In this document: positions 1-64,000 of the stretch, in pieces
How positions within the stretch are numbered: position 1 is the first letter of the stretch
Layout: the number at the start of each line of letters is the position of its first letter
From: an uncultured Opitutia bacterium
GTDB taxonomy: Bacteria > Verrucomicrobiota > Verrucomicrobiia > Opitutales > Opitutaceae
NCBI GenBank assembly: GCA_903877135.1
Contig: CAIRCN010000074.1
Coordinates: 1-64,000, forward strand
Length of the DNA: 64,000 nt
Reading direction: 5' to 3'
Made by a program: the position numbers and the translations under genes
Notes under the pieces: model-generated
Told to the model about the DNA's origin: nothing
The model's database searches: none
The model's input: the letters and a program-made list of their open reading frames with translations, nothing else

Positions 1-75
1 CAGCGGATCACGCAGTTGCGAGAGCGCCGTCAGGCGCTCGGATTCATCGAAGAAACTGGGTTGATATAGGCTCAT
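1..75 (-). CDS. IS5-like transposase, N-terminal fragment cut by window edge
   Basis: The minus strand reads ATG at 75-73 and stays open to base 1 (25 codons). The product begins MSLYQPSFFDESERL and continues with a leucine-rich stretch ending LRDPL. This resembles the N-terminus of IS5-group DDE transposases, which often open with a short SFFDxxxR segment and an L..LGDPL-like motif. The catalytic DDE region would lie beyond the left edge. The neighbouring gene at 146 appears to lack its 5' end, which fits an insertion or deletion at an IS end between about 76 and 140. The family call rests on a short segment and is moderate at best. Confidence 0.5.
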   Translation of the reverse strand, partial: MSLYQPSFFDESERLTALSQLRDPL

Positions 76-145
76 GTGGTTCACGAGCATCTTTCATTAC
101 ATCTAATTAATAGTCAATAGGTAATGATATTCAAACTGCCCTTAT

Positions 146-1795
146 GTGAATGCCGCCGTCTTCGCGCTCGCCGGCCCGGGGATCATGAAGTTGGTGGCGT
201 TTAACCTGATCGTTTACGCGGGGCTTGTGGTGTCGGCCTACGTGGCACTTAAAAGGGGCTGGGGTCGGTTGAGCGCGTGGAGCGGCTGTGCGTTTTTTAT
301 CTCGGTGTTCTCGTTTCTCCAGCTGACGAGCGTGGGCAACTACAACTATGCCACACCCTACTCGCACGAGGCGGTCCATGGGCTCTTGGCCTGTCTTGGG
401 CTTGTGCTCGTGCTGGGGCGCTGGCGTCAAACCGGATCGGTGGCGTTGGCGGCGAGCGCGGGGCTGCTGGTAGGAGTAACGGCGGTGCTCAAAGTGGAGT
501 GTTTGGTGGCGGCTTGCGCATTGACGGCGCTGACGTCGGTCCTGAACTGGCGCGATGGGCGCGGACTGGGCTTGTGCACGGTGGTCGCCTATTTGTCTGC
601 TTCGGTGATGCCAGTGCTGGCTTTTACCCTGCTATTCGCGGGTCACATGCCGTGGATGGATGCATTCAGAACGGCTGGGCAGGCGGTTTTCAACGCGCTG
701 CAGCACTCGCGCTTCGTTGCAGAAAAGGTGCAGCTTACATTCTCCGGATTCGACGAGCCCCTGAAACATCTCGGGCAGCATGCTTTTGCGACCGCCCTGG
801 CGGCGCTGCTGGTAGCGGTGATATTGGCTGGCTCGTGGCTTGCGGGCCGGGAACTGGAATTGGTGGAAGGTTGGCGGTGGCTGGGCTGGGCGGCGGCGGC
901 GACCATGATCGGTGCCGCCGCAGAGGTAGGTTGGCTGGCGGGCGCGAGCGAACCGGGATTCGCACTGCTTGGACTGGCGCTCGCCGTTGCGGGCATCGCC
1001 GGCTGGAATTGGGAGAAATCACGCCGCCGCGGCGCGACGTATGCGACAGCGGAAGCGCGCCTGCTCCTCGCTGCAGTGGGAGTGTTGATGATGCTGCGTA
1101 TGCTGTTGTTTGGGCGGGTTTATCACTATGGTTTCTATCAGGCAGCGGTGGCTGGCATGGTCGTGACCGCCAGCCTTGTGGGCGACTGGCCGCGGGTCGT
1201 CAGCAGCCGGCAAGGTCGCCGCATCGCCATGGTTTCGGCCTTGGCGTTAGTATCAGCTTTAGCGGCGAGATTGGTGTTTCGCTCTGCAGACACTCTCAGT
1301 CTCCGCACTCTCGCGGTTGGCCGCGGCACCGACCGTATGATTCATTATCCTGCCAACCGGGAGGGAATGGGCGAACTTACACGGGTAGCGGCGGACTTTG
1401 CCGAGCGTTCGGTCGCACCGGATGAGAAACTGCTCGTGCTGCCCGAGGGGATTATGGTCAATTATCTTGCTCGCCGGTTCACGCCGCTTGCTACAACGCA
1501 TTTTTTTGCAGGAGCGCTGTCGGGTGGCCGCGAGGCGGAGTTGGTCAAGGCGCTTGCTCAAGCACCCCCCGCTTGGGTCTTGGTGGTCAGCCGCGACCTG
1601 CGCGAATATGGCGTCGAGCGCTACGGGGAAAGCCCTGGACACGGGGAGTTGTTGCTGAGCTGGGTCCTGGCGAACTATACATTGGTTGGCTCTCTCGGCG
1701 GCGACCCACTCGACGTAAGCCAGCGTGGTGTGCGATGCTATCGTCTCGCAGCTCACTCTTCCATCCCCGCCGTGCACGCAACCTATTCCCATTAA
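146..1795 (+). CDS. Polytopic membrane protein, probable 5'-truncated GT39-like glycosyltransferase
   Basis: A 549-residue hydrophobic protein with many membrane segments. Residues near 67-77 carry NYNYATPYSHE followed by a helix, a pattern seen after the first periplasmic loop in lipid-linked-sugar glycosyltransferases of the ArnT/GT39 type. Those proteins normally have a further N-terminal helix and an acidic catalytic loop upstream. Here the reading frame is closed by TGA at 125-127 and opens only with a GTG at 146, already inside a helical segment. The missing front and the IS5-like fragment just upstream suggest a decapitated gene. The C-terminal ~180 residues are soluble. It precedes Trm112-like, GT2 and methyltransferase genes on the same strand, which suggests envelope glycan or lipid modification. 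The family call is inferred from layout. Confidence 0.55.
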   Translation: MNAAVFALAGPGIMKLVAFNLIVYAGLVVSAYVALKRGWGRLSAWSGCAFFISVFSFLQLTSVGNYNYATPYSHEAVHGLLACLGLVLVLGRWRQTGSVALAASAGLLVGVTAVLKVECLVAACALTALTSVLNWRDGRGLGLCTVVAYLSASVMPVLAFTLLFAGHMPWMDAFRTAGQAVFNALQHSRFVAEKVQLTFSGFDEPLKHLGQHAFATALAALLVAVILAGSWLAGRELELVEGWRWLGWAAAATMIGAAAEVGWLAGASEPGFALLGLALAVAGIAGWNWEKSRRRGATYATAEARLLLAAVGVLMMLRMLLFGRVYHYGFYQAAVAGMVVTASLVGDWPRVVSSRQGRRIAMVSALALVSALAARLVFRSADTLSLRTLAVGRGTDRMIHYPANREGMGELTRVAADFAERSVAPDEKLLVLPEGIMVNYLARRFTPLATTHFFAGALSGGREAELVKALAQAPPAWVLVVSRDLREYGVERYGESPGHGELLLSWVLANYTLVGSLGGDPLDVSQRGVRCYRLAAHSSIPAVHATYSH

Positions 1796-1796
1796 C

Positions 1797-2075
1797 ATGC
1801 CCGCCGCCGTCCTGCTCGATCCCTCCATCTTGCCGCTGCTGCGCTGCCCCGCGAATGGAGCGCTGCTGACGCTGGCCCCGGGCGAACTGCTCGACACGCT
1901 TAATCGCCTGGCGGCTGCCGGCACGCTGCGCATCGTAGGTGGTGGACTGATGATCGAGCCGCTGGATGCCGGCTTGTTGCGGACCGACGGGGTGCGGCTC
2001 TATCCGATTGTCCGCGGCATTCCGCGGTTGGTTTCGAACGAAGCCATCGCACTCGAAGTCACCGCCAACCACTGA
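1797..2075 (+). CDS. Trm112-like (UPF0434/YcaR-type) small protein
   Basis: A 92-residue protein. The N-terminal LDPSILPLLRCP segment and the C-terminal YPIVRGIPRLVSNEAI segment match the two conserved ends of the Trm112/YcaR family, small zinc-ribbon-like proteins that partner methyltransferases or accompany glycolipid genes. Only one of the usual cysteines is obvious (in LRCP). The ATG at 1797 follows the preceding stop (1793-1795) by one base, so the two are probably co-transcribed. A class I methyltransferase lies two genes downstream, which is a plausible partner by context only. Confidence 0.7.
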   Translation: MPAAVLLDPSILPLLRCPANGALLTLAPGELLDTLNRLAAAGTLRIVGGGLMIEPLDAGLLRTDGVRLYPIVRGIPRLVSNEAIALEVTANH

Positions 2076-2084
2076 CACACCCCC

Positions 2085-2846
2085 ATGAATGGCGAAATAC
2101 CAACGCATTCCAGACCGCCCGACGCGGCCGATTCCCGGACCGGCCGTGGATTCACGATCATCATCGCGGCCTACAACGAGGAGGTCGTGATCGCGGCGAC
2201 CATCGCCCGCGCCCACACCGTCTGGCCTGAAGCTTGCATCCTCGTGATTGACGACGGCTCGTGCGACGGCACCGCACGGGTTGTGCACGGGCTCGCCGCG
2301 CCGTGGCTCCGGCTGCACAGCTACAAGGTGAACCACGGCAAAGGCTTTGCCATCGCCCGCGGCATCGATTTCGCAGAAACACCCTTTTCACTGCAGCTCG
2401 ACGCCGACTGCCAGTTCCCGCCGGAAAAAATGCCCGCACTGGTTGCACCGCTGCTTGACGGACGTGCGCGTCTGGTGTTTTCCAGCCGCTACTGTGCCGG
2501 GGCTACCCGCGAGCCGGGCAGCATCACGTTTTCAAAGCGCGCGGCGAGTTTCGTTGCCTCCGGCCTGGTCTCACTGATCTGCGGGCAGCGCCTGACCGAT
2601 GTGTTCGCCGGTTTCAAATCATGGGACACCGATTTCGCGCAGCGGCTTGGCCTGACCGATTCCGGCTTCGGCTATGAGGCGGAGATGGCGCTCAAGGGCG
2701 CCCGCCGAGGCGAGCGCATCGTCGAAATCCCAATCGACTATGCCAGCCGGCGCGCGGGCGAGTCCAAGATCCGGTTTGCGCGCGACCTGATCACGGTGCC
2801 AGTCGGCATCCTGCGCGTATGGCTGTTCACCCGATGGAAGACGTGA
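2085..2846 (+). CDS. Family 2 glycosyltransferase (dolichol-phosphate-mannose-synthase-like)
   Basis: A 253-residue cytoplasmic GT-A enzyme. Residues 23-33 (FTIIIAAYNEE) are the nucleotide-binding opening strand, DDGS at 56-59 follows, and LDADCQF at 105-111 holds the metal-binding DxD. The C-terminal part with GFGYEAEM and a VEIPIDYASR segment is typical of polyprenyl-phosphate sugar synthases of the DPM1/GT2 type. No C-terminal membrane domain is present. It would make a lipid-linked sugar that the upstream integral-membrane transferase could use, which is inferred from neighbourhood. It overlaps the start of the downstream methyltransferase gene. Confidence 0.8.
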   Translation: MNGEIPTHSRPPDAADSRTGRGFTIIIAAYNEEVVIAATIARAHTVWPEACILVIDDGSCDGTARVVHGLAAPWLRLHSYKVNHGKGFAIARGIDFAETPFSLQLDADCQFPPEKMPALVAPLLDGRARLVFSSRYCAGATREPGSITFSKRAASFVASGLVSLICGQRLTDVFAGFKSWDTDFAQRLGLTDSGFGYEAEMALKGARRGERIVEIPIDYASRRAGESKIRFARDLITVPVGILRVWLFTRWKT

Positions 2847-3598
2847 AGCAAATTCACGCAGCGGAGAGCAGCCATTACCGGCGCTTCCAGCAGCCGTATG
2901 CGGCTTTTCATCCGGCGGGCTACCGCCGGCTGCTGCGTGCGGCGGCGCTGCCGGACGAGGGTGTGATCCTCGACGTGGGCGGCGGCAGCGGCGCGTTTGG
3001 CTGCGAGTTGGCGCGGAACGGCCGGCGCCTCGTGATCGTGTGCGACCTGTCGCGGGACTTGCTGCTCGCCGGAAAACACAACTACGAGGGCAGTGGTGTA
3101 GTCTGGATTGAGGCGGACGCGGCCCGCCTGCCGTTTGCGGACAACTGCGTCGACGGCATCCTGCTCGGCTCGGTGCTGCACCATTTTCCTGACTTCGGCA
3201 TGGTGGCCCGCGAGTGCCATCGCTGCCTGAAGCCCGGCGGTATCTGCGCCTCGGCCGACCCAAACGGCCACAACTGGATGATGTGGCTGCTGCGGAATCC
3301 GGCATCGCCGCTTTGCTCGACGGCTGGCCGCAGTGACAACGAGCGCTGGCTCGGTGCGCCCGAGGTGGCGCGGGTTTTTGGCGGAGCGGGATTTGAGCCT
3401 GCAGGCCGCCATGGTGTGCGCGGCGTGGTCTACCGGCTGGCCACTTTCAGCGCACAGGAGGAAAATCCTCCGCCCGTCGCACGGCTTATGCTTGCGACAT
3501 GGAATGCCCTGGAGCGCGGGTTGGGCATGCTGCCTGCCGCGCCATTCTGGCTGGGGAGTTGGATGGTGCTGCGCTTCCGAAAGCCCGGTGCCGTGTGA
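2834..3598 (+). CDS. Class I SAM-dependent methyltransferase
   Basis: About 254 residues from the ATG at 2834; an ATG five codons earlier (2819) is also possible. Motif I reads VILDVGGGSGAFG near residues 44-56, followed by an acidic residue at the end of the next strand (VCDLS). A motif IV/post-motif segment contains LLGSVLHHF and a later KPGG turn. This is the Methyltransf_11 pattern. The gene overlaps the GT2 gene by 13 bases, so translation is probably coupled. The substrate cannot be read from sequence; context suggests a glycolipid or polyprenyl-linked intermediate. Confidence 0.8.
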   Translation: MEDVKQIHAAESSHYRRFQQPYAAFHPAGYRRLLRAAALPDEGVILDVGGGSGAFGCELARNGRRLVIVCDLSRDLLLAGKHNYEGSGVVWIEADAARLPFADNCVDGILLGSVLHHFPDFGMVARECHRCLKPGGICASADPNGHNWMMWLLRNPASPLCSTAGRSDNERWLGAPEVARVFGGAGFEPAGRHGVRGVVYRLATFSAQEENPPPVARLMLATWNALERGLGMLPAAPFWLGSWMVLRFRKPGAV

Positions 3599-3625
3599 AA
3601 TTTTCCGGACGCACGAGCATTATGG

Positions 3626-5026
3626 TCACGGTGGCGTGTAATTTGTATCGCCGCCGAGCCGCCGCCAGTGCCGGTGCACCATGGCGAGGCAGCCCAGCGC
3701 GACGAAGGCCACGCCGCTGCTGAAGAAATAGGTTAGGCGGTAGTTGTGGTGCGAGAGATCTAGGGCTCGCCCGACGATCCACGGTGTGATGATGTTGAGC
3801 ACGCCGCCGACGATGCCGCTGGCCGACATGAACTGCGCGAATGTCGCGTGCGGAAGCAATCGCTGCCCGAGAGCCGCGGCACCGGTGAAATAGGCGCCGC
3901 CGAGCACCCCGTGCGCCAGCAGGGCCAGGCCAAATGTGGCCGGCGTGGTGGCGAAAAATCCGCCGCAGAGCGTGGCGAGGCAGTAAAGGCCGATTGAAAC
4001 CATGCCCACGCGCAGCGGATGAAAGCGGTCAGCCAGCGAGCCAAGCACCCAGGTCAGAGTCAGCGAAATGACATACATGGCAGCAATGTAGCCACCGTAG
4101 GTGTCCATGCTCATGTTCAGGCTTTTCGCGAAGAACACGCTGAACAGGTTCACTGGCGTGGAGGCGAGCATAGCGAGATTAAAAGCCGCGAAAAACCACA
4201 AATAGTAAGGATGCGTGAAACACTCCTTGAAGTAGATTTTCGCCGCGCGGAAAAAGGCGGCCGTGCCGTTTTTCCCGTGCGCGGGCGGTGGCGGCGGATA
4301 GTCGCCCTCTCGCACTTTCAGGCACATCGACACGACGCCGAGGCCGTAGATCGCGCCCACGGCGATGAAGATCCACAGGTAGTGCGCTTCGGCTTTGCCC
4401 AGTAGCCAGTAGTTGAAGCCGATGCCGACCAGCAGGCTCACGGCCCGAAACAGGCCGTAGAATCGCCCGATCACCGCAGCAGGCACGACGTCATTGATGA
4501 GCGCGACGAACACGGCGTTGGTGATCGTGGTCGCGAAATCGAACACGGCCCACCACAGCGCCAGCACGAGCACCACCGAAGGGAAATAACCCGGCGAGTG
4601 TGCTCCGAGCGCATGGTGCAGTATCTGACCAATAACCGGGCTCAGGCCGAGCCCGACGATCGAGATGGCGGCGAGCGGCGCGGAGAAAAACAGATAGGGG
4701 ATGCGGCGTCCACGGGGCCCGCGGTGCCTGTCGGACTGGTAGCTCACGATCGGTCCCAAGATCAATCCGATGCTGGCGGGCAACGTGCCGACGAGGAGGC
4801 CGGCGACGGTGTCCGTGACCTCGAATTTCCTCAACATGAGCTGCAGCACCGTCGTGACCGAGCGGTCGCGGATCGCCCACGCGAAGTCGCCCCAGAGCAG
4901 CCAAGAGAACAACACGGCTAGTTCTCCCTTCGTATAGGTGAGCGTGCCGACGCGCCAAGTCTTGAGCTTGTCTGGGGTCGCCGTAGGTGCGGGATCGCTG
5001 CTAGGGCGGGGCGGTGGGGCACTCAT
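3626..5026 (-). CDS. MFS transporter, probable sugar/glycoside permease
   Basis: A 466-residue inner-membrane protein with about twelve predicted helices and a cytoplasmic Pro-rich N-terminus. The cytoplasmic loop after helix 2 has SYQSDRHRGPRGRRIPYL, a variant of the MFS loop signature (GxxxDRxGRR) as found in the sucrose/GPH-like branch. The loop between the two halves carries a Pro-rich YPPPPPAHGK segment. It converges with the methyltransferase gene (27 bases between stops). A GH1 beta-glucosidase lies 1.1 kb away on the other strand, so uptake of a plant-type glycoside is plausible but unproven. Confidence 0.75.
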   Translation of the reverse strand: MSAPPPRPSSDPAPTATPDKLKTWRVGTLTYTKGELAVLFSWLLWGDFAWAIRDRSVTTVLQLMLRKFEVTDTVAGLLVGTLPASIGLILGPIVSYQSDRHRGPRGRRIPYLFFSAPLAAISIVGLGLSPVIGQILHHALGAHSPGYFPSVVLVLALWWAVFDFATTITNAVFVALINDVVPAAVIGRFYGLFRAVSLLVGIGFNYWLLGKAEAHYLWIFIAVGAIYGLGVVSMCLKVREGDYPPPPPAHGKNGTAAFFRAAKIYFKECFTHPYYLWFFAAFNLAMLASTPVNLFSVFFAKSLNMSMDTYGGYIAAMYVISLTLTWVLGSLADRFHPLRVGMVSIGLYCLATLCGGFFATTPATFGLALLAHGVLGGAYFTGAAALGQRLLPHATFAQFMSASGIVGGVLNIITPWIVGRALDLSHHNYRLTYFFSSGVAFVALGCLAMVHRHWRRLGGDTNYTPP

Positions 5027-5161
5027 TTCAGGTGGCGTCCTTCGTGGGTGGTAGTAACGGAAGGGCAGGCTGTCGTTCCTAGGCCGATCGGCGAGAGCAA
5101 TGTGACCGGATGAGTGACAAACCGCGCCGGAACCGTCAGATTAGATGCGGCGTAACACTTC

Positions 5162-5326
5162 ATGAAGAAACCAACGCAGGAAGAACGGCGGCGCCAGTGC
5201 GAACGCAAGCGCCGGTATCGCACACAAGGCGACGCCATGGACGCCGCGCTGCTCGCGGGCGTCGAGCGACGTCGGTCGGCCTACCTCTGCCCGCTGTGCA
5301 AGCACTGGCATCTCACTTCGGCGTAA
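5162..5326 (+). CDS. Small Cys-pair protein (54 residues)
   Basis: A short gene starting ATG at 5162 and ending TAA at 5324-5326. The product is very basic (MKKPTQEERRRQCERKRRYRT) and ends in a CPLCKHWHLTS block, a compact CxxC...H motif. Short proteins with a Tyr/Arg-Cys-Pro-x-Cys...WHLT(S) tail occur widely as uncharacterised zinc-ribbon-like proteins in bacteria and phages. The conserved tail argues that this is a real gene despite its length. It lies between divergently read MFS and hypothetical genes. Function unknown. Confidence 0.6.
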   Translation: MKKPTQEERRRQCERKRRYRTQGDAMDAALLAGVERRRSAYLCPLCKHWHLTSA

Positions 5327-5351
5327 CGGCCGACACGTGTCGGGTGGGTGA

Positions 5352-5765
5352 CTACGACTCGTTGGGCTCCGTGACAGTTTGGGCGCCGCTGTCGATAGTG
5401 ACACCGGCCCTTTCCAGATCGCCCCGGAGGGGCGCGAGGAATTTCTCCGCCAGTTCCTCGATTCGGAAGGTCAGATCGAGGTCGTCTGCACCCGTCGTGA
5501 ACGCGATGACGTCGGCGAGGTTCATAATGTCCTCGTCGGTGAAGTGCTCCTCGATAACCGACTGGTTGCCCTCCAGCGCCGTGAGCGAGGCCCAGTAGCG
5601 TCCGGCGTCGGGGGCAGCCCCCTTCAGGCTGACGGTGCCGGTGAGCCGCGCGCGGGCGATACGGGCGGTGAATTCGAGCAGCTTTCCGTAGGCGAACGCG
5701 AGGTTGGCCAGGCGTGTTTGTCGAAGCAGAGTCTCGCGCTGAACCAGTAGCATTGAGAGTTTCAT
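5352..5765 (-). CDS. Hypothetical protein, 137 residues
   Basis: A strong Shine-Dalgarno (AGGAGG, read on the minus strand at about 5774-5779) precedes the ATG at 5765. The product begins MKLSMLLVQRETLLRQTRLANLAFAYG and is largely helical with many acidic residues, including FTDEDIMNLADVIAF and LTFRIEELAEKFLAPLRGDLERAGV. No signal peptide, membrane segment or recognised catalytic motif is visible. The codon use and ribosome site suggest a genuine, probably well-translated cytoplasmic protein. I do not recognise a family. Confidence 0.65.
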   Translation of the reverse strand: MKLSMLLVQRETLLRQTRLANLAFAYGKLLEFTARIARARLTGTVSLKGAAPDAGRYWASLTALEGNQSVIEEHFTDEDIMNLADVIAFTTGADDLDLTFRIEELAEKFLAPLRGDLERAGVTIDSGAQTVTEPNES

Positions 5766-7523
<1,758 letters not shown>

Positions 7524-7606
7524 GCCATGCCCGGGTGCAGATTATCCCGGACTTTTCACACTCTGACGTGCAACCGAAACCCCTTCGATCACTCTCACGT
7601 CATGCT

Positions 7607-7686
7607 TGTCATTGCGAGGAGCGCAGCGACGAAGCAATCCAGCTAGTTGGACCGCTACGCCCTTGTTCCTCGGGCTCGCAATGACA
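7607..7686. repeat. Inverted-repeat element, copy 1
   Basis: The 12-base arm tgtcattgcgag (7607-7618) is matched perfectly by ctcgcaatgaca (7675-7686). Next to the left arm is a gcagcgacgaagcaatcc segment. Elements with this CATTGCGAG...CTCGCAATG signature are dispersed intergenic palindromes in many bacterial genomes. It sits between the GH1 and rhamnosidase-like genes and could act as a transcript-stabilising or terminating hairpin. Related copies occur at 11381 and, degenerate, at 13071. Confidence 0.8.
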
Positions 7687-7750
7687 GACAAAAATGTGAA
7701 ATATGGGGGTTAGGCTCGCACCCGCAGGATCGCCGGTTTTTCTAACACCA

Positions 7751-9916
7751 ATGAAGACTGCCTTTCGCCCGTTTCGCCGTGCCGTTTCCGTCTGGTCCTC
7801 CGAGTTGGCGGGCCAGATGAATTGTTGGCTGAGTTTTCACGCCAAGTTTCAACTCGCGCCAGATGCCGACGGCACGCTGCGGCTCGCCGCGGCGCAGGCT
7901 TATCGCGTATGGGTCAACGGGACCTTCGCCGGTCGCGGGCCGGCGCGCACCGCGCACGGTTTTGCGCGTGTGGACGAATGGCCGGTGCTGGCAGACGACT
8001 CGGGTCGCTTGGAATTGATCATCGAAGTGATGGGCTACGGTGTGCCGACGTTTTGTTCGACCCACGAGCCGGCGTTCCTGTGCGCCGAACTGGTCGCAGG
8101 CAATAAGATCATGGCGTGGACGGCGGTTCAGGGTGGCGGTTTTGTGGCGGAGCACCGGCGCGAGCGCGTGCAGGAGGTCGAGCGCTACAGTTACCAGCGG
8201 GCGTTCGTGGAGGCTTACCACGTCGGCGCGGCAAGTTTCCCGTGGAGGGAGCCGGGTTATACTCCGTCGCATCCTTTGGCGCTGGCGCGCGTCACGCACA
8301 AGCGCGCATGGTTAGAGCGCGGCGTCGCTTATCCCGATCTCTCTGAGCTGAAGCCGCGGGCGGCAGCGGTGCGGGGCACCTCGGCGTTCGACGCGAAGCT
8401 GGTAAAACTCGCGCCCAAGTGGGGCCATCTGTTCGAGGTGCCGAAGACTTCGGCCGGCTATCCGCTCGACAAGGTGGTGTGGCCGCTGTTCAGAACGCTC
8501 GCCGGGACACGTTTCAAGACCACCGGCGCGGAGCGACTGCTCGCCGGCACGCCGATCTTGCTCAAAGCCCGCCAATGGCTGCGCGCTGATTTCGGGACCG
8601 ACAACACGGGCTTCCCGGCCTTGCGCGTCAAGGCGCGGCAGGCGTCGCGCCTGCTGCTCGTGTTCGACGAAATCCTCGTGAACGGGCAGGTGAAGTTCAA
8701 CCGCTCCGGCTGCGTGAATGCGCTCTGGCTCGACCTGGCGCCGGGGGCGGAGATCGATTTTGAGGCGTTCGAGCCCTACACGTTCCGCTATCTGCAGGTG
8801 CTGGTGTGGAGCGGCGCGGCCGAGGCGTCTGATCTTCGTGTGCGGCATTACATCAATTCGCTGCCGCTGCGCGAGGCGCCGGCCGGCTTGGAGTCGGGTG
8901 CGGTGCGCGTGCGGCGTGCCGCGCTGTCGTCTTTCCGGCAGAATGCGCTGGATATCTTCATGGATTGCCCCGCGCGCGAGCGGGCCGGCTGGCTGTGCGA
9001 CAGTTTGTTCACGGCGCGCGCCGAGTGGCACCTCTGCGGCGACAATCCCATCGAGCGCGCGTTTCTGGAGAACTACCTGCGGCCGGCGAAATTCGCCGAT
9101 CTACCCAAGGGTATGGTGCCGATGTGCTACCCGGCGGAGGCGCTGCAAAAACAGTTCATCCCGAACTGGGCGATGTTCCTCGTCGTGCAGCTTGACGAGG
9201 CGGTGCGCGAGCGCCGCGTCCCTAAGGAGTGGCGGCCGCTGATCGCCCGCCGCGTGCGCGGGCTGCTGGCGTATTTCCGCCGCTTCGAAAACGAGCTCGG
9301 TCTCCTCGAAAAGCTTGAGAGCTGGGTCTTTGTCGAGTGGTCGAAGGCCAACGAGTTTGTGCAGGACGTGAATTTTCCGACGAACATGCTCTACGCGAAC
9401 ACACTACGCTCGGCGTCGCGGCTGCTGGGCGAGCCGCGCCTCGCAACCAAAGCGAAAAAACTCGAAGAGACGATTCGCGCGCTGGCCTGGCGCGACGGAC
9501 GCTTCGTGGACAACGCTGTGCGCGACAAGGAAGGCAAGCTGACGGTGAGCGACCACGCCAGCGAGGTCTGCCAATACTACGCGTTCTACTTCGGCCTGGC
9601 ATCGCCGCAACACGAGGTGGAGCTGTGGCGGCGCCTGGTGCGGGCCGACTACGGCGCGCTTTACCCCGCCAATGTTTTTGTCGGCAAAATCATGCGCCTC
9701 GACCTGCTGCTTGCGAACGGCGAGCTGGCGGCGGCGCGACGCGAACTGCTCCGCAGCTATCTGCCGATGGCGAAGGCCACGGGCACGCTGTGGGAACTGT
9801 TTCAGGACACGGTGAGCTGCAACCACGGGTTTACCTCCTACATCGCCGTGCTGATCGACCGACTGGCGGCCAATGCGGCGCCGGGCAACACTATCGGCCC
9901 TCGCAAAGCAAACTGA
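7751..9916 (+). CDS. Alpha-L-rhamnosidase-like six-hairpin glycosidase (GH78-related)
   Basis: A 721-residue protein from ATG 7751. The first ~350 residues are beta-rich, with WVNGTFAGRGPART resembling the carbohydrate-binding modules that precede GH78 catalytic domains. The central and C-terminal part resembles the six-hairpin (alpha/alpha)6 rhamnosidase fold: LDIFMDCPARERAGWLCD (the region where GH78 enzymes have a DCPxRxExxGWxGD motif), then a late TLWELFQDTVSCNHGFTSY block, equivalent to the conserved W.E...D...SxNH segment. No signal peptide is seen. The GD of the usual GWxGD is replaced by CD, so exact specificity is uncertain. Confidence 0.75.
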   Translation: MKTAFRPFRRAVSVWSSELAGQMNCWLSFHAKFQLAPDADGTLRLAAAQAYRVWVNGTFAGRGPARTAHGFARVDEWPVLADDSGRLELIIEVMGYGVPTFCSTHEPAFLCAELVAGNKIMAWTAVQGGGFVAEHRRERVQEVERYSYQRAFVEAYHVGAASFPWREPGYTPSHPLALARVTHKRAWLERGVAYPDLSELKPRAAAVRGTSAFDAKLVKLAPKWGHLFEVPKTSAGYPLDKVVWPLFRTLAGTRFKTTGAERLLAGTPILLKARQWLRADFGTDNTGFPALRVKARQASRLLLVFDEILVNGQVKFNRSGCVNALWLDLAPGAEIDFEAFEPYTFRYLQVLVWSGAAEASDLRVRHYINSLPLREAPAGLESGAVRVRRAALSSFRQNALDIFMDCPARERAGWLCDSLFTARAEWHLCGDNPIERAFLENYLRPAKFADLPKGMVPMCYPAEALQKQFIPNWAMFLVVQLDEAVRERRVPKEWRPLIARRVRGLLAYFRRFENELGLLEKLESWVFVEWSKANEFVQDVNFPTNMLYANTLRSASRLLGEPRLATKAKKLEETIRALAWRDGRFVDNAVRDKEGKLTVSDHASEVCQYYAFYFGLASPQHEVELWRRLVRADYGALYPANVFVGKIMRLDLLLANGELAAARRELLRSYLPMAKATGTLWELFQDTVSCNHGFTSYIAVLIDRLAANAAPGNTIGPRKAN

Positions 9917-9942
9917 GGAGGGATTCGGGTGTAGCGCGGAGC

Positions 9943-10167
9943 CACTTGCCCGCGTAGCCGCACCGGAGCGCAGCGACAGCGTGGCAGCCAGCCACGTTTT
10001 TGGCCGCTGGCCTTCAAACGCAGCTACCCGCATATCTCACAGCGGAACGGCTTCCCGTTCCGCACGGAGCCGGAAGCGGATCTGCTGTGGTCTTTTGTTT
10101 TGGCTCGAACTGGAGCCGCGACGAGGGTGTCGCGTCCCCAGGAGCAGATCTCAAAACAAAAGACCAT
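9943..10167. repeat. Patchwork of short palindromes
   Basis: Three perfect hairpins are packed here: cggaacgg/ccgttccg at 10043-10062 with a 4-base loop; ggtcttttgttttg/caaaacaaaagacc at 10089-10165; and gcgac/gtcgc at 10118-10133 inside the second. Shorter arms gatctgct/agcagatc flank the second. The unit has the look of REP-like elements inserted in or near one another. It abuts the front of the decayed gene at 10168, whose original 5' part is absent. Confidence 0.7.
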
Positions 10168-10725
10168 GGCGGCTCACTCGCCACCACCTTCGCAGCCCTC
10201 GGCGAGTTTGCCTTCGACACGGCCAGCAAGGACGCCGCGCTCCAGCAGTCGATCAACGGCCCGCACACCGAGAGGGCCACCGCCACGGGTCCAGGCGCCA
10301 TTTTGGTCGAAGTCTACGACGCCGGCCCGAATGACGGCCGGAAGCTGGTCAACCTCTCTGCGCGCTTCCAAGTCGGCACGGGCGATTATATCCTCATCGC
10401 CGGGCTCGTCGTTTCGGGCACCGGCACCAAGCAGTTGCTTATCCGCGCCATTGGCCCGACGCTCGCCAACTACGGTGTCACCGGCGCGCTGGCCGATCCG
10501 CAGCTTGCCGTTTACGATGGTGGCAAGGCGATAGCCAGCAACGACAACTGGTCATCCTCGCTGACTCCGACCTTTGACACCGTCGGTGCCTTCCACCTGC
10601 TCGATGCCAGCAAGGACGCCGACATCGTGGTCACGCTACAGGCCGGCAAATCTTACACCGTGCAGGTTTCCGGCGTGGGTGGCACGACCGGCGAAGCACT
10701 CGTCGAGATTTATTTGATGCCGTGA
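10168..10725 (+). pseudogene. Orphan C-terminal module of a large exported protein
   Basis: About 185 residues ending in SGVGGTTGEALVEIYLMP. The segment contains one and a half copies of a ~110-residue module. The first, partial copy runs through GEFAFDTASKDAAL to ILVEVYDAG. The second runs from LVNLSARFQVGTGDYILIAG through LLIRAIGPTLANYGV and ASNDNWSS to the end. Such modules close very large secreted proteins in Verrucomicrobiota. Here there is no signal peptide, and the upstream frame runs into palindromic repeat DNA rather than protein-like sequence. It is best read as the 3' remnant of a deleted gene. Confidence 0.65.
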
Positions 10726-10772
10726 CGAAGAGCGAAGGGTGAAAAGGAAGAGTGAAGAGGGAAGGGTCATAG

Positions 10773-10910
10773 GCGAGATGCGAGAAAACCTATCGCCCAG
10801 AGCTCCACGAGGCCAGCGGCGAACTCCATCGCACCCGCACTCTCGCCCGCCTAAAAGCTGAGGCTAAAGATCTCGGCTTTCAGCTTGTGCCAACACCCGC
10901 CTCAGCGTGA
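10773..10910 (+). other. Short open remnant between genes
   Basis: An uninterrupted frame with no clear start codon encodes a helical, basic stretch, including LHRTRTLARLKAEAKDLG followed by FQLVPTP and a stop. The rhythm resembles the C-terminal tail of some transposases, but this is only an impression. It lies between a decayed gene and the split-barrel gene, where insertion-sequence debris would not be surprising. The rest of 10726-10960 shows nothing recognisable. Confidence 0.25.
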
Positions 10911-10960
10911 AGTTTCTTGTGAGGCCACATTCACTCCACAAACAAAAAAAGGAAGACACG

Positions 10961-11332
10961 ATGATCCCGGACACGCTACAGGAAATCATGAAGAAGGACG
11001 GAGTGGTTGCTATTGCCACACTGGGGCCTGATGGACCACACGTGGTCAACACTTGGCATAGCTATCTCAAAATATCGCAAGATGGACGGCTGTTTATCCC
11101 TGCCGGTTATATGCACAAGACGGAGGCCAACATTAACCACGATCCGAATGTTTTGATTACGTTGGGGAGCAGCAAGGTTGAGGGCCTGCATGGAACGGGT
11201 GCCGGTTACCTGATCAAGGGAAAGGCGCGGTTCGTGACATCCGGCCCGGATTTCGATTTCATGAAAGATAAGTTCAGCTGGCTACGTGCCACTTTGGCCG
11301 TTACAATCGAAACGGCTACTCAAACTTGGTGA
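10961..11332 (+). CDS. Pyridoxamine 5'-phosphate oxidase-like FMN-binding split-barrel protein
   Basis: A 123-residue protein from ATG 10961, preceded by a GGAAG ribosome site. It opens MIPDTLQEIMKKDGVVAIATLGPDGPHVVNTW, the standard first strands of the PNPOx-like split barrel, which binds FMN or F420 at a dimer interface. RLFIPAGYMHKTEANI follows in place of the usual K...NI helix start. Substrate unknown; many members are nitroreductase-like or stress proteins. Base composition is visibly lower in GC than the flanking genes, and repeats lie on both sides, so it may be a transferred gene. Confidence 0.8.
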   Translation: MIPDTLQEIMKKDGVVAIATLGPDGPHVVNTWHSYLKISQDGRLFIPAGYMHKTEANINHDPNVLITLGSSKVEGLHGTGAGYLIKGKARFVTSGPDFDFMKDKFSWLRATLAVTIETATQTW

Positions 11333-11805
11333 TGGATTGCCACGACGCGCTTCGCGCACCTGCTAATGAACTCAGGCCGTTTGTCATTGCGAGCCCGGGC
11401 CGCCGGGCGTAGCAATCCAGCGGGAATTTCAGAAAGATGGCCGCGTCGCTTCGCGTCCTCGCCATGCCAAGCGGGAAAGTTCATGGCCCGTTCCACGCAA
11501 GCCGCCTTGGGCTTGGTCGGGCTCTCGCAATGACAAGAGTCGAGAAGCTACCGGGCGCTGGTATGATACGAAGGTCGGCATTTGTAGCAGCGTCACATGA
11601 TGGTTGATCTTTTCCGGTCAGAGGGCCCGCACACCGTGTGGTCCGAGGGCCATTCGGAGAATCGTCCCTACCGGCGCTGCGGCGCCATAGTCCGATGATT
11701 ACCAGATGTTGCTATTACACGAAGATCGCCAAGAGCGCGAAGCCGCAGGAGGCCAAGTCAACTGGCACTTTCGCCTGGTTGGCGGCCTTGGTGTAAGGTG
11801 TCTGG
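11333..11805. other. Intergenic repeat-bearing region
   Basis: About 470 bases without a supportable gene. It contains inverted-repeat copy 2 (11381-11536) and a further GC-rich imperfect palindrome near 11635-11665 (gggccc ... cacaccgtgtgg ... gagggcc). The remainder holds nothing I can identify. Confidence 0.6.
11381..11536. repeat. Inverted-repeat element, copy 2 (long form)
   Basis: Arms ttgtcattgcgag (11381-11393) and ctcgcaatgacaa (11524-11536) are perfect 13-base complements around a ~130-base interior. From about 11430 the interior is nearly identical to the sequence at 13080-13184, including gatggccgcgtcgcttcg and gttcatggcccgttcc. Copy 1 shares only the ends. This behaves like a small dispersed element without coding capacity. 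Confidence 0.8.
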
Positions 11806-13029
11806 TTATGCGGGCCGGCCTGAAGATTCGGCCGCTGCCGGGCGCACCGGGCCAAAGGCCTCGATGCGCTCCTTAATCCGGTCGAGACGTTTTAGATCGG
11901 CGTCGGGGGGCACATTATCGGAGACACCGAGAATCAGGCGCTCACCGGTGCCGAGGTTGGCAAACACCTCGTCCAGATATTTCTCAAAGACTCGGTCGGT
12001 CATTTGATCCTGCAGCAGGGCCACGGAGGGAATCCCGCCCCACACCGTGATCCGCGGTCCCATCCCTTGCCGCACTTCCTGGAGCGTGGAACTGGTCATC
12101 GGCTGCGTGCAGACCGACTCCGCCACGTCAAAACGACAGGAAGGATAGAGCGGCAGCAGTTTCTGATTCTCGCCGTCGGTATGCGTCAGCAGGAATTTTC
12201 CTGCCGCATGGGCGCGGTCGGACGCGCGTTGCAGCCACGGTGTGATTTCGGCGGCGAAAAACGCGGGCCAGGTCAGGTTCTGGTCGTAGTTCGCGCCCCA
12301 GTAAACAACCTCGGCCTGACAACCCAGCGCCAGCTCAAGTATTCGCCCGATGAACGGCTCCATCCGCTGCGCCAGACGGGAGAGGGCTTCGCGCTCATCG
12401 GCGTAGAGATAGAAGAACTCCTCCTGAGAAACCAGATCGTGGAAGATTCCGTGCATGGGTGAAGCGCCCACGCCTCCATTGGCTACCGCAATCCCCCGCG
12501 CGCCAATCCTTCGGCCAAAGGCGGCATAGGCCTCCGGTGTGGGAATCACCTCAAGGTGTTCAAATATTTCCGCCACGGCCCCGAAGTCAGCGGCTGAGCG
12601 AATCGCAAACTCCTCCACGAACGGGATCGAGATGCCGTCGCGTTTCATGGCGGCGGTGTGCACGAGGGAAAAGCTGACCACGCCGGCGGAGGTCCAGATT
12701 CGCGTCCGGTAAGTGTCGCCCTCGTGACTAAACTCCATCCGCAGTCCCCGCAGCTCGACCCGATAGGGGGCGTCAGGGTGATTTTCGATCCCGAGGCCGC
12801 GTAAGGCAAAGTCCCACGGATCCCGCGGTATCGTGAAATCGGCGCGAATCGCGTGGCACGCCACGCCCAGCACATCGGCGATGCCGGCGGTGTCCAACCC
12901 CTGAAATTGTCTTGGCAAGGTGCCGCGCGCCCGGTTGGCAATGCACCACAAGTCCATGCGGGGCGCCCAGGGAATGCGCGCGGTGGGTTCGCCACGAATG
13001 GCGGCCAGCATTTGTTCTCTGAATGTCAT
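11806..13029 (-). CDS. Uroporphyrinogen-decarboxylase-like protein (URO-D fold)
   Basis: A 407-residue protein. ATG at 13029 is chosen because MTFREQMLAAIRGEPTARIPWAPR is the family's usual start; the open frame upstream runs through repeat DNA. The fold family includes haem-pathway HemE and corrinoid methyltransferases such as MtaA. The position where MtaA-type enzymes have HxCG reads HTDGEN, so the zinc-binding HxC is absent and methyl transfer by that mechanism is doubtful. It lies downstream of a GH127-like gene on the same strand, separated by 199 bases holding repeat copy 3. This suggests a role in sugar or glycoside metabolism, unproven. Confidence 0.75.
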   Translation of the reverse strand: MTFREQMLAAIRGEPTARIPWAPRMDLWCIANRARGTLPRQFQGLDTAGIADVLGVACHAIRADFTIPRDPWDFALRGLGIENHPDAPYRVELRGLRMEFSHEGDTYRTRIWTSAGVVSFSLVHTAAMKRDGISIPFVEEFAIRSAADFGAVAEIFEHLEVIPTPEAYAAFGRRIGARGIAVANGGVGASPMHGIFHDLVSQEEFFYLYADEREALSRLAQRMEPFIGRILELALGCQAEVVYWGANYDQNLTWPAFFAAEITPWLQRASDRAHAAGKFLLTHTDGENQKLLPLYPSCRFDVAESVCTQPMTSSTLQEVRQGMGPRITVWGGIPSVALLQDQMTDRVFEKYLDEVFANLGTGERLILGVSDNVPPDADLKRLDRIKERIEAFGPVRPAAAESSGRPA

Positions 13030-13070
13030 GGGTTGGGGACAAACACCAACGTCCGGCTGCTTCGGGACGT

Positions 13071-13186
13071 TTGTCATTTCAGATGGATGGCCGCGTCGCT
13101 TCGCTCCTCGCCATGACAAGCGGAAAAGTTCATGGCCCGTTCCACGCAAGCCGCCTTGGGCGTGGTCGGGTTCTCGCAAGGACAGT
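13071..13186. repeat. Inverted-repeat element, copy 3 (degenerate ends)
   Basis: From 13080 to 13184 this copy follows the interior of the element at 11430-11534 with only scattered differences. The outer arms are partly decayed (ttgtcatttc at the left, ctcgcaaggaca at the right). It separates the URO-D-like start (13029) from the upstream GH127-like stop (13229), so it lies inside what would be their shared transcript. Confidence 0.8.
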
Positions 13187-13228
13187 CCAAAACCAACGGG
13201 ACACTGGTATAAGTTGTGCGGTGCATTT

Positions 13229-15115
13229 TTACCACTCGGCAAACCTCCGTTCGGCGACGAAGCGTGTGACCTTTATCGTTGGCTTTTGGTCGGTCCGCAT
13301 AGATTCCCGGCCGCGGTAGATTGGGAAATCGCCGACCTTAAGCTCGGGTCCGCCACGAATCGACACGAGAGTGCTGCCGCGGAAAATGCAGTCGTAGGAC
13401 TCCTCGGCGGGGGTTCCCTTGTTGATCACATAGGAAGCCGGGCGCTCATGGATGGAAAAAGTGACGGTCAGTTTATCTCCGGCAGACAGGTTGCGGACGG
13501 TCAAATAGCGACCGAGTCGTTCAGGGGACGTGACGGAGCCATTGGAGCGAATTTCGACCGCACCGATGTCAACCCAGCGCGGGATCCGGATGGACACCCG
13601 GCACGACGATTTCACGGCAATGACGACACGGCCTTCGTGCGGCAAGTGACTGTGGACATCGACCGAGCGGCCGGCGCGGTTAAGGAGCAGGTTGACGACC
13701 GCAGCGTCGTCGTTTTCGCGGAGAGCGCCTTCCCACGCGTAATAAAGCCCCTGTGTGGCGTTGCCGGTGCAGCAATGCATGACCCATGGCTCTGTGATCA
13801 CTGTTGGCCGGGAGGAACCGAAGAACACGCCGAGGCTGCGCTGCACGACATCGTGGGTGCAGACGTAGCTGGCGGGATATTCGGTCTGCTCAGGGCGCTC
13901 CGGTTGCGCCTCACAATAGGTGGTTAGCGACGCGACATCGGTGATCTGCTGCTCAGCGAGTTGGTTTCGCACGATGGCATCGACATCGTCCCAGTAATCA
14001 CCAGCGCCAGCGTCAGTCAGGCGAATGGCCAAAGCCACTAGATCGCCCAAAGCGCAGCCTTCGCAGCCGACAGCGGGCGGGTAAGTGTTGATCCAACCCA
14101 TGCGAGGTATGCCCTGAGTCATGGTGAACTCATAGGCTGAACGCACAAACTCGAGCGCCCGGTCATCGCCGCAGGTCATAGCGAATTTGAGCAGACCCCG
14201 GAGAGCTATGGCCCGGGCGTGGAAGTGCGTTGTCCAATGACCGAATTGCGAGCCGTCGCGGAACGGGGCGTCGGCCACTATGTTGACGGCAGTGGGGTTG
14301 GCAGGATCGAGGGCGAGGGTGCCGCCCCAGAATTTGGCCTTCATCACATAGCGGGACAGGCGGGCCGCCAAGTCCTTCGCCACGGGATCGCCGGTCAGGG
14401 CATAGAGCTGCGCAGCGGCGTAGATCTGGTGACCTTGGAAGCAGGTGATCGAACCCTCCGGACCCTCGCGGTCGCGCTCAGCCTCCGCGGTATCGATCCA
14501 ACCCGAGCGCGGATAAACGAAGCCGTCGTGCCAGCCGCCGCGGTGCGGGTAATAGGAATAGTCGTCTTTATCGACCGCGATGCGGCGCAGGCCGAGAATG
14601 AGGGCGGCGCTGAGGGCCGCGGTGTCGGCCCCGTTGGCGCCGTGCCACGCGGTGAGCGCCCGGATCATCCGCGCGACGCCCCAGATGCTGGCGAAGTCCG
14701 CTTCGCGACCGGCCCCGTAGAGTTCGAGGCTGTTGTTGTAGATGTTGCGCCACGGACGCAGCGGCGTGTAGCGGTCCCAGTAGAGTCCATCGTCGATGCG
14801 GGAAGTGAGTTCCGCGCGGTAGGCCTGCTCAAGGGGCGCCATGAAATCGCTGCCGCACATGAGCCGCATCAGGGGCAGCGATTCGGCGAGCTTAGGGTCG
14901 AGGGGTATGTCGGCCGACCAATGCCGGAGGTAGGGAGTTTTGGCGTTGAAGTAGATTAAGCCGAACATCGTCATCAACGCCGGGTCGAAGGTGTTCAGCA
15001 TCCCGCGCACAGCGAGTTGGGCGCGCTGGGCGAGGTCGAGCGTGTCGGGAATTTCCGCCTCATAGCAACGCCCCACCGGGACCACCTGCGCAAGGGTATC
15101 GACCGCGGCGCTCAT
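13229..15115 (-). CDS. GH127-like beta-L-arabinofuranosidase family protein (DUF1680)
   Basis: A 628-residue six-hairpin protein from ATG 15115, which has an AAGGAA ribosome site; a GTG six codons earlier is possible. GH127 enzymes use a zinc-bound cysteine nucleophile with ligands from an ExC motif and a CC pair. Here CEGC supplies E352 and C354, and HCCTGN supplies C448 and C449. All four key residues are therefore present. A beta-sandwich follows the catalytic domain (SIRIPRWVDIGAVEIRSNG). No signal peptide is evident, so action is probably intracellular. It pairs with the URO-D-like gene downstream. Related families GH146 and others share this fold, so specificity is open. Confidence 0.82.
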   Translation of the reverse strand: MSAAVDTLAQVVPVGRCYEAEIPDTLDLAQRAQLAVRGMLNTFDPALMTMFGLIYFNAKTPYLRHWSADIPLDPKLAESLPLMRLMCGSDFMAPLEQAYRAELTSRIDDGLYWDRYTPLRPWRNIYNNSLELYGAGREADFASIWGVARMIRALTAWHGANGADTAALSAALILGLRRIAVDKDDYSYYPHRGGWHDGFVYPRSGWIDTAEAERDREGPEGSITCFQGHQIYAAAQLYALTGDPVAKDLAARLSRYVMKAKFWGGTLALDPANPTAVNIVADAPFRDGSQFGHWTTHFHARAIALRGLLKFAMTCGDDRALEFVRSAYEFTMTQGIPRMGWINTYPPAVGCEGCALGDLVALAIRLTDAGAGDYWDDVDAIVRNQLAEQQITDVASLTTYCEAQPERPEQTEYPASYVCTHDVVQRSLGVFFGSSRPTVITEPWVMHCCTGNATQGLYYAWEGALRENDDAAVVNLLLNRAGRSVDVHSHLPHEGRVVIAVKSSCRVSIRIPRWVDIGAVEIRSNGSVTSPERLGRYLTVRNLSAGDKLTVTFSIHERPASYVINKGTPAEESYDCIFRGSTLVSIRGGPELKVGDFPIYRGRESMRTDQKPTIKVTRFVAERRFAEW

Positions 15116-15169
15116 GCGATTTCCTTTTGGCACCGCCGCAGTCCTGGGAATAGGCGCCGGTGTATCGGG

Positions 15170-15385
15170 CTAGTCGCGATGGTGGGTCAACCAGATGACG
15201 GTGGCGAGGGCGGCGAAGACCAGAGTGGGGCCGACGATCCAGAGCGGGTGGAACGGCACCTGCCAGTGGTTGATCGCCCACCAGACGAGGACGCACTTCA
15301 GCGCGATCAGCGCCCAAGCCATCACCATGAACCAGCGGACCCGGTTCGGATACTGCGCGACATCAATATGGAAGGGGGACGTCAT
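15170..15385 (-). CDS. Small two-helix membrane protein (71 residues)
   Basis: Begins MTSPFHIDVAQYPNRVRWFMVMAWALIAL and has two hydrophobic helices (about 18-37 and 46-66) with a short loop, ending in WLTHHRD. No functional motif is recognised. It lies 54 bases upstream of the GH127-like gene on the same strand and may share its transcript. Confidence 0.6.
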   Translation of the reverse strand: MTSPFHIDVAQYPNRVRWFMVMAWALIALKCVLVWWAINHWQVPFHPLWIVGPTLVFAALATVIWLTHHRD

Positions 15386-15466
15386 GCTGGCATTTTACCT
15401 GACTCGCTGAGAAAAAGCTACGCATCCGTTGTTTTTCGCGCACATTCCGTGTTGTGCGCTGATGTG

Positions 15467-15691
15467 TCAGAGCTTCCGGTATTTCTGCGGTGGAATTTTG
15501 AAACGGTGCCCCGAGTCGAGGTCGGTGAAAATGTGCCAATGTTCGTCGTGGGTGTCATGCACGGCGACCTCGATCTTGTGGCCGGCCTCGTAGGTGTATT
15601 CTTCCATCGCGAAGCCGTGGTCCTCGTGGAGGATCGCTTCGCCCAGTTCCCCGCTGTGGGGTTCAGTGATCTCAATTTTCCAAGTATTCAT
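15467..15691 (-). CDS. Hypothetical acidic protein (74 residues)
   Basis: Begins MNTWKIEITEPHSGELGEAILHEDHG and ends IPPQKYRKL. It is rich in Glu, Asp and His (AVHDTHDEHWHIFTDLDSG) with no membrane segment or signal. The His/Asp-rich centre could bind a metal, but no family is recognised. It lies just downstream of the EF-G-like gene on the same strand (45-base gap). Confidence 0.55.
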   Translation of the reverse strand: MNTWKIEITEPHSGELGEAILHEDHGFAMEEYTYEAGHKIEVAVHDTHDEHWHIFTDLDSGHRFKIPPQKYRKL

Positions 15692-15736
15692 AGGGTTAAT
15701 TAAGGTTGGAGGGCACGTTGAAACAAGCTGTGTGGC

Positions 15737-17827
15737 TCACTTGCTGTTCTGGGCTTCGCGGCGGGCTTTGACCTCGGCGAGAAGTTTTGGGACGATCTCA
15801 TGCGGCAGTTCCGCGTAGTGGCTGAAGACTTCCGCGTGGCGCCCGCGGCCGCTGGTCAGCGACCTCACTACAGTGCTATAGTGATAGAGTTCCTTTTGCG
15901 GCACTTGGGCGCGGATGATTTGAAAATGGCTGTCTGACTCGACCCCGAGGATATGCCCGCGGCGTGAGGAAAGGTCGCCCATGATGGCTCCAACGTGTTC
16001 TTCGGTTACGGTGACGGATACCGTGTAGATCGGCTCCAGCAGACAGGGGCCGGCGGCCTGGAAGGCCTCTTTGAAGGCGTGGTAACCCGCGACTTGGAAT
16101 GCGATGTCCTTCGAGTCCACAGGGTGCATCTTGCCGTCAAAGAAGTCGGCCTTCACGTCCGTTACGCGGAAGCCAGCCAAGATGCCTTCCTTGCACGCGG
16201 TCTGGACGCCTTTTTCAACGGAAGGGACGAACACGCGGTCCACGTTGGTGCCGACGAGCGACTGCTTGAACTCGACACCGCTGTCGCGCGGGCCCGGCAC
16301 GATCCGCAGCCAGACTTCGGCGAACTGGCCGGCGCCGCCGGTTTGCTTCTTGTGGCGGTAGCGGGATTCGCCGTGACCGCGGATGGTTTCACGGTAGGGG
16401 ATATTCGGTTCCTCCAGCGTGACGGACACGCTGAAGCGGCGCAGCAAGCGCTCGACGATCACCTGTAGGTGGATTTCACCCTGACCTGACACGATGGTCT
16501 GGTGCACCTCGTCGTCCACGCGGTAATGGAACGTCGGATCCTCCTGGTGGAGCGTGGCGAGGCCGATGGCGAGTTTGTCCTCGTCACCCTTGGAACGGAG
16601 GCGGAGAGCGCCGTGGATGTTGGGCGCGGGATATTCCACCGCCGGCAGGATGACAGGAAACCGCGGGCTGCACAGCGTGTCGCCGGTGTGCGTCGTGCGC
16701 AGTTTAACCACGGCGCCGAGGTCGCCGGCTTTGAGCGCTGTCACCGGAGTGCGGTCGTGGCCGTTGAGCAGGTAGATCTGGCCGAGTCGCTCGCTCACAT
16801 CGCGCTTCGTGTTGACCAGTTCGTCGCCGGTCTTGACGGTGCCGGAATACACCCGGAAGAGCGACAGCTCGCCGACGCCGGGCTCGTTCATGGTTTTGAA
16901 AATATAGGCGACGGGTTCGGGTTGCTCAAGCGCCACTGAACCGTCCACGCCGCTCGCGTCGTGCGCGGGCACCACCGCACGGTCGAGGGGGGATGAACCG
17001 TATTTCGCGATGAAGTCCATCAGCCGCGCGACGCCGACATTTGTCTCGGCGGATGCAGCAAAGAGCGGCACGAAGACCTGCCGTTGGATCGCCAGGTGGA
17101 GGCCGGCGCGGAATTCTTCCTCGGCGAGTATGCCCTTTTCAAAAAAACGCTCCATCAGAGTGTCGTCGGACTCCGCGACAAACTCGATGAGCTGACGGTG
17201 GAGATCTTGGACGCGCACGGCGAGTTCGCCGGTGGCGGGCGCCTCCTCGTAATGACCATTGCCGCCGGGTTTGTAGGTGACGACCTCGTTGCGCATCACG
17301 TCGAGCACGCGGCTGAAACCAGGGCCGGCGTCGAGCGGCACTGAAACGGGGAAGACGTTCTTTCCGAAGTGCGCGCGGGCGTCGGCCACGATCGAGTCGA
17401 AGTTGACGTTGGCCTTGTCGAGGCCGTTCACGACGAGCATTTTTGGCAGGCCGAACCGCGTGGCATAGTCCCAGACGGCGTCGGTGCCGACCCCGAGGCC
17501 GTGGGCGGCGTGGACGACAACCAGCGCGAAGTCGCCGACCCGCAGGGCACCGAGGCCTTCGCTGATGAAGTCGCTGTAACCGGGTGTGTCGAGCAGGTTG
17601 AATTTCCGGCCGTGCCACTCGAGGTGGAGGAGCGAGGCGTGCACGGAAATTTGATGAGCATGCTCGCTGGCGTGGTAGTCGGAGACCGTGGTGCCGGCGG
17701 CGATGCTGCCCATGCGGCCAATGGTGCCGGCACAGGCGAGCATCGCCTCGCATAACATGGTTTTACCGGAGGAGCCGTGGCCAAGCACAGCGAAGTTTCT
17801 CAGGTCTGAAGGGGAATAGTCTTTCAT
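15737..17827 (-). CDS. EF-G-like translational GTPase (FusA2 type)
   Basis: A 696-residue protein with the five-domain EF-G layout. The P-loop reads GHGSSGKT at 16-23, the form used by the EF-G-2/FusA2 branch instead of canonical AHIDAGKT. The G3 motif is LDTPGYSDF. The G4 position reads NGLDKAN, with Gly where NKxD GTPases have Lys, an unusual guanine-binding loop. Domain IV and the C-terminal domain are complete (HVGAIMGDLSSRRGHILG). The ordinary fusA should be elsewhere in the genome. Members of this branch are poorly understood paralogues, proposed to act in ribosome recycling or stress. Confidence 0.88.
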   Translation of the reverse strand: MKDYSPSDLRNFAVLGHGSSGKTMLCEAMLACAGTIGRMGSIAAGTTVSDYHASEHAHQISVHASLLHLEWHGRKFNLLDTPGYSDFISEGLGALRVGDFALVVVHAAHGLGVGTDAVWDYATRFGLPKMLVVNGLDKANVNFDSIVADARAHFGKNVFPVSVPLDAGPGFSRVLDVMRNEVVTYKPGGNGHYEEAPATGELAVRVQDLHRQLIEFVAESDDTLMERFFEKGILAEEEFRAGLHLAIQRQVFVPLFAASAETNVGVARLMDFIAKYGSSPLDRAVVPAHDASGVDGSVALEQPEPVAYIFKTMNEPGVGELSLFRVYSGTVKTGDELVNTKRDVSERLGQIYLLNGHDRTPVTALKAGDLGAVVKLRTTHTGDTLCSPRFPVILPAVEYPAPNIHGALRLRSKGDEDKLAIGLATLHQEDPTFHYRVDDEVHQTIVSGQGEIHLQVIVERLLRRFSVSVTLEEPNIPYRETIRGHGESRYRHKKQTGGAGQFAEVWLRIVPGPRDSGVEFKQSLVGTNVDRVFVPSVEKGVQTACKEGILAGFRVTDVKADFFDGKMHPVDSKDIAFQVAGYHAFKEAFQAAGPCLLEPIYTVSVTVTEEHVGAIMGDLSSRRGHILGVESDSHFQIIRAQVPQKELYHYSTVVRSLTSGRGRHAEVFSHYAELPHEIVPKLLAEVKARREAQNSK

Positions 17828-18136
17828 GAACCGATGAGGATTTTTTTATAAATCGCGCAAACGCGCCCTGGGACTGGCTTCATCTTAACAGCGGACACGG
17901 GGGATGCCTGCGCGTGGTTTGTAAGTTACCCCGCGGATTTTGCTCAAATTGGCGCTGGCGCAAGCGAAACCCAATGCCGGGATGACGAAATATACCGCAC
18001 CAACCGGTGCCGACGTGCCGCCCGCTGGCTGATATTTAGAAAACCGACCGGGGTCGCAAATTTTGAGGCAGGCAAACCGGCGCGCGAGACTGGCAAAGCC
18101 GCTTGCGACCTGGGCGGACTTTGATAAACGTGGGGC
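17828..18136. other. Intergenic region between divergent genes
   Basis: 309 bases between the EF-G-like gene and a secreted-protein gene. It is slightly AT-richer near 17840-17860 (a run of T then ataaat), which may belong to the EF-G-like promoter on the minus strand. No RNA gene or clear hairpin was recognised. Confidence 0.45.
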
Positions 18137-18568
18137 ATGAAATCACAGGCTCACCTGATCGGAATATGTGTGCTGGCTTTGGCGGTCGGCGGGGTTCGGA
18201 TCGCGGGGGCGCCCGTCAAACCGGCGGTGCCGAAAGTGGCGGAGCCGATGCCCACGATTGACGGTATCACCATCGCACGCCCTGCTGGCTTTCTTGGGCT
18301 GAAGATCAGCGACAACCATTTCGTGCTCACGTTCTATGATGCCAAGCTGAAGAAGATCGCGCCCGACGTGGCGCGCGCGGCGCTGCGCTGGCCTGTATCC
18401 TACCAGAAGGCCGACGAGCGCACGGTGCTCAACCCGTCAGGAGACGGCGTTTCACTCAGCTCGCTGCGCAACGTGCGGCCGCCGCACAATTTCAAAGTGT
18501 TTCTCTCGCTCTTTGCGGAAGGGGGCGAACAGGCTGTGGAAAACTATGTGGTCGATTTCCACGATTGA
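18137..18568 (+). CDS. Hypothetical secreted protein (143 residues)
   Basis: A signal peptide is clear: MKSQAHLIGICVLALAVGG followed by an Ala-rich cleavage region near residue 26. The mature part contains PAGFLGLKISDNHFVLTFYD and ends FLSLFAEGGEQAVENYVVDF. It is probably periplasmic and beta-rich. No domain is recognised. It converges with a membrane-protein gene. Confidence 0.65.
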   Translation: MKSQAHLIGICVLALAVGGVRIAGAPVKPAVPKVAEPMPTIDGITIARPAGFLGLKISDNHFVLTFYDAKLKKIAPDVARAALRWPVSYQKADERTVLNPSGDGVSLSSLRNVRPPHNFKVFLSLFAEGGEQAVENYVVDFHD

Positions 18569-18589
18569 GGCCGCTTCGGGTCTTGGCGC

Positions 18590-19033
18590 TCAATCGGAGG
18601 GCGCCCCGTCCAAGGTCAGAGCATCGCTGTCTAGGTAGTTGGCGCGCTGGGGACTGAGCGAGCCGGACGAGATCACTTGCAGCTCGTCGGAGATCGCGGT
18701 GACCAACCGGGCGATGTCTGCGCAGGCCACCTTTGTGGTTGCGGTGTTCATTTCGCATCGTGCCGCCATACAGACGGCAATGGCATTTTCTTGGTCAACA
18801 ATGCGGGTCAGCAAGGCTTGTGTCGTGAACAGAGCGGCCTCGCGCTGCTTGCGCCGGTGCTGCCGCGCACTCCACGCAACCAAGCCCTGACCCACGAAGA
18901 CCGCTGTGGCGACGCCCGCGATGGTGCGCCAGGACGATCCGTTAGTTGGCTCAAGCACGCAGAGCACTCCTACGATTACGGCAAGGCCGATCAGCGTCAG
19001 GCAGAGTTCGAGATGGCGCAGGAAAAAGTGCAT
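18590..19033 (-). CDS. Hypothetical membrane protein (147 residues)
   Basis: Two N-terminal helices are visible, the first about residues 12-29 and the second near 36-57. A basic stretch (RQHRRKQREA) and a helical C-terminal domain follow, probably cytoplasmic. This resembles small membrane-tethered helical proteins, but no family is recognised. It is read away from ribB. Confidence 0.55.
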   Translation of the reverse strand: MHFFLRHLELCLTLIGLAVIVGVLCVLEPTNGSSWRTIAGVATAVFVGQGLVAWSARQHRRKQREAALFTTQALLTRIVDQENAIAVCMAARCEMNTATTKVACADIARLVTAISDELQVISSGSLSPQRANYLDSDALTLDGAPSD

Positions 19034-19196
19034 AGGCTGATGACGGGAGAAAACCCCATGCGCTCCACCGGCGCAACGCGGCTAGTGTCAAAAAAGTGCC
19101 AAAATTTGTAGCCGGCCTAGGTATCTGGCCGGTCGCAGCCGACCGGCGGACAGGCGGGGAATTGACAGGGCGCGCCGGCGCGGCGACTTTTGTCGC

Positions 19197-20300
19197 ATGT
19201 CCGCTTCTGACCATGCTCCGTTTGACTCTGTGGAATCGGCTCTCACCGACATCGCCGCCGGCCGCCTCATCATCGTGACCGACGATGAGGATCGGGAGAA
19301 CGAGGGCGACCTCATCATGGCGGCGTCGAAGGCCACGCCGGAAACCGTCAACATGATGATTCGCTACGGCAGCGGCATCGTGTGTGTGCCGACGGTGGAG
19401 CCGCAGTTGCGCCGTCTCGGCCTTGGGCCGATGGTGCAGCAGAACCGGGAGGTGCAGCGCACGGATTTCACGGTGAGCGTCGATGCCGCTGAGGGCGTGA
19501 CGACCGGCATCAGCGCCTACGACCGCACGCAGACGATCCGCCTCCTCGCCGATCCGGCGGCCCGGCCCGAGCAACTCGTCCAGCCGGGGCATGTGTTCCC
19601 GCTGCGCGCCAAGCCAGGCGGCGTGCTCGAACGCGCCGGCCACACCGAGGCGGCGGTAGATCTCGCCATTCTGGCCGGAATGCACCCGAGCGGTGTGCTC
19701 TGCGAGCTCCTCAACGACGATGGCACGGTCCAGCGGCTGCCGCAGCTGGTGGAGTTCAAGGCGCGGTTCGGCCTGCGGATGATTTCCATCGCCCAGCTCA
19801 TCGAATACCGCGCCAAGCGCGACCACCTCGTCGAGGAGGTTTGTGCGCGGCCGTTTTCGTCGGACTTCGGCGATTTCACCCTGCATGTGTTCCGTAGCAA
19901 GGTGGACAACCGCCACCACCTCGCGCTGGTCATGGGGACCATCGGCCCGGAGCCGACTTTGGTGCGCGTGCACAGCGAGAACCTGCTCAGCGATGTCTTT
20001 CGCCTGCGCGGTGTGGGCACGCCCCGCTCGCTCACGGCGGCGCTGGAGGTCGTCGCGCGGGCTGGTCGGGGCGTGGTGCTCTACATGGAGCACGCCAACG
20101 GCGGGGCGGAACTGATCAAACGCCTGACCGCCCAGCCGGGCGAGGCGCCCGCGCCGATGAGCCTGCGCGACTACGGCACCGGGGCGCAGATTCTCTCCGC
20201 CCTGGGCCTCGGCAAGATCCGGCTGCTGTCCAACAGCGCCCGCCGCCCGATCGGCCTCGATGGCTACGGGCTCGAGATCGTCGAGCAGGTGCCGCTCTGA
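19197..20300 (+). CDS. ribB: 3,4-dihydroxy-2-butanone-4-phosphate synthase with degenerate GTP cyclohydrolase II domain
   Basis: A 367-residue protein with a RibBA layout. Residues 1-205 are a full DHBP synthase: DDEDRENEGDL at 29-39 and RAGHTEAAVDLA at 146-157, making the four-carbon unit of riboflavin from ribulose 5-phosphate. The C-terminal half aligns with GTP cyclohydrolase II (LVRVHSENLLSDVF at 255-268) but lacks its essentials. The three zinc cysteines of HSEC...RCDCG are replaced (HSEN...RGVG), and the QEGRGIGL segment reads EHANGGAEL. The second activity is therefore probably lost, as in the RibBX variant. A separate ribA would be needed elsewhere. No FMN riboswitch is seen upstream. 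ribH follows after 55 bases. Confidence 0.88.
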   Translation: MSASDHAPFDSVESALTDIAAGRLIIVTDDEDRENEGDLIMAASKATPETVNMMIRYGSGIVCVPTVEPQLRRLGLGPMVQQNREVQRTDFTVSVDAAEGVTTGISAYDRTQTIRLLADPAARPEQLVQPGHVFPLRAKPGGVLERAGHTEAAVDLAILAGMHPSGVLCELLNDDGTVQRLPQLVEFKARFGLRMISIAQLIEYRAKRDHLVEEVCARPFSSDFGDFTLHVFRSKVDNRHHLALVMGTIGPEPTLVRVHSENLLSDVFRLRGVGTPRSLTAALEVVARAGRGVVLYMEHANGGAELIKRLTAQPGEAPAPMSLRDYGTGAQILSALGLGKIRLLSNSARRPIGLDGYGLEIVEQVPL

Positions 20301-20355
20301 TTTGGTGGTTGCGGTGGATTTTCATCCGCTTTCCGCTGTCAGGCTCCATTCAGAC

Positions 20356-20829
20356 ATGAGTCTCGCTGCTCCCCAGCCCACAGTCATCGACGGCGCCGGT
20401 TTTTCCTTCGGCGTCGTGGCGGCGCGCTTCAACGGCGAGTTGGTTGACGCCCTGCTGGCTCGCGTGCTCGCGGGTTTGCGGGCTGCTGGCGTTGCCGCAC
20501 GGAAGATCAAGGTGGTGCGCGTCCCCGGCTCGCATGAGGTGCCGTGGGCGGTGCAGACACTGGCGGTGCACGGTCGGCGCGACTGCGTCCTTGGCCTCGG
20601 CGTCCTGATCGGCGGCGACACCTCGCACCACGAGATGGTGGGGACCAGCGTGTCGCACGCGCTGCAACGCGTCGCCCTCGAAACCCGGACGCCGGTCATC
20701 AACGGCGTGATCGTCGCCAACACCCGCGCCCAGGCCGAGGCACGGTGCCGGGGTAGGATCGACCGCGGGGCGGAGTTTGCCGCCGCCGCGCTCGAGATGG
20801 CGGCGTTGAAAAGAAAGATTTTCCGATGA
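20356..20829 (+). CDS. ribH: 6,7-dimethyl-8-ribityllumazine synthase
   Basis: A 157-residue protein of the usual RibH length. FGVVAARFNGELVD opens the substrate-binding region, GSHEVPWA gives the phosphate/ribityl contact, and GGDTSHHEMV carries the catalytic-histidine region (the family consensus is GxTxHxxxV). It condenses the RibB product with the pyrimidine intermediate to form lumazine, normally in 60-mer or pentamer shells. ATG 20356 is chosen to match family length. Its stop overlaps the nusB start as ATGA, so translation is coupled. Confidence 0.93.
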   Translation: MSLAAPQPTVIDGAGFSFGVVAARFNGELVDALLARVLAGLRAAGVAARKIKVVRVPGSHEVPWAVQTLAVHGRRDCVLGLGVLIGGDTSHHEMVGTSVSHALQRVALETRTPVINGVIVANTRAQAEARCRGRIDRGAEFAAAALEMAALKRKIFR

Positions 20830-21269
20830 GCAAAGCCCAATTTGTCCAGCGGCGCGACGGCCGAGTAGCTGCCCTGCAATATCTCTTCGCTTGGAGCATG
20901 AACGTGCCGAAAAACATCGCCGAGGACCTGCGCGTTTTCTTCGAGAACATGGAGCAGCCCCGCGAGTATTATGCATTTGGCGAGGAGCTGATCCACGGCG
21001 TCATCGAGCACTGTGCGGACATCGATTCGCACATCAAGGGGCTCGCGCACAACTGGGAGTTCGAACGGATCGCCAAGATCGACCTCGCGATCCTGCGCGT
21101 GGCAATGTGCGAGATGATCCACCGCAAGGACATTCCGCCGGTCGTCTCGATCAACGAGGCGATCGACCTGTCGAAGCAGTTTTCCAACGCCGACTCGAAG
21201 CGCTTCATCAACGGCATCCTCGACCGGTTGAAGGACCAGCTCGGCCGGGACGCGCGGAAGGTGGAGTGA
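20826..21269 (+). CDS. nusB: Transcription antitermination factor NusB
   Basis: A 147-residue all-helical protein. RRDGRVAALQYLFAW at the N-terminus is the boxA RNA-binding arginine-rich start. IDLAILRVAMCEM and PPVVSINEAIDLSKQFS followed by KRFINGILD are the conserved NusB core. It acts with NusE, NusA and NusG on rRNA operons. It sits in the common ribH-nusB order, overlaps ribH by 4 bases, and touches ftsY (TGATG). Confidence 0.95.
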   Translation: MSKAQFVQRRDGRVAALQYLFAWSMNVPKNIAEDLRVFFENMEQPREYYAFGEELIHGVIEHCADIDSHIKGLAHNWEFERIAKIDLAILRVAMCEMIHRKDIPPVVSINEAIDLSKQFSNADSKRFINGILDRLKDQLGRDARKVE

Positions 21270-22189
21270 TGTTCGGGCTGTTCAAGAAGTTCAAGGACGG
21301 CTTCGCGAAGACGGTCACCGCGATCGCGGCCAAGACCCACGGGCTGTTCGGCGCCAGAATAATCGACGCCTCGTCGCTCGAAACACTCGAGGAGGCGCTC
21401 TACACCGCCGACTTTGGCGTCGAGACGACCGAGGAGATTCTTGCGGAAATCAAGACTGCCTACAAAAAGGACGCGACGCTGCATGGCCAGCAGGCTGCAG
21501 CCATCGGCGCGGCGGTGCTGAAGCGGGCTCTTGCCGGCGCGGAAGGCGATCTAAGGCCGGCCGCAAGTGCCCCGACGGTCATAGCGATGATCGGAGTCAA
21601 TGGCTCGGGCAAGACGACGACCGCGGCGAAGCTCGCCTGGCGGCTCAAGCAAGATGGCAAAACCGTCACGCTTGCGGCGTGCGACACATTTCGCGCCGCC
21701 GCCGTCGAGCAGCTCAAGACTTGGGCGATCCGGCTCGACCTCGAAATCGTCGCCAGCCACACGGGCGCGGATTCGGCGTCTGTGGCGTTCGACGCATGGC
21801 AGGCGGCGAAGTCACGCGGGCGCGACTACCTGATCGTGGACACCGCGGGCCGGCTCCACACGAAGAGCAACCTGATGGAGGAGCTGGCGAAAATCCGCCG
21901 CGTGCTCCAGAAGCACGACCCGACGGCGCCGCAGCACCGCTGGCTCGTGGTCGATGGTTCGCTCGGCAGCAACTCTATCGAGCAGGCCCGGGTGTTTCAC
22001 CAGAGTTTCGGGCTCACCGGGCTCGTGGTGACGAAGCTCGATGGCACAAGCCGGGGCGGCGCGCTGGTCGGCATCTGGCGGCAGTTGAAGCTGCCGATCT
22101 ACTTCCTCGGGCTCGGCGAACAGGCTGAGGATTTGCAGCCGTTCAGCGTGGACAACTACGTGAAAGCGGTCTTCGGACTCGAAGATTGA
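21269..22189 (+). CDS. ftsY: Signal recognition particle receptor FtsY
   Basis: A 306-residue SRP-type GTPase comprising the NG domain with a short N-terminal extension and no long acidic A domain. The P-loop is GVNGSGKTTT at 109-118. DTFRAAAVEQL is the insertion-box region, DTAGRLHTKSNLMEEL the G3 region, and TKLDGTSRGG G4 plus the closing loop. The DGSLGSNSIEQA stretch replaces the commoner DATTGQNA. FtsY docks ribosome-SRP complexes at the membrane. The start at 21269 shares its first base with the nusB stop. It converges with a TonB receptor (17-base gap). Confidence 0.94.
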   Translation: MFGLFKKFKDGFAKTVTAIAAKTHGLFGARIIDASSLETLEEALYTADFGVETTEEILAEIKTAYKKDATLHGQQAAAIGAAVLKRALAGAEGDLRPAASAPTVIAMIGVNGSGKTTTAAKLAWRLKQDGKTVTLAACDTFRAAAVEQLKTWAIRLDLEIVASHTGADSASVAFDAWQAAKSRGRDYLIVDTAGRLHTKSNLMEELAKIRRVLQKHDPTAPQHRWLVVDGSLGSNSIEQARVFHQSFGLTGLVVTKLDGTSRGGALVGIWRQLKLPIYFLGLGEQAEDLQPFSVDNYVKAVFGLED

Positions 22190-22206
22190 ACCGGGGCGGC
22201 CCCGAC

Positions 22207-24327
22207 TCAAAATGTCCACGAGAGTCCGCCGAAGAGCGAGCGCCGGGCGCCGTATTGCGCGGCGCTGACTCCGATGCCTGAGCCGTCGCGGAGCGCGTAA
22301 ACATCGTCGAAGGCGTTCACAACTTCGAGCCGCGCGCGCAGTTTCCGGTGGTGCGCCAGCCCGAAGGTGTGCTCTAAGCCGAGGTTGAGCGGCTGGTAGG
22401 CGGGGAGCTTGCCGGTGTTGGCAAAACCGCGCCGCAGGCCGCTGCCATAGAGCATGTCGGCGTAAAGCAGATTGTGCCGCCAGTTGTAGGAGACGCCGGC
22501 GGAGGCCGTGACGGTCTGGTCGTGATCGAGGTGCACGTCGTTCATTGCGATGTAGGTGAGTTCGGCGGGAACGAACTGAAATTCGCCGCTGGTGATTGTG
22601 TTCGCCACCGCCAGGCTGAGGGCGAGGTTGGCATAGGCGCTGAAGCCGCTGGCGGTGTAATTGGTGGTCAACTCCGCGCCATAGACGCGGCCGGTGCGGT
22701 AGTTGAACGGCGCGAAAATCAGCGCCTGGCCAAACTGGCCCTCGTCGAGGAGATCCCGGCTGGCTTTGTAGTAACTGTCTAATCCGAGCGAGAGGGCGGA
22801 AGAGACTTGGTGGGTGATGCCGGCGTCGAAGTAGTTCGCGCGCTCCGCCCGCACCGGCGAGCTGGTGGTGCTCGCGGGTGCGTTCGTAGTGCCGGCGAAC
22901 TGGGCGATGTCGCCCGTCTGCACGAGTTCTAGCGGCGGAGGCGTGAAGTAGCGCGCATAACCCATGTGCAGGCTCGAGGACTCGCCAATTTGATAAACGG
23001 CGTTCACCCGCGGGCTGAGCTGGCCCTCGCGGGAGTAGGCGGCGACGCGATCGGCGCGCGCGCCGTAATTGATTGTCAGGCAGTCGGTGACTTTCCACTC
23101 ATCCTGTAGGTAAACGCCGCCGGTGAGCGCGCGCTTTTGCTGGTCACCAGCAATGGTGATGGGCACGTCGGAGGTCTGGTTGCCGGTGGCGTCCGCCGCG
23201 AACACCGCCGTGGCGGTCTTGGTCGTGGCGTGGTCGGAGGTGACAATGGCGCCGGCCCGCAGGGTGTGGTTCGCCGCAACGCTCCAACGGCTGTCGATTT
23301 CGAAGCCGTCGGACGTCACGCTGCGGTTCACATCGCTCGACACGCCGTTGAAAATAAGGTCGCCGGCGGGATCGGGCATGTAATGCACGCCGCTCGTGCG
23401 CACGAAGGCGGCGGCCTGCAGGTTGAAATTGCCGGCGGACTTCTGCCAGGCGACGACGGCGTAGGTGGAGTCCTCGCGCTGGTTCTCGTCCAGCGTGGCG
23501 GAGTCGGCGGGCTCCGCGCCGTGCAGCGCAAACACCGCGGGCAGGCCCGGGTTGTCGGGAATCTGAAAATGGGAATCCGAACCGCTGACGATCAGGTTGA
23601 GCCGGCTCGTCGGGTCGAGCAGCAGCGAGAAATAGCCGAAGGCCTTGAACTGGAGCGTGCGGTCATGGAGCGCCGTTGGGCTGGCGGTGGGGTTTTCAAT
23701 GCCAAGGTCGTTCTTGTCGTAGTTGGCGCTCACATAGTAGGTGGCGTTGCCGGAGGCGCCGCCGGTCTCGAGGCTGGGCCGCACGGTGTCGTGGGCGCCG
23801 CCGTAGAGCGAAAACGCCGTGGAGTTATCGATGTCGCCGCCCTTGGTATGGATGTCCACGACGCCCGAGGTGCGGTAGCCGTATTGGGCGGGCAGGGAGC
23901 CGGTCAGCACCTGCATCGTGTTTACGAATCGCGAGTCGAGCTCTTGGCCGAAACCGGAAATGCCCTCGGGGAGCAGCACGTCGTTGATGCGGTATTGGAG
24001 GTTGGCGTGCTCGCCACGCAGGTGGACCTGGCCGAATGAATCCTGCGCGACGCCGGGGATGCGCAGCAGCACCTGGTTAAACGTCGCATCGGCGCCTTGC
24101 GGCAGTGCCGTGATTTGGACCGCGGTCAACTGGTAGGACGAGGCGCCGAGCGCAGGCACGATGTCCTCGCGGGCGCGGTCGAGTCGGTCGGAGACGACGA
24201 AGGGCTCGAGTTTGACGACGGCCGCAGTATCGGGGACGGCCGGTTCAGCGGGCGGCGGTGAAGTTTGGGCACGTAGCAAAACCGCGGAGAATAGAAGATA
24301 GATGGAAAGATGGCTGAGAAAGTGCAT
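22207..24327 (-). CDS. TonB-dependent outer-membrane receptor (metal-module candidate)
   Basis: A 706-residue protein with a signal peptide (MHFLSHLSIYLLFSAVLL) and a plug domain with ALPQGADATFNQVLLRIPGV and VHLRGEHANLQYRINDVLLPEG, then a beta-barrel ending in an aromatic F (SLFGGLSWTF), as required for outer-membrane insertion. The substrate cannot be read directly. The gene lies in a block with two COG0523 metal-chaperone GTPases and a His/Cys-bearing membrane protein, which favours a metal or metallophore. An upstream small gene shares its direction. No cobalamin riboswitch is visible. Confidence 0.85.
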   Translation of the reverse strand: MHFLSHLSIYLLFSAVLLRAQTSPPPAEPAVPDTAAVVKLEPFVVSDRLDRAREDIVPALGASSYQLTAVQITALPQGADATFNQVLLRIPGVAQDSFGQVHLRGEHANLQYRINDVLLPEGISGFGQELDSRFVNTMQVLTGSLPAQYGYRTSGVVDIHTKGGDIDNSTAFSLYGGAHDTVRPSLETGGASGNATYYVSANYDKNDLGIENPTASPTALHDRTLQFKAFGYFSLLLDPTSRLNLIVSGSDSHFQIPDNPGLPAVFALHGAEPADSATLDENQREDSTYAVVAWQKSAGNFNLQAAAFVRTSGVHYMPDPAGDLIFNGVSSDVNRSVTSDGFEIDSRWSVAANHTLRAGAIVTSDHATTKTATAVFAADATGNQTSDVPITIAGDQQKRALTGGVYLQDEWKVTDCLTINYGARADRVAAYSREGQLSPRVNAVYQIGESSSLHMGYARYFTPPPLELVQTGDIAQFAGTTNAPASTTSSPVRAERANYFDAGITHQVSSALSLGLDSYYKASRDLLDEGQFGQALIFAPFNYRTGRVYGAELTTNYTASGFSAYANLALSLAVANTITSGEFQFVPAELTYIAMNDVHLDHDQTVTASAGVSYNWRHNLLYADMLYGSGLRRGFANTGKLPAYQPLNLGLEHTFGLAHHRKLRARLEVVNAFDDVYALRDGSGIGVSAAQYGARRSLFGGLSWTF

Positions 24328-24387
24328 GCTGAGGCGGAGTTAACGTATGGATACTCCGTCCACGCGAAGGTGCGGAACGGATCAAAT

Positions 24388-24407
24388 CCCGCGCAAAACC
24401 GCGCGGG
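24388..24407. other. GC-rich hairpin between two co-directional genes
   Basis: cccgcgc and gcgcggg form a perfect 7-base stem around a 6-base loop, between the small membrane gene and the TonB receptor. There is no U-run on the minus strand, so a classical terminator is unlikely. It may modulate read-through or mRNA stability. Confidence 0.35.
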
Positions 24408-24424
24408 CGTGGAAACAAACGGAC

Positions 24425-24739
24425 TCAGCCCACTGGTGGCCCGCGCTCTGGCTGACGGAGGTAGCGGGGCAATGCCAGAAGAATTTCCGCGACCGAGACA
24501 CCCGGGCGTACGTGCCAGACGGCGGCGCCAGCGGCCACGCAGACAGCCCCGACCGCGAGGGCCACACCACTCGCATAGAGCACGACCGCACACTCATGCG
24601 ATTCCTGATCGGAATCGCTGTGCAGCCAGTGGTGAAGCTCCGGGCTGGCCGCCAGAACCGTCAGGAGCAGCACGAGCGCGGCACTACCTGCGGCCAGAAA
24701 CTGGCGGAGGCGCGGAGTGGCGGTTTGGCGAGCGGGCAT
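24425..24739 (-). CDS. Small His/Cys-containing membrane protein
   Basis: A 104-residue protein with two hydrophobic helices. Between them is a polar loop with HHWLHSDSDQESHEC, a string of His, Asp and Cys typical of metal handling and reminiscent of DUF2946-like proteins found beside TonB metal receptors. It is the first gene of a probable two-gene unit with the receptor 97 bases downstream and is divergent from a COG0523 gene. A direct metal role is inferred from loop composition and neighbours. Confidence 0.6.
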   Translation of the reverse strand: MPARQTATPRLRQFLAAGSAALVLLLTVLAASPELHHWLHSDSDQESHECAVVLYASGVALAVGAVCVAAGAAVWHVRPGVSVAEILLALPRYLRQPERGPPVG

Positions 24740-24835
24740 GCAGAGGGAACGGAAGCCACTAAACCGCTTCCGTCAAGTAGCGCGAACGCAGGCTTCCCGC
24801 CGCGCCGGAAACCGGTAGGTTTACCCTCACACCGC
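24740..24835. promoter_or_regulatory. Divergent promoter region of the metal module
   Basis: The 96 bases between the two divergent starts contain an inverted repeat, cggaag (24750-24755) and cttccg (24767-24772). Such a position suits a shared operator (for example Zur or Fur), but it does not match a consensus I can name. Confidence 0.35.
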
Positions 24836-26011
24836 ATGTCCATCGCTTCCACCTCGCTTCCTCCCGTCACCGTGCTCTCCGGCTTCCTCGGCGCAGGAAA
24901 GACTACTTTACTCAACCACCTCGTGGCGCAGGCCGCGGGCCGCCGTCTGGCGCTGGTGGTCAACGACGTGGCGGCGATCAACATCGATGCGCAGGTCGTC
25001 GCCCAGCAGTCCGCGGCGCTCGCACGGGATGGCGGCAGCAGGCGCATCGTGCAACTCGGGCGCGGCTGCGTGTGTTGCTCAATCCGCGATGAGCTGGGCG
25101 AAACGCTCGCCGAACTGTGTGCGACCGGCAGCTACGACCATGTGATCATCGAGGGCAGCGGTGTCGCTGATCCGCGGAGCATCGCGCGGCTGTTCACGCA
25201 GCGCAATGCCTTCGGAAAGAGCTTGGGTCAGTTTGCGCGTTTGAACGCGCTGGTGACGGTGGTCGATGCCGCGGAATTTCTCCGGCGCTGGGATGGCCGG
25301 CCACCGGAGGGCGAGACCCGTGCGCCGGGCGAACCCAAACCGGTATTCGAGTTGCTGGTCGAGCAGATCGAATGCGCCGACCTGCTCGTCCTGAACAAGT
25401 GTGATTTGATTTCGCCCGGGGATGCGGAGCGCGCTGAGGCAGTGCTGAGCGGCTTCAATGCGCGGGCCGAGATCCACCGTGCCGAACGCGGCCAGCTGCC
25501 GGTCGAACTGTTGCTCGACCGTGTGCGATTCGAGGCAGAGAAGACGATGCGCGGCGCGCGCTGGGTGCGGCTGCTGGACGAGGTCACTGCGGGCACAACC
25601 GGCAAGATGGTGGCGCGGCGCGTCGAGCCGGCGCATGAGCTGGCGTTCGGGATTCGCAGCGCGGTTTTCACGGCGAGGCGGGCCATGCGGCGCGCGGAGT
25701 TCGAGGCGGCCGTGGACCGGCTGGCCCCGTCGCTGTTGCGGGCGAAAGGATTTTTCTGGCTTGCAGAGCAACCCGACAACATCGGCTTCCTCTCGGTCGC
25801 GGGCGGATCGGTGCGTTATGATTTTGTCGGCACCTGGGCGGCGGCGTTGCTGGAACGGGGCATTATCAGCCGGGCCGAGATCCCTGCCGCCGCCCAAGCC
25901 TGCTGGGTCGAGCCGAAAGGTGACCGCCGGCAGGAACTCGTCTTCATCGGCGTCGGGCTCGATAATACGGCATTGCAGACGGAGTTGGAGTGCTGTTTGG
26001 CCGTGCCCTGA
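24836..26011 (+). CDS. COG0523/CobW-family metal-chaperone GTPase
   Basis: A 391-residue G3E GTPase. Walker A is GFLGAGKTT at 16-24. The metal-binding CxCC lies in GCVCCS at 77-82, and an NKCD motif gives guanine specificity. The CobW C-terminal domain follows (FGIRSAVFTARRAM; LFWL-like segment GFFWLAEQPDN). Members deliver zinc, cobalt or other metals to enzymes, often under metal starvation. It starts at ATG 24836, divergent from the His/Cys membrane protein and TonB receptor, which suggests a shared metal response. It belongs to a different subgroup from the copy at 30939 (VNDVAAINID here, [10 protein letters not shown] there). Confidence 0.88.
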   Translation: MSIASTSLPPVTVLSGFLGAGKTTLLNHLVAQAAGRRLALVVNDVAAINIDAQVVAQQSAALARDGGSRRIVQLGRGCVCCSIRDELGETLAELCATGSYDHVIIEGSGVADPRSIARLFTQRNAFGKSLGQFARLNALVTVVDAAEFLRRWDGRPPEGETRAPGEPKPVFELLVEQIECADLLVLNKCDLISPGDAERAEAVLSGFNARAEIHRAERGQLPVELLLDRVRFEAEKTMRGARWVRLLDEVTAGTTGKMVARRVEPAHELAFGIRSAVFTARRAMRRAEFEAAVDRLAPSLLRAKGFFWLAEQPDNIGFLSVAGGSVRYDFVGTWAAALLERGIISRAEIPAAAQACWVEPKGDRRQELVFIGVGLDNTALQTELECCLAVP

Positions 26012-26034
26012 CAGGCGCCGAAAATTTAGGAGAA

Positions 26035-27111
26035 ATGATGAAACTGAATCTGCGCAGTGGCGTCGAACTTCCTGTGTCACCGAATTACTCGTTCCGTCCG
26101 ATCCGTAACTGCAAGCGCTGGCTCTTGCTGGCCATTTTCGCGGCGCTGCCCGCCGCAGTGTGTCTTGCCGACGCGGAGCCGCAGCCGGTCAAATTGGATG
26201 AGCTGGTCTACAAAGACGGAGACCGGGTGCGAGGCCATCTTGTGAGCCGGGATGAGCAAATGATCTTGTTTGAGTCCGCGCGATTCGGGTTGCTGCGGGT
26301 TCCAGCCACCGATGCCAAGGTTATGCTGGCCAATCCTCAGCCGTCTGCATCAGGTCCAGCGCCGGCTGCGCCCGAATTCGATAATGAGGCCGAATGGCTG
26401 CTGGCCGAACTCTCTCCGCGGGCACTGGCGCGTTCGCTCAAGGAATTCTTCGGCCCGTGGCACGGGCGGGTTGCGTTTTCTACGGAACTCGTGGCCGAAA
26501 CCAACAACAGCAACATTGTCTCGCTCGATACCAACTTGAAGCGCAAATGGACCAGCGACGAGGTGCAACTCACAGCGCGCTACGACTACAACGATACGAA
26601 TAATGTCGTGACCACCGACACGGTGAAGGCGCTGGGCTCGTGGAGGCACGATTTTAACAAATGGCGGTTTGCCCAATACGTGACGACGCTTGAGTGGGAT
26701 CAAGCCAGCAAACTTAACGGCCTGCCCAACGACTACGTGCTGCTGCAGCAGGAGGTCGGTGTGGGTTTTAACCTGCTGGTGAAGCCGACCCGCAAAATCC
26801 GCGTCGGTGTGGCGGCCGATTTGTTCGATATCTGGAACTCGGCGCCCACACCTGCGCACAATTCACGCGCGGCGACTTCGGTGTTCGAGGAAGTTGATTT
26901 CACTTTGCCTTGGCGGATGACGCTTTCCCAGCGCGGGGTGGGCTATCTTGTGCCTGGCAGACCCGCTGGCTGGGAGAACCGGGTCGAGTTGAACAAGAAG
27001 CTGACCGAAACGTTTAGTGTCTCGATCAAGGATGAAATCCGGCGCAACAGCCCCGACGGCAGCGCGCAGAACTATTCGCGGTTGAAACTGCTTTTCGGAC
27101 TGGATTTCTGA
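26035..27111 (+). CDS. DUF481-like outer-membrane beta-barrel protein
   Basis: A 358-residue protein with an AGGAG ribosome site before tandem ATGs at 26035 and 26038. A signal-anchor stretch (RWLLLAIFAALPAAVCLADA) is followed by a short domain with VYKDGDRVRGHLVSRDEQMILFES, the SH3-like region common at the front of DUF481 proteins. The remainder alternates polar and aromatic residues as barrel strands (WRHDFNKWRFAQYVTTLEWD) and ends in LLFGLDF. DUF481 proteins are outer-membrane barrels of unknown substrate. Its last 40 bases overlap the convergent gene at 27072. Confidence 0.75.
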   Translation: MMKLNLRSGVELPVSPNYSFRPIRNCKRWLLLAIFAALPAAVCLADAEPQPVKLDELVYKDGDRVRGHLVSRDEQMILFESARFGLLRVPATDAKVMLANPQPSASGPAPAAPEFDNEAEWLLAELSPRALARSLKEFFGPWHGRVAFSTELVAETNNSNIVSLDTNLKRKWTSDEVQLTARYDYNDTNNVVTTDTVKALGSWRHDFNKWRFAQYVTTLEWDQASKLNGLPNDYVLLQQEVGVGFNLLVKPTRKIRVGVAADLFDIWNSAPTPAHNSRAATSVFEEVDFTLPWRMTLSQRGVGYLVPGRPAGWENRVELNKKLTETFSVSIKDEIRRNSPDGSAQNYSRLKLLFGLDF

Positions 27112-28514
27112 GCCGCGCCGCGGGCGAGGGCGCCGGAGAGCGCGACCGCTGGACCCCACCAGCCGCGGGCGCGCAGAAATACCGGCCAGTGCGCCGGGCG
27201 CAGCAACGACAGCAGCGCCATGAGCACGCAGGCGACTGCGAAAAAGCGCAGCGTCAGCCAGCCGACGCTGGCCCAGGGACGGCCACCCGCGAGCATAATG
27301 GCCGCCACCACGAGCAGCGGGAACCAGAATTGCCAGCGGGTGAACTCGCGCCCACGGCTTCGCCAGCCTGTCGCCGGTTTGGTCGAAACCAACGGCGCGC
27401 GGTCGATGATGCGCTGCAAAGCCGCCGGCGGGGCGCGCAGTTGCCATGCGACGAGCGACGCCCCAGCCGCGACCAACGCGCTGAGCACGGTCCAGCCGCC
27501 GACAATCCACGGCAGAGCAGGCGCGGTGAGATGGAGTTTATCCGCGAGCCACACGACGGCGGCGTCGTAGGCGCGCATGAGTTCGTCGCCCAAAAGCAGC
27601 CATTGGAGAAAAAATCCCTGTGCTGCGGCCCAAGCTCCGACGAAAGCGCCGCCAAGAACCACTGCGGAAGCGCGCCAGCCGCCGAGTTGCACGGCGCTGC
27701 CGAAAAGCAGGCCCTGCATGACGATCGCAACCATCGGACGCAGGCGGTTGCCGGCGGGTGAGAGCGCCTTGAGTCCGGCGGAGATGAACGGCACCCAGAC
27801 CACGCGGCCGGGCTGCGTGAGCCCGCGTCCGGCATACACCATCATCGCCGCTTGCACACTCGCCATGAGCGTGCCGCGAAACGGCAGTTTCGCGGCGTGC
27901 AACGCGGAGCCGAGGCTCAGCTCGACGGCGCCGGATGCACCGCCGACGAGGCCGAGTTGCGTCCACTCGCCAAAGTCGGCGCAGGCGCGGCGTAATTGAG
28001 CGAGCGCCTCGGGTGCGGCGGCGTCGATACGCAGGTCAAAGCGCTGGCCGAGCTGTTTTCCGATTTCGGCCTCAAGGCCACTGCGCACGGCGAGCACCAC
28101 GATGCCGGGTTGCGCGCGGGTGATTTCCGGCCAGAGGGGCATCAGCCCTTCGCCTCGCGCCTCGAATTTGCCAAATTCGTCGAGCAACAGCAGAGGCGGG
28201 TGTGGTTTCAGCGCCTTGGCCCATTCGATCAGTCGCGCACGGGTGGCGGGATCGAACCGGTAGGGTGGCGAGACCGAAGCGTCGCGTTCGCACCACGGCA
28301 ATTCCTCGGCCATAGCGAGCAAACGTAGGCTATAGGATTGCGCGCCGATGCCGGTGGCGGCGCGAGCTTGTGCGACGGCGAGGAATCCTTCGGCGTGCGG
28401 TTTCTCGGCGGCGAGGGCGGCGAGCAACTGGGTCTTGCCCGAGCCCGGCGCGCCGGTGACTGCGATGAGCAGGCCGGGGCCGGCGGGGGAAAGCGATACG
28501 GATGCGGTGGTCAA
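27072..28514 (-). CDS. THEP1-like NTPase fused to a polytopic membrane domain
   Basis: A 480-residue two-part protein. The first ~180 residues are a P-loop NTPase: GAPGSGKT at 21-28, and LLLLDEFGKFE at 108-118, which matches the DE.GK.E Walker B of the THEP1/NTPase_1 family. From about 190 on there are roughly seven to nine hydrophobic helices, with conserved-looking loops such as LPFRGTLMASVQAAMMVYAGRG and SPAGNRLRPMVAI. The membrane half recalls small-molecule transporter components but cannot be assigned. An N-terminal NTPase joined to a permease-like domain suggests energy-coupled or gated transport. It is last in a run with WD40, TIR and COG0523 genes. Confidence 0.65.
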   Translation of the reverse strand: MTTASVSLSPAGPGLLIAVTGAPGSGKTQLLAALAAEKPHAEGFLAVAQARAATGIGAQSYSLRLLAMAEELPWCERDASVSPPYRFDPATRARLIEWAKALKPHPPLLLLDEFGKFEARGEGLMPLWPEITRAQPGIVVLAVRSGLEAEIGKQLGQRFDLRIDAAAPEALAQLRRACADFGEWTQLGLVGGASGAVELSLGSALHAAKLPFRGTLMASVQAAMMVYAGRGLTQPGRVVWVPFISAGLKALSPAGNRLRPMVAIVMQGLLFGSAVQLGGWRASAVVLGGAFVGAWAAAQGFFLQWLLLGDELMRAYDAAVVWLADKLHLTAPALPWIVGGWTVLSALVAAGASLVAWQLRAPPAALQRIIDRAPLVSTKPATGWRSRGREFTRWQFWFPLLVVAAIMLAGGRPWASVGWLTLRFFAVACVLMALLSLLRPAHWPVFLRARGWWGPAVALSGALARGAAQKSSPKSSFNRE

Positions 28515-28529
28515 GGGGTGAAGTGCGGT

Positions 28530-29531
28530 TCAGGGCGTGCAACGCAGCACATAGAACGCGCCTGTTTCGGAGCCGATGGCGAGGAGCGTGTCATCGGGCG
28601 ACCAGGCGAGTTTGGTCGCGGCGGCAGGCATGCGCACGGTGGCGCGGAGCGGCTGCTGTCGCTCTGGGCTCCAAAGTTGCACGACGCCGTCGGCGCTCGC
28701 GGTGGCGAGGAGACCGTGTCCATGCTGAAACGCCACGGCGCAGACGGGTACGGCGTGCGGCAGCATAGCGGGCTCGCGGCCCTCGGGGCCGTCGCCAGTG
28801 CAATCCCACACGCAGCAGTCGCGGCCGCCGCTGGTCGCGAGCCAGCGTGATGTGTGGTCGAAGGTGAGATGTTTCACTTTGCCCTCGTAGCCGCTCATGT
28901 GGAGCTCGATGTCTTTTTCCGGAATCCAGAGGTGGACACTCGGGTCCTGGTTGCCGGAGACGAGCCACTTGCCGTCGGGCGACCAGATAAGCGCGTGGAT
29001 GCCGTTGGCGTAGGGAAATTCCTTTTGGAGGAGAAAATCGTCGGCGTCCCAGAGCTGCACGCCGCCGAAGTGCGCCGCGGCCACGCAGCCGCCCTGCGGC
29101 TCAAAGGCGAGGGCGGTGATGGTTTTCGCAGCGTCCTTGAAGGTGTGGAGAACGGAGCCGTCGGGGTGAAGCAGGCAGAGTTTGCGTCCGGCGCTCGCGG
29201 CGAAGGTGTTGCCGCCGGGGCGGCAGGCGAGATGTTCAATCCAAGCAGAGCCGAGCGTGGCGGTGGCGGTATGCTGGTCAGCGGCGGCGTCCCAGAATTT
29301 TACGGCGCCGTCCTGACCACCCGAGGCGAGAAGCGGTGCGGCGGCCCACGCGAGGCAGTTGGTGCCGCTGGTGTGGCCGGGGAGATCGTGGCGCTGGGCG
29401 CCGTCGGCAGCGGCGAAGAGCGAAACCGGGCCGGCGGCGGAGGCGGCGGCAAGTTGTGTGCCGTCGGGTGACCAGGCGAGGTCGATGGCGTAGTCGTCGA
29501 GGGTGGCGGCCCAGTGTTTGGTGAGTTGCAT
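28530..29531 (-). CDS. WD40-repeat beta-propeller protein
   Basis: A 333-residue cytoplasmic protein of about seven WD-like blades, with recurring patterns such as LAWSPDGTQLAAAS, LLASGGQDGAVKFWDA, LIWSPDGKWLVSGNQDPSVHLW and LLATASADGVVQLWSP. There is no signal peptide or enzyme domain, so it probably acts as a scaffold. It lies 15 bases upstream of the NTPase-membrane fusion and downstream of a TIR protein, all in one direction. The position next to metal-chaperone GTPases is suggestive, but its role is unknown. Confidence 0.85.
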   Translation of the reverse strand: MQLTKHWAATLDDYAIDLAWSPDGTQLAAASAAGPVSLFAAADGAQRHDLPGHTSGTNCLAWAAAPLLASGGQDGAVKFWDAAADQHTATATLGSAWIEHLACRPGGNTFAASAGRKLCLLHPDGSVLHTFKDAAKTITALAFEPQGGCVAAAHFGGVQLWDADDFLLQKEFPYANGIHALIWSPDGKWLVSGNQDPSVHLWIPEKDIELHMSGYEGKVKHLTFDHTSRWLATSGGRDCCVWDCTGDGPEGREPAMLPHAVPVCAVAFQHGHGLLATASADGVVQLWSPERQQPLRATVRMPAAATKLAWSPDDTLLAIGSETGAFYVLRCTP

Positions 29532-29603
29532 CGGTCAGGCGCTAAGACGCGCAGTTGCGAGGAAACGCCAAGCGGAATCTCGCCGCGCGGTGGCCGGACG
29601 CAC

Positions 29604-30860
29604 TCAATTCTTGGGGACCGCCGCCAGCACGCCCGTTGCGATCTGGTCGCTGAGCGCGGAGGGGTTGGCGCCCGCGACCGGAAACTGCCCGCTCCAGGCG
29701 ACGGAGGCGTCATCGGTTTTCACAAGCCGAACCGTGAGCGTGGCGTTGCCGCCGGTCCGCGTGAGCCAAGCCCCGAGCACGTAGGTGGCGTCGGCCTGAT
29801 GGCCGAGGGCAACGAGCGCCTCGTCGGTCACGGCGGTGAGCGGCTGGGAAACGACGCCGGTTTGGTCGGCGCGCTCGACGGCGATGCGGCCGTAAAGGGG
29901 AGTGAAGACGGCGCCGAGGAATTTGGCGTCGGCCTCGTCGGTGACGCCGAGGGCGAAGGGCACGGCGACGATCTGCTTGTCGCTGCCGGTGCTGTCCTTA
30001 ATCGCTGAGCCAAGGCCGCGGGCGAGGGTCTCGGCAGTGGCTTTGATCGCCTGGCGGGCCTCGGCTTTGTCGGCCGGGGAAAGCTGCACGGTCGGTTCGT
30101 GCGGAGTCGTCCGCTTGTCGTTCGAATCGCAGCGCGTGAGTAACCAAAAGAACACCCAGAGGGAGAGTAGCAAGCGGACCCAGCGGGGTGCGCGTTTGAA
30201 GAGCAGCCAAGCGGCGGTGATCAGCCACCACAGCACCTCGGCGAAGAACCGGAAGCGGTCGCCGAGCGTGTGCGTCTTGTCCAGATGAGGGAAGGCCGGC
30301 ATCGGCGGTGGTTCCTCGCGAGGCGGCGGGCTGCTGGTGGCAAAAGGCGCGCGGGTCGTGCCGGCGCCCGGCTCCGTGCGCAGCGGCGCGGGGTGGATGC
30401 CGGTGGCGAGCCGCCGGGCGAGCGCGTCGAGCGCAGGCGTCGGGGCGCCGCCGGGCACGCGCAGCCATTGGACGGTGAGGAATTTTTCCGGGACGCGCGC
30501 GCCGGCCTCGCTCGTGCCGTCGATGGTGACGGGCAGGAGAAACATGACGTCGTCGGCCATATCGAGCGTGCGCCCAGCAGCGAGGCGCCACTCGCGCCGG
30601 AAGTAGCCCTCCTTGCGGCGCTCGGTGGTCTCCGAGATCACCGGCATGAAATACTCGCAGTCGCGGATCTGGCGGCGGAGCTTCTGGTCCCAGGCGTCGC
30701 CGCCGACCAGTTCGTTTTCGTCATACCAGACGTCGAGACCGGCAGCCTCGAGCGCATCGCGCAGCTGGCGCGCGGCGGCACGATCCTCAGAGGCGTAACT
30801 GATAAAAACGGTCGGCCGCGGAACGGGCGGCACGGCGGCTGGTTCGGAGGAACTGGACAT
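29604..30860 (-). CDS. TIR-domain protein with membrane anchor and TolB-like C-terminal domain
   Basis: A 418-residue protein from ATG 30860. Residues 17-150 are a TIR_2 domain: TVFISYASED at 17-26, then a REW segment with E90 on the helix where NAD-cleaving TIRs hold the catalytic glutamate. Two hydrophobic stretches around 206-243 anchor the protein. The C-terminal ~165 residues (YVLGAWLTRTGGNATLTVRLV, then VAWSGQF) resemble the TolB-like/FlgO-type domain found in signalling adenylate cyclases. The combination suggests a membrane signalling protein. Defence is possible, but no partner immune genes are adjacent. Confidence 0.75.
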   Translation of the reverse strand: MSSSSEPAAVPPVPRPTVFISYASEDRAAARQLRDALEAAGLDVWYDENELVGGDAWDQKLRRQIRDCEYFMPVISETTERRKEGYFRREWRLAAGRTLDMADDVMFLLPVTIDGTSEAGARVPEKFLTVQWLRVPGGAPTPALDALARRLATGIHPAPLRTEPGAGTTRAPFATSSPPPREEPPPMPAFPHLDKTHTLGDRFRFFAEVLWWLITAAWLLFKRAPRWVRLLLSLWVFFWLLTRCDSNDKRTTPHEPTVQLSPADKAEARQAIKATAETLARGLGSAIKDSTGSDKQIVAVPFALGVTDEADAKFLGAVFTPLYGRIAVERADQTGVVSQPLTAVTDEALVALGHQADATYVLGAWLTRTGGNATLTVRLVKTDDASVAWSGQFPVAGANPSALSDQIATGVLAAVPKN

Positions 30861-30938
30861 GGGCGCGCGGGAAAATTCGCTCCGCAACCGAGCGGGGTCA
30901 AGCGGTGAGTCGGCGGCGCGGCGCGCCCGGACAGTGAA

Positions 30939-32342
30939 TCAGGCGAGGCAGGACTTGAAGGCTTCGGTCAGGGCGGGGCGGTCGAGGTTCTTGCCGATGA
31001 AGACGAGGGTGTTAGTGCGCGGGTCGGCGCCCCACTCGCGGTCGAACTTCGCGTCGAAGAGCATGTGCACGCCCTGGAAGACGAGGCGCTTGTTGGTGCC
31101 CTTGACGGCGAGCACGCCTTTCATGCGATAGATGTCGCCGCCCTTGGTACGGAGGAGTTCGCCGATCCACTCATTGAGTTTCTTGCCGTCGAGGTCGCCG
31201 GGGGCGGTGATACCGACGGAGGTGACGGCGTCGTTGTGCTCGTGGGCGGCATGGTAGTCGCGCTGCCAACAGGGACGTGCGGTCTCGCCCATGACGTGGA
31301 TGTGGAGTGGGTCGTGACCGCAGGATTCGAAGACAAGGTAAAAGCCTGGCGCGGTGAGCTTGAGTTGGAAGTGCGCGTGTCCGTCGGCGAGCAGGAGGCG
31401 GTTGAGCGTGGCGCCGGGGACGACGGTGTCGCCGTCCTTGAGGCGGGTTTCCCAGTCGGCGAAGACGAGGGCGGCGGCATCGCGCGCGACCGCGAGGTCC
31501 GGCTCGTCGAGCGATTTCACAGGCATCACGACGACGTCGAGCTCGTTCGGGTTGCCGTGGTGATGGTGCGCGTGGTCGTGCTCGTCGTGCGAGTGGTCGT
31601 GGCCCTCGCGGTCATGCCCGTGATCGTGATGGCAGTGGCCGATGACGAGTTCGTGCGTGCCGGAGGGTAGCGCGTAGACGCCGGCCCATTCGAAGGGGTA
31701 TTCGGGTTCGAGGAACTGCGGGTCGAGTTCGGTGGCGCGGGAGAGGTTGAAGCCGCCGACGTCGAGGACGCGGTCGAGCGGGAGATCGCAGTTCTGCGTG
31801 CGGTGGATTTTCGCGACGGCGTTGATGCCGTGGATGCGGGCCTCGAGGGCGTCGAGGTCGGCGGGTGCGACTAGGTCAGTTTTGTTGAGGAGGATGACGT
31901 CGGCGAAGGCGAGTTGCTTGACGGACTCGTCGCCGGTGTCGAGGTGTTGGAGGACGTGCTTGGCGTCGACGACGGTGACGATGGCGTCGAGGCGGAAGGC
32001 GGTCTTCATTTCGTCGTCGGTGAAAAATGTCTGGGCGACGGGGGCGGGGTTCGCGAGGCCGGTGGTCTCGATGAGGATGCCGTCGAGCTTGTCCTTGCGT
32101 TTGAGGAGGCGGCCGAGGATGCGGATGAGGTCGCCGCGGACTGAGCAGCAGATGCAGCCGTTGTTCATCTCGAAGAGTTCCTCGTCGCTCTGGATGACGA
32201 GCTGGTGGTCGACGCCGACCTCGCCGAACTCGTTTTCGATGACCGCGAGTTTCTTGCCGTGGTTTTCGGTGAGGATGCGGTTGAGGAGTGTGGTCTTGCC
32301 GGCGCCGAGGAAGCCGGTGAGGACGGTGACAGGGATGCTCAT
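30939..32342 (-). CDS. COG0523/CobW-family GTPase with histidine-rich loop
   Basis: A 467-residue G3E GTPase from ATG 32342. Walker A is GFLGAGKTT at 10-18, CICC at 63-66, and NKTD at 153-156. Between the GTPase and CobW_C domains lies a His-rich stretch at about 236-262 with some 15 histidines, a metal-buffering loop seen in zinc-type COG0523 proteins. The CobW_C domain is complete ([23 protein letters not shown]). It sits between the copper efflux genes upstream and the TIR/WD40/NTPase genes downstream, with 78-base gaps on each side. Zinc insertion or storage is the likely role, by family. Confidence 0.9.
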
Positions 32343-32420
32343 GAAGGAGTGGCGAGTGAAAAGGGATGAGTGACGATAGGGCAAGCGTGCGCGGCGCGGC
32401 GTGAAGCGCAAGTAGCGGGC

Positions 32421-32903
32421 TCAATCCCGGTCGTTGCCGCCGGGGAAGTTAAAGGCGACATGGGTGAAAACAGTGCCGCGGATCTCGAGGCGGGTGAGCG
32501 TGGCGTCGAAGGCGGGCGTGGTTTTCAACCAATCGGCCTGGGCGTCGAATTGCGCGGTGTTGCCGACGGATTCGCCCGTGGCGGAGTTGGCGACGGCGGT
32601 GAAGCGAAGGGCGTGTAATTTGCCGGCGGCGGTCGTGGTGACGTCGAAAGAGGGCGCGGCAATGCGGATGAAGTTCTCCATTTCGCCGTCGAGGACGTAG
32701 GCGCTCAGGTGGCCGGTCGAGGAGTCGAGCACGAGTTCGAGATGGTAGAGCTCGGCGCCGAGAACGACGGGTGTGCCGCCGTGGGGCGGGTGGTGCTCGT
32801 GTTTAGCCTGGGCAGCATCGTCGAGCACCGTTTCATTTTTGGCGCAGGCGGCGCAGACGCAGAGCAGCGAGCAAAGGAAAAAATAGCGGAGGGGCGCGGT
32901 CAT
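32421..32903 (-). CDS. Lipoprotein-like protein of a copper efflux operon
   Basis: A 160-residue exported protein. The N-terminus MTAPLRYFFLCSLLCVCAACAKN is a signal peptide with a probable lipobox cysteine at position 20. The mature start is metal-ligand-rich (KHEHHPPHGG) and leads into a beta-rich domain (LYHLELVLDSSTGHLSAYVLDGEME). Proteins of this layout accompany heavy-metal RND operons in Planctomycetes and Verrucomicrobiota. It follows copA by 7 bases. Periplasmic copper binding or handover is inferred. Confidence 0.65.
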   Translation of the reverse strand: MTAPLRYFFLCSLLCVCAACAKNETVLDDAAQAKHEHHPPHGGTPVVLGAELYHLELVLDSSTGHLSAYVLDGEMENFIRIAAPSFDVTTTAAGKLHALRFTAVANSATGESVGNTAQFDAQADWLKTTPAFDATLTRLEIRGTVFTHVAFNFPGGNDRD

Positions 32904-32910
32904 GGGCGGG

Positions 32911-34920
32911 TCAAAGCCGAATCCGGCGGAGGCGGAGGGCGTTGGATACGACGGTGATGGAGCTCAGGCTCATGGCGATACCGGCAAACATCGGGTTCAG
33001 GAGCCAGCCAAAGAGCGGGTAGAATGCGCCCGCGGCGAGGGGCAGGCCGGCGGCGTTGTAGAAGAAGGCCCAGAAGAGGTTTTGCTTGATGTTGCGCAGC
33101 ACAGCGCGGCTCAGGTGCACGGCGCGGACGAGCGCGGCGAGGTCGCCTTTGACCAGGACGAGGCCGGCGCTGTGCATTGCCACATCGGTGCCCGTGCCCA
33201 TCGCGATGCCAACGTCGGCGGCGGCGAGGGCGGGGGCGTCGTTGAGACCGTCGCCGGCGAAGATGACGCGTGCGCCGCGCATTTGGTGAACGCGGACGAG
33301 TTCCTGTTTTGTGGCGGGCGTGGCGTCGGCGTGGAAGCCGTCGAGGCCGAGTTGGTCGGCCACGCTTTTGGCGGCGGCGCTGCGGTCGCCGGTGACCATG
33401 ACGATTTTGAGGCCGAGGCGGCGCAGTTCGGCGAGGGCGGCGGGCGCGGAGGTTTTGATCGTGTCGGTGAGAGCGAGCGTGCCGGCGAAGCGCCCGTCGG
33501 CGACAACGCAAACGACGGTCGCGCCCGGCAGCGTGGCATAGCGGGACGTGTCGGGCGCGCGGCCGACGACAACGATGCGGCGACCGACGCGGGCCTGGAC
33601 GCCGGCGCCGGGTGCGGCGGCAAATTCGCTGACCGGCGGGAGCGGCAGGCTGCGTTCACGGGCGGCGGTCACGATGGCGCGGGCAATGGGGTGCTCGCTG
33701 GGCGACTCGGCGGCGGCGGCGAGTTTGAGCAATTCCTCCTCGGTGAAACCTTCCGCGGCGGCAAGCGCGACCACACGGGGGCGACCCTCGGTGAGCGTTC
33801 CGGTCTTGTCGATCAGGAGGGTTGTCGCACCGGAGAGCCGTTCGAGGGCGGCGGCGTCTTTCACGAGCACGCCGGCCTGCGCGCCGCGGCCGATACCGGT
33901 GACGAGCGAAACGGGTGTGGCGAGGCCGAGTGCGCAGGGGCAGGCGATGATGAGGACGGACACGGCGTTGATGAGGCCGTAGAGCCAGCCGCGCTCGGCG
34001 GCAAACAGCGTCCACGAGACGAACGACACGGCGGCGATGCCGAGCACCGCGGGCACGAACCACGCCGACACGCGGTCGGCGAGCCGCTGGATGGGAGCTT
34101 CGCTCTCGACGGCTTGCGCGACGAGGCGGATGATTTGGGCGAGCAGGGTGTCCTGGCCGACGCGCTCGGCGTGGAAAGTGAACGAGCCGGTGGTGTTGAG
34201 GGTGCCGGCGCTGACTTTGTCTCCGGGACGCTTGGCTACCGGGAGCGGTTCGCCGGTGAGCATGGATTCGTCGATCTCGGCGGCACCATCGAGCACGCCG
34301 TCCACGGGGAGGTTTTCTCCGGGCCGGACGCGGACGACTGAGCCGGGGACGAGTTCGGCCACGGGCACGTCGAACTCTTGACCGGAGGAGTCGATCAGAT
34401 GTGCGATCGGCGGGGCGAGGTGCATGAGTGCGCGGATGGCGGCGTCAGTGCGGGAATGGGCGCGTTGCTCGAGGATCTGGCCGAGCAGGACGATAGTGGT
34501 GATGAAGGCGGTGCCCTCGAAGTAGAGCGGCAGACCGTGGTGTGTCTGGTATTCGGCGGGGAAAAACTGCGCGAGGAACACGGCGGCGCCACTGTAGAAA
34601 AACGCGGCGCCGGTGCCCGTGACCGTGAGGGTGAACATGTTCGTGTCGCGCTCGCGGATCGATTTCCACCAGCGGTGGATGAATGGTGCGCCGCACCAGA
34701 AAAAAACGGGTGTGGTGAGCACCAGCTGGAGCCAGGCCGAGAGGTGCGCAGGGAGACGGTGGGCGAGGCCGGGCCAGAGCATCACGCCCATCGCGAGGGC
34801 GAAAACGGGGAGCGTCAGGACAAGGGCGACCCAGAAACGCGGCCAGAGGTAGCGCTCGTGGGGCAGCCCCATGTAAACCGGTGTCGAGGCGTCGGGAGCG
34901 GTATCTTGCGACGAAGGCAT
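32911..34920 (-). CDS. copA: Copper-exporting P1B-type ATPase
   Basis: A 669-residue inner-membrane pump. The CPC metal gate is C327-P328-C329, the phosphorylated aspartate is D371 in [15 protein letters not shown] holds the HP motif, and MVTGD and [10 protein letters not shown] complete the ATP-binding core. FFYNAAG in helix 7 and [12 protein letters not shown] in helix 8 are the YN and MxxSS signatures of Cu(I) pumps (P1B-1). It lacks the N-terminal heavy-metal-associated CxxC domain, so cytosolic delivery must use another chaperone. The ATG at 34920 overlaps the cusA stop by one base, indicating coupled translation. Confidence 0.92.
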
Positions 34921-37900
34921 CAAGCCAAGTTCGCGCGGAGTTGGCGCTCGCGCAACCACGCAAAAATGACCGGGGTGACTACGAGGATGTGGACAAGCGA
35001 GGAGAGCATGCCGCCGACGACGGGGGCGGCGAGCGGTTGCATGACCTCGACGCCGGTGCGCGTGCTCCAGAAAATCGGCAGCAGGCCGGCGACGGCGGTC
35101 GCGACGGTCATCACCTTCGGCCGGAGGCGGAGGCGGGCGCCTTCCTTGATAGCCTCGATGAGGTCGGCGTGGCTAAAGGCGGCGCCGCGAGCGGCGCGTT
35201 TTTTCGCCACGGAGTCCTCTAGGTAGACGACCATCACAACACCGGTCTGAATGGCGGTGCCGAAGAGCGCGACGTATCCGACCCAGACGGCGACGCTGAA
35301 GTTGAAACCCATGAACCATTGCAGGAGCACCCCGCCGGTGAGGGCGAAGGGCACGGCGAGGATGACGTGCGCGGCTTCGGCGGCGGAGTGGAACGTCATC
35401 GTCAGGATCAGGAAGATGATCACGAGCACGGCGGGCATGATGAGGCGGAGCGTCTGGCGGGCGCGGAGCTGGTTTTCATACTGGCCGCTCCACTCGATCG
35501 TCATGCCGGGCTCGAGCTTCACGGCGGCGAGGGCCGCCTTGGCATCGTCGACGAAGCTGCCGAGATCGCGGCCGGTGACGTTGGCCTGCACGAAGACACG
35601 GAGGCGGCCGTTCTCGCTGGCGATTTCGTTGGGGCCGGAGACGCGCGCAATCGTAGCCACCTGCCCGAGCGGAACGTAGGTGCCGGCGGGCGTGGCGACG
35701 GGAATGGCGCCGAGGCGGGCGAGATCCTCGCGGTCGGCGCGCTCGAGGCGCACCTGAACGGGCCAGCGCTCGCGACCCTGGATCGAGGTGGTGACAGTCT
35801 TGCCGCCGAGGCCGGTCTCGGCGACGGCAAGGACATCCTCGGCGCTGAGGCCGTAGCGGGCCATGGCGGCGCGGTCGACGGTGATTTCGAGGTAAGGTTT
35901 GCCCTGCACGCGCGAGGGTGCGACGCCAGTGGCGCCGGGGATTTTTTCGACGAGGGCGGCGATCTCGAAGGCCTTTTGCTGGAGGGCGTCGAGATTGTCG
36001 CTGAAGACCTTGATGCCGAGCTGGGCGCGAATACCAGTCGAGAGCATGAGGATGCGGTTCTCGATGGGTTGGAGAAAACCGGGGACGTAACCGGGGACCT
36101 GGGTGAGCTTGGTGGTGAGTTCGGCGATGAGTTTTTCTTTGGTCATGCCGGGGCGCCAATCCGCGGGCGGCTTCAGCATGATTGTGGTCTCAATCATCTC
36201 GGTGGGCGCGGGGTCGGTGGCGGTGTCGAAGCGGCCGAGTTTGCCGGCGACGGACGCGACCTCGGGCGTGGCGCGAATCGTGCGGTCCTGCCAGGCCATG
36301 ATGCGCTTGATCTCGGTGAGCGAGGTGCTGGGGAGGAGCACGGGCATGAAGAGCAGCGAGCCTTCCTGCAAAGTGGGCATGAACTCGGAGCCGAAGCCGG
36401 ACAGTCGGTGGGAAACTGAGGTCGGGAGACGGGAAAGCACTGAGGCCGGCAGCCCGAAGGCGAGGACGGCGCAGTAGGCTAGGAGGGAGGCGGCGAGGGC
36501 GAGCACGGTTTTGCGGCGGCGGAGCGCCCAGTCGAGAACGGGGTCGTAGAGCGCGAGGAGGGCGCGCATGAGCCAGTTTTTGTTCTCCGCGTGAAACGGG
36601 CCGCGGACGAGCAGGGTGCAGAGCACCGGGACTAGCGTGACGGCGAGGACGGTGGCGCCGACCATCGCGAAGGTTTTGGTCCACGCGAGCGGGTGGAAGA
36701 GTTTTCCCTCCTGGCCGGTGAGCGTGAAGATCGGCACGAAGGCGAGGATGATGATGCCCATCGCGAAAAAGATCGGGCGGCCGACCTGCTGCGAGGCGTC
36801 GAGGGTGACCTGCCAGGTCTCGGGACTGGTGAGCGGGCGGCCGAGTTCGGCTTCCTTGAGCTCGCAGTGGCGGATGACGTTTTCGACCATCACGATCGCG
36901 GCGTCGACAAGCACGCCGATGGCGATGGCGATGCCGGTGAGCGACATGATGTGCGACTGAATGCCGAACTGCTTCATCAAAATAAAGGCGATCAGGATCG
37001 AGGCCGGCAGCGGCAGCGTGACAATGAGGATGCTGCGGAAGTGGAAGAGAAAGATGACGTGCATCAGCGTCACGAGAATGACGGCTTCCCAGAGCGTGTG
37101 CTTCAGGGTGTCGATGGCGCGCGAGATGAGGTCGCTGCGGTCGTAGAACGGCTCGATGGTGAGGCCGCGCGGGAGGCCGGGGGCGATCTGGGAGATCTTC
37201 GCCTTCACGTCCTGGATGACCTGCCAGGCGTTTTCGCCGGAGCGCATGACGACGGTGCCGCCGACCACTTCGTGGCCGTCGACGTCGAGCGTGCCGCGGC
37301 GATAGTCGCCGCCGATCTGCACGGTGGCGACGTCGCGGAGATAGACGGGAGTGCCGTTGTTGACGGAGAGGGCGATGCCATCGAGATCGGCGGCGGTGTT
37401 GATGAGGCCGCGGCCGCGGACGACGAACTCCTGGCCGTTTTCCTCAAGGGTGCGGCCGCCGACGTTGAGGTTGTTCTTCGCGATGGCGTCCATGATCTGC
37501 GCGAGCGTGACGCCGCGGGCGCGCATCCGGAGGGACGAGACCTCGATCTGCCACTGGCGGACGAAGCCGCCGATGCTGGCGACCTCGGCGACGCCGGGGA
37601 CGGCGGCGAGCTGGTAACGGACGAAATAGTCCTGCAACGCGCGCAGCGAGCCGAGGTCGTGCGAACCGGAGTTGTCCTTGAGGTAGTATTGGTAGACCCA
37701 ACCGAGGCCAGTGGCGTCGGGGCCGAGGCGCGGCGTGACGCCCGAGGGGAGGATGTTGCCGAGGTAGTTGAGGCGCTCGAGGACGCGGGTGCGCGCGAAG
37801 TAGTTATCGATTTTGTCGTCGAAGATGACAGTGATAAGCGAGAAGCCGAACATCGAGGTCGCGCGCACGGTGTGAACGCCCGCGAGGCCCTGAAGATTGA

Positions 37901-38111
37901 CGGAGAGCGGGTAGGTGACCTGGTCCTCGATTTCCTGTGGGCTGCGGCCAGCCCAGTCGGCGAAGACGATGACCTGATTCTCGCTGAGGTCGGGGATGGC
38001 GTCGATCGGCACGCGGCGCACGGCGAAGATGCCCCAGCCGAAGAGGAGCAGCGTGCCGCAGAGCACAAGAAACCGGTTCTCGAGCGACCAGCGAATGAGG
38101 CGGTTGATCAT
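34920..38111 (-). CDS. cusA: Copper/silver RND efflux pump, CusA type
   Basis: A 1063-residue RND transporter of normal length. It opens [17 protein letters not shown] and has [20 protein letters not shown], a hallmark of the heavy-metal (HME) subfamily. In the periplasmic part [19 protein letters not shown] resembles the CusA segment with a copper-site methionine. Late helices include [20 protein letters not shown]. It would carry Cu(I)/Ag(I) from the periplasm to outside with CusB and an outer-membrane factor, which is not found nearby. It lies 21 bases after cusB. Confidence 0.92.
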
Positions 38112-38132
38112 CGCGGGAAGGGCGCGAAATGC

Positions 38133-39707
38133 CTACGGAATCTCCTCGCCGCAGTCGGACATCGCGGAACCGAAGAACGGGTTTTTCAACGGGGCGCTGC
38201 GCTGGAGCCAACGGCCTTGGTGAAGCACGGGCGACATCGGACACTGATAGATTTTTAGGCCGAGGCGGTCGTGGTGCGGATGGACAAGATCCGCGACGGC
38301 GGTGCTCCACGGTTCGAAGGAGCGGCGGGCTTCCTTGAGCGAGGTGCCGAGCGTGAGTGTCGGCAGCGCGAAGCCGCGGGCGGCGGCGGTCGCGGCGGGC
38401 AGGAGTTTTTCGTAACGAACGAAATCGTCGCTCGCGAGGGCGTCGGCGGCGTCGACGGCAGCGTTGGCGAGGGCGACGAGTGCGGCTTCGGTTGGCGCTG
38501 CGACGGGCGCCGCGGGGGCAGGCGCGACGGAGTTGGCCTCACGAGTGAGCTGGGCCTGAGCGTCGATGAGGAGGTTGCCCTCGGTGACGACGTTTTCGCC
38601 CTCGGCGAGGCCGGCGAGGATTTCGACGAGGCCGTCGCCGACGCGGCCGAGCTTCAACGGGCGCACCGCATAGGCGTGGTTGCCGAGGTCCACGTAGGCG
38701 ACGGGACCTGTGCCAGAATCGAGGATGGCGGAGCGCGGGGCGGCGAGGACGGCGGGCGTCTCGATGAGCACTCGACCCTCTGCGAGGACTCGGTGCGGGA
38801 GGTTGTGGGCGACGCCGGCGACGTTGTAGTGGGGATTGGGCAGGACGGCGCGCACGCGGGTGCTCTGGCGCATCTCGTCGAAGTTCGGGTCGATAAACTC
38901 GATGGGCGCGGAGATCACTTCGCCCGGGACGGCGCGGGTCGTGACCTCGACGGTCTGGCCGACGTGCAGCCACGGGATGTCTTGCGCGTAGGCGTCGAAG
39001 ACGAACCACATTCGGGAGAAGTCGCCGATTTCAAAGAGGCGGTCGCTGGTCTGGACGTATTGGCCCTCGTAGACGGATTTGGAGACGACCGTGCCGGCGG
39101 AGGGAGCGCGCACGGTCACAATGGCGGAGGGCTCGCGGGTCTGCTCGAGGCGGGCGATGTCCGCCTCGCTGAGGCCGAGTTGCTGGAGCTGTTCGCGGGC
39201 GGCGGAGAGTTCGGAGACGGTGAACACGAGCGAGCCGGCCTTCAGGTGCTCGACGAAGACGCGCTCGGCCGTGAGCACTTCCGGGCTCCAGAGCGTGGCG
39301 AGAGGGGCGCCGGCCTCGACCGGGGCACCCACGAAGTTGATGAAGAGTTTTTCCACGCGACCAGGCACGCGGGCGGAGAGGATGCGGTGACGGGTGTCAT
39401 CGTCGTCGATGCGACCGGTGACGCGCAAGGTGCGGGTGAGCGGCTGGCGGGCGACGGGCACGCTTTGGACGCCAAGGACATTCACGCTGGTCGGGGAGAG
39501 CGCGACCACGCCCTCGGGCGCCACGGTGGGCGCACCCGTGGCCACGAGGTCCATGCCGCAGACCGTGCATTTGCCGGCGTGGTCGCTCTTGATCCACGGG
39601 TGCATCGGGCACTGGTAGACGGGGGCTCTGGCCGGCGCGACAGTGGGGTGGTCGGCACCGGCGAGCGGGGCGAGGGCAAGCAGTGTGAGGAGCAGGACGT
39701 GTTTCAT
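38133..39707 (-). CDS. cusB: Heavy-metal RND periplasmic adaptor, CusB type, with metal-binding ends
   Basis: A 524-residue membrane-fusion protein with a signal peptide (MKHVLLLTLLALAPLAGA). Residues 31-54 form a heavy-metal-binding domain (YQCPMHPWI and then CTVCGMDL). The central part is a standard adaptor: hairpin, barrel with VRAPSAGTVVSKSVYEGQYV, and RVLIETPAVLAAPRSAILDSG. A C-terminal extension (about 480-524) repeats the metal motif as IYQCPMSPVLHQGRW with downstream Cys, and a helical DUF3347-like segment precedes it. It hands copper to CusA. It lies 37 bases after the small Cys-rich gene. Confidence 0.9.
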   Translation of the reverse strand: MKHVLLLTLLALAPLAGADHPTVAPARAPVYQCPMHPWIKSDHAGKCTVCGMDLVATGAPTVAPEGVVALSPTSVNVLGVQSVPVARQPLTRTLRVTGRIDDDDTRHRILSARVPGRVEKLFINFVGAPVEAGAPLATLWSPEVLTAERVFVEHLKAGSLVFTVSELSAAREQLQQLGLSEADIARLEQTREPSAIVTVRAPSAGTVVSKSVYEGQYVQTSDRLFEIGDFSRMWFVFDAYAQDIPWLHVGQTVEVTTRAVPGEVISAPIEFIDPNFDEMRQSTRVRAVLPNPHYNVAGVAHNLPHRVLAEGRVLIETPAVLAAPRSAILDSGTGPVAYVDLGNHAYAVRPLKLGRVGDGLVEILAGLAEGENVVTEGNLLIDAQAQLTREANSVAPAPAAPVAAPTEAALVALANAAVDAADALASDDFVRYEKLLPAATAAARGFALPTLTLGTSLKEARRSFEPWSTAVADLVHPHHDRLGLKIYQCPMSPVLHQGRWLQRSAPLKNPFFGSAMSDCGEEIP

Positions 39708-39744
39708 AGGGGAGTGGCGGGGTCGCCCGGACCGAGCGGAGGGC

Positions 39745-40074
39745 TCAGGATTTCGGCGCGGCGGGCTTGGCCCTGGCGGCGGCCTCGTCGATGAGCTTCA
39801 GGTATTTCGAGGGGTCTTTCTTGAACTTCGGAATGCACATCTTGCAGCAGAAGCGGACGAGCCGGTCGGGCTGGCCGTCCTGTTTGTAGATGTAGTCGAC
39901 GGGGTCGCCCATGTCGCCGCCGAGTTCCTCGCCGGAGACGACGCAGGTGGTGAGCGGATAGGCGGATTTGGCGGGCGCGGCGGTTGTGCCGGAGCCGGTG
40001 GCGGCTACGGCGGCGCCAGCTGCGAGCAGCGCGACGACAAGGAGGGCGGTGGAGGATCGGAGTGGGATTTTCAT
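39745..40074 (-). CDS. Small secreted Cys-rich (YHS/TRASH-like) protein
   Basis: A 109-residue protein from ATG 40074. A signal peptide (STALLVVALLAAGAAVAA) is followed by LTTCVVSGEELGG and RFCCKMCIPKFKKDPSKYL. This pairing of a CxxS-type strand with FCC..C...F is the YHS/TRASH pattern, a small metal-binding fold. It is the first gene of the copper efflux operon and faces the sensor/sigma cassette. A periplasmic copper-binding role is likely. Confidence 0.75.
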   Translation of the reverse strand: MKIPLRSSTALLVVALLAAGAAVAATGSGTTAAPAKSAYPLTTCVVSGEELGGDMGDPVDYIYKQDGQPDRLVRFCCKMCIPKFKKDPSKYLKLIDEAAARAKPAAPKS

Positions 40075-40206
40075 AGGATGGTTTGAGATGGCGCACCGCG
40101 AAATTGGCAACGCTCATCCAACACTACACCGAGATGCGACAACCCCCTCGGAATATTTCCTGCGGGTTTTTTTGGCGCGTGGGTTATAGTAAGAAAGGTA
40201 AACACA
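40075..40206. promoter_or_regulatory. Divergent control region of copper efflux operon and sigma cassette
   Basis: This 132-base gap faces the efflux operon on one side and the anti-sigma/sensor/sigma genes on the other. It holds a GGAATATTTCC near-palindrome at 40150-40160; GGAA is the usual core of ECF -35 elements in both readings. A T-run and a ttatagt stretch lie nearer the cassette. Autoregulation plus operon control is expected for this kind of layout. Confidence 0.4.
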
Positions 40207-40512
40207 ATGAACATGCCAGAAAACGACCAATCCCTGTCCCGCGTATTGAGCGCTTGGCGCATGGCGCCACGGCGAAACCCGAGGTTCCGCACCGCCGTTT
40301 GGACGCGAATTGGGAGCGCGGCGCGGCCGGCCTCGTGGCCGGGTTTCGTGCGCGCCCATGCGGCGGTGCTGGCCGGTGCGCTGGCGCTCGCGCTGGTGGC
40401 GGGCGCGTTGGTCGGGCGCGAGGAGGCGCAGGCGCGCGTGGCGGCGGAACGGGCGGCGATCGCGGACGCCTATGTGCAGTCGCTCGATGCGCGGACGTTG
40501 CGGATGCCATGA
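40207..40512 (+). CDS. Small membrane protein, candidate anti-sigma factor (CnrY-like position)
   Basis: A 101-residue protein. The cytoplasmic N-terminus (LSRVLSAWRMAPRRNPRFRTAVWTRI) is basic and helical, a single membrane helix spans about 50-69, and a short charged helical periplasmic tail follows. Size, topology and gene order match CnrY, the anti-sigma factor that holds CnrH at the membrane, though sequence similarity is not obvious. Its stop overlaps the next start as ATGA. Confidence 0.6.
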   Translation: MNMPENDQSLSRVLSAWRMAPRRNPRFRTAVWTRIGSAARPASWPGFVRAHAAVLAGALALALVAGALVGREEAQARVAAERAAIADAYVQSLDARTLRMP

Positions 40513-40937
40513 AGAATTTCCTGCTGACACTGGTGGTGCTGCTGGCGGTGGGCGCGTCGTCATATGGCATTTTCTACGCGATGAACGACCTGCCGGCGGT
40601 GCGGCGCGCGGCGCACGAGGGCGACGCCATGGCTTGGCTGCGGGCGGAGTTTCAGCTGGATGACGCGCAGTTTGCCGCGATTCAGAAACTCCATGACGAT
40701 TACGGCACGGTGTGCAGCGGGCATTGCGCGGCGATCATGGCTGCGAAACGCCGCCACGCACCAGCGGCCGAGGTGGCTGTGCTGGAGCAGTTCTGCACGC
40801 GCTCGATGATGAAACATTTCCGCCGGGTGGCGGCGCTGATGCCGCCTGGCCAGGGCGCGCGCTACCTCGCGATCGTGCTGCCGCGCGTGACGGCCTACGA
40901 CCACACCGGAGCCCCGAACGTGCAGGTGCGGCCTTGA
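40509..40937 (+). CDS. Membrane-anchored periplasmic metal sensor (CnrX/Spy-like position)
   Basis: A 142-residue protein with an N-terminal anchor (about residues 4-23) and a helical periplasmic domain. Potential ligands cluster in two helices: H62, C69, H72 and C73 in LHDDYGTVCSGHC, and C96, M100, M101 and H103 in FCTRSMMKHF. CnrX uses His/Glu/Met for cobalt and nickel. The cysteine-rich set here would better suit copper. It lies between the anti-sigma candidate and the sigma factor, overlapping both, exactly as in cnrYXH. Confidence 0.68.
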   Translation: MKNFLLTLVVLLAVGASSYGIFYAMNDLPAVRRAAHEGDAMAWLRAEFQLDDAQFAAIQKLHDDYGTVCSGHCAAIMAAKRRHAPAAEVAVLEQFCTRSMMKHFRRVAALMPPGQGARYLAIVLPRVTAYDHTGAPNVQVRP

Positions 40938-41479
40938 GCGAAGACGCGGAGCTGATGCAGCGCGTGCAGGGCGGCGACGAGGCCGCGCTGGGCGCGTTGA
41001 TGGAGCGCTGGGAACTGCCGGTGAAGGCGGTGATCGGGCGCATCGTGCTCAACGCCGGCGAGGCGGAGGAACTGGCCCAGGAGACGTTTGTGCGCGTGTG
41101 GCAGCAGCGGGAGAAATTTCGCGTTGGCGCGGAGTTTCGGCCATGGATGTTTTCGATCGCGGTGAACCTCGCGCGTAACCGGCTGCGCTGGTGGCGGCGA
41201 CGGCCGGAAGTGTCGCTTGAGGAGTGGAGCGAAACGGTGGACGGAGGACAGAAGACGGAGAACGGACTCGAGATCGCGGAGCGGGTGGTGGCGGTGCGCG
41301 AGGCGATCGCGGCGCTGCCACTAGACCTGCGTGAAGCGCTGGTGCTGTTCGAGTATGAGCAGATGTCGCACGCGGAGATCGCAACGACACTCGGTTGCAC
41401 GCCGAAGGCGGTGGAGACACGGCTTTACCGCGCGCGGGAGAAATTGCGGGCACCGCTCGCACGCTGGCTTGAGAGGTGA
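40934..41479 (+). CDS. ECF-family RNA polymerase sigma factor
   Basis: A 181-residue sigma-70 family protein. Region 2 runs from DAELMQRVQGGDEAAL through EAEELAQETFVRVWQQREKF to PWMFSIAVNLARNRLRWWRRR. Region 4 has LPLDLREALVLFEYEQMSHAEIATTLGCTPKAVETRLYRAREKLR. Start TTG 40934 overlaps the sensor stop and includes the complete DAELM opening; ATG 40955 would cut into region 2. It probably drives its own operon and the divergent copper efflux genes when the sensor releases it from the anti-sigma partner. Confidence 0.88.
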   Translation: MSEDAELMQRVQGGDEAALGALMERWELPVKAVIGRIVLNAGEAEELAQETFVRVWQQREKFRVGAEFRPWMFSIAVNLARNRLRWWRRRPEVSLEEWSETVDGGQKTENGLEIAERVVAVREAIAALPLDLREALVLFEYEQMSHAEIATTLGCTPKAVETRLYRAREKLRAPLARWLER

Positions 41480-41574
41480 CGAAATCGGCGGTATTCCCAG
41501 CTTGTGTGCCGAAAGGGCGACAACACAGTGAGGGGGCCTTCAAGCGAGCGAGCCGCCCGCGCCGCCATCCTGCT

Positions 41575-42588
41575 ATGCGACTGAGTTTCTATCCCTACAC
41601 TCTCGAACTGGCCCACGCCTTCACGCTAGCCACCAGCTCGCGCACGACCACGCCGGCGATGATGATCGAGTTGGAGCGCGACGGCATCACTGGTTACGGC
41701 GAGGCGGCGATGCCGCCCTACCTCGGCGAGACACAGGAGAGCGCAGCGAAATTTCTGCGTCAATTTGATGCGGGATCGATCACGGATCCTTTTCAACTGG
41801 AGGAAATTCTGCCGCGAATCGATGCGCTAGCGCCCGGCAACACCGCGGCCAAGGCCGCGCTCGACATCGCCCTGCACGACTGGATCGGCAAAAAACTCGG
41901 CGTGCCCTGGCACCGCATCTGGGGACTGGATCCGGCCCGCGCGCCGGTGACGTCGTTTACGATCGGCATCGACACGCCCGAAGTGGTGCGGGGCAAGACC
42001 GCAGAGGCCGCGCCCTACAAGATCATCAAGGTGAAACTTGGCCGCGACACCGACAAGGAGCTCATCGAGACCATCCGCCAGGTCACCGACAAGCCGATCA
42101 CGGTAGACGCCAACCAAGGTTGGTGCGACCGCGAGGAGGCGCTGCGCATGAGCGAGTGGCTGGCGGCGCGGGGCGTGGTGTTTATTGAGCAGCCCATGCC
42201 AAAGGAGCAGGCAGATGATACGGCGTGGCTGCGCGAGCGCAGTCCGTTGCCACTGATCGCCGATGAGAGCGTGCAGCGACTCGCCGACGTGGCGAAGGTG
42301 CGCGGCGTGTTCGACGGTATCAACATCAAGCTCATGAAATGCACGGGGCTGCGCGAGGCGCACAAGATGATCACGCTCGCCCGCGCCCTCGGCCTGAAGG
42401 TGATGCTCGGCTGCATGACCGAGACGTCGTGTGCGATCTCCGCTGCGGCGCAGCTTTCGGCGCTGGTCGATTGGGCCGACCTCGACGGGGCACTTCTGAT
42501 CAAGAACGACCTTTTCGCCGGCGCGACTATCGTCGATGGCCGGGTCACGCTGCCCGACCGGCCGGGCATCGGCGTGGTGAAGCGCTGA
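41575..42588 (+). CDS. ycjG: Dipeptide epimerase of the enolase superfamily (L-Ala-D/L-Glu epimerase type)
   Basis: A 337-residue enolase-superfamily enzyme of the muconate-lactonising subgroup. IIKVKLG holds the KxK catalytic lysine, DANQGW, FIEQP and ADES give the three metal ligands, and the second catalytic lysine is in INIKLMKCTG. It would convert L-Ala-D-Glu from muropeptides to L-Ala-L-Glu for breakdown. The assignment is supported by the adjacent nagZ and amidase genes on the same strand. Confidence 0.85.
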   Translation: MRLSFYPYTLELAHAFTLATSSRTTTPAMMIELERDGITGYGEAAMPPYLGETQESAAKFLRQFDAGSITDPFQLEEILPRIDALAPGNTAAKAALDIALHDWIGKKLGVPWHRIWGLDPARAPVTSFTIGIDTPEVVRGKTAEAAPYKIIKVKLGRDTDKELIETIRQVTDKPITVDANQGWCDREEALRMSEWLAARGVVFIEQPMPKEQADDTAWLRERSPLPLIADESVQRLADVAKVRGVFDGINIKLMKCTGLREAHKMITLARALGLKVMLGCMTETSCAISAAAQLSALVDWADLDGALLIKNDLFAGATIVDGRVTLPDRPGIGVVKR

Positions 42589-42613
42589 GCGGCGACCCGC
42601 CCCTACAATCGCC

Positions 42614-43666
42614 ATGTCATCCCCGACCCTGCGGGAAAAGATCGGCCAGTTGCTGCTTGTCGGCTTTCGTGGCTGCACGCCGGCGGAGGGTGAACTCGTC
42701 GGGCGCGACATCCGCGAGCACTTCGTGGGCGGGCTCATCCTTTTCGATCGGGAAATGGCGGATCCCTCGAGGCAGCGCCGCAACATCGAGTCGCCGGATC
42801 AGGTGAAGGAATTGCTCGCCCACCTCCAGGCGCAGGCCCCCACGCCCCTGCTCATGTCCGTCGATCAGGAGGGCGGGCACGTCAACCGCCTGAAAGCCGA
42901 CTACGGTTTTCCGCCGAGCGTTTCCCACGAGGATCTGGGCCGGCTCGACCAGCCGGCCGAGACGTATCGCCGGGCGGCTGTGATCGCACAGACGCTCGCG
43001 GGGCTGGGGTTCAACCTGAATCTAGCGCCGGTGGTCGATCTCGACGCCCATCCCGACAACCCGATCATCAAGGGCAAGGGCCGGAGTTTTTCGGGCGACC
43101 CGGAAGCGGTGGCGCGCCACGCGGGGGAGTTCGTCAAGGCGCACCGGGCGCACGGCGTCAGCACTTGCGCAAAACATTTTCCCGGCCACGGTAGCGCCGC
43201 CGGCGACACGCATCTGGGGCTCGTCGATGTCACGACGACCTGGCACGAGCGGGAGCTGATTCCGTTCCGGCGGTTGATCGACGCGGGGCTGTGCGACGTG
43301 ATTATGAGCGCGCACATTTTCAACCGCCGGCTCGATTCGGAGCGGCCCGCGACGCTCTCGCGGGCGGTCCTCACCGGGTTGCTGCGCGAGAAGCTGGGTT
43401 TCGGCGGCGTCATCACCAGCGACGACATGGAGATGAAGGCAATTTCCAGCCACTATGGTTTGGAGAAGTCGATCCCGCTCGCGATCGAGGCCGGCATCGA
43501 CGTGCTCTGCTTCGGCAACAACATGAGCTACGATCCTGGCATCGCCGGCAAAGTGAGCGAGATTCTGGTCCGCGCGGTCGAGTCGGGCCGGATTGCCGAA
43601 TCGCGCATCGACGAATCGTGCCAACGCGTGCTCGCCCTAAAGCGCAAGGCCGGTTTGATGGCGTGA
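42614..43666 (+). CDS. nagZ: Beta-N-acetylhexosaminidase NagZ (GH3)
   Basis: A 350-residue single-domain GH3 enzyme. The NagZ signature KHFPGHGSAAGDTH spans 187-200, with the mobile-loop Asp-His acid/base pair (D198, H200). The nucleophile aspartate is in ITSDDMEM around 270. QEGGHVNRLK is a substrate-binding motif. It releases GlcNAc from GlcNAc-anhydroMurNAc peptides in the cytoplasm. It lies 25 bases after the epimerase gene and 7 before the amidase. Confidence 0.95.
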   Translation: MSSPTLREKIGQLLLVGFRGCTPAEGELVGRDIREHFVGGLILFDREMADPSRQRRNIESPDQVKELLAHLQAQAPTPLLMSVDQEGGHVNRLKADYGFPPSVSHEDLGRLDQPAETYRRAAVIAQTLAGLGFNLNLAPVVDLDAHPDNPIIKGKGRSFSGDPEAVARHAGEFVKAHRAHGVSTCAKHFPGHGSAAGDTHLGLVDVTTTWHERELIPFRRLIDAGLCDVIMSAHIFNRRLDSERPATLSRAVLTGLLREKLGFGGVITSDDMEMKAISSHYGLEKSIPLAIEAGIDVLCFGNNMSYDPGIAGKVSEILVRAVESGRIAESRIDESCQRVLALKRKAGLMA

Positions 43667-43673
43667 GACCCCG

Positions 43674-44678
43674 ATGAAACACCACGCACGCGTTCTGTCC
43701 TTTGCCCTGGCCATGGCCGGGCTGATTTGGCTGCCCGGCTGCCAGCACGCGCCCGGCACGCCGTTGAAGCGGAAGGGCGACGAGATCGTCGTCGCCGGGC
43801 AGTTTTTCCACACCGGCACGCGCGTCGTCACGTGGATGGACGCAGGCGGCTACGACGCCTATCGGGTGGAGCGGCGTTTCAGTCCGATCGAGGTGAGCGA
43901 CTGGGAGCACACGCAGGGCACGGTGAAGGATCTCAAGACGCCGAACCGCTACAGCATGCGCAAAGGCGACCTCACGCCCGCCGAGATCGAGCGCGTGCGC
44001 GGCGGCGGCTGGGACTTGTCGACGTTGCAGCGCGTGGTGGACCAGTTCGTCATCCACTTCGACGTGTGCGGAGTCAGCAAGGTGTGTTTCAATGTGCTGC
44101 ACGACCATCGCGATCTTAGCGTCCACTTCATGCTCGATCTCGACGGGACGATTTACCAGACGCTCGACCTGAAGGAGCGGGCGCGGCACGCCACGATATC
44201 CAACGACCGCTCCGTCGGTATCGAGATCGCCAACATGGGCGCCTACCCGCCGGGTAACATGAAGCCGCTCGACGAATGGTATCAGCACGACCCGGCGGGG
44301 AAGCCCTTCATCAAGGTGCCGGAGCGACTGGGTGACCCGATGATCCTCACGAAGGATTTCACCGGCCGACCGGTGCGTGCCGAACCGGTGCGGGGCGTCG
44401 TGCAGGGCATCGACTTGGTGCAGTATGACTTCACGCCCGAGCAATACGCTGCGCTCATCAAGCTCACGGCCACGCTCTGCAGGGTGTTCCCGAAGATCAA
44501 ATGCGACTATCCACGCGGCGCGGACGGCAGGGTCGTGCCGCAAAAACTTCCTGACGATGAACTCAAGAAATACCAGGGCGTGCTCGGGCATTTCCATATC
44601 CAGACGAACAAGACCGATCCCGGTCCGGCGTTCCATTGGGACCAGGTGATCGACGGGGCGCGCAAGCTGCTCCAGTAG
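43674..44678 (+). CDS. Lipoprotein N-acetylmuramoyl-L-alanine amidase (Amidase_2/AmpD-related)
   Basis: A 334-residue exported protein. The signal peptide ends in a good lipobox LPGC with C23 as the lipid anchor. The Amidase_2 domain follows from about 120: FVIHFDVCG with H128 as a zinc ligand, FMLDLDGTIYQTLDLKERARHA with H172, and VGIEIANMG with E184. It should cut the MurNAc-L-Ala bond. The anchor places it in the periplasm or outer membrane, unlike cytosolic E. coli AmpD. It ends the epimerase-nagZ operon. Confidence 0.85.
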   Translation: MKHHARVLSFALAMAGLIWLPGCQHAPGTPLKRKGDEIVVAGQFFHTGTRVVTWMDAGGYDAYRVERRFSPIEVSDWEHTQGTVKDLKTPNRYSMRKGDLTPAEIERVRGGGWDLSTLQRVVDQFVIHFDVCGVSKVCFNVLHDHRDLSVHFMLDLDGTIYQTLDLKERARHATISNDRSVGIEIANMGAYPPGNMKPLDEWYQHDPAGKPFIKVPERLGDPMILTKDFTGRPVRAEPVRGVVQGIDLVQYDFTPEQYAALIKLTATLCRVFPKIKCDYPRGADGRVVPQKLPDDELKKYQGVLGHFHIQTNKTDPGPAFHWDQVIDGARKLLQ

Positions 44679-44699
44679 CGGGCCGCGCCTGCTGCCGCA

Positions 44700-45968
44700 T
44701 CAGGTTTTCTTGCCGAAGCCCGGCTCCAGCTTGACTAGGGCGGTGACGACGAACGACGGAATGCTGGCGGCCAGAACCCAGAGGAAGAATTTGAGGTAGC
44801 CCAGGTGATCCTGGATCCAGCCGGCGGCCATGCCGGGCACCATCATGCCCAGAGCCATGAATCCGGTGCAGATAGCGTAGTGCGCCGTCCGGTGTTCACC
44901 CTCCGCCACCTTGATCATATAGAGCAGGTAGGCGGTGAAACCGAAGCCGTAGCCAAACTGCTCGACGGCCAGCGCCGTTCCAATCAGGAGCGTGCTGGTT
45001 GGTTGGGTCAGCGCCAGTACCACGAACACGATATTCGGAAAATACATGGTAATGATCATCGGCCAAAGCAGGCGCCGCAGTCCGTAGCGCGAGAGGATGT
45101 AGCCGCCAGCGAGCCCGCCGACCGTGAGAGCGCTGACCCCCACCGTTCCGTAGACGATGCCGACCTGCCTCGTCGTGAGGCCGAGCCCGCCGATGGCGCG
45201 GCTGTCGAGGAGGAAGGGCGTGACCAGTTTGAGCAACTGGGCCTCGGCGAACCGGTAAAGGAGCAGGAAACTGAGGATCACCGCGATGCCCGGTTTGCGG
45301 AAAAACGCGCCGAACACGGCGACAAATTCCGCAGCGAACGGTTTGCCCTCGCGCACCGGTCCGTCGGCCGCGGGCCGCGGCAGCACCAACCCGTGGTAGA
45401 GGCCGATCAGGGTGAAGACCACGGCGAGGAGCACGAACACCGAGGACCAGGCAACCCGCACGTCGCCGGTGATCTCCTGCAGCATGCCCGCGAGGTAAAC
45501 GAGGCCGCCCTGGCCGGCGATCATCGCCAGCCGGAAACAGGTGCTGCGCACGCCGACGAACGCCGCCTGCTGGTGCTCAGGCAGCGCGAGCAGATAGAAT
45601 CCGTCGGCCGCGATGTCGTGCGTCGCCGAGCTGAAGGCCATCAACCAGAAGACCGCGAGCGTCAGGCGAAAAAACCCCGGAGCCGGCACGGTGAGAGCCA
45701 CCGCGGCAAACGCGGCGCCGATCAGGAGTTGCAGGCTCACGATCCAGGCGCGCTTGGTGCGAAACATGTCCACCACGGGCGACCACAGCGGCTTGATGAC
45801 CCAGGGCAGATTCAGCCAGCTCGTGTAGAGCGCAATCTCGGTGTTCGAGACCTGCAGGTTTTTATACATGACGACCGAAAGCGTCATCGCGGCCACATAG
45901 GGAATGCCCTGGCCGAAATAGAGCGTGGGAATCCACCGCCAAGGGTGGGCGGTGTTGGGGGTGGTCAT
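44700..45968 (-). CDS. ampG: AmpG-type muropeptide permease (MFS)
   Basis: A 422-residue twelve-helix MFS protein. LYFGQGIPYVAAMTLSVVMYKNL and SWLNLPWVIKPLWSPVVDMF are the AmpG opening, and FSSATHDIAADGFYLLAL corresponds to the conserved helix with the D-x-A-x-D motif. AmpG imports GlcNAc-anhydroMurNAc peptides. The ATG overlaps the stop of the DigH-like gene as ATGA, so translation is coupled. It converges with the amidase gene. Confidence 0.9.
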   Translation of the reverse strand: MTTPNTAHPWRWIPTLYFGQGIPYVAAMTLSVVMYKNLQVSNTEIALYTSWLNLPWVIKPLWSPVVDMFRTKRAWIVSLQLLIGAAFAAVALTVPAPGFFRLTLAVFWLMAFSSATHDIAADGFYLLALPEHQQAAFVGVRSTCFRLAMIAGQGGLVYLAGMLQEITGDVRVAWSSVFVLLAVVFTLIGLYHGLVLPRPAADGPVREGKPFAAEFVAVFGAFFRKPGIAVILSFLLLYRFAEAQLLKLVTPFLLDSRAIGGLGLTTRQVGIVYGTVGVSALTVGGLAGGYILSRYGLRRLLWPMIITMYFPNIVFVVLALTQPTSTLLIGTALAVEQFGYGFGFTAYLLYMIKVAEGEHRTAHYAICTGFMALGMMVPGMAAGWIQDHLGYLKFFLWVLAASIPSFVVTALVKLEPGFGKKT

Positions 45969-47500
45969 GGTTTTTGGGCGGGTTGCCGAGACAGTTGCAA
46001 GGTGACGCGACGGCTCTCGTTGCCAAGCCGATCCACGGCGGAAAAAGTGATCGTTTCGACGCCGCGAACATCAAGCGCGGTTGCGGTTGCAGGCTGGACG
46101 AAAAAATACCACACGCCGCCCTGCCGCTGCCAGATGGCGAAGTGCGCTGCACTTGCCCCCAGGGCAACCTGCAGCGCGAGGTGTCCGTCGTCCAAACGCC
46201 GGAACCAAGGCGCGGTCGGCAGCGTGGCACCGAGCCACAGGGTGGCGGGCACGAGCGCGTCGCCGGTGTAGGGTCCGACCGACAGTTTTTCGACAATCCC
46301 GCGGCGGTCCTGGAACAGCGCCGCCATGCTGAAATGGATGTGACCGGAGGCGTTGGGATTTGCCCGCACGAGATCGATCTGCCGGAGAATCTCCGCCGGA
46401 GCCCAGGCTTTGGGGCCGTCGCCGAGCGAGCTGGTGAACAAACCGGGCCAGAGGTGGCGTTTCGCCGTGTTTTGTTTCGCCCAGTAGTCGAGCAGCACGG
46501 CGAAAGGCCGCGACTGGCGGCCGGTGGGCCAGTAGAGTTGCGGGGCGAGGTAATCGAGCCAGCCGTTCCGTAGCCAAAGTTCCACGTTGGCATAGAGTTG
46601 GTCGTATTGGCTGAAGCCCGTGACGCCCGGCGGCCGGAGGTCGGGCCGGCCGAGGCCGAAGGGGCTGATGCCGAACTTCACCCAGGGCTTGAGGCGGTGG
46701 ATGGTGGTGGAGAGCTGCTCGACGAGGCGATCGACGTTTTGCCGGCGCCAATCCGGGCGGGCCAGCCGGCCGCCGCCGGCGCGGTAGAGTTGCCACGAAG
46801 GTTCGTCGGGGAAATCCAAGGTCGCCCTCGTGCCGTCCGGGCGCGCAGCCGCGATCGGATACGGATAGAAATAGTCGTCGATGTGCACGCCGTCCACGTC
46901 GTAGCGCCGGACCACATCCGCAACCACGTCGAGCGTGCGCTGGGAGGCGAAGGCGTCACCGGGGTCCATCCACCAAAGTTCGCCGTATTTCTTCACCGAG
47001 GTGGGATGGGTTTTCGCCAGATGCGTCGGGGCGAAGTCGGATTGCGCTTCCTGATGGCGGGCGCGATATGGGTTGAACCAGGCGTGCAATTCGAGGCCGC
47101 GGCGATGCGCCTCGGCGATCCAGAGGGCGAGCGGGTCGTAGAAGGGGGCGGGGGCGCAGCCCTGCACGCCCGTGAGATACTCCGACCACGGCTCGAGCGC
47201 GGAAGCATAGAGCGCGTCGGCGGACGGGCGAACCTGCAGGATGATTGCATTCAGCTTCAGCGCCCGGGCGCGGTTGAGGATAGCGATGATCTCCGCCTGC
47301 TGCCGGGCGACGGTGAGGCCGGGTTTGCTGGGCCAGTCGATATTGGTGACCGTGGCCACCCAGGCGGCGCGGAATTCGCGCGGGGCCGGCGGAGGGTCGG
47401 CACGGGTTGACGGCGACGGTGGCTGGGGCGCGCAAGCAGCCAACAAGAAAACCATGAGGCTCCAGACGAGACGCGCGCCGGAAGTGTTGCGGGAGAACAT
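45965..47500 (-). CDS. DigH/YddW-like GHL10 glycosidase lipoprotein (DUF187)
   Basis: A 511-residue protein from ATG 47500. A lipobox (LLAAC) follows a short signal peptide. The GHL10 (DUF187) domain begins REFRAAWVATVTNIDWPS, includes LNAIILQVRPSADALY, FNPYRAR and VDGVHIDDYFYPYP, and ends with a sandwich domain. E. coli DigH of this family cuts denuded glycan strands in the outer-membrane lipoprotein layer. The direct coupling to ampG supports a role in muropeptide release for recycling. Confidence 0.85.
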   Translation of the reverse strand: MFSRNTSGARLVWSLMVFLLAACAPQPPSPSTRADPPPAPREFRAAWVATVTNIDWPSKPGLTVARQQAEIIAILNRARALKLNAIILQVRPSADALYASALEPWSEYLTGVQGCAPAPFYDPLALWIAEAHRRGLELHAWFNPYRARHQEAQSDFAPTHLAKTHPTSVKKYGELWWMDPGDAFASQRTLDVVADVVRRYDVDGVHIDDYFYPYPIAAARPDGTRATLDFPDEPSWQLYRAGGGRLARPDWRRQNVDRLVEQLSTTIHRLKPWVKFGISPFGLGRPDLRPPGVTGFSQYDQLYANVELWLRNGWLDYLAPQLYWPTGRQSRPFAVLLDYWAKQNTAKRHLWPGLFTSSLGDGPKAWAPAEILRQIDLVRANPNASGHIHFSMAALFQDRRGIVEKLSVGPYTGDALVPATLWLGATLPTAPWFRRLDDGHLALQVALGASAAHFAIWQRQGGVWYFFVQPATATALDVRGVETITFSAVDRLGNESRRVTLQLSRQPAQKP

Positions 47501-47556
47501 GGGGTGGGAGAATCCTTCGTTGCGGGAACGGGCCAAACCGCTCATGGAAATGGGGC

Positions 47557-48672
47557 TTGAAACCGGAACTCTTCATCGGCGCGCTCTCGGGGACAAGCAT
47601 CGACGGCATCGATGTGGCGCTGGTGCGTTTCGCGCCGCAACCCGCGCTGGTCGCGTCGCATTTTGTCGCCTATCCGGAGGCATTGCGCCGGGAACTGCTC
47701 GCGCTCTGTGTGCCGGGTGAAAACGAGATTGACCCGCTGGGCCGGGCCGACGTGCAGGTGGGACGGCTGTTCGCGCAGGCCATCAACGAACTGCTCGCCA
47801 AAGTTGCGCTGCCCCCCAGCGAGATCTGTGCCATCGGCAGTCACGGGCAGACGATCCGGCACCGGCCGGGCGGCGCCACGGCTTTCACGCTGCAGATCGG
47901 CGACCCGAACATGATCACGGCGATCACCGGCATTACGGTCGTGGCCGATTTCCGCCGCAAGGACATGGCGCTCGGTGGGCAGGGCGCGCCGCTGGTGCCG
48001 GCGTTTCACGAGGCGGTTTTTCAGAAGCAAGGTGCCGACCGCATAGTGGTGAACATTGGCGGCATCGCCAACGTGACCATGCTGCCCGGCGACACCGCGG
48101 CACCAATCGCAGGCTTCGACACCGGGCCGGGCAACACACTCCTCGATGCGTGGAGTCGACGCGTGCTGCACGAACCGATGGATCGCGACGGAGCTTTTGC
48201 CGCGCGTGGCAAAGTGAATGGGGAATTGCTTGCGGCCATGCAGACCGATCGGTATTTCACACGGACTCCGCCCAAGAGCACGGGCCCAGAGTATTTCTCG
48301 ATGGAGTGGCTGCAGCGACACTTGAGTGCCGCCGGGCCGGTCGCCGAGGTAGACGTGCAGGCTACGTTGCTGGCACTCACCGCTCAGACGATTGCCGACG
48401 CCATCAGACGGTTTCCCAGCATTGGGCCCACAGATATTTTTGTCTGCGGTGGCGGTGCACACAACGATACGCTGATGCGTTCGCTGCAGGAGTGCCTGCC
48501 GAGCTGCACGGTGGGACGGACCGACGCGCTCGGGGTGCCGGTGGACTGGGTGGAGGCAATGGCGTTTGCGTGGCTCGCTCGTCAGCGAATGCACGGACAA
48601 CCCGGCAACTGCCCCATCGTCACCGGCGCGAAGCGGCTGGCGGTGCTGGGCGGACTGTGGCTGCCGGAGTGA
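47557..48672 (+). CDS. anmK: Anhydro-N-acetylmuramic acid kinase
   Basis: A 371-residue protein matching E. coli AnmK (369). Start is TTG 47557; no in-frame ATG serves. GALSGTSIDGID at 8-19 is the family signature. SHGQTIRH, DFRRKDMALGGQGAPLVPAFH and NIGGIANVT are the ATP and sugar motifs, and FVCGGGAHND lies near the end. It phosphorylates and opens anhydroMurNAc to MurNAc-6-phosphate. It is divergent from the DigH-AmpG operon by 56 bases. Confidence 0.95.
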   Translation: MKPELFIGALSGTSIDGIDVALVRFAPQPALVASHFVAYPEALRRELLALCVPGENEIDPLGRADVQVGRLFAQAINELLAKVALPPSEICAIGSHGQTIRHRPGGATAFTLQIGDPNMITAITGITVVADFRRKDMALGGQGAPLVPAFHEAVFQKQGADRIVVNIGGIANVTMLPGDTAAPIAGFDTGPGNTLLDAWSRRVLHEPMDRDGAFAARGKVNGELLAAMQTDRYFTRTPPKSTGPEYFSMEWLQRHLSAAGPVAEVDVQATLLALTAQTIADAIRRFPSIGPTDIFVCGGGAHNDTLMRSLQECLPSCTVGRTDALGVPVDWVEAMAFAWLARQRMHGQPGNCPIVTGAKRLAVLGGLWLPE

Positions 48673-48673
48673 A

Positions 48674-49894
48674 TCAGGTCGCATGAAAGGCAGCGGACGG
48701 GAGCTTGATCTCGCCTGCCGCGACCCGGTGTAAGAAAAACGCGACGATCTGGGCGCGCGGAGCAATGGTATCAACGCGGCAAAACTCGCGGTCGCTGTGC
48801 AACTGGTCGCCGATGGGGCCGAGGCCGTCGAGATTCGGCAGGCCGCCCTCGGTGATAAAATTGCCGTCGGAGGCACCGCCGCCGTGGATCCAAGTGAAGG
48901 GTGCCACGCCGACATCTGCGGCGGCGCGCTGCCACTCGGCAAAGGCTACTTCCTCGGCGGGCAGGCATTCCTTGGGCGGGCGGTTGAGCCATATCTTGAG
49001 CTCGAACTTCACCTCGTGCGCGGCTCCAATTTCCCGCGCTAGCGTTTCGAGACAGGCGAAGAGCGGTTCTCGGTCGGACATTTTTGTAACGCGGAGGTCC
49101 AATTCGGCCTGGGCGAAATCAGGCACGACGTTGGTGGCGACGGTGCCGCCTTTGATATTGCCAGCATTGACGAGTGTGCCGGGGAGTTCGGCGGGGACTT
49201 TCGCGGCGGATAGGAGATAGGAGGCGAGGCCGAGGATGGCGCTGCGGCCGTCGTTCGGGATTTTCGCGGCGTGTGCGGCGCGACCGCGGCAGGTGACGAT
49301 GGCGCCGCCGGTGCCCTTGCGGGAATGGATGATGTCGCCACTGGGCCGGGCGGGTTCGAAGACAAAGCCGAAGTTATGCCGCGCGGAGGCTCCACGGAAA
49401 AGCGGCACCGTGCCGTGCGAGCCGGTTTCCTCGTCGGGCGTGAGCAGGGCTTCCCAGCCGACGTTTGTCGCGTGCGGTGTCTGCTCGAAGGCCTGCAGGG
49501 CGGCGAGCAGGGTGACGATGCCGCCCTTCATATCCGCGGTGCCGGGGCCGTTGATAGTGTGAGCGTCGAGCCAGCGGCATTGCTGGAAAGCGTCATCGGC
49601 TTCGAAGACTGTGTCGTAGTGACCGCAGAGCAGCACCTGGATCGGTGCGGCGGGCCGCATGCGAATGCTGAGCGCCTTCACCCCGGGCGGATTGAAACCG
49701 GGCGCATCGGCGGCGATTTCGGTGATCGTGGCAGCAGGAAAGGCGCGGGCAAACTCATCGCGCAGCGCGGCGCACATGCGCGCCAAACCGGCGGCGTGTC
49801 CCGAGCCGGAGTTGATGTTGGCCCAGCTTTCGAGGAGCGCACCGAGTTCTGGTGTGCGGGAGGGAAGCGAGGCGATGGAGGGAGGAACGGGCAT
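48674..49894 (-). CDS. M20-family metallopeptidase (carboxypeptidase G2-like)
   Basis: A 406-residue di-zinc peptidase. LLCGHYDTVF, PGTADMKGG, LLTPDEETGS and a late WIHGGGASDGNF carry the zinc ligands and the catalytic Glu. The CPG2/ArgE/DapE layout has a dimerisation lid in the middle (HSRKGTGGAIVTCRGRAAHAAK). ATG 49894 is preferred; a TTG at 49912 overlaps the stop of the upstream gene. CPG2-type enzymes cut C-terminal Glu, so a muropeptide-derived Ala-Glu or tripeptide is a sensible substrate given the island. Confidence 0.85.
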   Translation of the reverse strand: MPVPPSIASLPSRTPELGALLESWANINSGSGHAAGLARMCAALRDEFARAFPAATITEIAADAPGFNPPGVKALSIRMRPAAPIQVLLCGHYDTVFEADDAFQQCRWLDAHTINGPGTADMKGGIVTLLAALQAFEQTPHATNVGWEALLTPDEETGSHGTVPLFRGASARHNFGFVFEPARPSGDIIHSRKGTGGAIVTCRGRAAHAAKIPNDGRSAILGLASYLLSAAKVPAELPGTLVNAGNIKGGTVATNVVPDFAQAELDLRVTKMSDREPLFACLETLAREIGAAHEVKFELKIWLNRPPKECLPAEEVAFAEWQRAAADVGVAPFTWIHGGGASDGNFITEGGLPNLDGLGPIGDQLHSDREFCRVDTIAPRAQIVAFFLHRVAAGEIKLPSAAFHAT

Positions 49895-49908
49895 GGGAAA
49901 GAGGCACT

Positions 49909-50889
49909 TCAATAACGCGCACCGCCGGGTAGTGTCACGCGCGGTGTGTCGGCGCCGTCGAGCTGACGAAGATTGGCGAGCGGGTCGTTTTCGAGCCGGA
50001 GAAACTTGAAGCCGAGAAGGCGGGGCTTGCCGGCGGCGTCGCGCTCGGCGAGGTGAGCTGTTTCACGGGCGATGAACTGGGCGATGGTTTCCTCGCGGAC
50101 TGCAGGGTCGGAGGAGTGGATGATGTGGAGCGAGCCGTCTGTGCCGTGCGCGGCGAGACCCACATGGCCGATCCACGCGCTGCCGCCGAAGGTGTCGTCC
50201 GCAGGCGCGCCGGGTTTCACAATGCCGCGAACAATCTGTATGCAATCGCCGTCGCGGACGTGTGGCGCGGCTAGGGCGACGTCGGCAAAGGGCAGGTAGG
50301 TTTCGCGGTGATTCTCGACGGGGATTGCTACCTCCAATTGGTAGCGGTTGCGGAGAAATTTAGAGCGATCGATTTTCTCGTCGAACTTTTCGACGCGGGC
50401 GCCGGCGATGTCGGCCGTGATGTCGCGGACGAGCCAGCGGTTGGAGGGATTCCAATCGGTCTCGGTGAAGTGGTTGCGGGTGGCGACGCCAATGTGCCCG
50501 TCGCGGTAGCGGATGCGTTGGAGCAGGCGCATGAAGCCGGGCCAGTCGCGGCTCAGCGCCATCGCATAAATGTGCTCGGTGAAGACGAGGCAGTCACTTT
50601 TGGCGATGGAATACAGCGGCTGCGGATCGTAGGTCTCGAACGGCATTTCGCCGAGGAGATAGAGTTCATACAGCTGGCCGAGGTTTTTTCGCGCGAGGTG
50701 GACGATGCGTTTCCGCAGGTCGGGCTCCGTGGTGTGGAGGTGCGCGAGGTAGGTGCCCACTTCGGCCTCGGTGAACTCGTAGAGTGGCTTTGCCTGCAAT
50801 TGTGTGAGTGAGTCGGCGACGGGCGCGCTCATCCACCTGATAACGGACAACACGGCGGGGAGCAAGAAGAGGGAGCGGAAGTGCGTCAT
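49909..50889 (-). CDS. DUF1460 N-acetylmuramoyl-L-alanine amidase-like protein
   Basis: A 326-residue exported protein with a short N-terminal signal-like helix. DUF1460 proteins have an NlpC/P60-like fold; here SDCLVFTEHIYA gives the likely catalytic C100 and WIGHVGLA the likely H242, with the family's RNHFTETDWNPSN segment between them. Bacteroidales relatives are amidases removing L-Ala peptides from MurNAc sugars. It is the first of a two-gene unit with the M20 peptidase, which would digest the released peptide. Confidence 0.82.
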   Translation of the reverse strand: MTHFRSLFLLPAVLSVIRWMSAPVADSLTQLQAKPLYEFTEAEVGTYLAHLHTTEPDLRKRIVHLARKNLGQLYELYLLGEMPFETYDPQPLYSIAKSDCLVFTEHIYAMALSRDWPGFMRLLQRIRYRDGHIGVATRNHFTETDWNPSNRWLVRDITADIAGARVEKFDEKIDRSKFLRNRYQLEVAIPVENHRETYLPFADVALAAPHVRDGDCIQIVRGIVKPGAPADDTFGGSAWIGHVGLAAHGTDGSLHIIHSSDPAVREETIAQFIARETAHLAERDAAGKPRLLGFKFLRLENDPLANLRQLDGADTPRVTLPGGARY

Positions 50890-50903
50890 GTGGACGGTGA
50901 TGA

Positions 50904-50938
50904 TAAAAAAGGGGCGATCCGTGCGGACCGCCCCTTTA
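50904..50938 (-). terminator. Rho-independent terminator
   Basis: On the minus strand a stem of aaaggggcg paired with cgccccttt encloses a ~12-base loop and is followed by a T-run. It lies just past the stop of the TonB receptor (50962) and before the start of the DUF1460 gene, so it ends the receptor transcript and separates it from the amidase/peptidase unit. Confidence 0.85.
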
Positions 50939-50961
50939 AGAGTTACACTACGATCTGGCGG

Positions 50962-53934
50962 TCAGAAGAACTTGTATTCCACTGAGAGAACGTAGGAGCG
51001 ATCGCGGGGGTCGCCCACGCGGGGATCCCAGTTGGCGCCAGCACCGCTGTTGGTGTCGTAGTAGGACACGAACGGGGGATGCGTGTTGAACACGTTTTTG
51101 ACGCCGGCGTTGATCGTCATGCCCTTCATCAGGCCTTTGTAGGAAAGGACGAGATTGTAGAGCGTGTAGGAATCGACCTTGGGGTTGTAGTTTGCCGGCA
51201 GCGACCCCGGATAAGTGCCGGAGAAGATGGTGCCTTCGGGTTGATCCATATAGCCCGAACGGTAGATCTGTGAGACCGAGCCCGACCAATCGCCGCGAGT
51301 ATAACTCACGGTGGCCGTGGCCTTATACTTGATGCCCAGTTCGCCATAGACGCCGTGCGGAAAGCGCCCGACCTCGGAATTCCCGTAGGGCACGTTGGGG
51401 AGCAGCTTGGATTTTTTCACCAGCAGGTCGGAGAGGTCAAAGTTGGCATCCCAACGACCGCCGAACGCATCCATGTTGCCATGGGCACCGAACTCGACGC
51501 CTTCGGTGATGGAACCACCGGCATTAAGGTAGGTGTTATCAATTGCCGTCAGGTTACCAGAGGAGTCGCGGATCAGGCGGTCGGGGAACAACTGGTAGTT
51601 GGCGAGGATCTGCGTGACGCCGAGGGTTGTGATCGTTTTGGCGCGCTCGACGCTCCACCAATCCAAGCTAAAGCTTAAATGCTTGTCGGGATTGATGACG
51701 ACGCCGGCTGACTTCATCTTGGCCGTTTCCGGTTCGAGAGTGAGCTTTCCGCCTGTCCAGATGTTGTAGGATGTCAACGTAGCGTGGGTCACCGGGTCGA
51801 CGATGGCCGCGGTGGCAGGACTGATTGTGGTGGGATAATATTCCTGTCCGAAGGTCGGGACGCGGAAGCCCGTGCTATAGGAACCGCGGAAGAGCAGCCA
51901 GTCGACGGGCACGATCTTCAGGGTATACTTGGGGTTGGTGGTGCGGCCAAAACCGCTGTAATCATCCGTGCGCACGGAGGGATTGAAATCGACACCCTTG
52001 ATAATGGGGATGTCGAGTTCGGCAAACACCGCGCGAACGGTGCGCACCAGATCTCCTCCGGTGGCGTTGATGAAGTCGAAGGGCGCGTTGGCAATCAACC
52101 CTCCGGACGTAAGGAGGTTGGAATCGGGCGGGCGGTTGAGGGAATACGTGTCTTTGCGGTAATCGGCGCCGAGGGCGGCCTGCAGAGGGCCGGCGGGTAG
52201 CTTGAAGACCGGGCCGGAGGCGGTGAAATCGAATTCATCCGTGAGGTAGGTGCCGCCGTAAAGATGCACGCCGGTGGCGGAGTAACCCTGCAGGGCCTGC
52301 ATGGCGGCGGCTGTCTGCGTGAGGGAGAAGGGATCGAGCACCCCGGTGTTAATGAGGGTAGCCATGCCCTGCGTGTAATAATAGCCACCGTTGAGCACCG
52401 AATAGCTCTCACTGCTGGAGCGGGAAACGCCGGTGCGGTAATCCCAGTCCTTCAGGAAGGACAGCGGGCCCTCAGCGGAGGCCAGCACTCGCCAGGTATC
52501 GCTGTGCGTGGTATAGCGGCGGTCACCGCCAGGATAAAAGCGCCAGCGTATGGGCATCGGTAGGCCGTAGTTGCCCGCGAGCTGTGGGAACTTCGCGACC
52601 AGGGCGTTGAAAACATTATTATAGTCGGCACCTGTGCTCGGGTAAGCGAGGTTGTAGAGCGGGTTCGCAATGCCCGTCGTTCCCGCTGGGTTGCTCGTGG
52701 TCGCTGCGGTCGAACTCGTGAGCTGGGAAGACGAGAACCACTTTGTGGATTCCGACCGGCCGAAGACGCCCTCCAAAGTGAAGATGTTGTCCCCGAGCTT
52801 GTATTTGCCGCTGGTCACTAGATTTTTGTTGTTCAACGGCTGCTGGAGCGCGGCCATCTTGCCCGTGTCTACGGTCGCGCCATACTGGGCGGCAATATTC
52901 GACCAGAGCTGCCAGTCATACGGATATACGCCGGTGCCCGCGTAGGCTGCGGGGCCCTGCAGGATGAGCGTGTTTACCGTCGAGACTGTAAGGTTATTGC
53001 TGTTCGGATCGACAAAGCCGGAGTTGGACGTCCCGCTGAGCACGCTCTTGAGGGTGGAGATGCCGTTCAGGGTTGCATAGGGTGTGCCGCGGGTGTCGGC
53101 CGACAAGCCGCGGTCGGGCTGCTGGGTGTTGATCCAGGAACGCTGCGTGCCGAGGAGCAACTTGCTGTCCGAAATGGTCAGCGCGGCCATCACGTTGTAA
53201 TGGTCCTTGTTCAGATCGCCAAAGCCGCCGAGCGCAGAGTAGCGGTAGATGTTGCCGCCGCCCTCCTGTGTGACATCCATGCCGGATTTCACCATCAGGC
53301 CTTGGTAGTCGTCACGGAGGATGAAGTTGATGACGCCGCCGATGGCCTCGGTGCCGTAGATGGAGGAAGCACCGTCCTTGAGGACCTCCACCCTCTTGAT
53401 GGCATCGAACGGGATCGAGTTGAGGTCGACCACGCCCGCCCCGCCGAGCGACGCCTGGGCGACGCGACGGCCGTTGAGGAGAATCAGCGTGGCATTGGAG
53501 CCTTGATAACGCAGGTTGGCCGCCGTGACGCCATTGAAACCGCGGGATGTGCCGGAGGTGACAACGTCGGAATTACTGGCCAGATTATCGAGGGAGTTGC
53601 CGTTGACGTTGAGCTGCATGATCATCTGCTCCATCGTCGTGACTCCTGCCACCTCTAATTGACGGGGTGTGTAGATGTCGATCGGGGTGGCGCCCTCGTC
53701 GGCGACGCGCTTTATGCTCGATCCGGTGACGACGAATTTTTCCAGTTTAACGGCATCGTCTTTCTTTTGGTCGGTCGCAGAGGTGGTTTTGTTCGCCACC
53801 ACTACAGAGGGGGTCGGATCCGAGGTGCTGGCTGCTGCCTCAGCGGCTCTCAGGCTTAGGGAAGTCAGTAGAAGAAACAGGCTCGCTGCGGATTGCAGCA
53901 GCCGGGGCAATATCCAGCGACGGTAGTTTTGCAT
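50962..53934 (-). CDS. Large TonB-dependent receptor in the muropeptide island
   Basis: A 990-residue outer-membrane receptor from ATG 53934. The signal peptide (LLQSAASLFLLLTSLSLRAA) leads to EKFVVTGSSIKR, the TonB-box-proximal start of the plug. GFNGVTAANLRYQGSNATLILLNGRRVA and VEVLKDGASSIYGTEAIGGVINF are plug motifs. The ~750-residue barrel ends YVLSVEYKFF. This layout is typical of oligomer-importing receptors in Xanthomonas, Caulobacter and Verrucomicrobiota. With amidases and a muropeptide permease around it, released cell-wall fragments are a reasonable guess for cargo. It has its own terminator. Confidence 0.88.
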   Translation of the reverse strand: MQNYRRWILPRLLQSAASLFLLLTSLSLRAAEAAASTSDPTPSVVVANKTTSATDQKKDDAVKLEKFVVTGSSIKRVADEGATPIDIYTPRQLEVAGVTTMEQMIMQLNVNGNSLDNLASNSDVVTSGTSRGFNGVTAANLRYQGSNATLILLNGRRVAQASLGGAGVVDLNSIPFDAIKRVEVLKDGASSIYGTEAIGGVINFILRDDYQGLMVKSGMDVTQEGGGNIYRYSALGGFGDLNKDHYNVMAALTISDSKLLLGTQRSWINTQQPDRGLSADTRGTPYATLNGISTLKSVLSGTSNSGFVDPNSNNLTVSTVNTLILQGPAAYAGTGVYPYDWQLWSNIAAQYGATVDTGKMAALQQPLNNKNLVTSGKYKLGDNIFTLEGVFGRSESTKWFSSSQLTSSTAATTSNPAGTTGIANPLYNLAYPSTGADYNNVFNALVAKFPQLAGNYGLPMPIRWRFYPGGDRRYTTHSDTWRVLASAEGPLSFLKDWDYRTGVSRSSSESYSVLNGGYYYTQGMATLINTGVLDPFSLTQTAAAMQALQGYSATGVHLYGGTYLTDEFDFTASGPVFKLPAGPLQAALGADYRKDTYSLNRPPDSNLLTSGGLIANAPFDFINATGGDLVRTVRAVFAELDIPIIKGVDFNPSVRTDDYSGFGRTTNPKYTLKIVPVDWLLFRGSYSTGFRVPTFGQEYYPTTISPATAAIVDPVTHATLTSYNIWTGGKLTLEPETAKMKSAGVVINPDKHLSFSLDWWSVERAKTITTLGVTQILANYQLFPDRLIRDSSGNLTAIDNTYLNAGGSITEGVEFGAHGNMDAFGGRWDANFDLSDLLVKKSKLLPNVPYGNSEVGRFPHGVYGELGIKYKATATVSYTRGDWSGSVSQIYRSGYMDQPEGTIFSGTYPGSLPANYNPKVDSYTLYNLVLSYKGLMKGMTINAGVKNVFNTHPPFVSYYDTNSGAGANWDPRVGDPRDRSYVLSVEYKFF

Positions 53935-54064
53935 AGGTTTGTGTAGTCTGGCAGCCAACGGTTCAGGTTGGAGTGGGGGATAATTCAAGTGAGCATTCAT
54001 TTATTATTGCTGCCAAGAGCAATTTTCGCGCCGCACTAAAAAAATATTTTCGCCCGTGGTGGAA
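53935..54064. promoter_or_regulatory. Promoter region of the TonB receptor
   Basis: 130 AT-richer bases lie between the acyltransferase stop and the receptor start. A small hairpin (ttgct/agcaa near 54008-54025) and A/T-rich tracts are present, but no confident -10/-35 pair. A promoter for the receptor on the minus strand is expected, as it has its own terminator. Confidence 0.35.
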
Positions 54065-55216
54065 TCAGATTTTCAAGAACCAATGTTTCCGCCAAAGGCC
54101 CCAAGCAATCGCCAGGTGCACGACTACAAAGGTGGCGGCAAAAGCCAATGAGGCGTTGCACGGGTTGGCCCACGGGATGAAAAGGCGTTGGTAGACAAAT
54201 TGTTTGAGATTGGTGGTGGCGCCACCGCCAGTGGTCCAAGAGATGAGACCGAGCAATCGCGCTACGACACCGGCGAGAACAAAGATGACGATCGCGTTGA
54301 TGCCAAAGACCACCAACGGGGTCGCCCAACGCCGCCAGCCGCGCACATCGATGAGCCAATAAAATACTGCCAGCATCACCATCGCCCAGCCGGCCATGAA
54401 AATCGTGTAGGAACTGGTCCAGAGGTTTTTGTTGATCGGCATCCACCGGTTGAGCACGGCACCGACCGCGAGAAAGATCCCGCCCGCGAGAAAGAGTCCG
54501 AGGGTTTTTCGCTGACCGGTCGCGGGTGCTCGGAGCCAGTGGCCGGCAAGTGCGCCGAGCAGGGTGGTCGCGATGGCGGGAAGCGTGGAAAGAATTCCTT
54601 CCGGATCGAAGCCGGGAACTGGAGCGCCTGACCAAGTGTGGCCGGCCAGCAGGTGAGAATCCACCCACCATGGCAGGCTGCCCAACGCTTCGAGCCCGCC
54701 CGCGCCATGCCCCGGCACGGGAATCAGTTTTAAAATGGCCCAATAGGCCGCGAGCAACCCCGCGGCCCACGCCGCCTGCCCGCGCCAGCCGGTCCGCAGG
54801 AATATCGCGGCCGCCGCCAGATAGCACACGGCGATGCGTTGCAGCACGCCCGGAATCCGGAGGGTCGCGAAATAAAAATGGTGTGCCGGCAGGAGCCCGA
54901 ATGGAAACGCATTGAGCAGCAGCCCCAGCACAAAGATGATCGCGGCGCGCCGCCAGATATGGGCCATGAGCCGGCCGCGATCGGCGCCTTCCTCGACCCG
55001 TCGGGCGAAGGAAAACGTCATCGCGACGCCCACGATCCACAGGAAGCACGGGAACACGAGGTCGGTCGGCGTCCAGCCATGCCAGTGTGCGTGCAATAGC
55101 GGTGAGTAGACGTCGTTCCACGAGCCTGGGTTGTTGACGAGCAGCATAGCCGCGATTGTCGCGCCGCGAAATGCATCGAGGGAAACCAGGCGGGGGGCGG
55201 GGTCGTTGGACTTCAT
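54065..55216 (-). CDS. NagX/HGSNAT-like membrane acyltransferase-family protein (DUF5009)
   Basis: A 383-residue polytopic protein. It opens RLVSLDAFRGATIAAMLLVNNPGSW, the family signature (SLDxxRG...NNPGxW), then HWHGWTPTDLVFPCFLWIVGVAMTFS. About ten helices follow. Relatives include lysosomal HGSNAT, which acetylates glucosamine, and bacterial NagX, linked to GlcNAc use. It starts directly after the D-aminoacylase/DacB gene on the same strand. In this island it may handle amino-sugars, as inferred from neighbours. Confidence 0.8.
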   Translation of the reverse strand: MKSNDPAPRLVSLDAFRGATIAAMLLVNNPGSWNDVYSPLLHAHWHGWTPTDLVFPCFLWIVGVAMTFSFARRVEEGADRGRLMAHIWRRAAIIFVLGLLLNAFPFGLLPAHHFYFATLRIPGVLQRIAVCYLAAAAIFLRTGWRGQAAWAAGLLAAYWAILKLIPVPGHGAGGLEALGSLPWWVDSHLLAGHTWSGAPVPGFDPEGILSTLPAIATTLLGALAGHWLRAPATGQRKTLGLFLAGGIFLAVGAVLNRWMPINKNLWTSSYTIFMAGWAMVMLAVFYWLIDVRGWRRWATPLVVFGINAIVIFVLAGVVARLLGLISWTTGGGATTNLKQFVYQRLFIPWANPCNASLAFAATFVVVHLAIAWGLWRKHWFLKI

Positions 55217-55217
55217 T

Positions 55218-58217
55218 TCATTTCGCTCCAGCATAGCGGGCCAGCATGACGGCGAGCTGGTCGAGATCTTCCGTGGTCTTGTAGTCGTGCGGGGCCACGT
55301 GTCGGTTCAGCATCAGGCTGAACGCCAGTTTCTCCCCGGCGACGGTCGTGACGTAGCCGGACAACGAGCTGGCCCAGCGCAGGCTGCCCGTCTTGGCCCG
55401 GACGTTGCCTTCGGCAGCGGTGCCGCGCATGCGTTTCGCCAGCGAGCCGTCAACTCCGGCGACCGGCAGGGAGGCGATGAACGCCGCACTCTCGCGGTGC
55501 CGCGCCATGGCTGTGAGGAGGTTTACCGTGGCGGCGGCGGTCGTCAGGTTGTTGCGCGAGAGGCCGGAGCCTTCGTCGAACAACACCGAGCCAGCGGGCA
55601 CGCCGATGCTCCGGATGAACTCGTCGAGCGCCGCGACGGCCAGTTCGTCGGATTGCAGCCACGCGGCGGTGGCGGCGTTGCGGCGTGATTCGCCGAGGTG
55701 CGCGAAGACGAGGTCGGTCTCGAGGTTCTGCGACGGCTTCATGAAACCCGCCACGAGGTCGCGCAGCGGCGGGGAAACGATTTCGCCGAGCGGCACCTCG
55801 CCGCTGGCCGGAGCGTCGGGCCAGCGCAGCGCGCAGGCCTGGCCGTCCACGGCGATGCCGGCCTGGCGCAGCGCCTGGCGCAGTGCCGTGGCAAACCACA
55901 CCGCCGGCCACGGCACCGGCGCCTCGGTGAGCTCCGGTTTTCCGCCCAGCGGCAGCGCGCCAAACAGGTGATAGGTGCTTTCGCCCGGCAGGTGCTCTAT
56001 ATGGACGACGCGCGCGCTGTCCGCCGCGCCCGTCGCGACGCGATTGTCGATCATCAGTCCGCTCAAAGGCTGCCGCACTTCGACAGTGCAGGGCTTGCCG
56101 ACAGCGGTTGCCGGGGTGATCCGCAGGTTGACATAGTTGTCCGCCAGTGTGATCGAGGAAATCTCGGCTCCGAATTCGAAATCCATGTCGTCCGTTGTCC
56201 AGCTTGCGCCCTGAGGTGGCTCGCGCAGCCAGGTGGCGTCGGCCACCACGTTGCCCGTGACATGTTTCACTCCGGCCTTGCGCAGCGCGGCGACAAACGG
56301 CTCGAACACCGTCCAGAAATCCAGCTTCGCGCTGCGAAAATTCCAGCTCGGGTCGCCGCGGCCGGCGACAATGAGGTTGCCTTTGAGCGTGCCCGTGGCG
56401 TCCACGGCGGCGGTAGCGCGGAGCGGTGTGACGATCCGATAGTCGCCACCGAACGTGGCGAGCGCGAGGGCGCCGGTGTAGAGCTTGCTGTTCGAGGCGG
56501 GACTCAGCCGCAGGTCGGCGGCGTGTTCGAACAGGGTGTGCCCCGTGTCGAGGGAGACGACTTTCACGCCCCAGATGGCGCCGGTGAAGCGCGGCTGGGA
56601 GACGAAAGTCTCGAGTTGGACGCGCAAATCCTCCGGCGAGGCTGCGGCTGGCGCTAGGGTGGCGCGGCAGGCCATGCCCGGCTTTGCGCCGGTCAGCGTG
56701 CCGTCGCGGATAACCGGCACACCGTTCACCAACACATCCGGGACGCCGACGGCATAATGATGCGGGTCAGTGTAGGTCGACGGGTCGCCGATTTTCGCTG
56801 GATCAAAGACTACGATATCGGCCCAGTTGCCAACGCGCAGTTCGCCGCGCTGCCGGAACCGATAGGTCGCGGCGGGCAGGCTGGTCATCTTGCGGATGGC
56901 GTCCTCAAGGCGCAGCACCTTCAACTCGCGCACATAGCGGCTGAGCACCCGGGCGTTGTTGCCGTAGCCGCGAGGGTGGGGGACATCCTTGCCGAACTCG
57001 CGCACGCCGCTGTCGCTCGCGATCATCGTGTGAGGATCGCGCATGAACGTCTGCAAATCTTCCTCGTTCATCCCGTGAAACACGCCCGTCGCGCTGCCGT
57101 TTTTTTCCAGATCAAGGATCACCTCGATCTGGGCGTCGAGCGAGTCCGAGCCGAAATACTTCTTCGCGGCCTCGAGGATGGTCAGCCCGTTCAGGGAGGT
57201 GTCGTGCCGGAAGGAGGCGACCACTGCGTAGGCGTAGTCCATGCGGCCGCGCCCGAGGATGTTCTGCTTCATCCGTGCCACGAGGTCGGCCTTTTTCGTC
57301 GGGTCGGCGAGAATCGCCAGGAACTGCTCCCGTCCGCCCGCAAACGCAACGTCGGGGATCAGCTGACGCATCGTCGTGCTCGACGCCGTGTAGGCATACT
57401 GGTCCTGCGTGATGACGAGGCCGCTGGCGCGCGCGGCGTCGATGTAGGCCAGCACCTTGGCAGCCTGGCCCCACGCCTTCTCGCCGGAGAGCTTGATGTG
57501 GGAGACCTCGGCGCGCAGGTGCGCCTCGCGCGCCACGCGAAACACCTCGTCCAGTGCCTCGTAAATCCGCACGTTTTCAAACCGCATGTGGCTCGTGTAA
57601 ATGCCGTCGTAGGGCGTGACGGCCTGCGCCAGCTCGACAATCTCATCGGTCTTCGAGAACACTCCTGGCAGGTAAATCAGCCCGGTGGACAGGCCCACGG
57701 CGCCGTCCCGCATCGCCTGGTCCACCAGCGATTTCATTTTCGCCATTTCCGCGGCCGTGGGCGCCCGGTCGAGACTGCCGGCCATCGCCGCCTCGCGCAC
57801 GGTGTTGTGGCCGATGAGCGTGGCGACGTTCAGCGAAACCCGGTTGTGCTCAATGTCGCGGAAGAACCGGCTCACGTCCAATTTCGAGCCACCACAGTTG
57901 CCGACGACGATCGAGGTGACGCCCATGCGCAGGAAATTTTCCGCCAGGGGTTGGTCAACAATGTCGTCCGCGTGGGTGTGCACATCGATGAACCCCGGCG
58001 CAACGACGAGCCCGGTGGCGTCGATCTCGGTCTTGGCACTGCCATCCACGCGACCGATACGGGTGATGCGCCCGTCCTTCACCGCGACATCGGCGGCAAA
58101 CGCCGGCCGGCCGGAGCCATCGACGACTCGCCCGTGGCGGACGACGAGATCGAAGTCTTCCGCCTGAGCCAGAGGAGCGAAAGCAAGCAAACCCGCCACG
58201 CAAAAGATGAGTTTCAT
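55218..58217 (-). CDS. D-aminoacylase fused to a PBP4-type DD-carboxypeptidase/endopeptidase
   Basis: A 999-residue secreted fusion. After a signal peptide (MKLIFCVAGLLAFAPLAQA), residues 20-510 are an amidohydrolase: HTHADD with metal ligands H80 and H82, and GVTSIVVGNCGGS, the D-aminoacylase hallmark. Residues ~525-999 form an S13 peptidase (DacB/PBP4): S575-xx-K578 nucleophile tetrad, S887-R-N889, and K942-T-G944. Both halves keep their catalytic residues. Joined, they could trim D-Ala from periplasmic peptides and hydrolyse N-acyl-D-amino acids. It is divergent from the symporter gene. Confidence 0.9.
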   Translation of the reverse strand: MKLIFCVAGLLAFAPLAQAEDFDLVVRHGRVVDGSGRPAFAADVAVKDGRITRIGRVDGSAKTEIDATGLVVAPGFIDVHTHADDIVDQPLAENFLRMGVTSIVVGNCGGSKLDVSRFFRDIEHNRVSLNVATLIGHNTVREAAMAGSLDRAPTAAEMAKMKSLVDQAMRDGAVGLSTGLIYLPGVFSKTDEIVELAQAVTPYDGIYTSHMRFENVRIYEALDEVFRVAREAHLRAEVSHIKLSGEKAWGQAAKVLAYIDAARASGLVITQDQYAYTASSTTMRQLIPDVAFAGGREQFLAILADPTKKADLVARMKQNILGRGRMDYAYAVVASFRHDTSLNGLTILEAAKKYFGSDSLDAQIEVILDLEKNGSATGVFHGMNEEDLQTFMRDPHTMIASDSGVREFGKDVPHPRGYGNNARVLSRYVRELKVLRLEDAIRKMTSLPAATYRFRQRGELRVGNWADIVVFDPAKIGDPSTYTDPHHYAVGVPDVLVNGVPVIRDGTLTGAKPGMACRATLAPAAASPEDLRVQLETFVSQPRFTGAIWGVKVVSLDTGHTLFEHAADLRLSPASNSKLYTGALALATFGGDYRIVTPLRATAAVDATGTLKGNLIVAGRGDPSWNFRSAKLDFWTVFEPFVAALRKAGVKHVTGNVVADATWLREPPQGASWTTDDMDFEFGAEISSITLADNYVNLRITPATAVGKPCTVEVRQPLSGLMIDNRVATGAADSARVVHIEHLPGESTYHLFGALPLGGKPELTEAPVPWPAVWFATALRQALRQAGIAVDGQACALRWPDAPASGEVPLGEIVSPPLRDLVAGFMKPSQNLETDLVFAHLGESRRNAATAAWLQSDELAVAALDEFIRSIGVPAGSVLFDEGSGLSRNNLTTAAATVNLLTAMARHRESAAFIASLPVAGVDGSLAKRMRGTAAEGNVRAKTGSLRWASSLSGYVTTVAGEKLAFSLMLNRHVAPHDYKTTEDLDQLAVMLARYAGAK

Positions 58218-58327
58218 GGCGCAGATACTTCACTGTCCCACTGCCCGCTGTCCAGCCATGCCGCGCCGGTCGTGGCGGAATTGCCTCGCCGCCACCGGCG
58301 CGTTTTCCCTCGATGAGGCACCCTACG

Positions 58328-59881
58328 ATGAACAGTTACCTAAACTTCGGCGACTGGTTAGTCATTGTCGTCTACCTCGGCGGCATCATCGGGCTCGGCG
58401 TCTGGTTCGGCCGCGACCAACGCAACACCCGCGACTATTTCCTCGGCAGCCGCAATATTCCGTGGTGGGGCATCGGTGTCTCGATCGTCGCCGCCGAGAC
58501 TAGCGCGCTCACGATCATCGGTGTGCCAGCCATCGCCTACGGCTCGGACCTGATGTTCATCCAAATGATCGTGGGTTACGTGATCGCACGGATCATTTTG
58601 GCCGTGGTGCTCGTGCCGCACTACATGAAGGGCGAAATCTATTCGCCCTACCAGTTGCTCGAGCAAGATCTCGGCTGCGGGCCGCGCCGACTGGCGGGAG
58701 CATTTTTTCTATTTTTGGAAACCCTGTCCGCTGGCGTTCGCGTCTACGTCGCGTGCATTCCCATCCGCCTGATGCTCGGCGAAAAGGTCTGCAGCCTTGG
58801 CGGGCTCGCCGACCCGATCCTCGGCGCCATCCTGATCTTCGTCGGCCTCTCGCTGCTCTACACTTATATTGGCGGAGTGAAGGCGGTCATCTGGACGGAT
58901 GCGGTGCAGTTCGGGCTTTTCCTCATCGGCGGAGTGTTCGCGCTCTGCTACATCCCGATGCTGGTGGACGGCGGCTGGAACACGGCGTTGCACCAGGCCG
59001 GCGCGGCGGGAAAACTCGCGTGGCTCAACACCCGTTTCACGTTTTCCGCCCCCTTCAACATCTGGATGGGCGTGCTCGGCGGCACCGTGATGGTGCTCTC
59101 GTCGCACGGCGCCGAACAACTCATCGTCCAGCGCGTGCTCGCCTGCCGCGACGTCGCCGACGGCCGGAAGGCCCTCGCGCTGAGCGCGGTGCTGATCTTC
59201 CCGCTGTTCCTGATTTTCCTCTTCGTCGGCGTGCTGCTCTGGGTGTTTTATCAAGGCCATCCGTTTCAGATTCCGCTGCCCGAGGCCCGGCCCGGCATAA
59301 AGTCTAACGATTTCATCTTCCCCATCTTCATGCTGACGGAAGTGCCGCACATCCTGAAGGGGTTTCTCCTCGTGACGATTCTCTCTGCAGCCATGTCCTC
59401 CATCAGCTCTGCCCTCACCGCGCTGGCATCGGTCTCGACGATGGACTTTGTGCAGCAGATGGTGCGGGGCCGCGACGAGGCGTATTTTCTGCGGTTCAGT
59501 CGCTGGTCGACGGTTTTCTGGGCGGCTCTGCTCGTGGGTGTGGCGTGGTTATCGCGCGAGGTGCAATTCGTCTTGAACGCCGCCTTTTCGCTGCGCGGGC
59601 TCACCAGCGGCGCGTTGTTGGGCGGACTGATCCTCGCCCTGTTCGGCCGGCGGGCCGGCGCACGCGCCGCCATGGCCGGGATGATCGCCTCGCTCCTCGT
59701 GATGAACCTGATTTATTGGCCGCCCAACATTCCCGGCCTGAGGGAGCCGTGGATGAAGTTGTTCGGCGCCGAGATTTTTTGGCCTTGGTTCACCCTGATC
59801 GGCACCAGCATCACGCTTAGCGTGGCTTGGACGGTGAAGGCTCTGTGGCCCGGCTCCCAGTTTACGCCTCCCGAACTCTAG
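58328..59881 (+). CDS. Sodium:solute symporter (SSS family)
   Basis: A 517-residue inner-membrane transporter with about 13-14 helices; ATG 58328 is preferred over 58313. RDQRNTRDYFLGSRNIPWWGIGVSIVAAETSALT is the SSS N-terminal signature, with sodium-site Ala/Ser residues in IVAAETSA. LVTILSAAMSSISSALTALASVSTMDF is the helix-8 sodium site. Substrate unknown; within this island a sugar, amino acid or peptide from cell-wall turnover is plausible. It is divergent from the fusion hydrolase and overlaps the convergent epimerase by 4 bases. Confidence 0.85.
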   Translation: MNSYLNFGDWLVIVVYLGGIIGLGVWFGRDQRNTRDYFLGSRNIPWWGIGVSIVAAETSALTIIGVPAIAYGSDLMFIQMIVGYVIARIILAVVLVPHYMKGEIYSPYQLLEQDLGCGPRRLAGAFFLFLETLSAGVRVYVACIPIRLMLGEKVCSLGGLADPILGAILIFVGLSLLYTYIGGVKAVIWTDAVQFGLFLIGGVFALCYIPMLVDGGWNTALHQAGAAGKLAWLNTRFTFSAPFNIWMGVLGGTVMVLSSHGAEQLIVQRVLACRDVADGRKALALSAVLIFPLFLIFLFVGVLLWVFYQGHPFQIPLPEARPGIKSNDFIFPIFMLTEVPHILKGFLLVTILSAAMSSISSALTALASVSTMDFVQQMVRGRDEAYFLRFSRWSTVFWAALLVGVAWLSREVQFVLNAAFSLRGLTSGALLGGLILALFGRRAGARAAMAGMIASLLVMNLIYWPPNIPGLREPWMKLFGAEIFWPWFTLIGTSITLSVAWTVKALWPGSQFTPPEL

Positions 59882-60966
59882 CGCGGCACAACGCCGTGCC
59901 CCGCCCCGATGTGTGCCACCGAAATCATGCCGCCGTCGAGCGCGTAGCCGCCAGAAAACGGGTTTGTCGCGAGGAACAGTGGCGTGTCCAGATCGGCAAA
60001 ACTAAATCCGCCCTGTCCCGCGGCGAAGCAGGCGGACACCGTCATCGCGAGCATCGATTCGACGTTGCCGCCGATCATCAGGCCAAGCCCAGTCCGGCGC
60101 GCGACGTCGACAATGTCGAGCGCTACGGCGATGCCGGCTTTCATCAGCTTGATGTTGATCACCTGTGCCGCCCGTTCGCGTGCGACCTGCTCGGCGTCCT
60201 TCGCCGAACACACGCTCTCGTCCGCCGCCACGAGCCAGCCGCTTTCTTCGGCCAGTGCGCGCATCCCGTCCCGATCATCCTTAGCGAGCCACTGTTCGAG
60301 CAGCGCCGGAGTGATGCCGAGTTCGCGCAGGCCCCGGACGAGCGCGCTGGCGCCGGCGCGGGAGAGCCCGGCGTTCCCATCGAGGATGAGCGGGGAGTCG
60401 GGCGCGACCTCGTGAATCGCTGCGAGCCGCGCGAGATCGTGGGTCGGCCCGCCGGCGCCGCCGACCTTGACCTTGATCTGGCGGATTCGGCGGGCCCGGA
60501 TGTCGCGCGCCGCCGCCGCCGCCTCCGCGGGCGAACCAGTGGTCACGGTCATGTCGGTTTCGAGCTCCGTGCCGGCACCGCCAAAAAATTTCCACATCGG
60601 CACGCCATCGCGCCGGTTCAGCGCGTCGAGCATTGCTATCTCGAAGCCGCACTGCGCCGAGCCGCAACCCGTGCCTCCCCGTGCGCGAAACTCCGCCGCC
60701 AGCGTGCGCCAGTCGGCAACGTCGCGTCCCACGAGCCAGTCGCGCGCATTCGCAAGCACGGCGAGGGCCGCCGCCTGGGTTTCCCCGTTGTAAGGCGGCA
60801 GCGGCGCCGCCTCCCCATAGCCCACCGCACCGCCTTCGAGTTCCAAGGTGACGAGCACGTTGTTCGCCACCGCCTGTGCCCCGCCGGAAATTCCGAATGG
60901 CGCGTGCAACGGGATGTCGAGCGGCGCGGAATCAAACGCGCGGATGATGGGGTGGTCGGTGGTCAC
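59878..60966 (-). CDS. Second dipeptide epimerase-like enolase-superfamily protein
   Basis: A 362-residue MLE-subgroup enzyme. RQIKVKVGG holds the KxK lysine, LILDGNAGLS the first metal ligand, LLEQWLAKDD the second, AADESVCS the third, and INIKLMKAGI the second lysine, so it is catalytically complete. DLDTPLFLA near the end replaces the more usual DLDG. It differs clearly from the copy at 41575, so a different dipeptide preference is likely. It overlaps the symporter stop by 4 bases, tail to tail. Confidence 0.82.
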   Translation of the reverse strand: MTTDHPIIRAFDSAPLDIPLHAPFGISGGAQAVANNVLVTLELEGGAVGYGEAAPLPPYNGETQAAALAVLANARDWLVGRDVADWRTLAAEFRARGGTGCGSAQCGFEIAMLDALNRRDGVPMWKFFGGAGTELETDMTVTTGSPAEAAAAARDIRARRIRQIKVKVGGAGGPTHDLARLAAIHEVAPDSPLILDGNAGLSRAGASALVRGLRELGITPALLEQWLAKDDRDGMRALAEESGWLVAADESVCSAKDAEQVARERAAQVINIKLMKAGIAVALDIVDVARRTGLGLMIGGNVESMLAMTVSACFAAGQGGFSFADLDTPLFLATNPFSGGYALDGGMISVAHIGAGHGVVPR

Positions 60967-61146
60967 GCGGTCAACTTAGCGGCCGTTGGAGCTTGCGGAA
61001 GTAATTTCGCCGGATGCTGCCGAAAATTGGCTATCCTGCCATCTCGCTCGCAGGGAAACCACACGCGCACAGTCCCATGCGCGGTATCCAAAATCTCTGC
61101 TGACACCGTCGGGAATTGGCGAAGTTCGGCCGAGTGTGATGATGGA

Positions 61147-62160
61147 CTAGATGTTCCTGACGAGTGAAAGGCACAGGCCATCCGCAGATAGAGACGACCG
61201 CACAAGTCTAATTCCTTCCGCCGACAAATCGCCATGCAGGTGCAGGGCTTTCCCGGCGGACTGAATCCGTCTTAGGTCGGACAGCAGAGCGGGCAGCGCC
61301 GGACCCAGCGGATCCACGACGACATTGACGGCGGTCAGACTGGGAAGCTCCAACACCGGCGTGAGAATCTGCAGTGAGGCCGAGTGCAGATGCAGCAGGG
61401 AGAAGGGAAAGGCGTTCGTGATGGCGTGATCGCATTCCCAAAAAACCTCGCGATACATGCGCTCCGAAATGAATCCAGCGGCATCTTCCTGGAAGACCGA
61501 CACCGGTCCCGGGGCCCACAGGCCCATCATGCCCGAGACATATCCGCCCTGATAGGCGGGAATCTGCCGGTATTGTGCCTGCAACACCCGGATCCAGATG
61601 TCGGTGCACTGGTGCGCCAGCACCTTCAGCCGCGCGGGATTGTCATACAACTCGGTGTAGAACGACAGGCCGAGCAATGCCGCCAGCATGTCCGAAGGTC
61701 CGCGCATCAGCGTCTGCCCCACCGGATACCGGTCGCCGAAGTGGGCGGCGAGATTTTGGGTGAAGGCCGTCATCAGGCTCAACCAGCCATTCGCGCCGAG
61801 ATCGAGGTCGGCCAAATCGGGCACGACGTCAGGTGTCACGGCGGTCATGGCCAGGGAGGTGCCTGAAACAAAGACGCCGCAGCCGACGATGGCCTCCATC
61901 CACGGCACGGCCCGGGGTGGCTTGGCTACCCAATACAGATCGCCATCTTGCGGATTGCCGCGCAGCATTTTCCGGTAGTAGGTTTCGACAAAGGCCTCCG
62001 GTTCCGGCATGTCTTCCAGCGGCAGCGGACCGGTCTTCACCCCGAGATCGAGGAAGGGCTGGAGGAAAAAGACGCCTTCGCGCGATTCGCCGATCAGCAG
62101 CCGGTCAGCGTGTCCAAGCTGCCAAAAGCGGCGGTGCAGTTCGTGCAATTTCGGGCCCAT
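61147..62160 (-). CDS. URO-D-like protein, second of a run of three
   Basis: A 337-residue protein from ATG 62160, 11 bases after the upstream stop. The uroporphyrinogen-decarboxylase fold is visible in TQNLAAHFGDRYPVGQTLMRGPSDMLAALLG and in FPFSLLHLHSASLQILTPVLE. At the HxC position it reads LHLHSAS, so no zinc-binding cysteine is present. It ends with HGDLSAEGIRLV. Function unknown; HemE activity is improbable given the divergence and context. Confidence 0.65.
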   Translation of the reverse strand: MGPKLHELHRRFWQLGHADRLLIGESREGVFFLQPFLDLGVKTGPLPLEDMPEPEAFVETYYRKMLRGNPQDGDLYWVAKPPRAVPWMEAIVGCGVFVSGTSLAMTAVTPDVVPDLADLDLGANGWLSLMTAFTQNLAAHFGDRYPVGQTLMRGPSDMLAALLGLSFYTELYDNPARLKVLAHQCTDIWIRVLQAQYRQIPAYQGGYVSGMMGLWAPGPVSVFQEDAAGFISERMYREVFWECDHAITNAFPFSLLHLHSASLQILTPVLELPSLTAVNVVVDPLGPALPALLSDLRRIQSAGKALHLHGDLSAEGIRLVRSSLSADGLCLSLVRNI

Positions 62161-62171
62161 TTGTGACCATT

Positions 62172-63431
62172 TCAACCGCTGGTGTTAAAGGAGTGCACAG
62201 CGTCGAGCATCGCGAGGATGTTCGCCGTCGGTGTGCGCGCCTGGATGTTGTGTATGGCGTTGAAAACGAAACCGCCGTCGCGGCCGAAGATGCGCAGGCG
62301 GTCGAGCACTTCGGCTCGCACCTGCTCGGGCGTGCCAAAGGGAAGCGTGTGCTGGGTGTCGACACCGCCGCCCCAGAAGACGAGGTCGCGCCCGTAGGCT
62401 TGCTTGAGATGCCGCGGGTCCATGCCGGTGGCGGAGCATTGCACCGGGTTGATGATGTCGAAGCCGGCGCGGATCATGCTGGGCAGCAGAGGATCGATCG
62501 CGCCGCAGGAATGTTTGATGGTCTTCCAAGACGTGTGGTGGTGCACCCAGTCGTTGAGCTGCCGGTAGTGGGGCAGGTAGAGTTCGTCGAAAGTCCGGGC
62601 CGAGCAGAATTGCGAATGCTGGGTGCCGAAATCGGTGCCGCAGACGAACAGCACATCGGCCACTTCGCCCATGATCGAGTGGAAGCGGACGAGATTCTTC
62701 AGGGCAATTTCGTATTGGCGGACGAAAACCTCCTCCACGTAGTCGCGCCGGCTCACGGTCGACATATACCATTCGCCGACGTCGCGAATTCCCTTCGGAT
62801 GGCGCAGGGCAGGACCGGGGACGCGGGCGATATCTCCCAAGCCGGTGCCGCCCATGTTGGCGACGACAGCCCGCTGGCAGCCGCGCAACGCCGTGGCGCG
62901 CTCCTGCCAGTAGGCGACATCCTGATCGGTCAACAACCCGAATTCCTCAAGATTATCGGCGGGATCGAGTTTGTCCTCGTCGATTGGTTCCTGGCGGATG
63001 ATGGCGTCAAAGAAATAGCTGGAGGCCGGCATGTGGCCGCTGGGCGGCACGCCGGTGTCGCCGGCAGGGAAAATGAAGATGTCGCCATTGGGTTCAGTCC
63101 TGGTCTGGAAGTCAGGCGGAACCAGCACAACCTGCCCCCACGGACAGCGCCACTCGCGCCGCGTCCCCGTGCTGGGGAAGCCGAACATCGTGCCGCGCGG
63201 CAGGGCGCTGCTAGTGTCGATGCCCATCGCCTCGCGCAGGTCGTCGGTGATCTCACCGAGCATTTGATAAGGTTCCAGCACCCGCACTGGTCCGGCCGGG
63301 AGACCGTAATGCCGGCGCAGATTTTCGACGACGCTGACATGCATCCCCGAAACCGAAGTGCCACCGAAATCCACCGGCACGCGACCGGAGCGGTGAGCGA
63401 GGGCTTGGCGAACGATTTCCTTGGAATTCAT
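62172..63431 (-). CDS. URO-D-like protein with HxCG metal motif
   Basis: A 419-residue protein from ATG 63431. MNSKEIVRQALAHRSGRVPVDFGG is the family start, VLFVCGTDFGTQHSQFCS lies mid-protein, and TIKHSCGAIDPLLPSMI carries the HxCG motif that binds zinc in MtaA/CmuA methyltransferases. This is the only one of the URO-D-like proteins here that keeps HxC. The later MtaA cysteine position appears as Gly. It may transfer a methyl or methoxy group from a sugar or phenolic to a carrier, though no corrinoid protein is adjacent. Confidence 0.72.
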   Translation of the reverse strand: MNSKEIVRQALAHRSGRVPVDFGGTSVSGMHVSVVENLRRHYGLPAGPVRVLEPYQMLGEITDDLREAMGIDTSSALPRGTMFGFPSTGTRREWRCPWGQVVLVPPDFQTRTEPNGDIFIFPAGDTGVPPSGHMPASSYFFDAIIRQEPIDEDKLDPADNLEEFGLLTDQDVAYWQERATALRGCQRAVVANMGGTGLGDIARVPGPALRHPKGIRDVGEWYMSTVSRRDYVEEVFVRQYEIALKNLVRFHSIMGEVADVLFVCGTDFGTQHSQFCSARTFDELYLPHYRQLNDWVHHHTSWKTIKHSCGAIDPLLPSMIRAGFDIINPVQCSATGMDPRHLKQAYGRDLVFWGGGVDTQHTLPFGTPEQVRAEVLDRLRIFGRDGGFVFNAIHNIQARTPTANILAMLDAVHSFNTSG

Positions 63432-63472
63432 GATGTGGCGGCGGAACACCTCACCGGCTCAAATCGAGGATG

Positions 63473-64000
63473 CTATTTCGCCTGCTCCCCTCGCAGCAGC
63501 GCTAGGACCTGCGGCACGGTCCGCTCCCAATCCGGCGGAATCTCCTCGCTGATCATCAAGCAGAAACGCTCCGGCCCCGCGTCCCGGACCATGCCCCGGA
63601 TGAGGCGCTCCAGCGTCTCACCACTCCCGCGAAACCAATCGAGCGACGGGTGACACCAGAGCATCTTGTCGGGCCACTGCCGGCGGGCATCGGCCACTGT
63701 CATGTCGCCCTCCGGAGGCGGCGTGAGAGAATCGATACCGTCGAAATCGAGCTCCGCGACCTGATCGGCGATGACGCGCAACTGCCCGTCGTAGTGCACG
63801 AGCAACCGCTTGCCGGCGGCATTCAGAATACCGAGAATCTTCGTGTAAAGCGGCACCAAGTGCCGCCGGTAGCGGGCTGGCCCAAGCGTTTGAATGGAGA
63901 GATTTTCCCAGAGCTTGATCTGGCGCGCGGGCGTGCGGACAGCCTGGCGAAATTCCTCCAATTTCAGTTCGTTCATGAACTCCAGCAATTCCATCATCTC
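63473..64000 (-). CDS. URO-D-like protein, C-terminal part cut by window edge
   Basis: About 176 residues are visible; the frame is open at base 64000, so the N-terminal half lies beyond. WENLSIQTLGPARYRRHLVPLYTKI, then RLLVHYDGQLRVIADQVAELDFDGIDSLTPPPEGD, is the typical URO-D C-terminal barrel. HYDG stands where MtaA-type enzymes have HxCG. It is the first gene of a co-directional series with the two URO-D-like genes downstream. Confidence 0.7.
   Translation of the reverse strand, partial: EMMELLEFMNELKLEEFRQAVRTPARQIKLWENLSIQTLGPARYRRHLVPLYTKILGILNAAGKRLLVHYDGQLRVIADQVAELDFDGIDSLTPPPEGDMTVADARRQWPDKMLWCHPSLDWFRGSGETLERLIRGMVRDAGPERFCLMISEEIPPDWERTVPQVLALLRGEQAK

What the first reader, a model, noticed from the sequence alone, without database searches (positions are those of the whole stretch)
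27072..32342. COG0523 GTPase - TIR - WD40 - NTPase/permease gene run
A His-rich metal-chaperone GTPase, a membrane-tethered TIR protein with TolB-like domain, a seven-bladed WD40 scaffold and an NTPase-permease fusion lie in one direction with gaps of 15 to 78 bases. I know of no described system with this set. It might couple metal status to NAD or stress signalling, or be a defence module embedded in metal genes.
Basis: partly seen in the sequence, partly recalled or inferred. Interest (0 to 1): 0.72.

Follow-up and report, generated by a model that had tools for sequence, protein, structure and literature searches.

The report
Membrane TIR added to metal-chaperone operon
In one family of bacteria, a widely conserved pair of metal-handling genes (a metal-chaperone GTPase and a WD40 propeller protein) has repeatedly gained a membrane-bound TIR protein, a type usually linked to immunity or NAD destruction, which hints at an unexplored link between metal stress and NAD signalling.

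Summary
In detail: COG0523 GTPase, TIR-membrane-TolB-like protein, WD40 protein and NTPase-membrane protein lie head to tail at 32342-27072, gaps 78, 72 and 15 bases. The run is longer: it continues a directon of Cu/Ag-efflux genes from near 40100. The four genes are not a fixed set. COG0523-WD40 is a described pair (Haas 2009, PMC2770081), also directly adjacent in 4 of 4 matching plasmid records. The TIR gene is an optional addition: 34 of 200 family genomes, 21 of them with it within 8 kb of WD40, 21 of 21 on the same strand, 15 within 500 bp, in 11 of 16 genera. Four more sit beside another COG0523 gene. Other TIR-domain proteins of these genomes do not (0 of 39 printed rows). TIR and WD40 trees conflict: distinct TIR lineages occupy the locus, on either side of WD40. 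The NTPase-membrane gene is a second, largely independent accessory (23 of 200). The papers searched do not describe this link. Function is inferred; metal stress, defence, or both remain open.

The parts
30939..32342 (-). COG0523 (CobW-like G3E) GTPase with CICC motif and His/Asp-rich stretch; core gene
   Evidence: Pfam cobW/CobW_C; CICC and His run; 157 of 200 family genomes at E<=1e-100
29604..30860 (-). TIR - Pro-rich linker - two hydrophobic helices - TolB-N/CadC-like domain; accessory gene
   Evidence: TIR_2; model and fold match; 34 of 200 family genomes
28530..29531 (-). WD40-repeat protein, partner gene of COG0523; core gene
   Evidence: WD40; 158 of 200 family genomes at E<=1e-50; directly behind COG0523 in 4 of 4 plasmid records
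27072..28514 (-). N-terminal P-loop NTPase fused to a multi-helix membrane protein; accessory gene of unknown substrate
   Evidence: weak P-loop hits; 23 of 200 family genomes; model failed (mean pLDDT 39.9)
32421..32903 (-). 160-aa small His-containing protein, conserved beside COG0523 in some relatives
   Evidence: neighbours in L128, L134, L135, L136, L138
32911..34959 (-). P-type ATPase with CPC, YN and MxxSS motifs (recalled as Cu+ type)
   Evidence: Pfam E1-E2_ATPase; motifs
34920..38111 (-). CusA-like RND efflux pump
   Evidence: Pfam ACR_tran 8.4e-240; 'CusA-like' by neighbour and recall
38133..39707 (-). CusB-like membrane-fusion protein with heavy-metal binding domain
   Evidence: Pfam HlyD_D23, HMBD
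25990..27111 (+). DUF481 protein, convergent with the run (40-base overlap); recurrent neighbour of TIR/WD40
   Evidence: Pfam DUF481 1.9e-8; neighbour maps
24836..26011 (+). second COG0523 gene, ZigA-like (start codon inferred; the listed ORF begins at 24347)
   Evidence: Pfam cobW 5.8e-46; NCBIfam ZigA 322.4 bits, below its 600 cut-off; sequence

Best explanation
A conserved metal-homeostasis unit, COG0523 metal chaperone plus WD40 propeller, carries an optional membrane-anchored TIR protein. Shown: the TIR gene is recurrently placed beside the WD40/COG0523 genes, co-directional with WD40, and distinct TIR lineages occupy the locus. Inferred: it works with them. Most likely mechanism: the WD40 propeller and/or the TolB/CadC-like domain senses the state of the metal chaperone or of the envelope; on severe metal imbalance or envelope attack the TIR domains cluster at the membrane and cleave NAD+ (or make an ADP-ribose signal), slowing or killing the cell. 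NAD cleavage, the trigger and the topology are inferences. The NTPase-membrane protein is a second optional member, possibly a nucleotide-driven transporter of a metal-related solute (a guess).
For: TIR gene within 8 kb of WD40 in 21 of 34 genomes holding it, 21 of 21 on the same strand, 15 within 500 bp (13 of these 15 at 35-120 bp between matched stretches), 11 of 16 genera. 4 of the other 13 lie beside the ZigA-like COG0523 gene. Control: of 39 other TIR-domain rows printed for the order sample, 0 lie within 20 kb of WD40 on its contig. Two TIR lineages within genus g6 (one clade rejected, p-AU 4.2e-59) both sit next to WD40, one upstream, one downstream, while the WD40 genes of g6, g15 and g117 form one clade. 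EGYFRREW (residues 84-91) is invariant in 17 of 17; PDB relatives include the NAD hydrolase AbTIR. TolB/CadC-like domain. No minus-strand terminator-like site between COG0523 and the NTPase gene; one lies just behind the run at 27029 (pattern match only).
Against: TIR is absent from most genomes with the core pair (34 against 158 and 157 of 200), so the core works without it. 13 of 34 TIR genes are on another contig than WD40; seven of these (five of genus g112, G326, G341) have no core gene in the stretch fetched, though some contigs are short. Two of the 21 linked cases are poor: G256 is a 75-residue piece at a contig end, G345 has a broken frame. All hits lie in one family; none elsewhere in the order sample at E<=1e-8 or on plasmids over more than 24% of the length. 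No Zur-like box found with one proteobacterial consensus. No catalytic test; the TIR part of the model has pLDDT of only 47-87.
Confidence: 0.4

Rival explanations
1. Defence effector lodged in a host operon. The TIR protein is an abortive-infection NADase that uses a stable, expressed core operon as its seat, or guards the metal/envelope machinery against phages or contact weapons; metal status is not its signal.
For: Patchy presence and tree conflict are typical of defence genes. Closest domain models are defence TIRs such as TIR-APAZ effectors. The same genome holds 13 TIR matches in 31 kb on contig C20, with a SIR2-like fusion and an nSTAND ATPase among them.
Against: No whole-protein match to a defence family; PADLOC and NCBIfam hits of the TIR protein cover the TIR domain only. 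The neighbours that I identified in the mapped loci include metal-related and TonB genes and no known defence partner, but many neighbours were not identified. A defence gene without a functional tie need not be co-directional with WD40 in 21 of 21 cases.
Confidence: 0.25
2. Insertion hot spot or shared ancestry: the ends of the core operon tolerate insertions, accessory genes gather there, and TIR has no functional tie to COG0523/WD40.
For: Other accessory genes occur near WD40: the NTPase-membrane gene within 10 kb downstream in 14 of the 23 genomes holding it, an EamA transporter, a BNR protein, TonB receptors in some loci. All within one family.
Against: Strict co-orientation, short gaps, both sides of WD40 used, and four genomes where TIR sits instead beside the other COG0523 gene.
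Confidence: 0.25
3. Non-enzymatic TIR: the TIR domain only assembles a membrane scaffold that recruits the metal chaperone through WD40; no NAD is cleaved.
For: TIR domains can act as assembly modules and WD40 proteins as scaffolds (recalled).
Against: The invariant EGYFRREW block in 17 of 17 suggests conserved chemistry, though the alignments to solved TIRs that were shown end before it.
Confidence: 0.1

Closest known systems
COG0523 subfamily 5 with WD40 neighbour (Haas et al. 2009, PMC2770081, passages seen)
   Same: COG0523 gene with a WD40 gene, in metal/zinc contexts; here 71 of 72 pairs within 15 kb are co-directional, and in 3 of 4 plasmid records the pair lies among metal genes such as zigA, folE, metal transporters or a metal-sensitive repressor (not)
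   Different: The passages seen mention no TIR; here the pair lies behind Cu/Ag efflux genes and has a TIR gene between the two
TIR-TPR proteins of the same genome (contig C20)
   Same: Same TIR type (about 49-57% identical over the TIR part)
   Different: Those scanned have TPR repeats, or SIR2_2, and lie in a TIR cluster, not near WD40
AbTIR and TIR-APAZ NADases (PDB 7uwg, 8g83, 8ifk)
   Same: TIR domain, E 1.7e-6 to 0.006
   Different: No APAZ or Ago in this run; a membrane part and a TolB-like domain instead
CadC (membrane-bound sensor)
   Same: C-terminal domain of the CadC periplasmic/TolB type behind a membrane segment (Z 10.4)
   Different: Output is TIR, not a DNA-binding domain (CadC's is recalled); two hydrophobic helices predicted, so the side on which the domain lies is unknown

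Membership tests
COG0523 / G3E GTPase | CobW nucleotide-binding and C-terminal domains, CXCC motif | tested here: met
   (9.9e-60, 2.9e-24), CICC at residue 63
COG0523 subfamily 5 (Haas 2009) | genomic WD40 neighbour | tested here: met
COG0523 subfamily 5 (Haas 2009) | phylogenetic placement in subfamily 5 | not tested
   the paper's alignment was not at hand
COG0523 subfamily 5 (Haas 2009) | Zur-binding site upstream (several members) | tested here: inconclusive
   best match to one proteobacterial consensus 12 of 15 in 57 fetched regions, 10 of 15 in the window; the box of this phylum is not known to me; two Fur-family genes in the genome
TIR NADase | TIR domain | tested here: met
   TIR_2 3.9e-21
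TIR NADase | catalytic glutamate | tested here: inconclusive
   E84 and E90 invariant in 17 of 17, but the alignments to solved TIRs that were shown end at residues 77-81
TIR NADase | NAD+ cleavage | not testable with these tools
   -
Known TIR defence systems (Thoeris, TIR-APAZ, CBASS-TIR) | whole-protein match to the system's TIR effector | tested here: not met
   hits cover only the TIR domain
Known TIR defence systems (Thoeris, TIR-APAZ, CBASS-TIR) | partner genes next to the TIR gene | tested here: not met
   the three other genes of the run match no partner over their length; the rest of the window was not scanned for them
CadC-type membrane sensor | C-terminal CadC/TolB fold | tested here: met
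   Z 10.4 and 11.3
CadC-type membrane sensor | single membrane helix with periplasmic sensor | tested here: inconclusive
   two helices 199-223 and 226-247 predicted; topology not tested

The most novel reading that the evidence does not exclude
TIR signalling has been recruited more than once as an output arm of the conserved COG0523-WD40 metal-chaperone unit: failure of metal delivery or envelope metal stress is read through the WD40/TolB-like surfaces and turned into NAD+ consumption at the membrane. To my knowledge that would be the first TIR system gated by metal homeostasis rather than by infection.
Probability: 0.28. Interest if true: 0.8.

Novelty: new variant of a known kind. Interest (0 to 1): 0.55.

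Why it matters
COG0523 proteins occur from bacteria to humans (the human member falls in the same subfamily 5), and why prokaryotic members travel with WD40 genes is, as far as I saw, unexplained. TIR domains are known mainly from immunity. A recurrent, co-directional TIR addition to this pair gives a testable handle on both: metal supply or envelope metal stress may be coupled to NAD metabolism, or TIR proteins may guard metal handling.

Tried and rejected
Fixed four-gene system: rejected. TIR (34 genomes) and NTPase-membrane gene (23) co-occur in 7 of 200 genomes, p 0.07; each is found without the other. All four on one contig and strand within about 20 kb: this genome, G080, G154 and G398; directly adjacent only here.

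NTPase-membrane protein identity: Pfam, NCBIfam and PADLOC gave only weak P-loop hits; the model from two sequences failed (mean pLDDT 39.9), so no fold search was made with it. Order and phylum searches found no informative distant homologue. In G196, G202, G333 and G278 only the membrane part matches.

Zur box: a scan with one consensus gave nothing convincing; no chance level was computed. Rfam: 0 hits in the window. Promoter scan: 0 sigma-70-like sites (shuffles 0.9); terminator-like sites 15 on both strands (shuffles 8.8), of which 4 on the minus strand: 37073 inside CusA, 27270 and 27197 inside the end of the NTPase gene, 27029 just behind it.

Transfer versus ancient paralogues: TIR and WD40 trees conflict, and both histories can produce this; not decided. 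The groups for the four AU tests were named after the trees were seen, so the p values are optimistic.

Fold rows that do not fit TolB (ethanolamine ammonia-lyase and tRNA-synthetase domains, Z 7.7-10.2) also appear; the TolB/CadC/FlgT/PelC group was taken because it leads both lists.

Plasmids: no full-length TIR orthologue (1 record, 24% of the query).

Counts: print only part of their rows; I added two WD40 rows not printed there (G181, G316), and G330's WD40 (48 bp from TIR) is. TIR set of 34 = 33 plus G154. Distances are between matched stretches. Left out of the TIR tree: L150 (G345, broken frame), L142 (G256, fragment), L173. L173 also left out of alignment A2; 12 of the 16 non-window rows of A2 repeat genomes already seen under G handles or are otherwise's set, so A2 was used only for the model and for invariance. 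Pairs on different contigs cannot be judged (57 of 139 COG0523/WD40 pairs); likewise some of the 39 control rows are on other contigs than WD40.
Full report
What is there. The window belongs to a genome of the family coded f1 in the genome search; named relatives found with the TIR protein are Opitutaceae/Opitutia/Verrucomicrobia MAGs, among them one Lacunisphaera and one Opitutus. On the minus strand, 32342-27072, lie COG0523 GTPase, TIR protein, WD40 protein and an NTPase-membrane protein, gaps 78, 72 and 15 bases. Upstream on the same strand, without a large gap, are a 160-aa protein, a P-type ATPase, CusA and CusB and a small protein that I take for YHS-like (family recalled). The P-type ATPase carries CPC, YN and MxxSS motifs, which I recall as marks of the Cu+ type. 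On the plus strand, running towards the end of the run, are a second COG0523 gene of the ZigA type and a DUF481 protein; behind them, on the minus strand, a TonB receptor.

The TIR protein. It has an N-terminal TIR domain (residues 18-135), a Pro-rich linker, two hydrophobic helices (199-223, 226-247) and a C-terminal domain (about 292-418) that folds like the N-terminal domain of TolB and the CadC periplasmic domain (Z 11.3 and 10.4). The C-terminal domain is modelled with pLDDT 78-97 by blocks of ten, the TIR part with 47-87. EGYFRREW at residues 84-91 is invariant in 17 of 17 sequences. Sequence relatives of known structure are AbTIR, other bacterial TIRs and TIR-APAZ effectors.

The core pair. 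In a sample of 200 genomes of the family the WD40 protein is found in 158 (E<=1e-50) and the COG0523 protein in 157 (E<=1e-100). Of 139 genomes for which both places were listed, 82 have them on one contig, 72 of these within 15 kb, 71 of the 72 on one strand; 10 are farther apart and 57 are on different contigs and cannot be judged. Outside the family, the WD40 protein matches 4 plasmid records at 31-33% identity (E<=1e-30); in all 4 the gene directly before it is a COG0523 gene like the window's main one (44-66% identical; in one record only a C-terminal piece is annotated). In 3 of the 4 the surroundings hold metal genes as annotated (zigA and a nickel transporter; ABC transporters for metals and a metal/formaldehyde-sensitive repressor; folE, metal P-type ATPase and metal ABC permease); in the Paraburkholderia record they do not. 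Haas et al. 2009 (PMC2770081, passages seen) state that prokaryotic COG0523 subfamily 5 clusters with WD40 genes and znuABC and that several members are predicted to be downstream of a Zur site. So the COG0523-WD40 half of the finding is known.

The TIR as accessory. A search with the linker-to-C-terminus part finds 33 of 200 family genomes; one more, G154, is known from the full-length search. In the order sample of 223 genomes, matches at E<=1e-8 occur in 11 genomes, all of this family. Of the 34 genomes, 21 have the TIR gene within 8 kb of WD40, 21 of 21 on the same strand, 15 within 500 bp (G330). These belong to 11 of the 16 genera (g1, g2, g3, g6, g10, g15, g87, g100, g102, g107, g117); G256 (g117) is only a 75-residue piece and G345 has a broken frame. 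Four genomes of g14 have TIR beside the ZigA-like COG0523 gene, three of them with DUF481 on the other side, the fourth on a 3-kb contig. G254 has only DUF481 beside it; G241 is at a contig start with a TonB receptor downstream; five genomes of g112, G326 and G341 show no core gene in the stretch fetched, some of which are short. In a scan of named genomes, 14 of 17 loci have WD40 or a COG0523 gene in the flank, one only DUF481, one only a TonB receptor, one none; 12 of the 17 have the contig lengths of loci already counted, and of the 5 new ones 4 have WD40 and 1 DUF481 only. As a control, of 48 TIR rows printed, 9 are within 20 kb of WD40: the seven orthologues and one further TIR each in G196 and G202 about 12 kb away; the other 39 are not, some of them because they lie on other contigs.

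Distinct lineages at one locus. The TIR tree (36 rows) puts the window's TIR with those of L127 and L131 (genus g6), genus g15 and L128 (g1), all upstream of WD40; three other g6 genomes (L060, L061, L064) carry a distant TIR, sister to that of g3, downstream of WD40. One clade for g6 is rejected (p-AU 4.2e-59), also for g6 with g15 (9.9e-47), for g1, g100, g102, g107 and g14 together (4.7e-46), and for the two g1 rows (0.007). In the WD40 tree g6, g15 and g117 form one clade (100/100) and the window's WD40 falls with g1, g14, g97, g100, g102 and g107 (91/94). So the TIR gene came to, or was sorted at, the same spot more than once; transfer and old paralogues with losses are both possible, and the groups were chosen after seeing the trees.

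The NTPase-membrane gene. It is found in 23 of 200 family genomes: in 14 within 10 kb downstream of WD40 on the same strand, in one at 19 kb, in one 1 Mb away, in six on another contig, and in one no WD40 row was listed. Seven genomes have both TIR and this gene, against 3.9 expected (Fisher p 0.07). It is thus a second accessory of the same locus. Its identity is open: weak P-loop hits and a failed model.

Mechanism. Shown are gene linkage, orientation, recurrence and domain make-up. Inferred are that TIR acts with WD40/COG0523, that it cleaves NAD+ or makes a signal, and that metal or envelope stress is the trigger. The CadC/TolB-like domain makes an envelope sensor plausible, but with two helices predicted it could also face the cytoplasm. 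Defence use and a mere insertion hot spot are the main rivals and are not excluded.

Novelty. Library searches for COG0523 or CobW with WD40, for a looser set of TIR, NADase, metal, operon and COG0523 (10 of 22,809 listed), for TIR domain with WD40 and Verrucomicrobia (41) or with TolB (67, 12 of 18 listed), for Opitutaceae with TIR domain (68) and for CobW with TIR domain (69, 0 papers) gave no description of a TIR linked to COG0523-WD40. Only listings were seen, except for passages of PMC2770081, PMC6689063 and PMC7159879. I rate it a new variant of known kinds: a known metal pair with a TIR addition not reported in what I searched.

Noticed in passing
G000 contig C20, 86597-117819 (loci L160, L161): 13 TIR_2 matches in 31 kb on one strand: TIR-TPR proteins, a SIR2_2-TIR fusion and an nSTAND1 ATPase among the six ORFs scanned; several TIR matches lie close together also in G154, G066 and G080. 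Looks like a large TIR conflict cluster.
   Followed up: partly
L132, L137, L139, L140 (genus g14): TIR-TolB gene sits beside the ZigA-like COG0523 gene (with DUF481 on the other side in three of four) instead of near WD40.
   Followed up: partly
L060 4907-6328, L064 6968-8173 and others: BNR-repeat protein, in these two with a CDCC motif, next to the NTPase-membrane gene.
   Followed up: no
L055 14676-16760, L060 7447-9507: TonB receptors near the TIR gene with a CGxRMDPP stretch that reminded me of the copper receptor OprC/NosA (recalled, not tested).
   Followed up: no
G196 C1:1896374-1896979 and G202 C17:939837-940916: A second TIR of similar kind about 12 kb on the other side of WD40 in both g15 genomes.
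   Followed up: no
window 24300-24840: Divergent region between a TonB receptor and the ZigA-like COG0523 gene, a likely place for a metal-responsive promoter; no known box or riboswitch found.
   Followed up: partly
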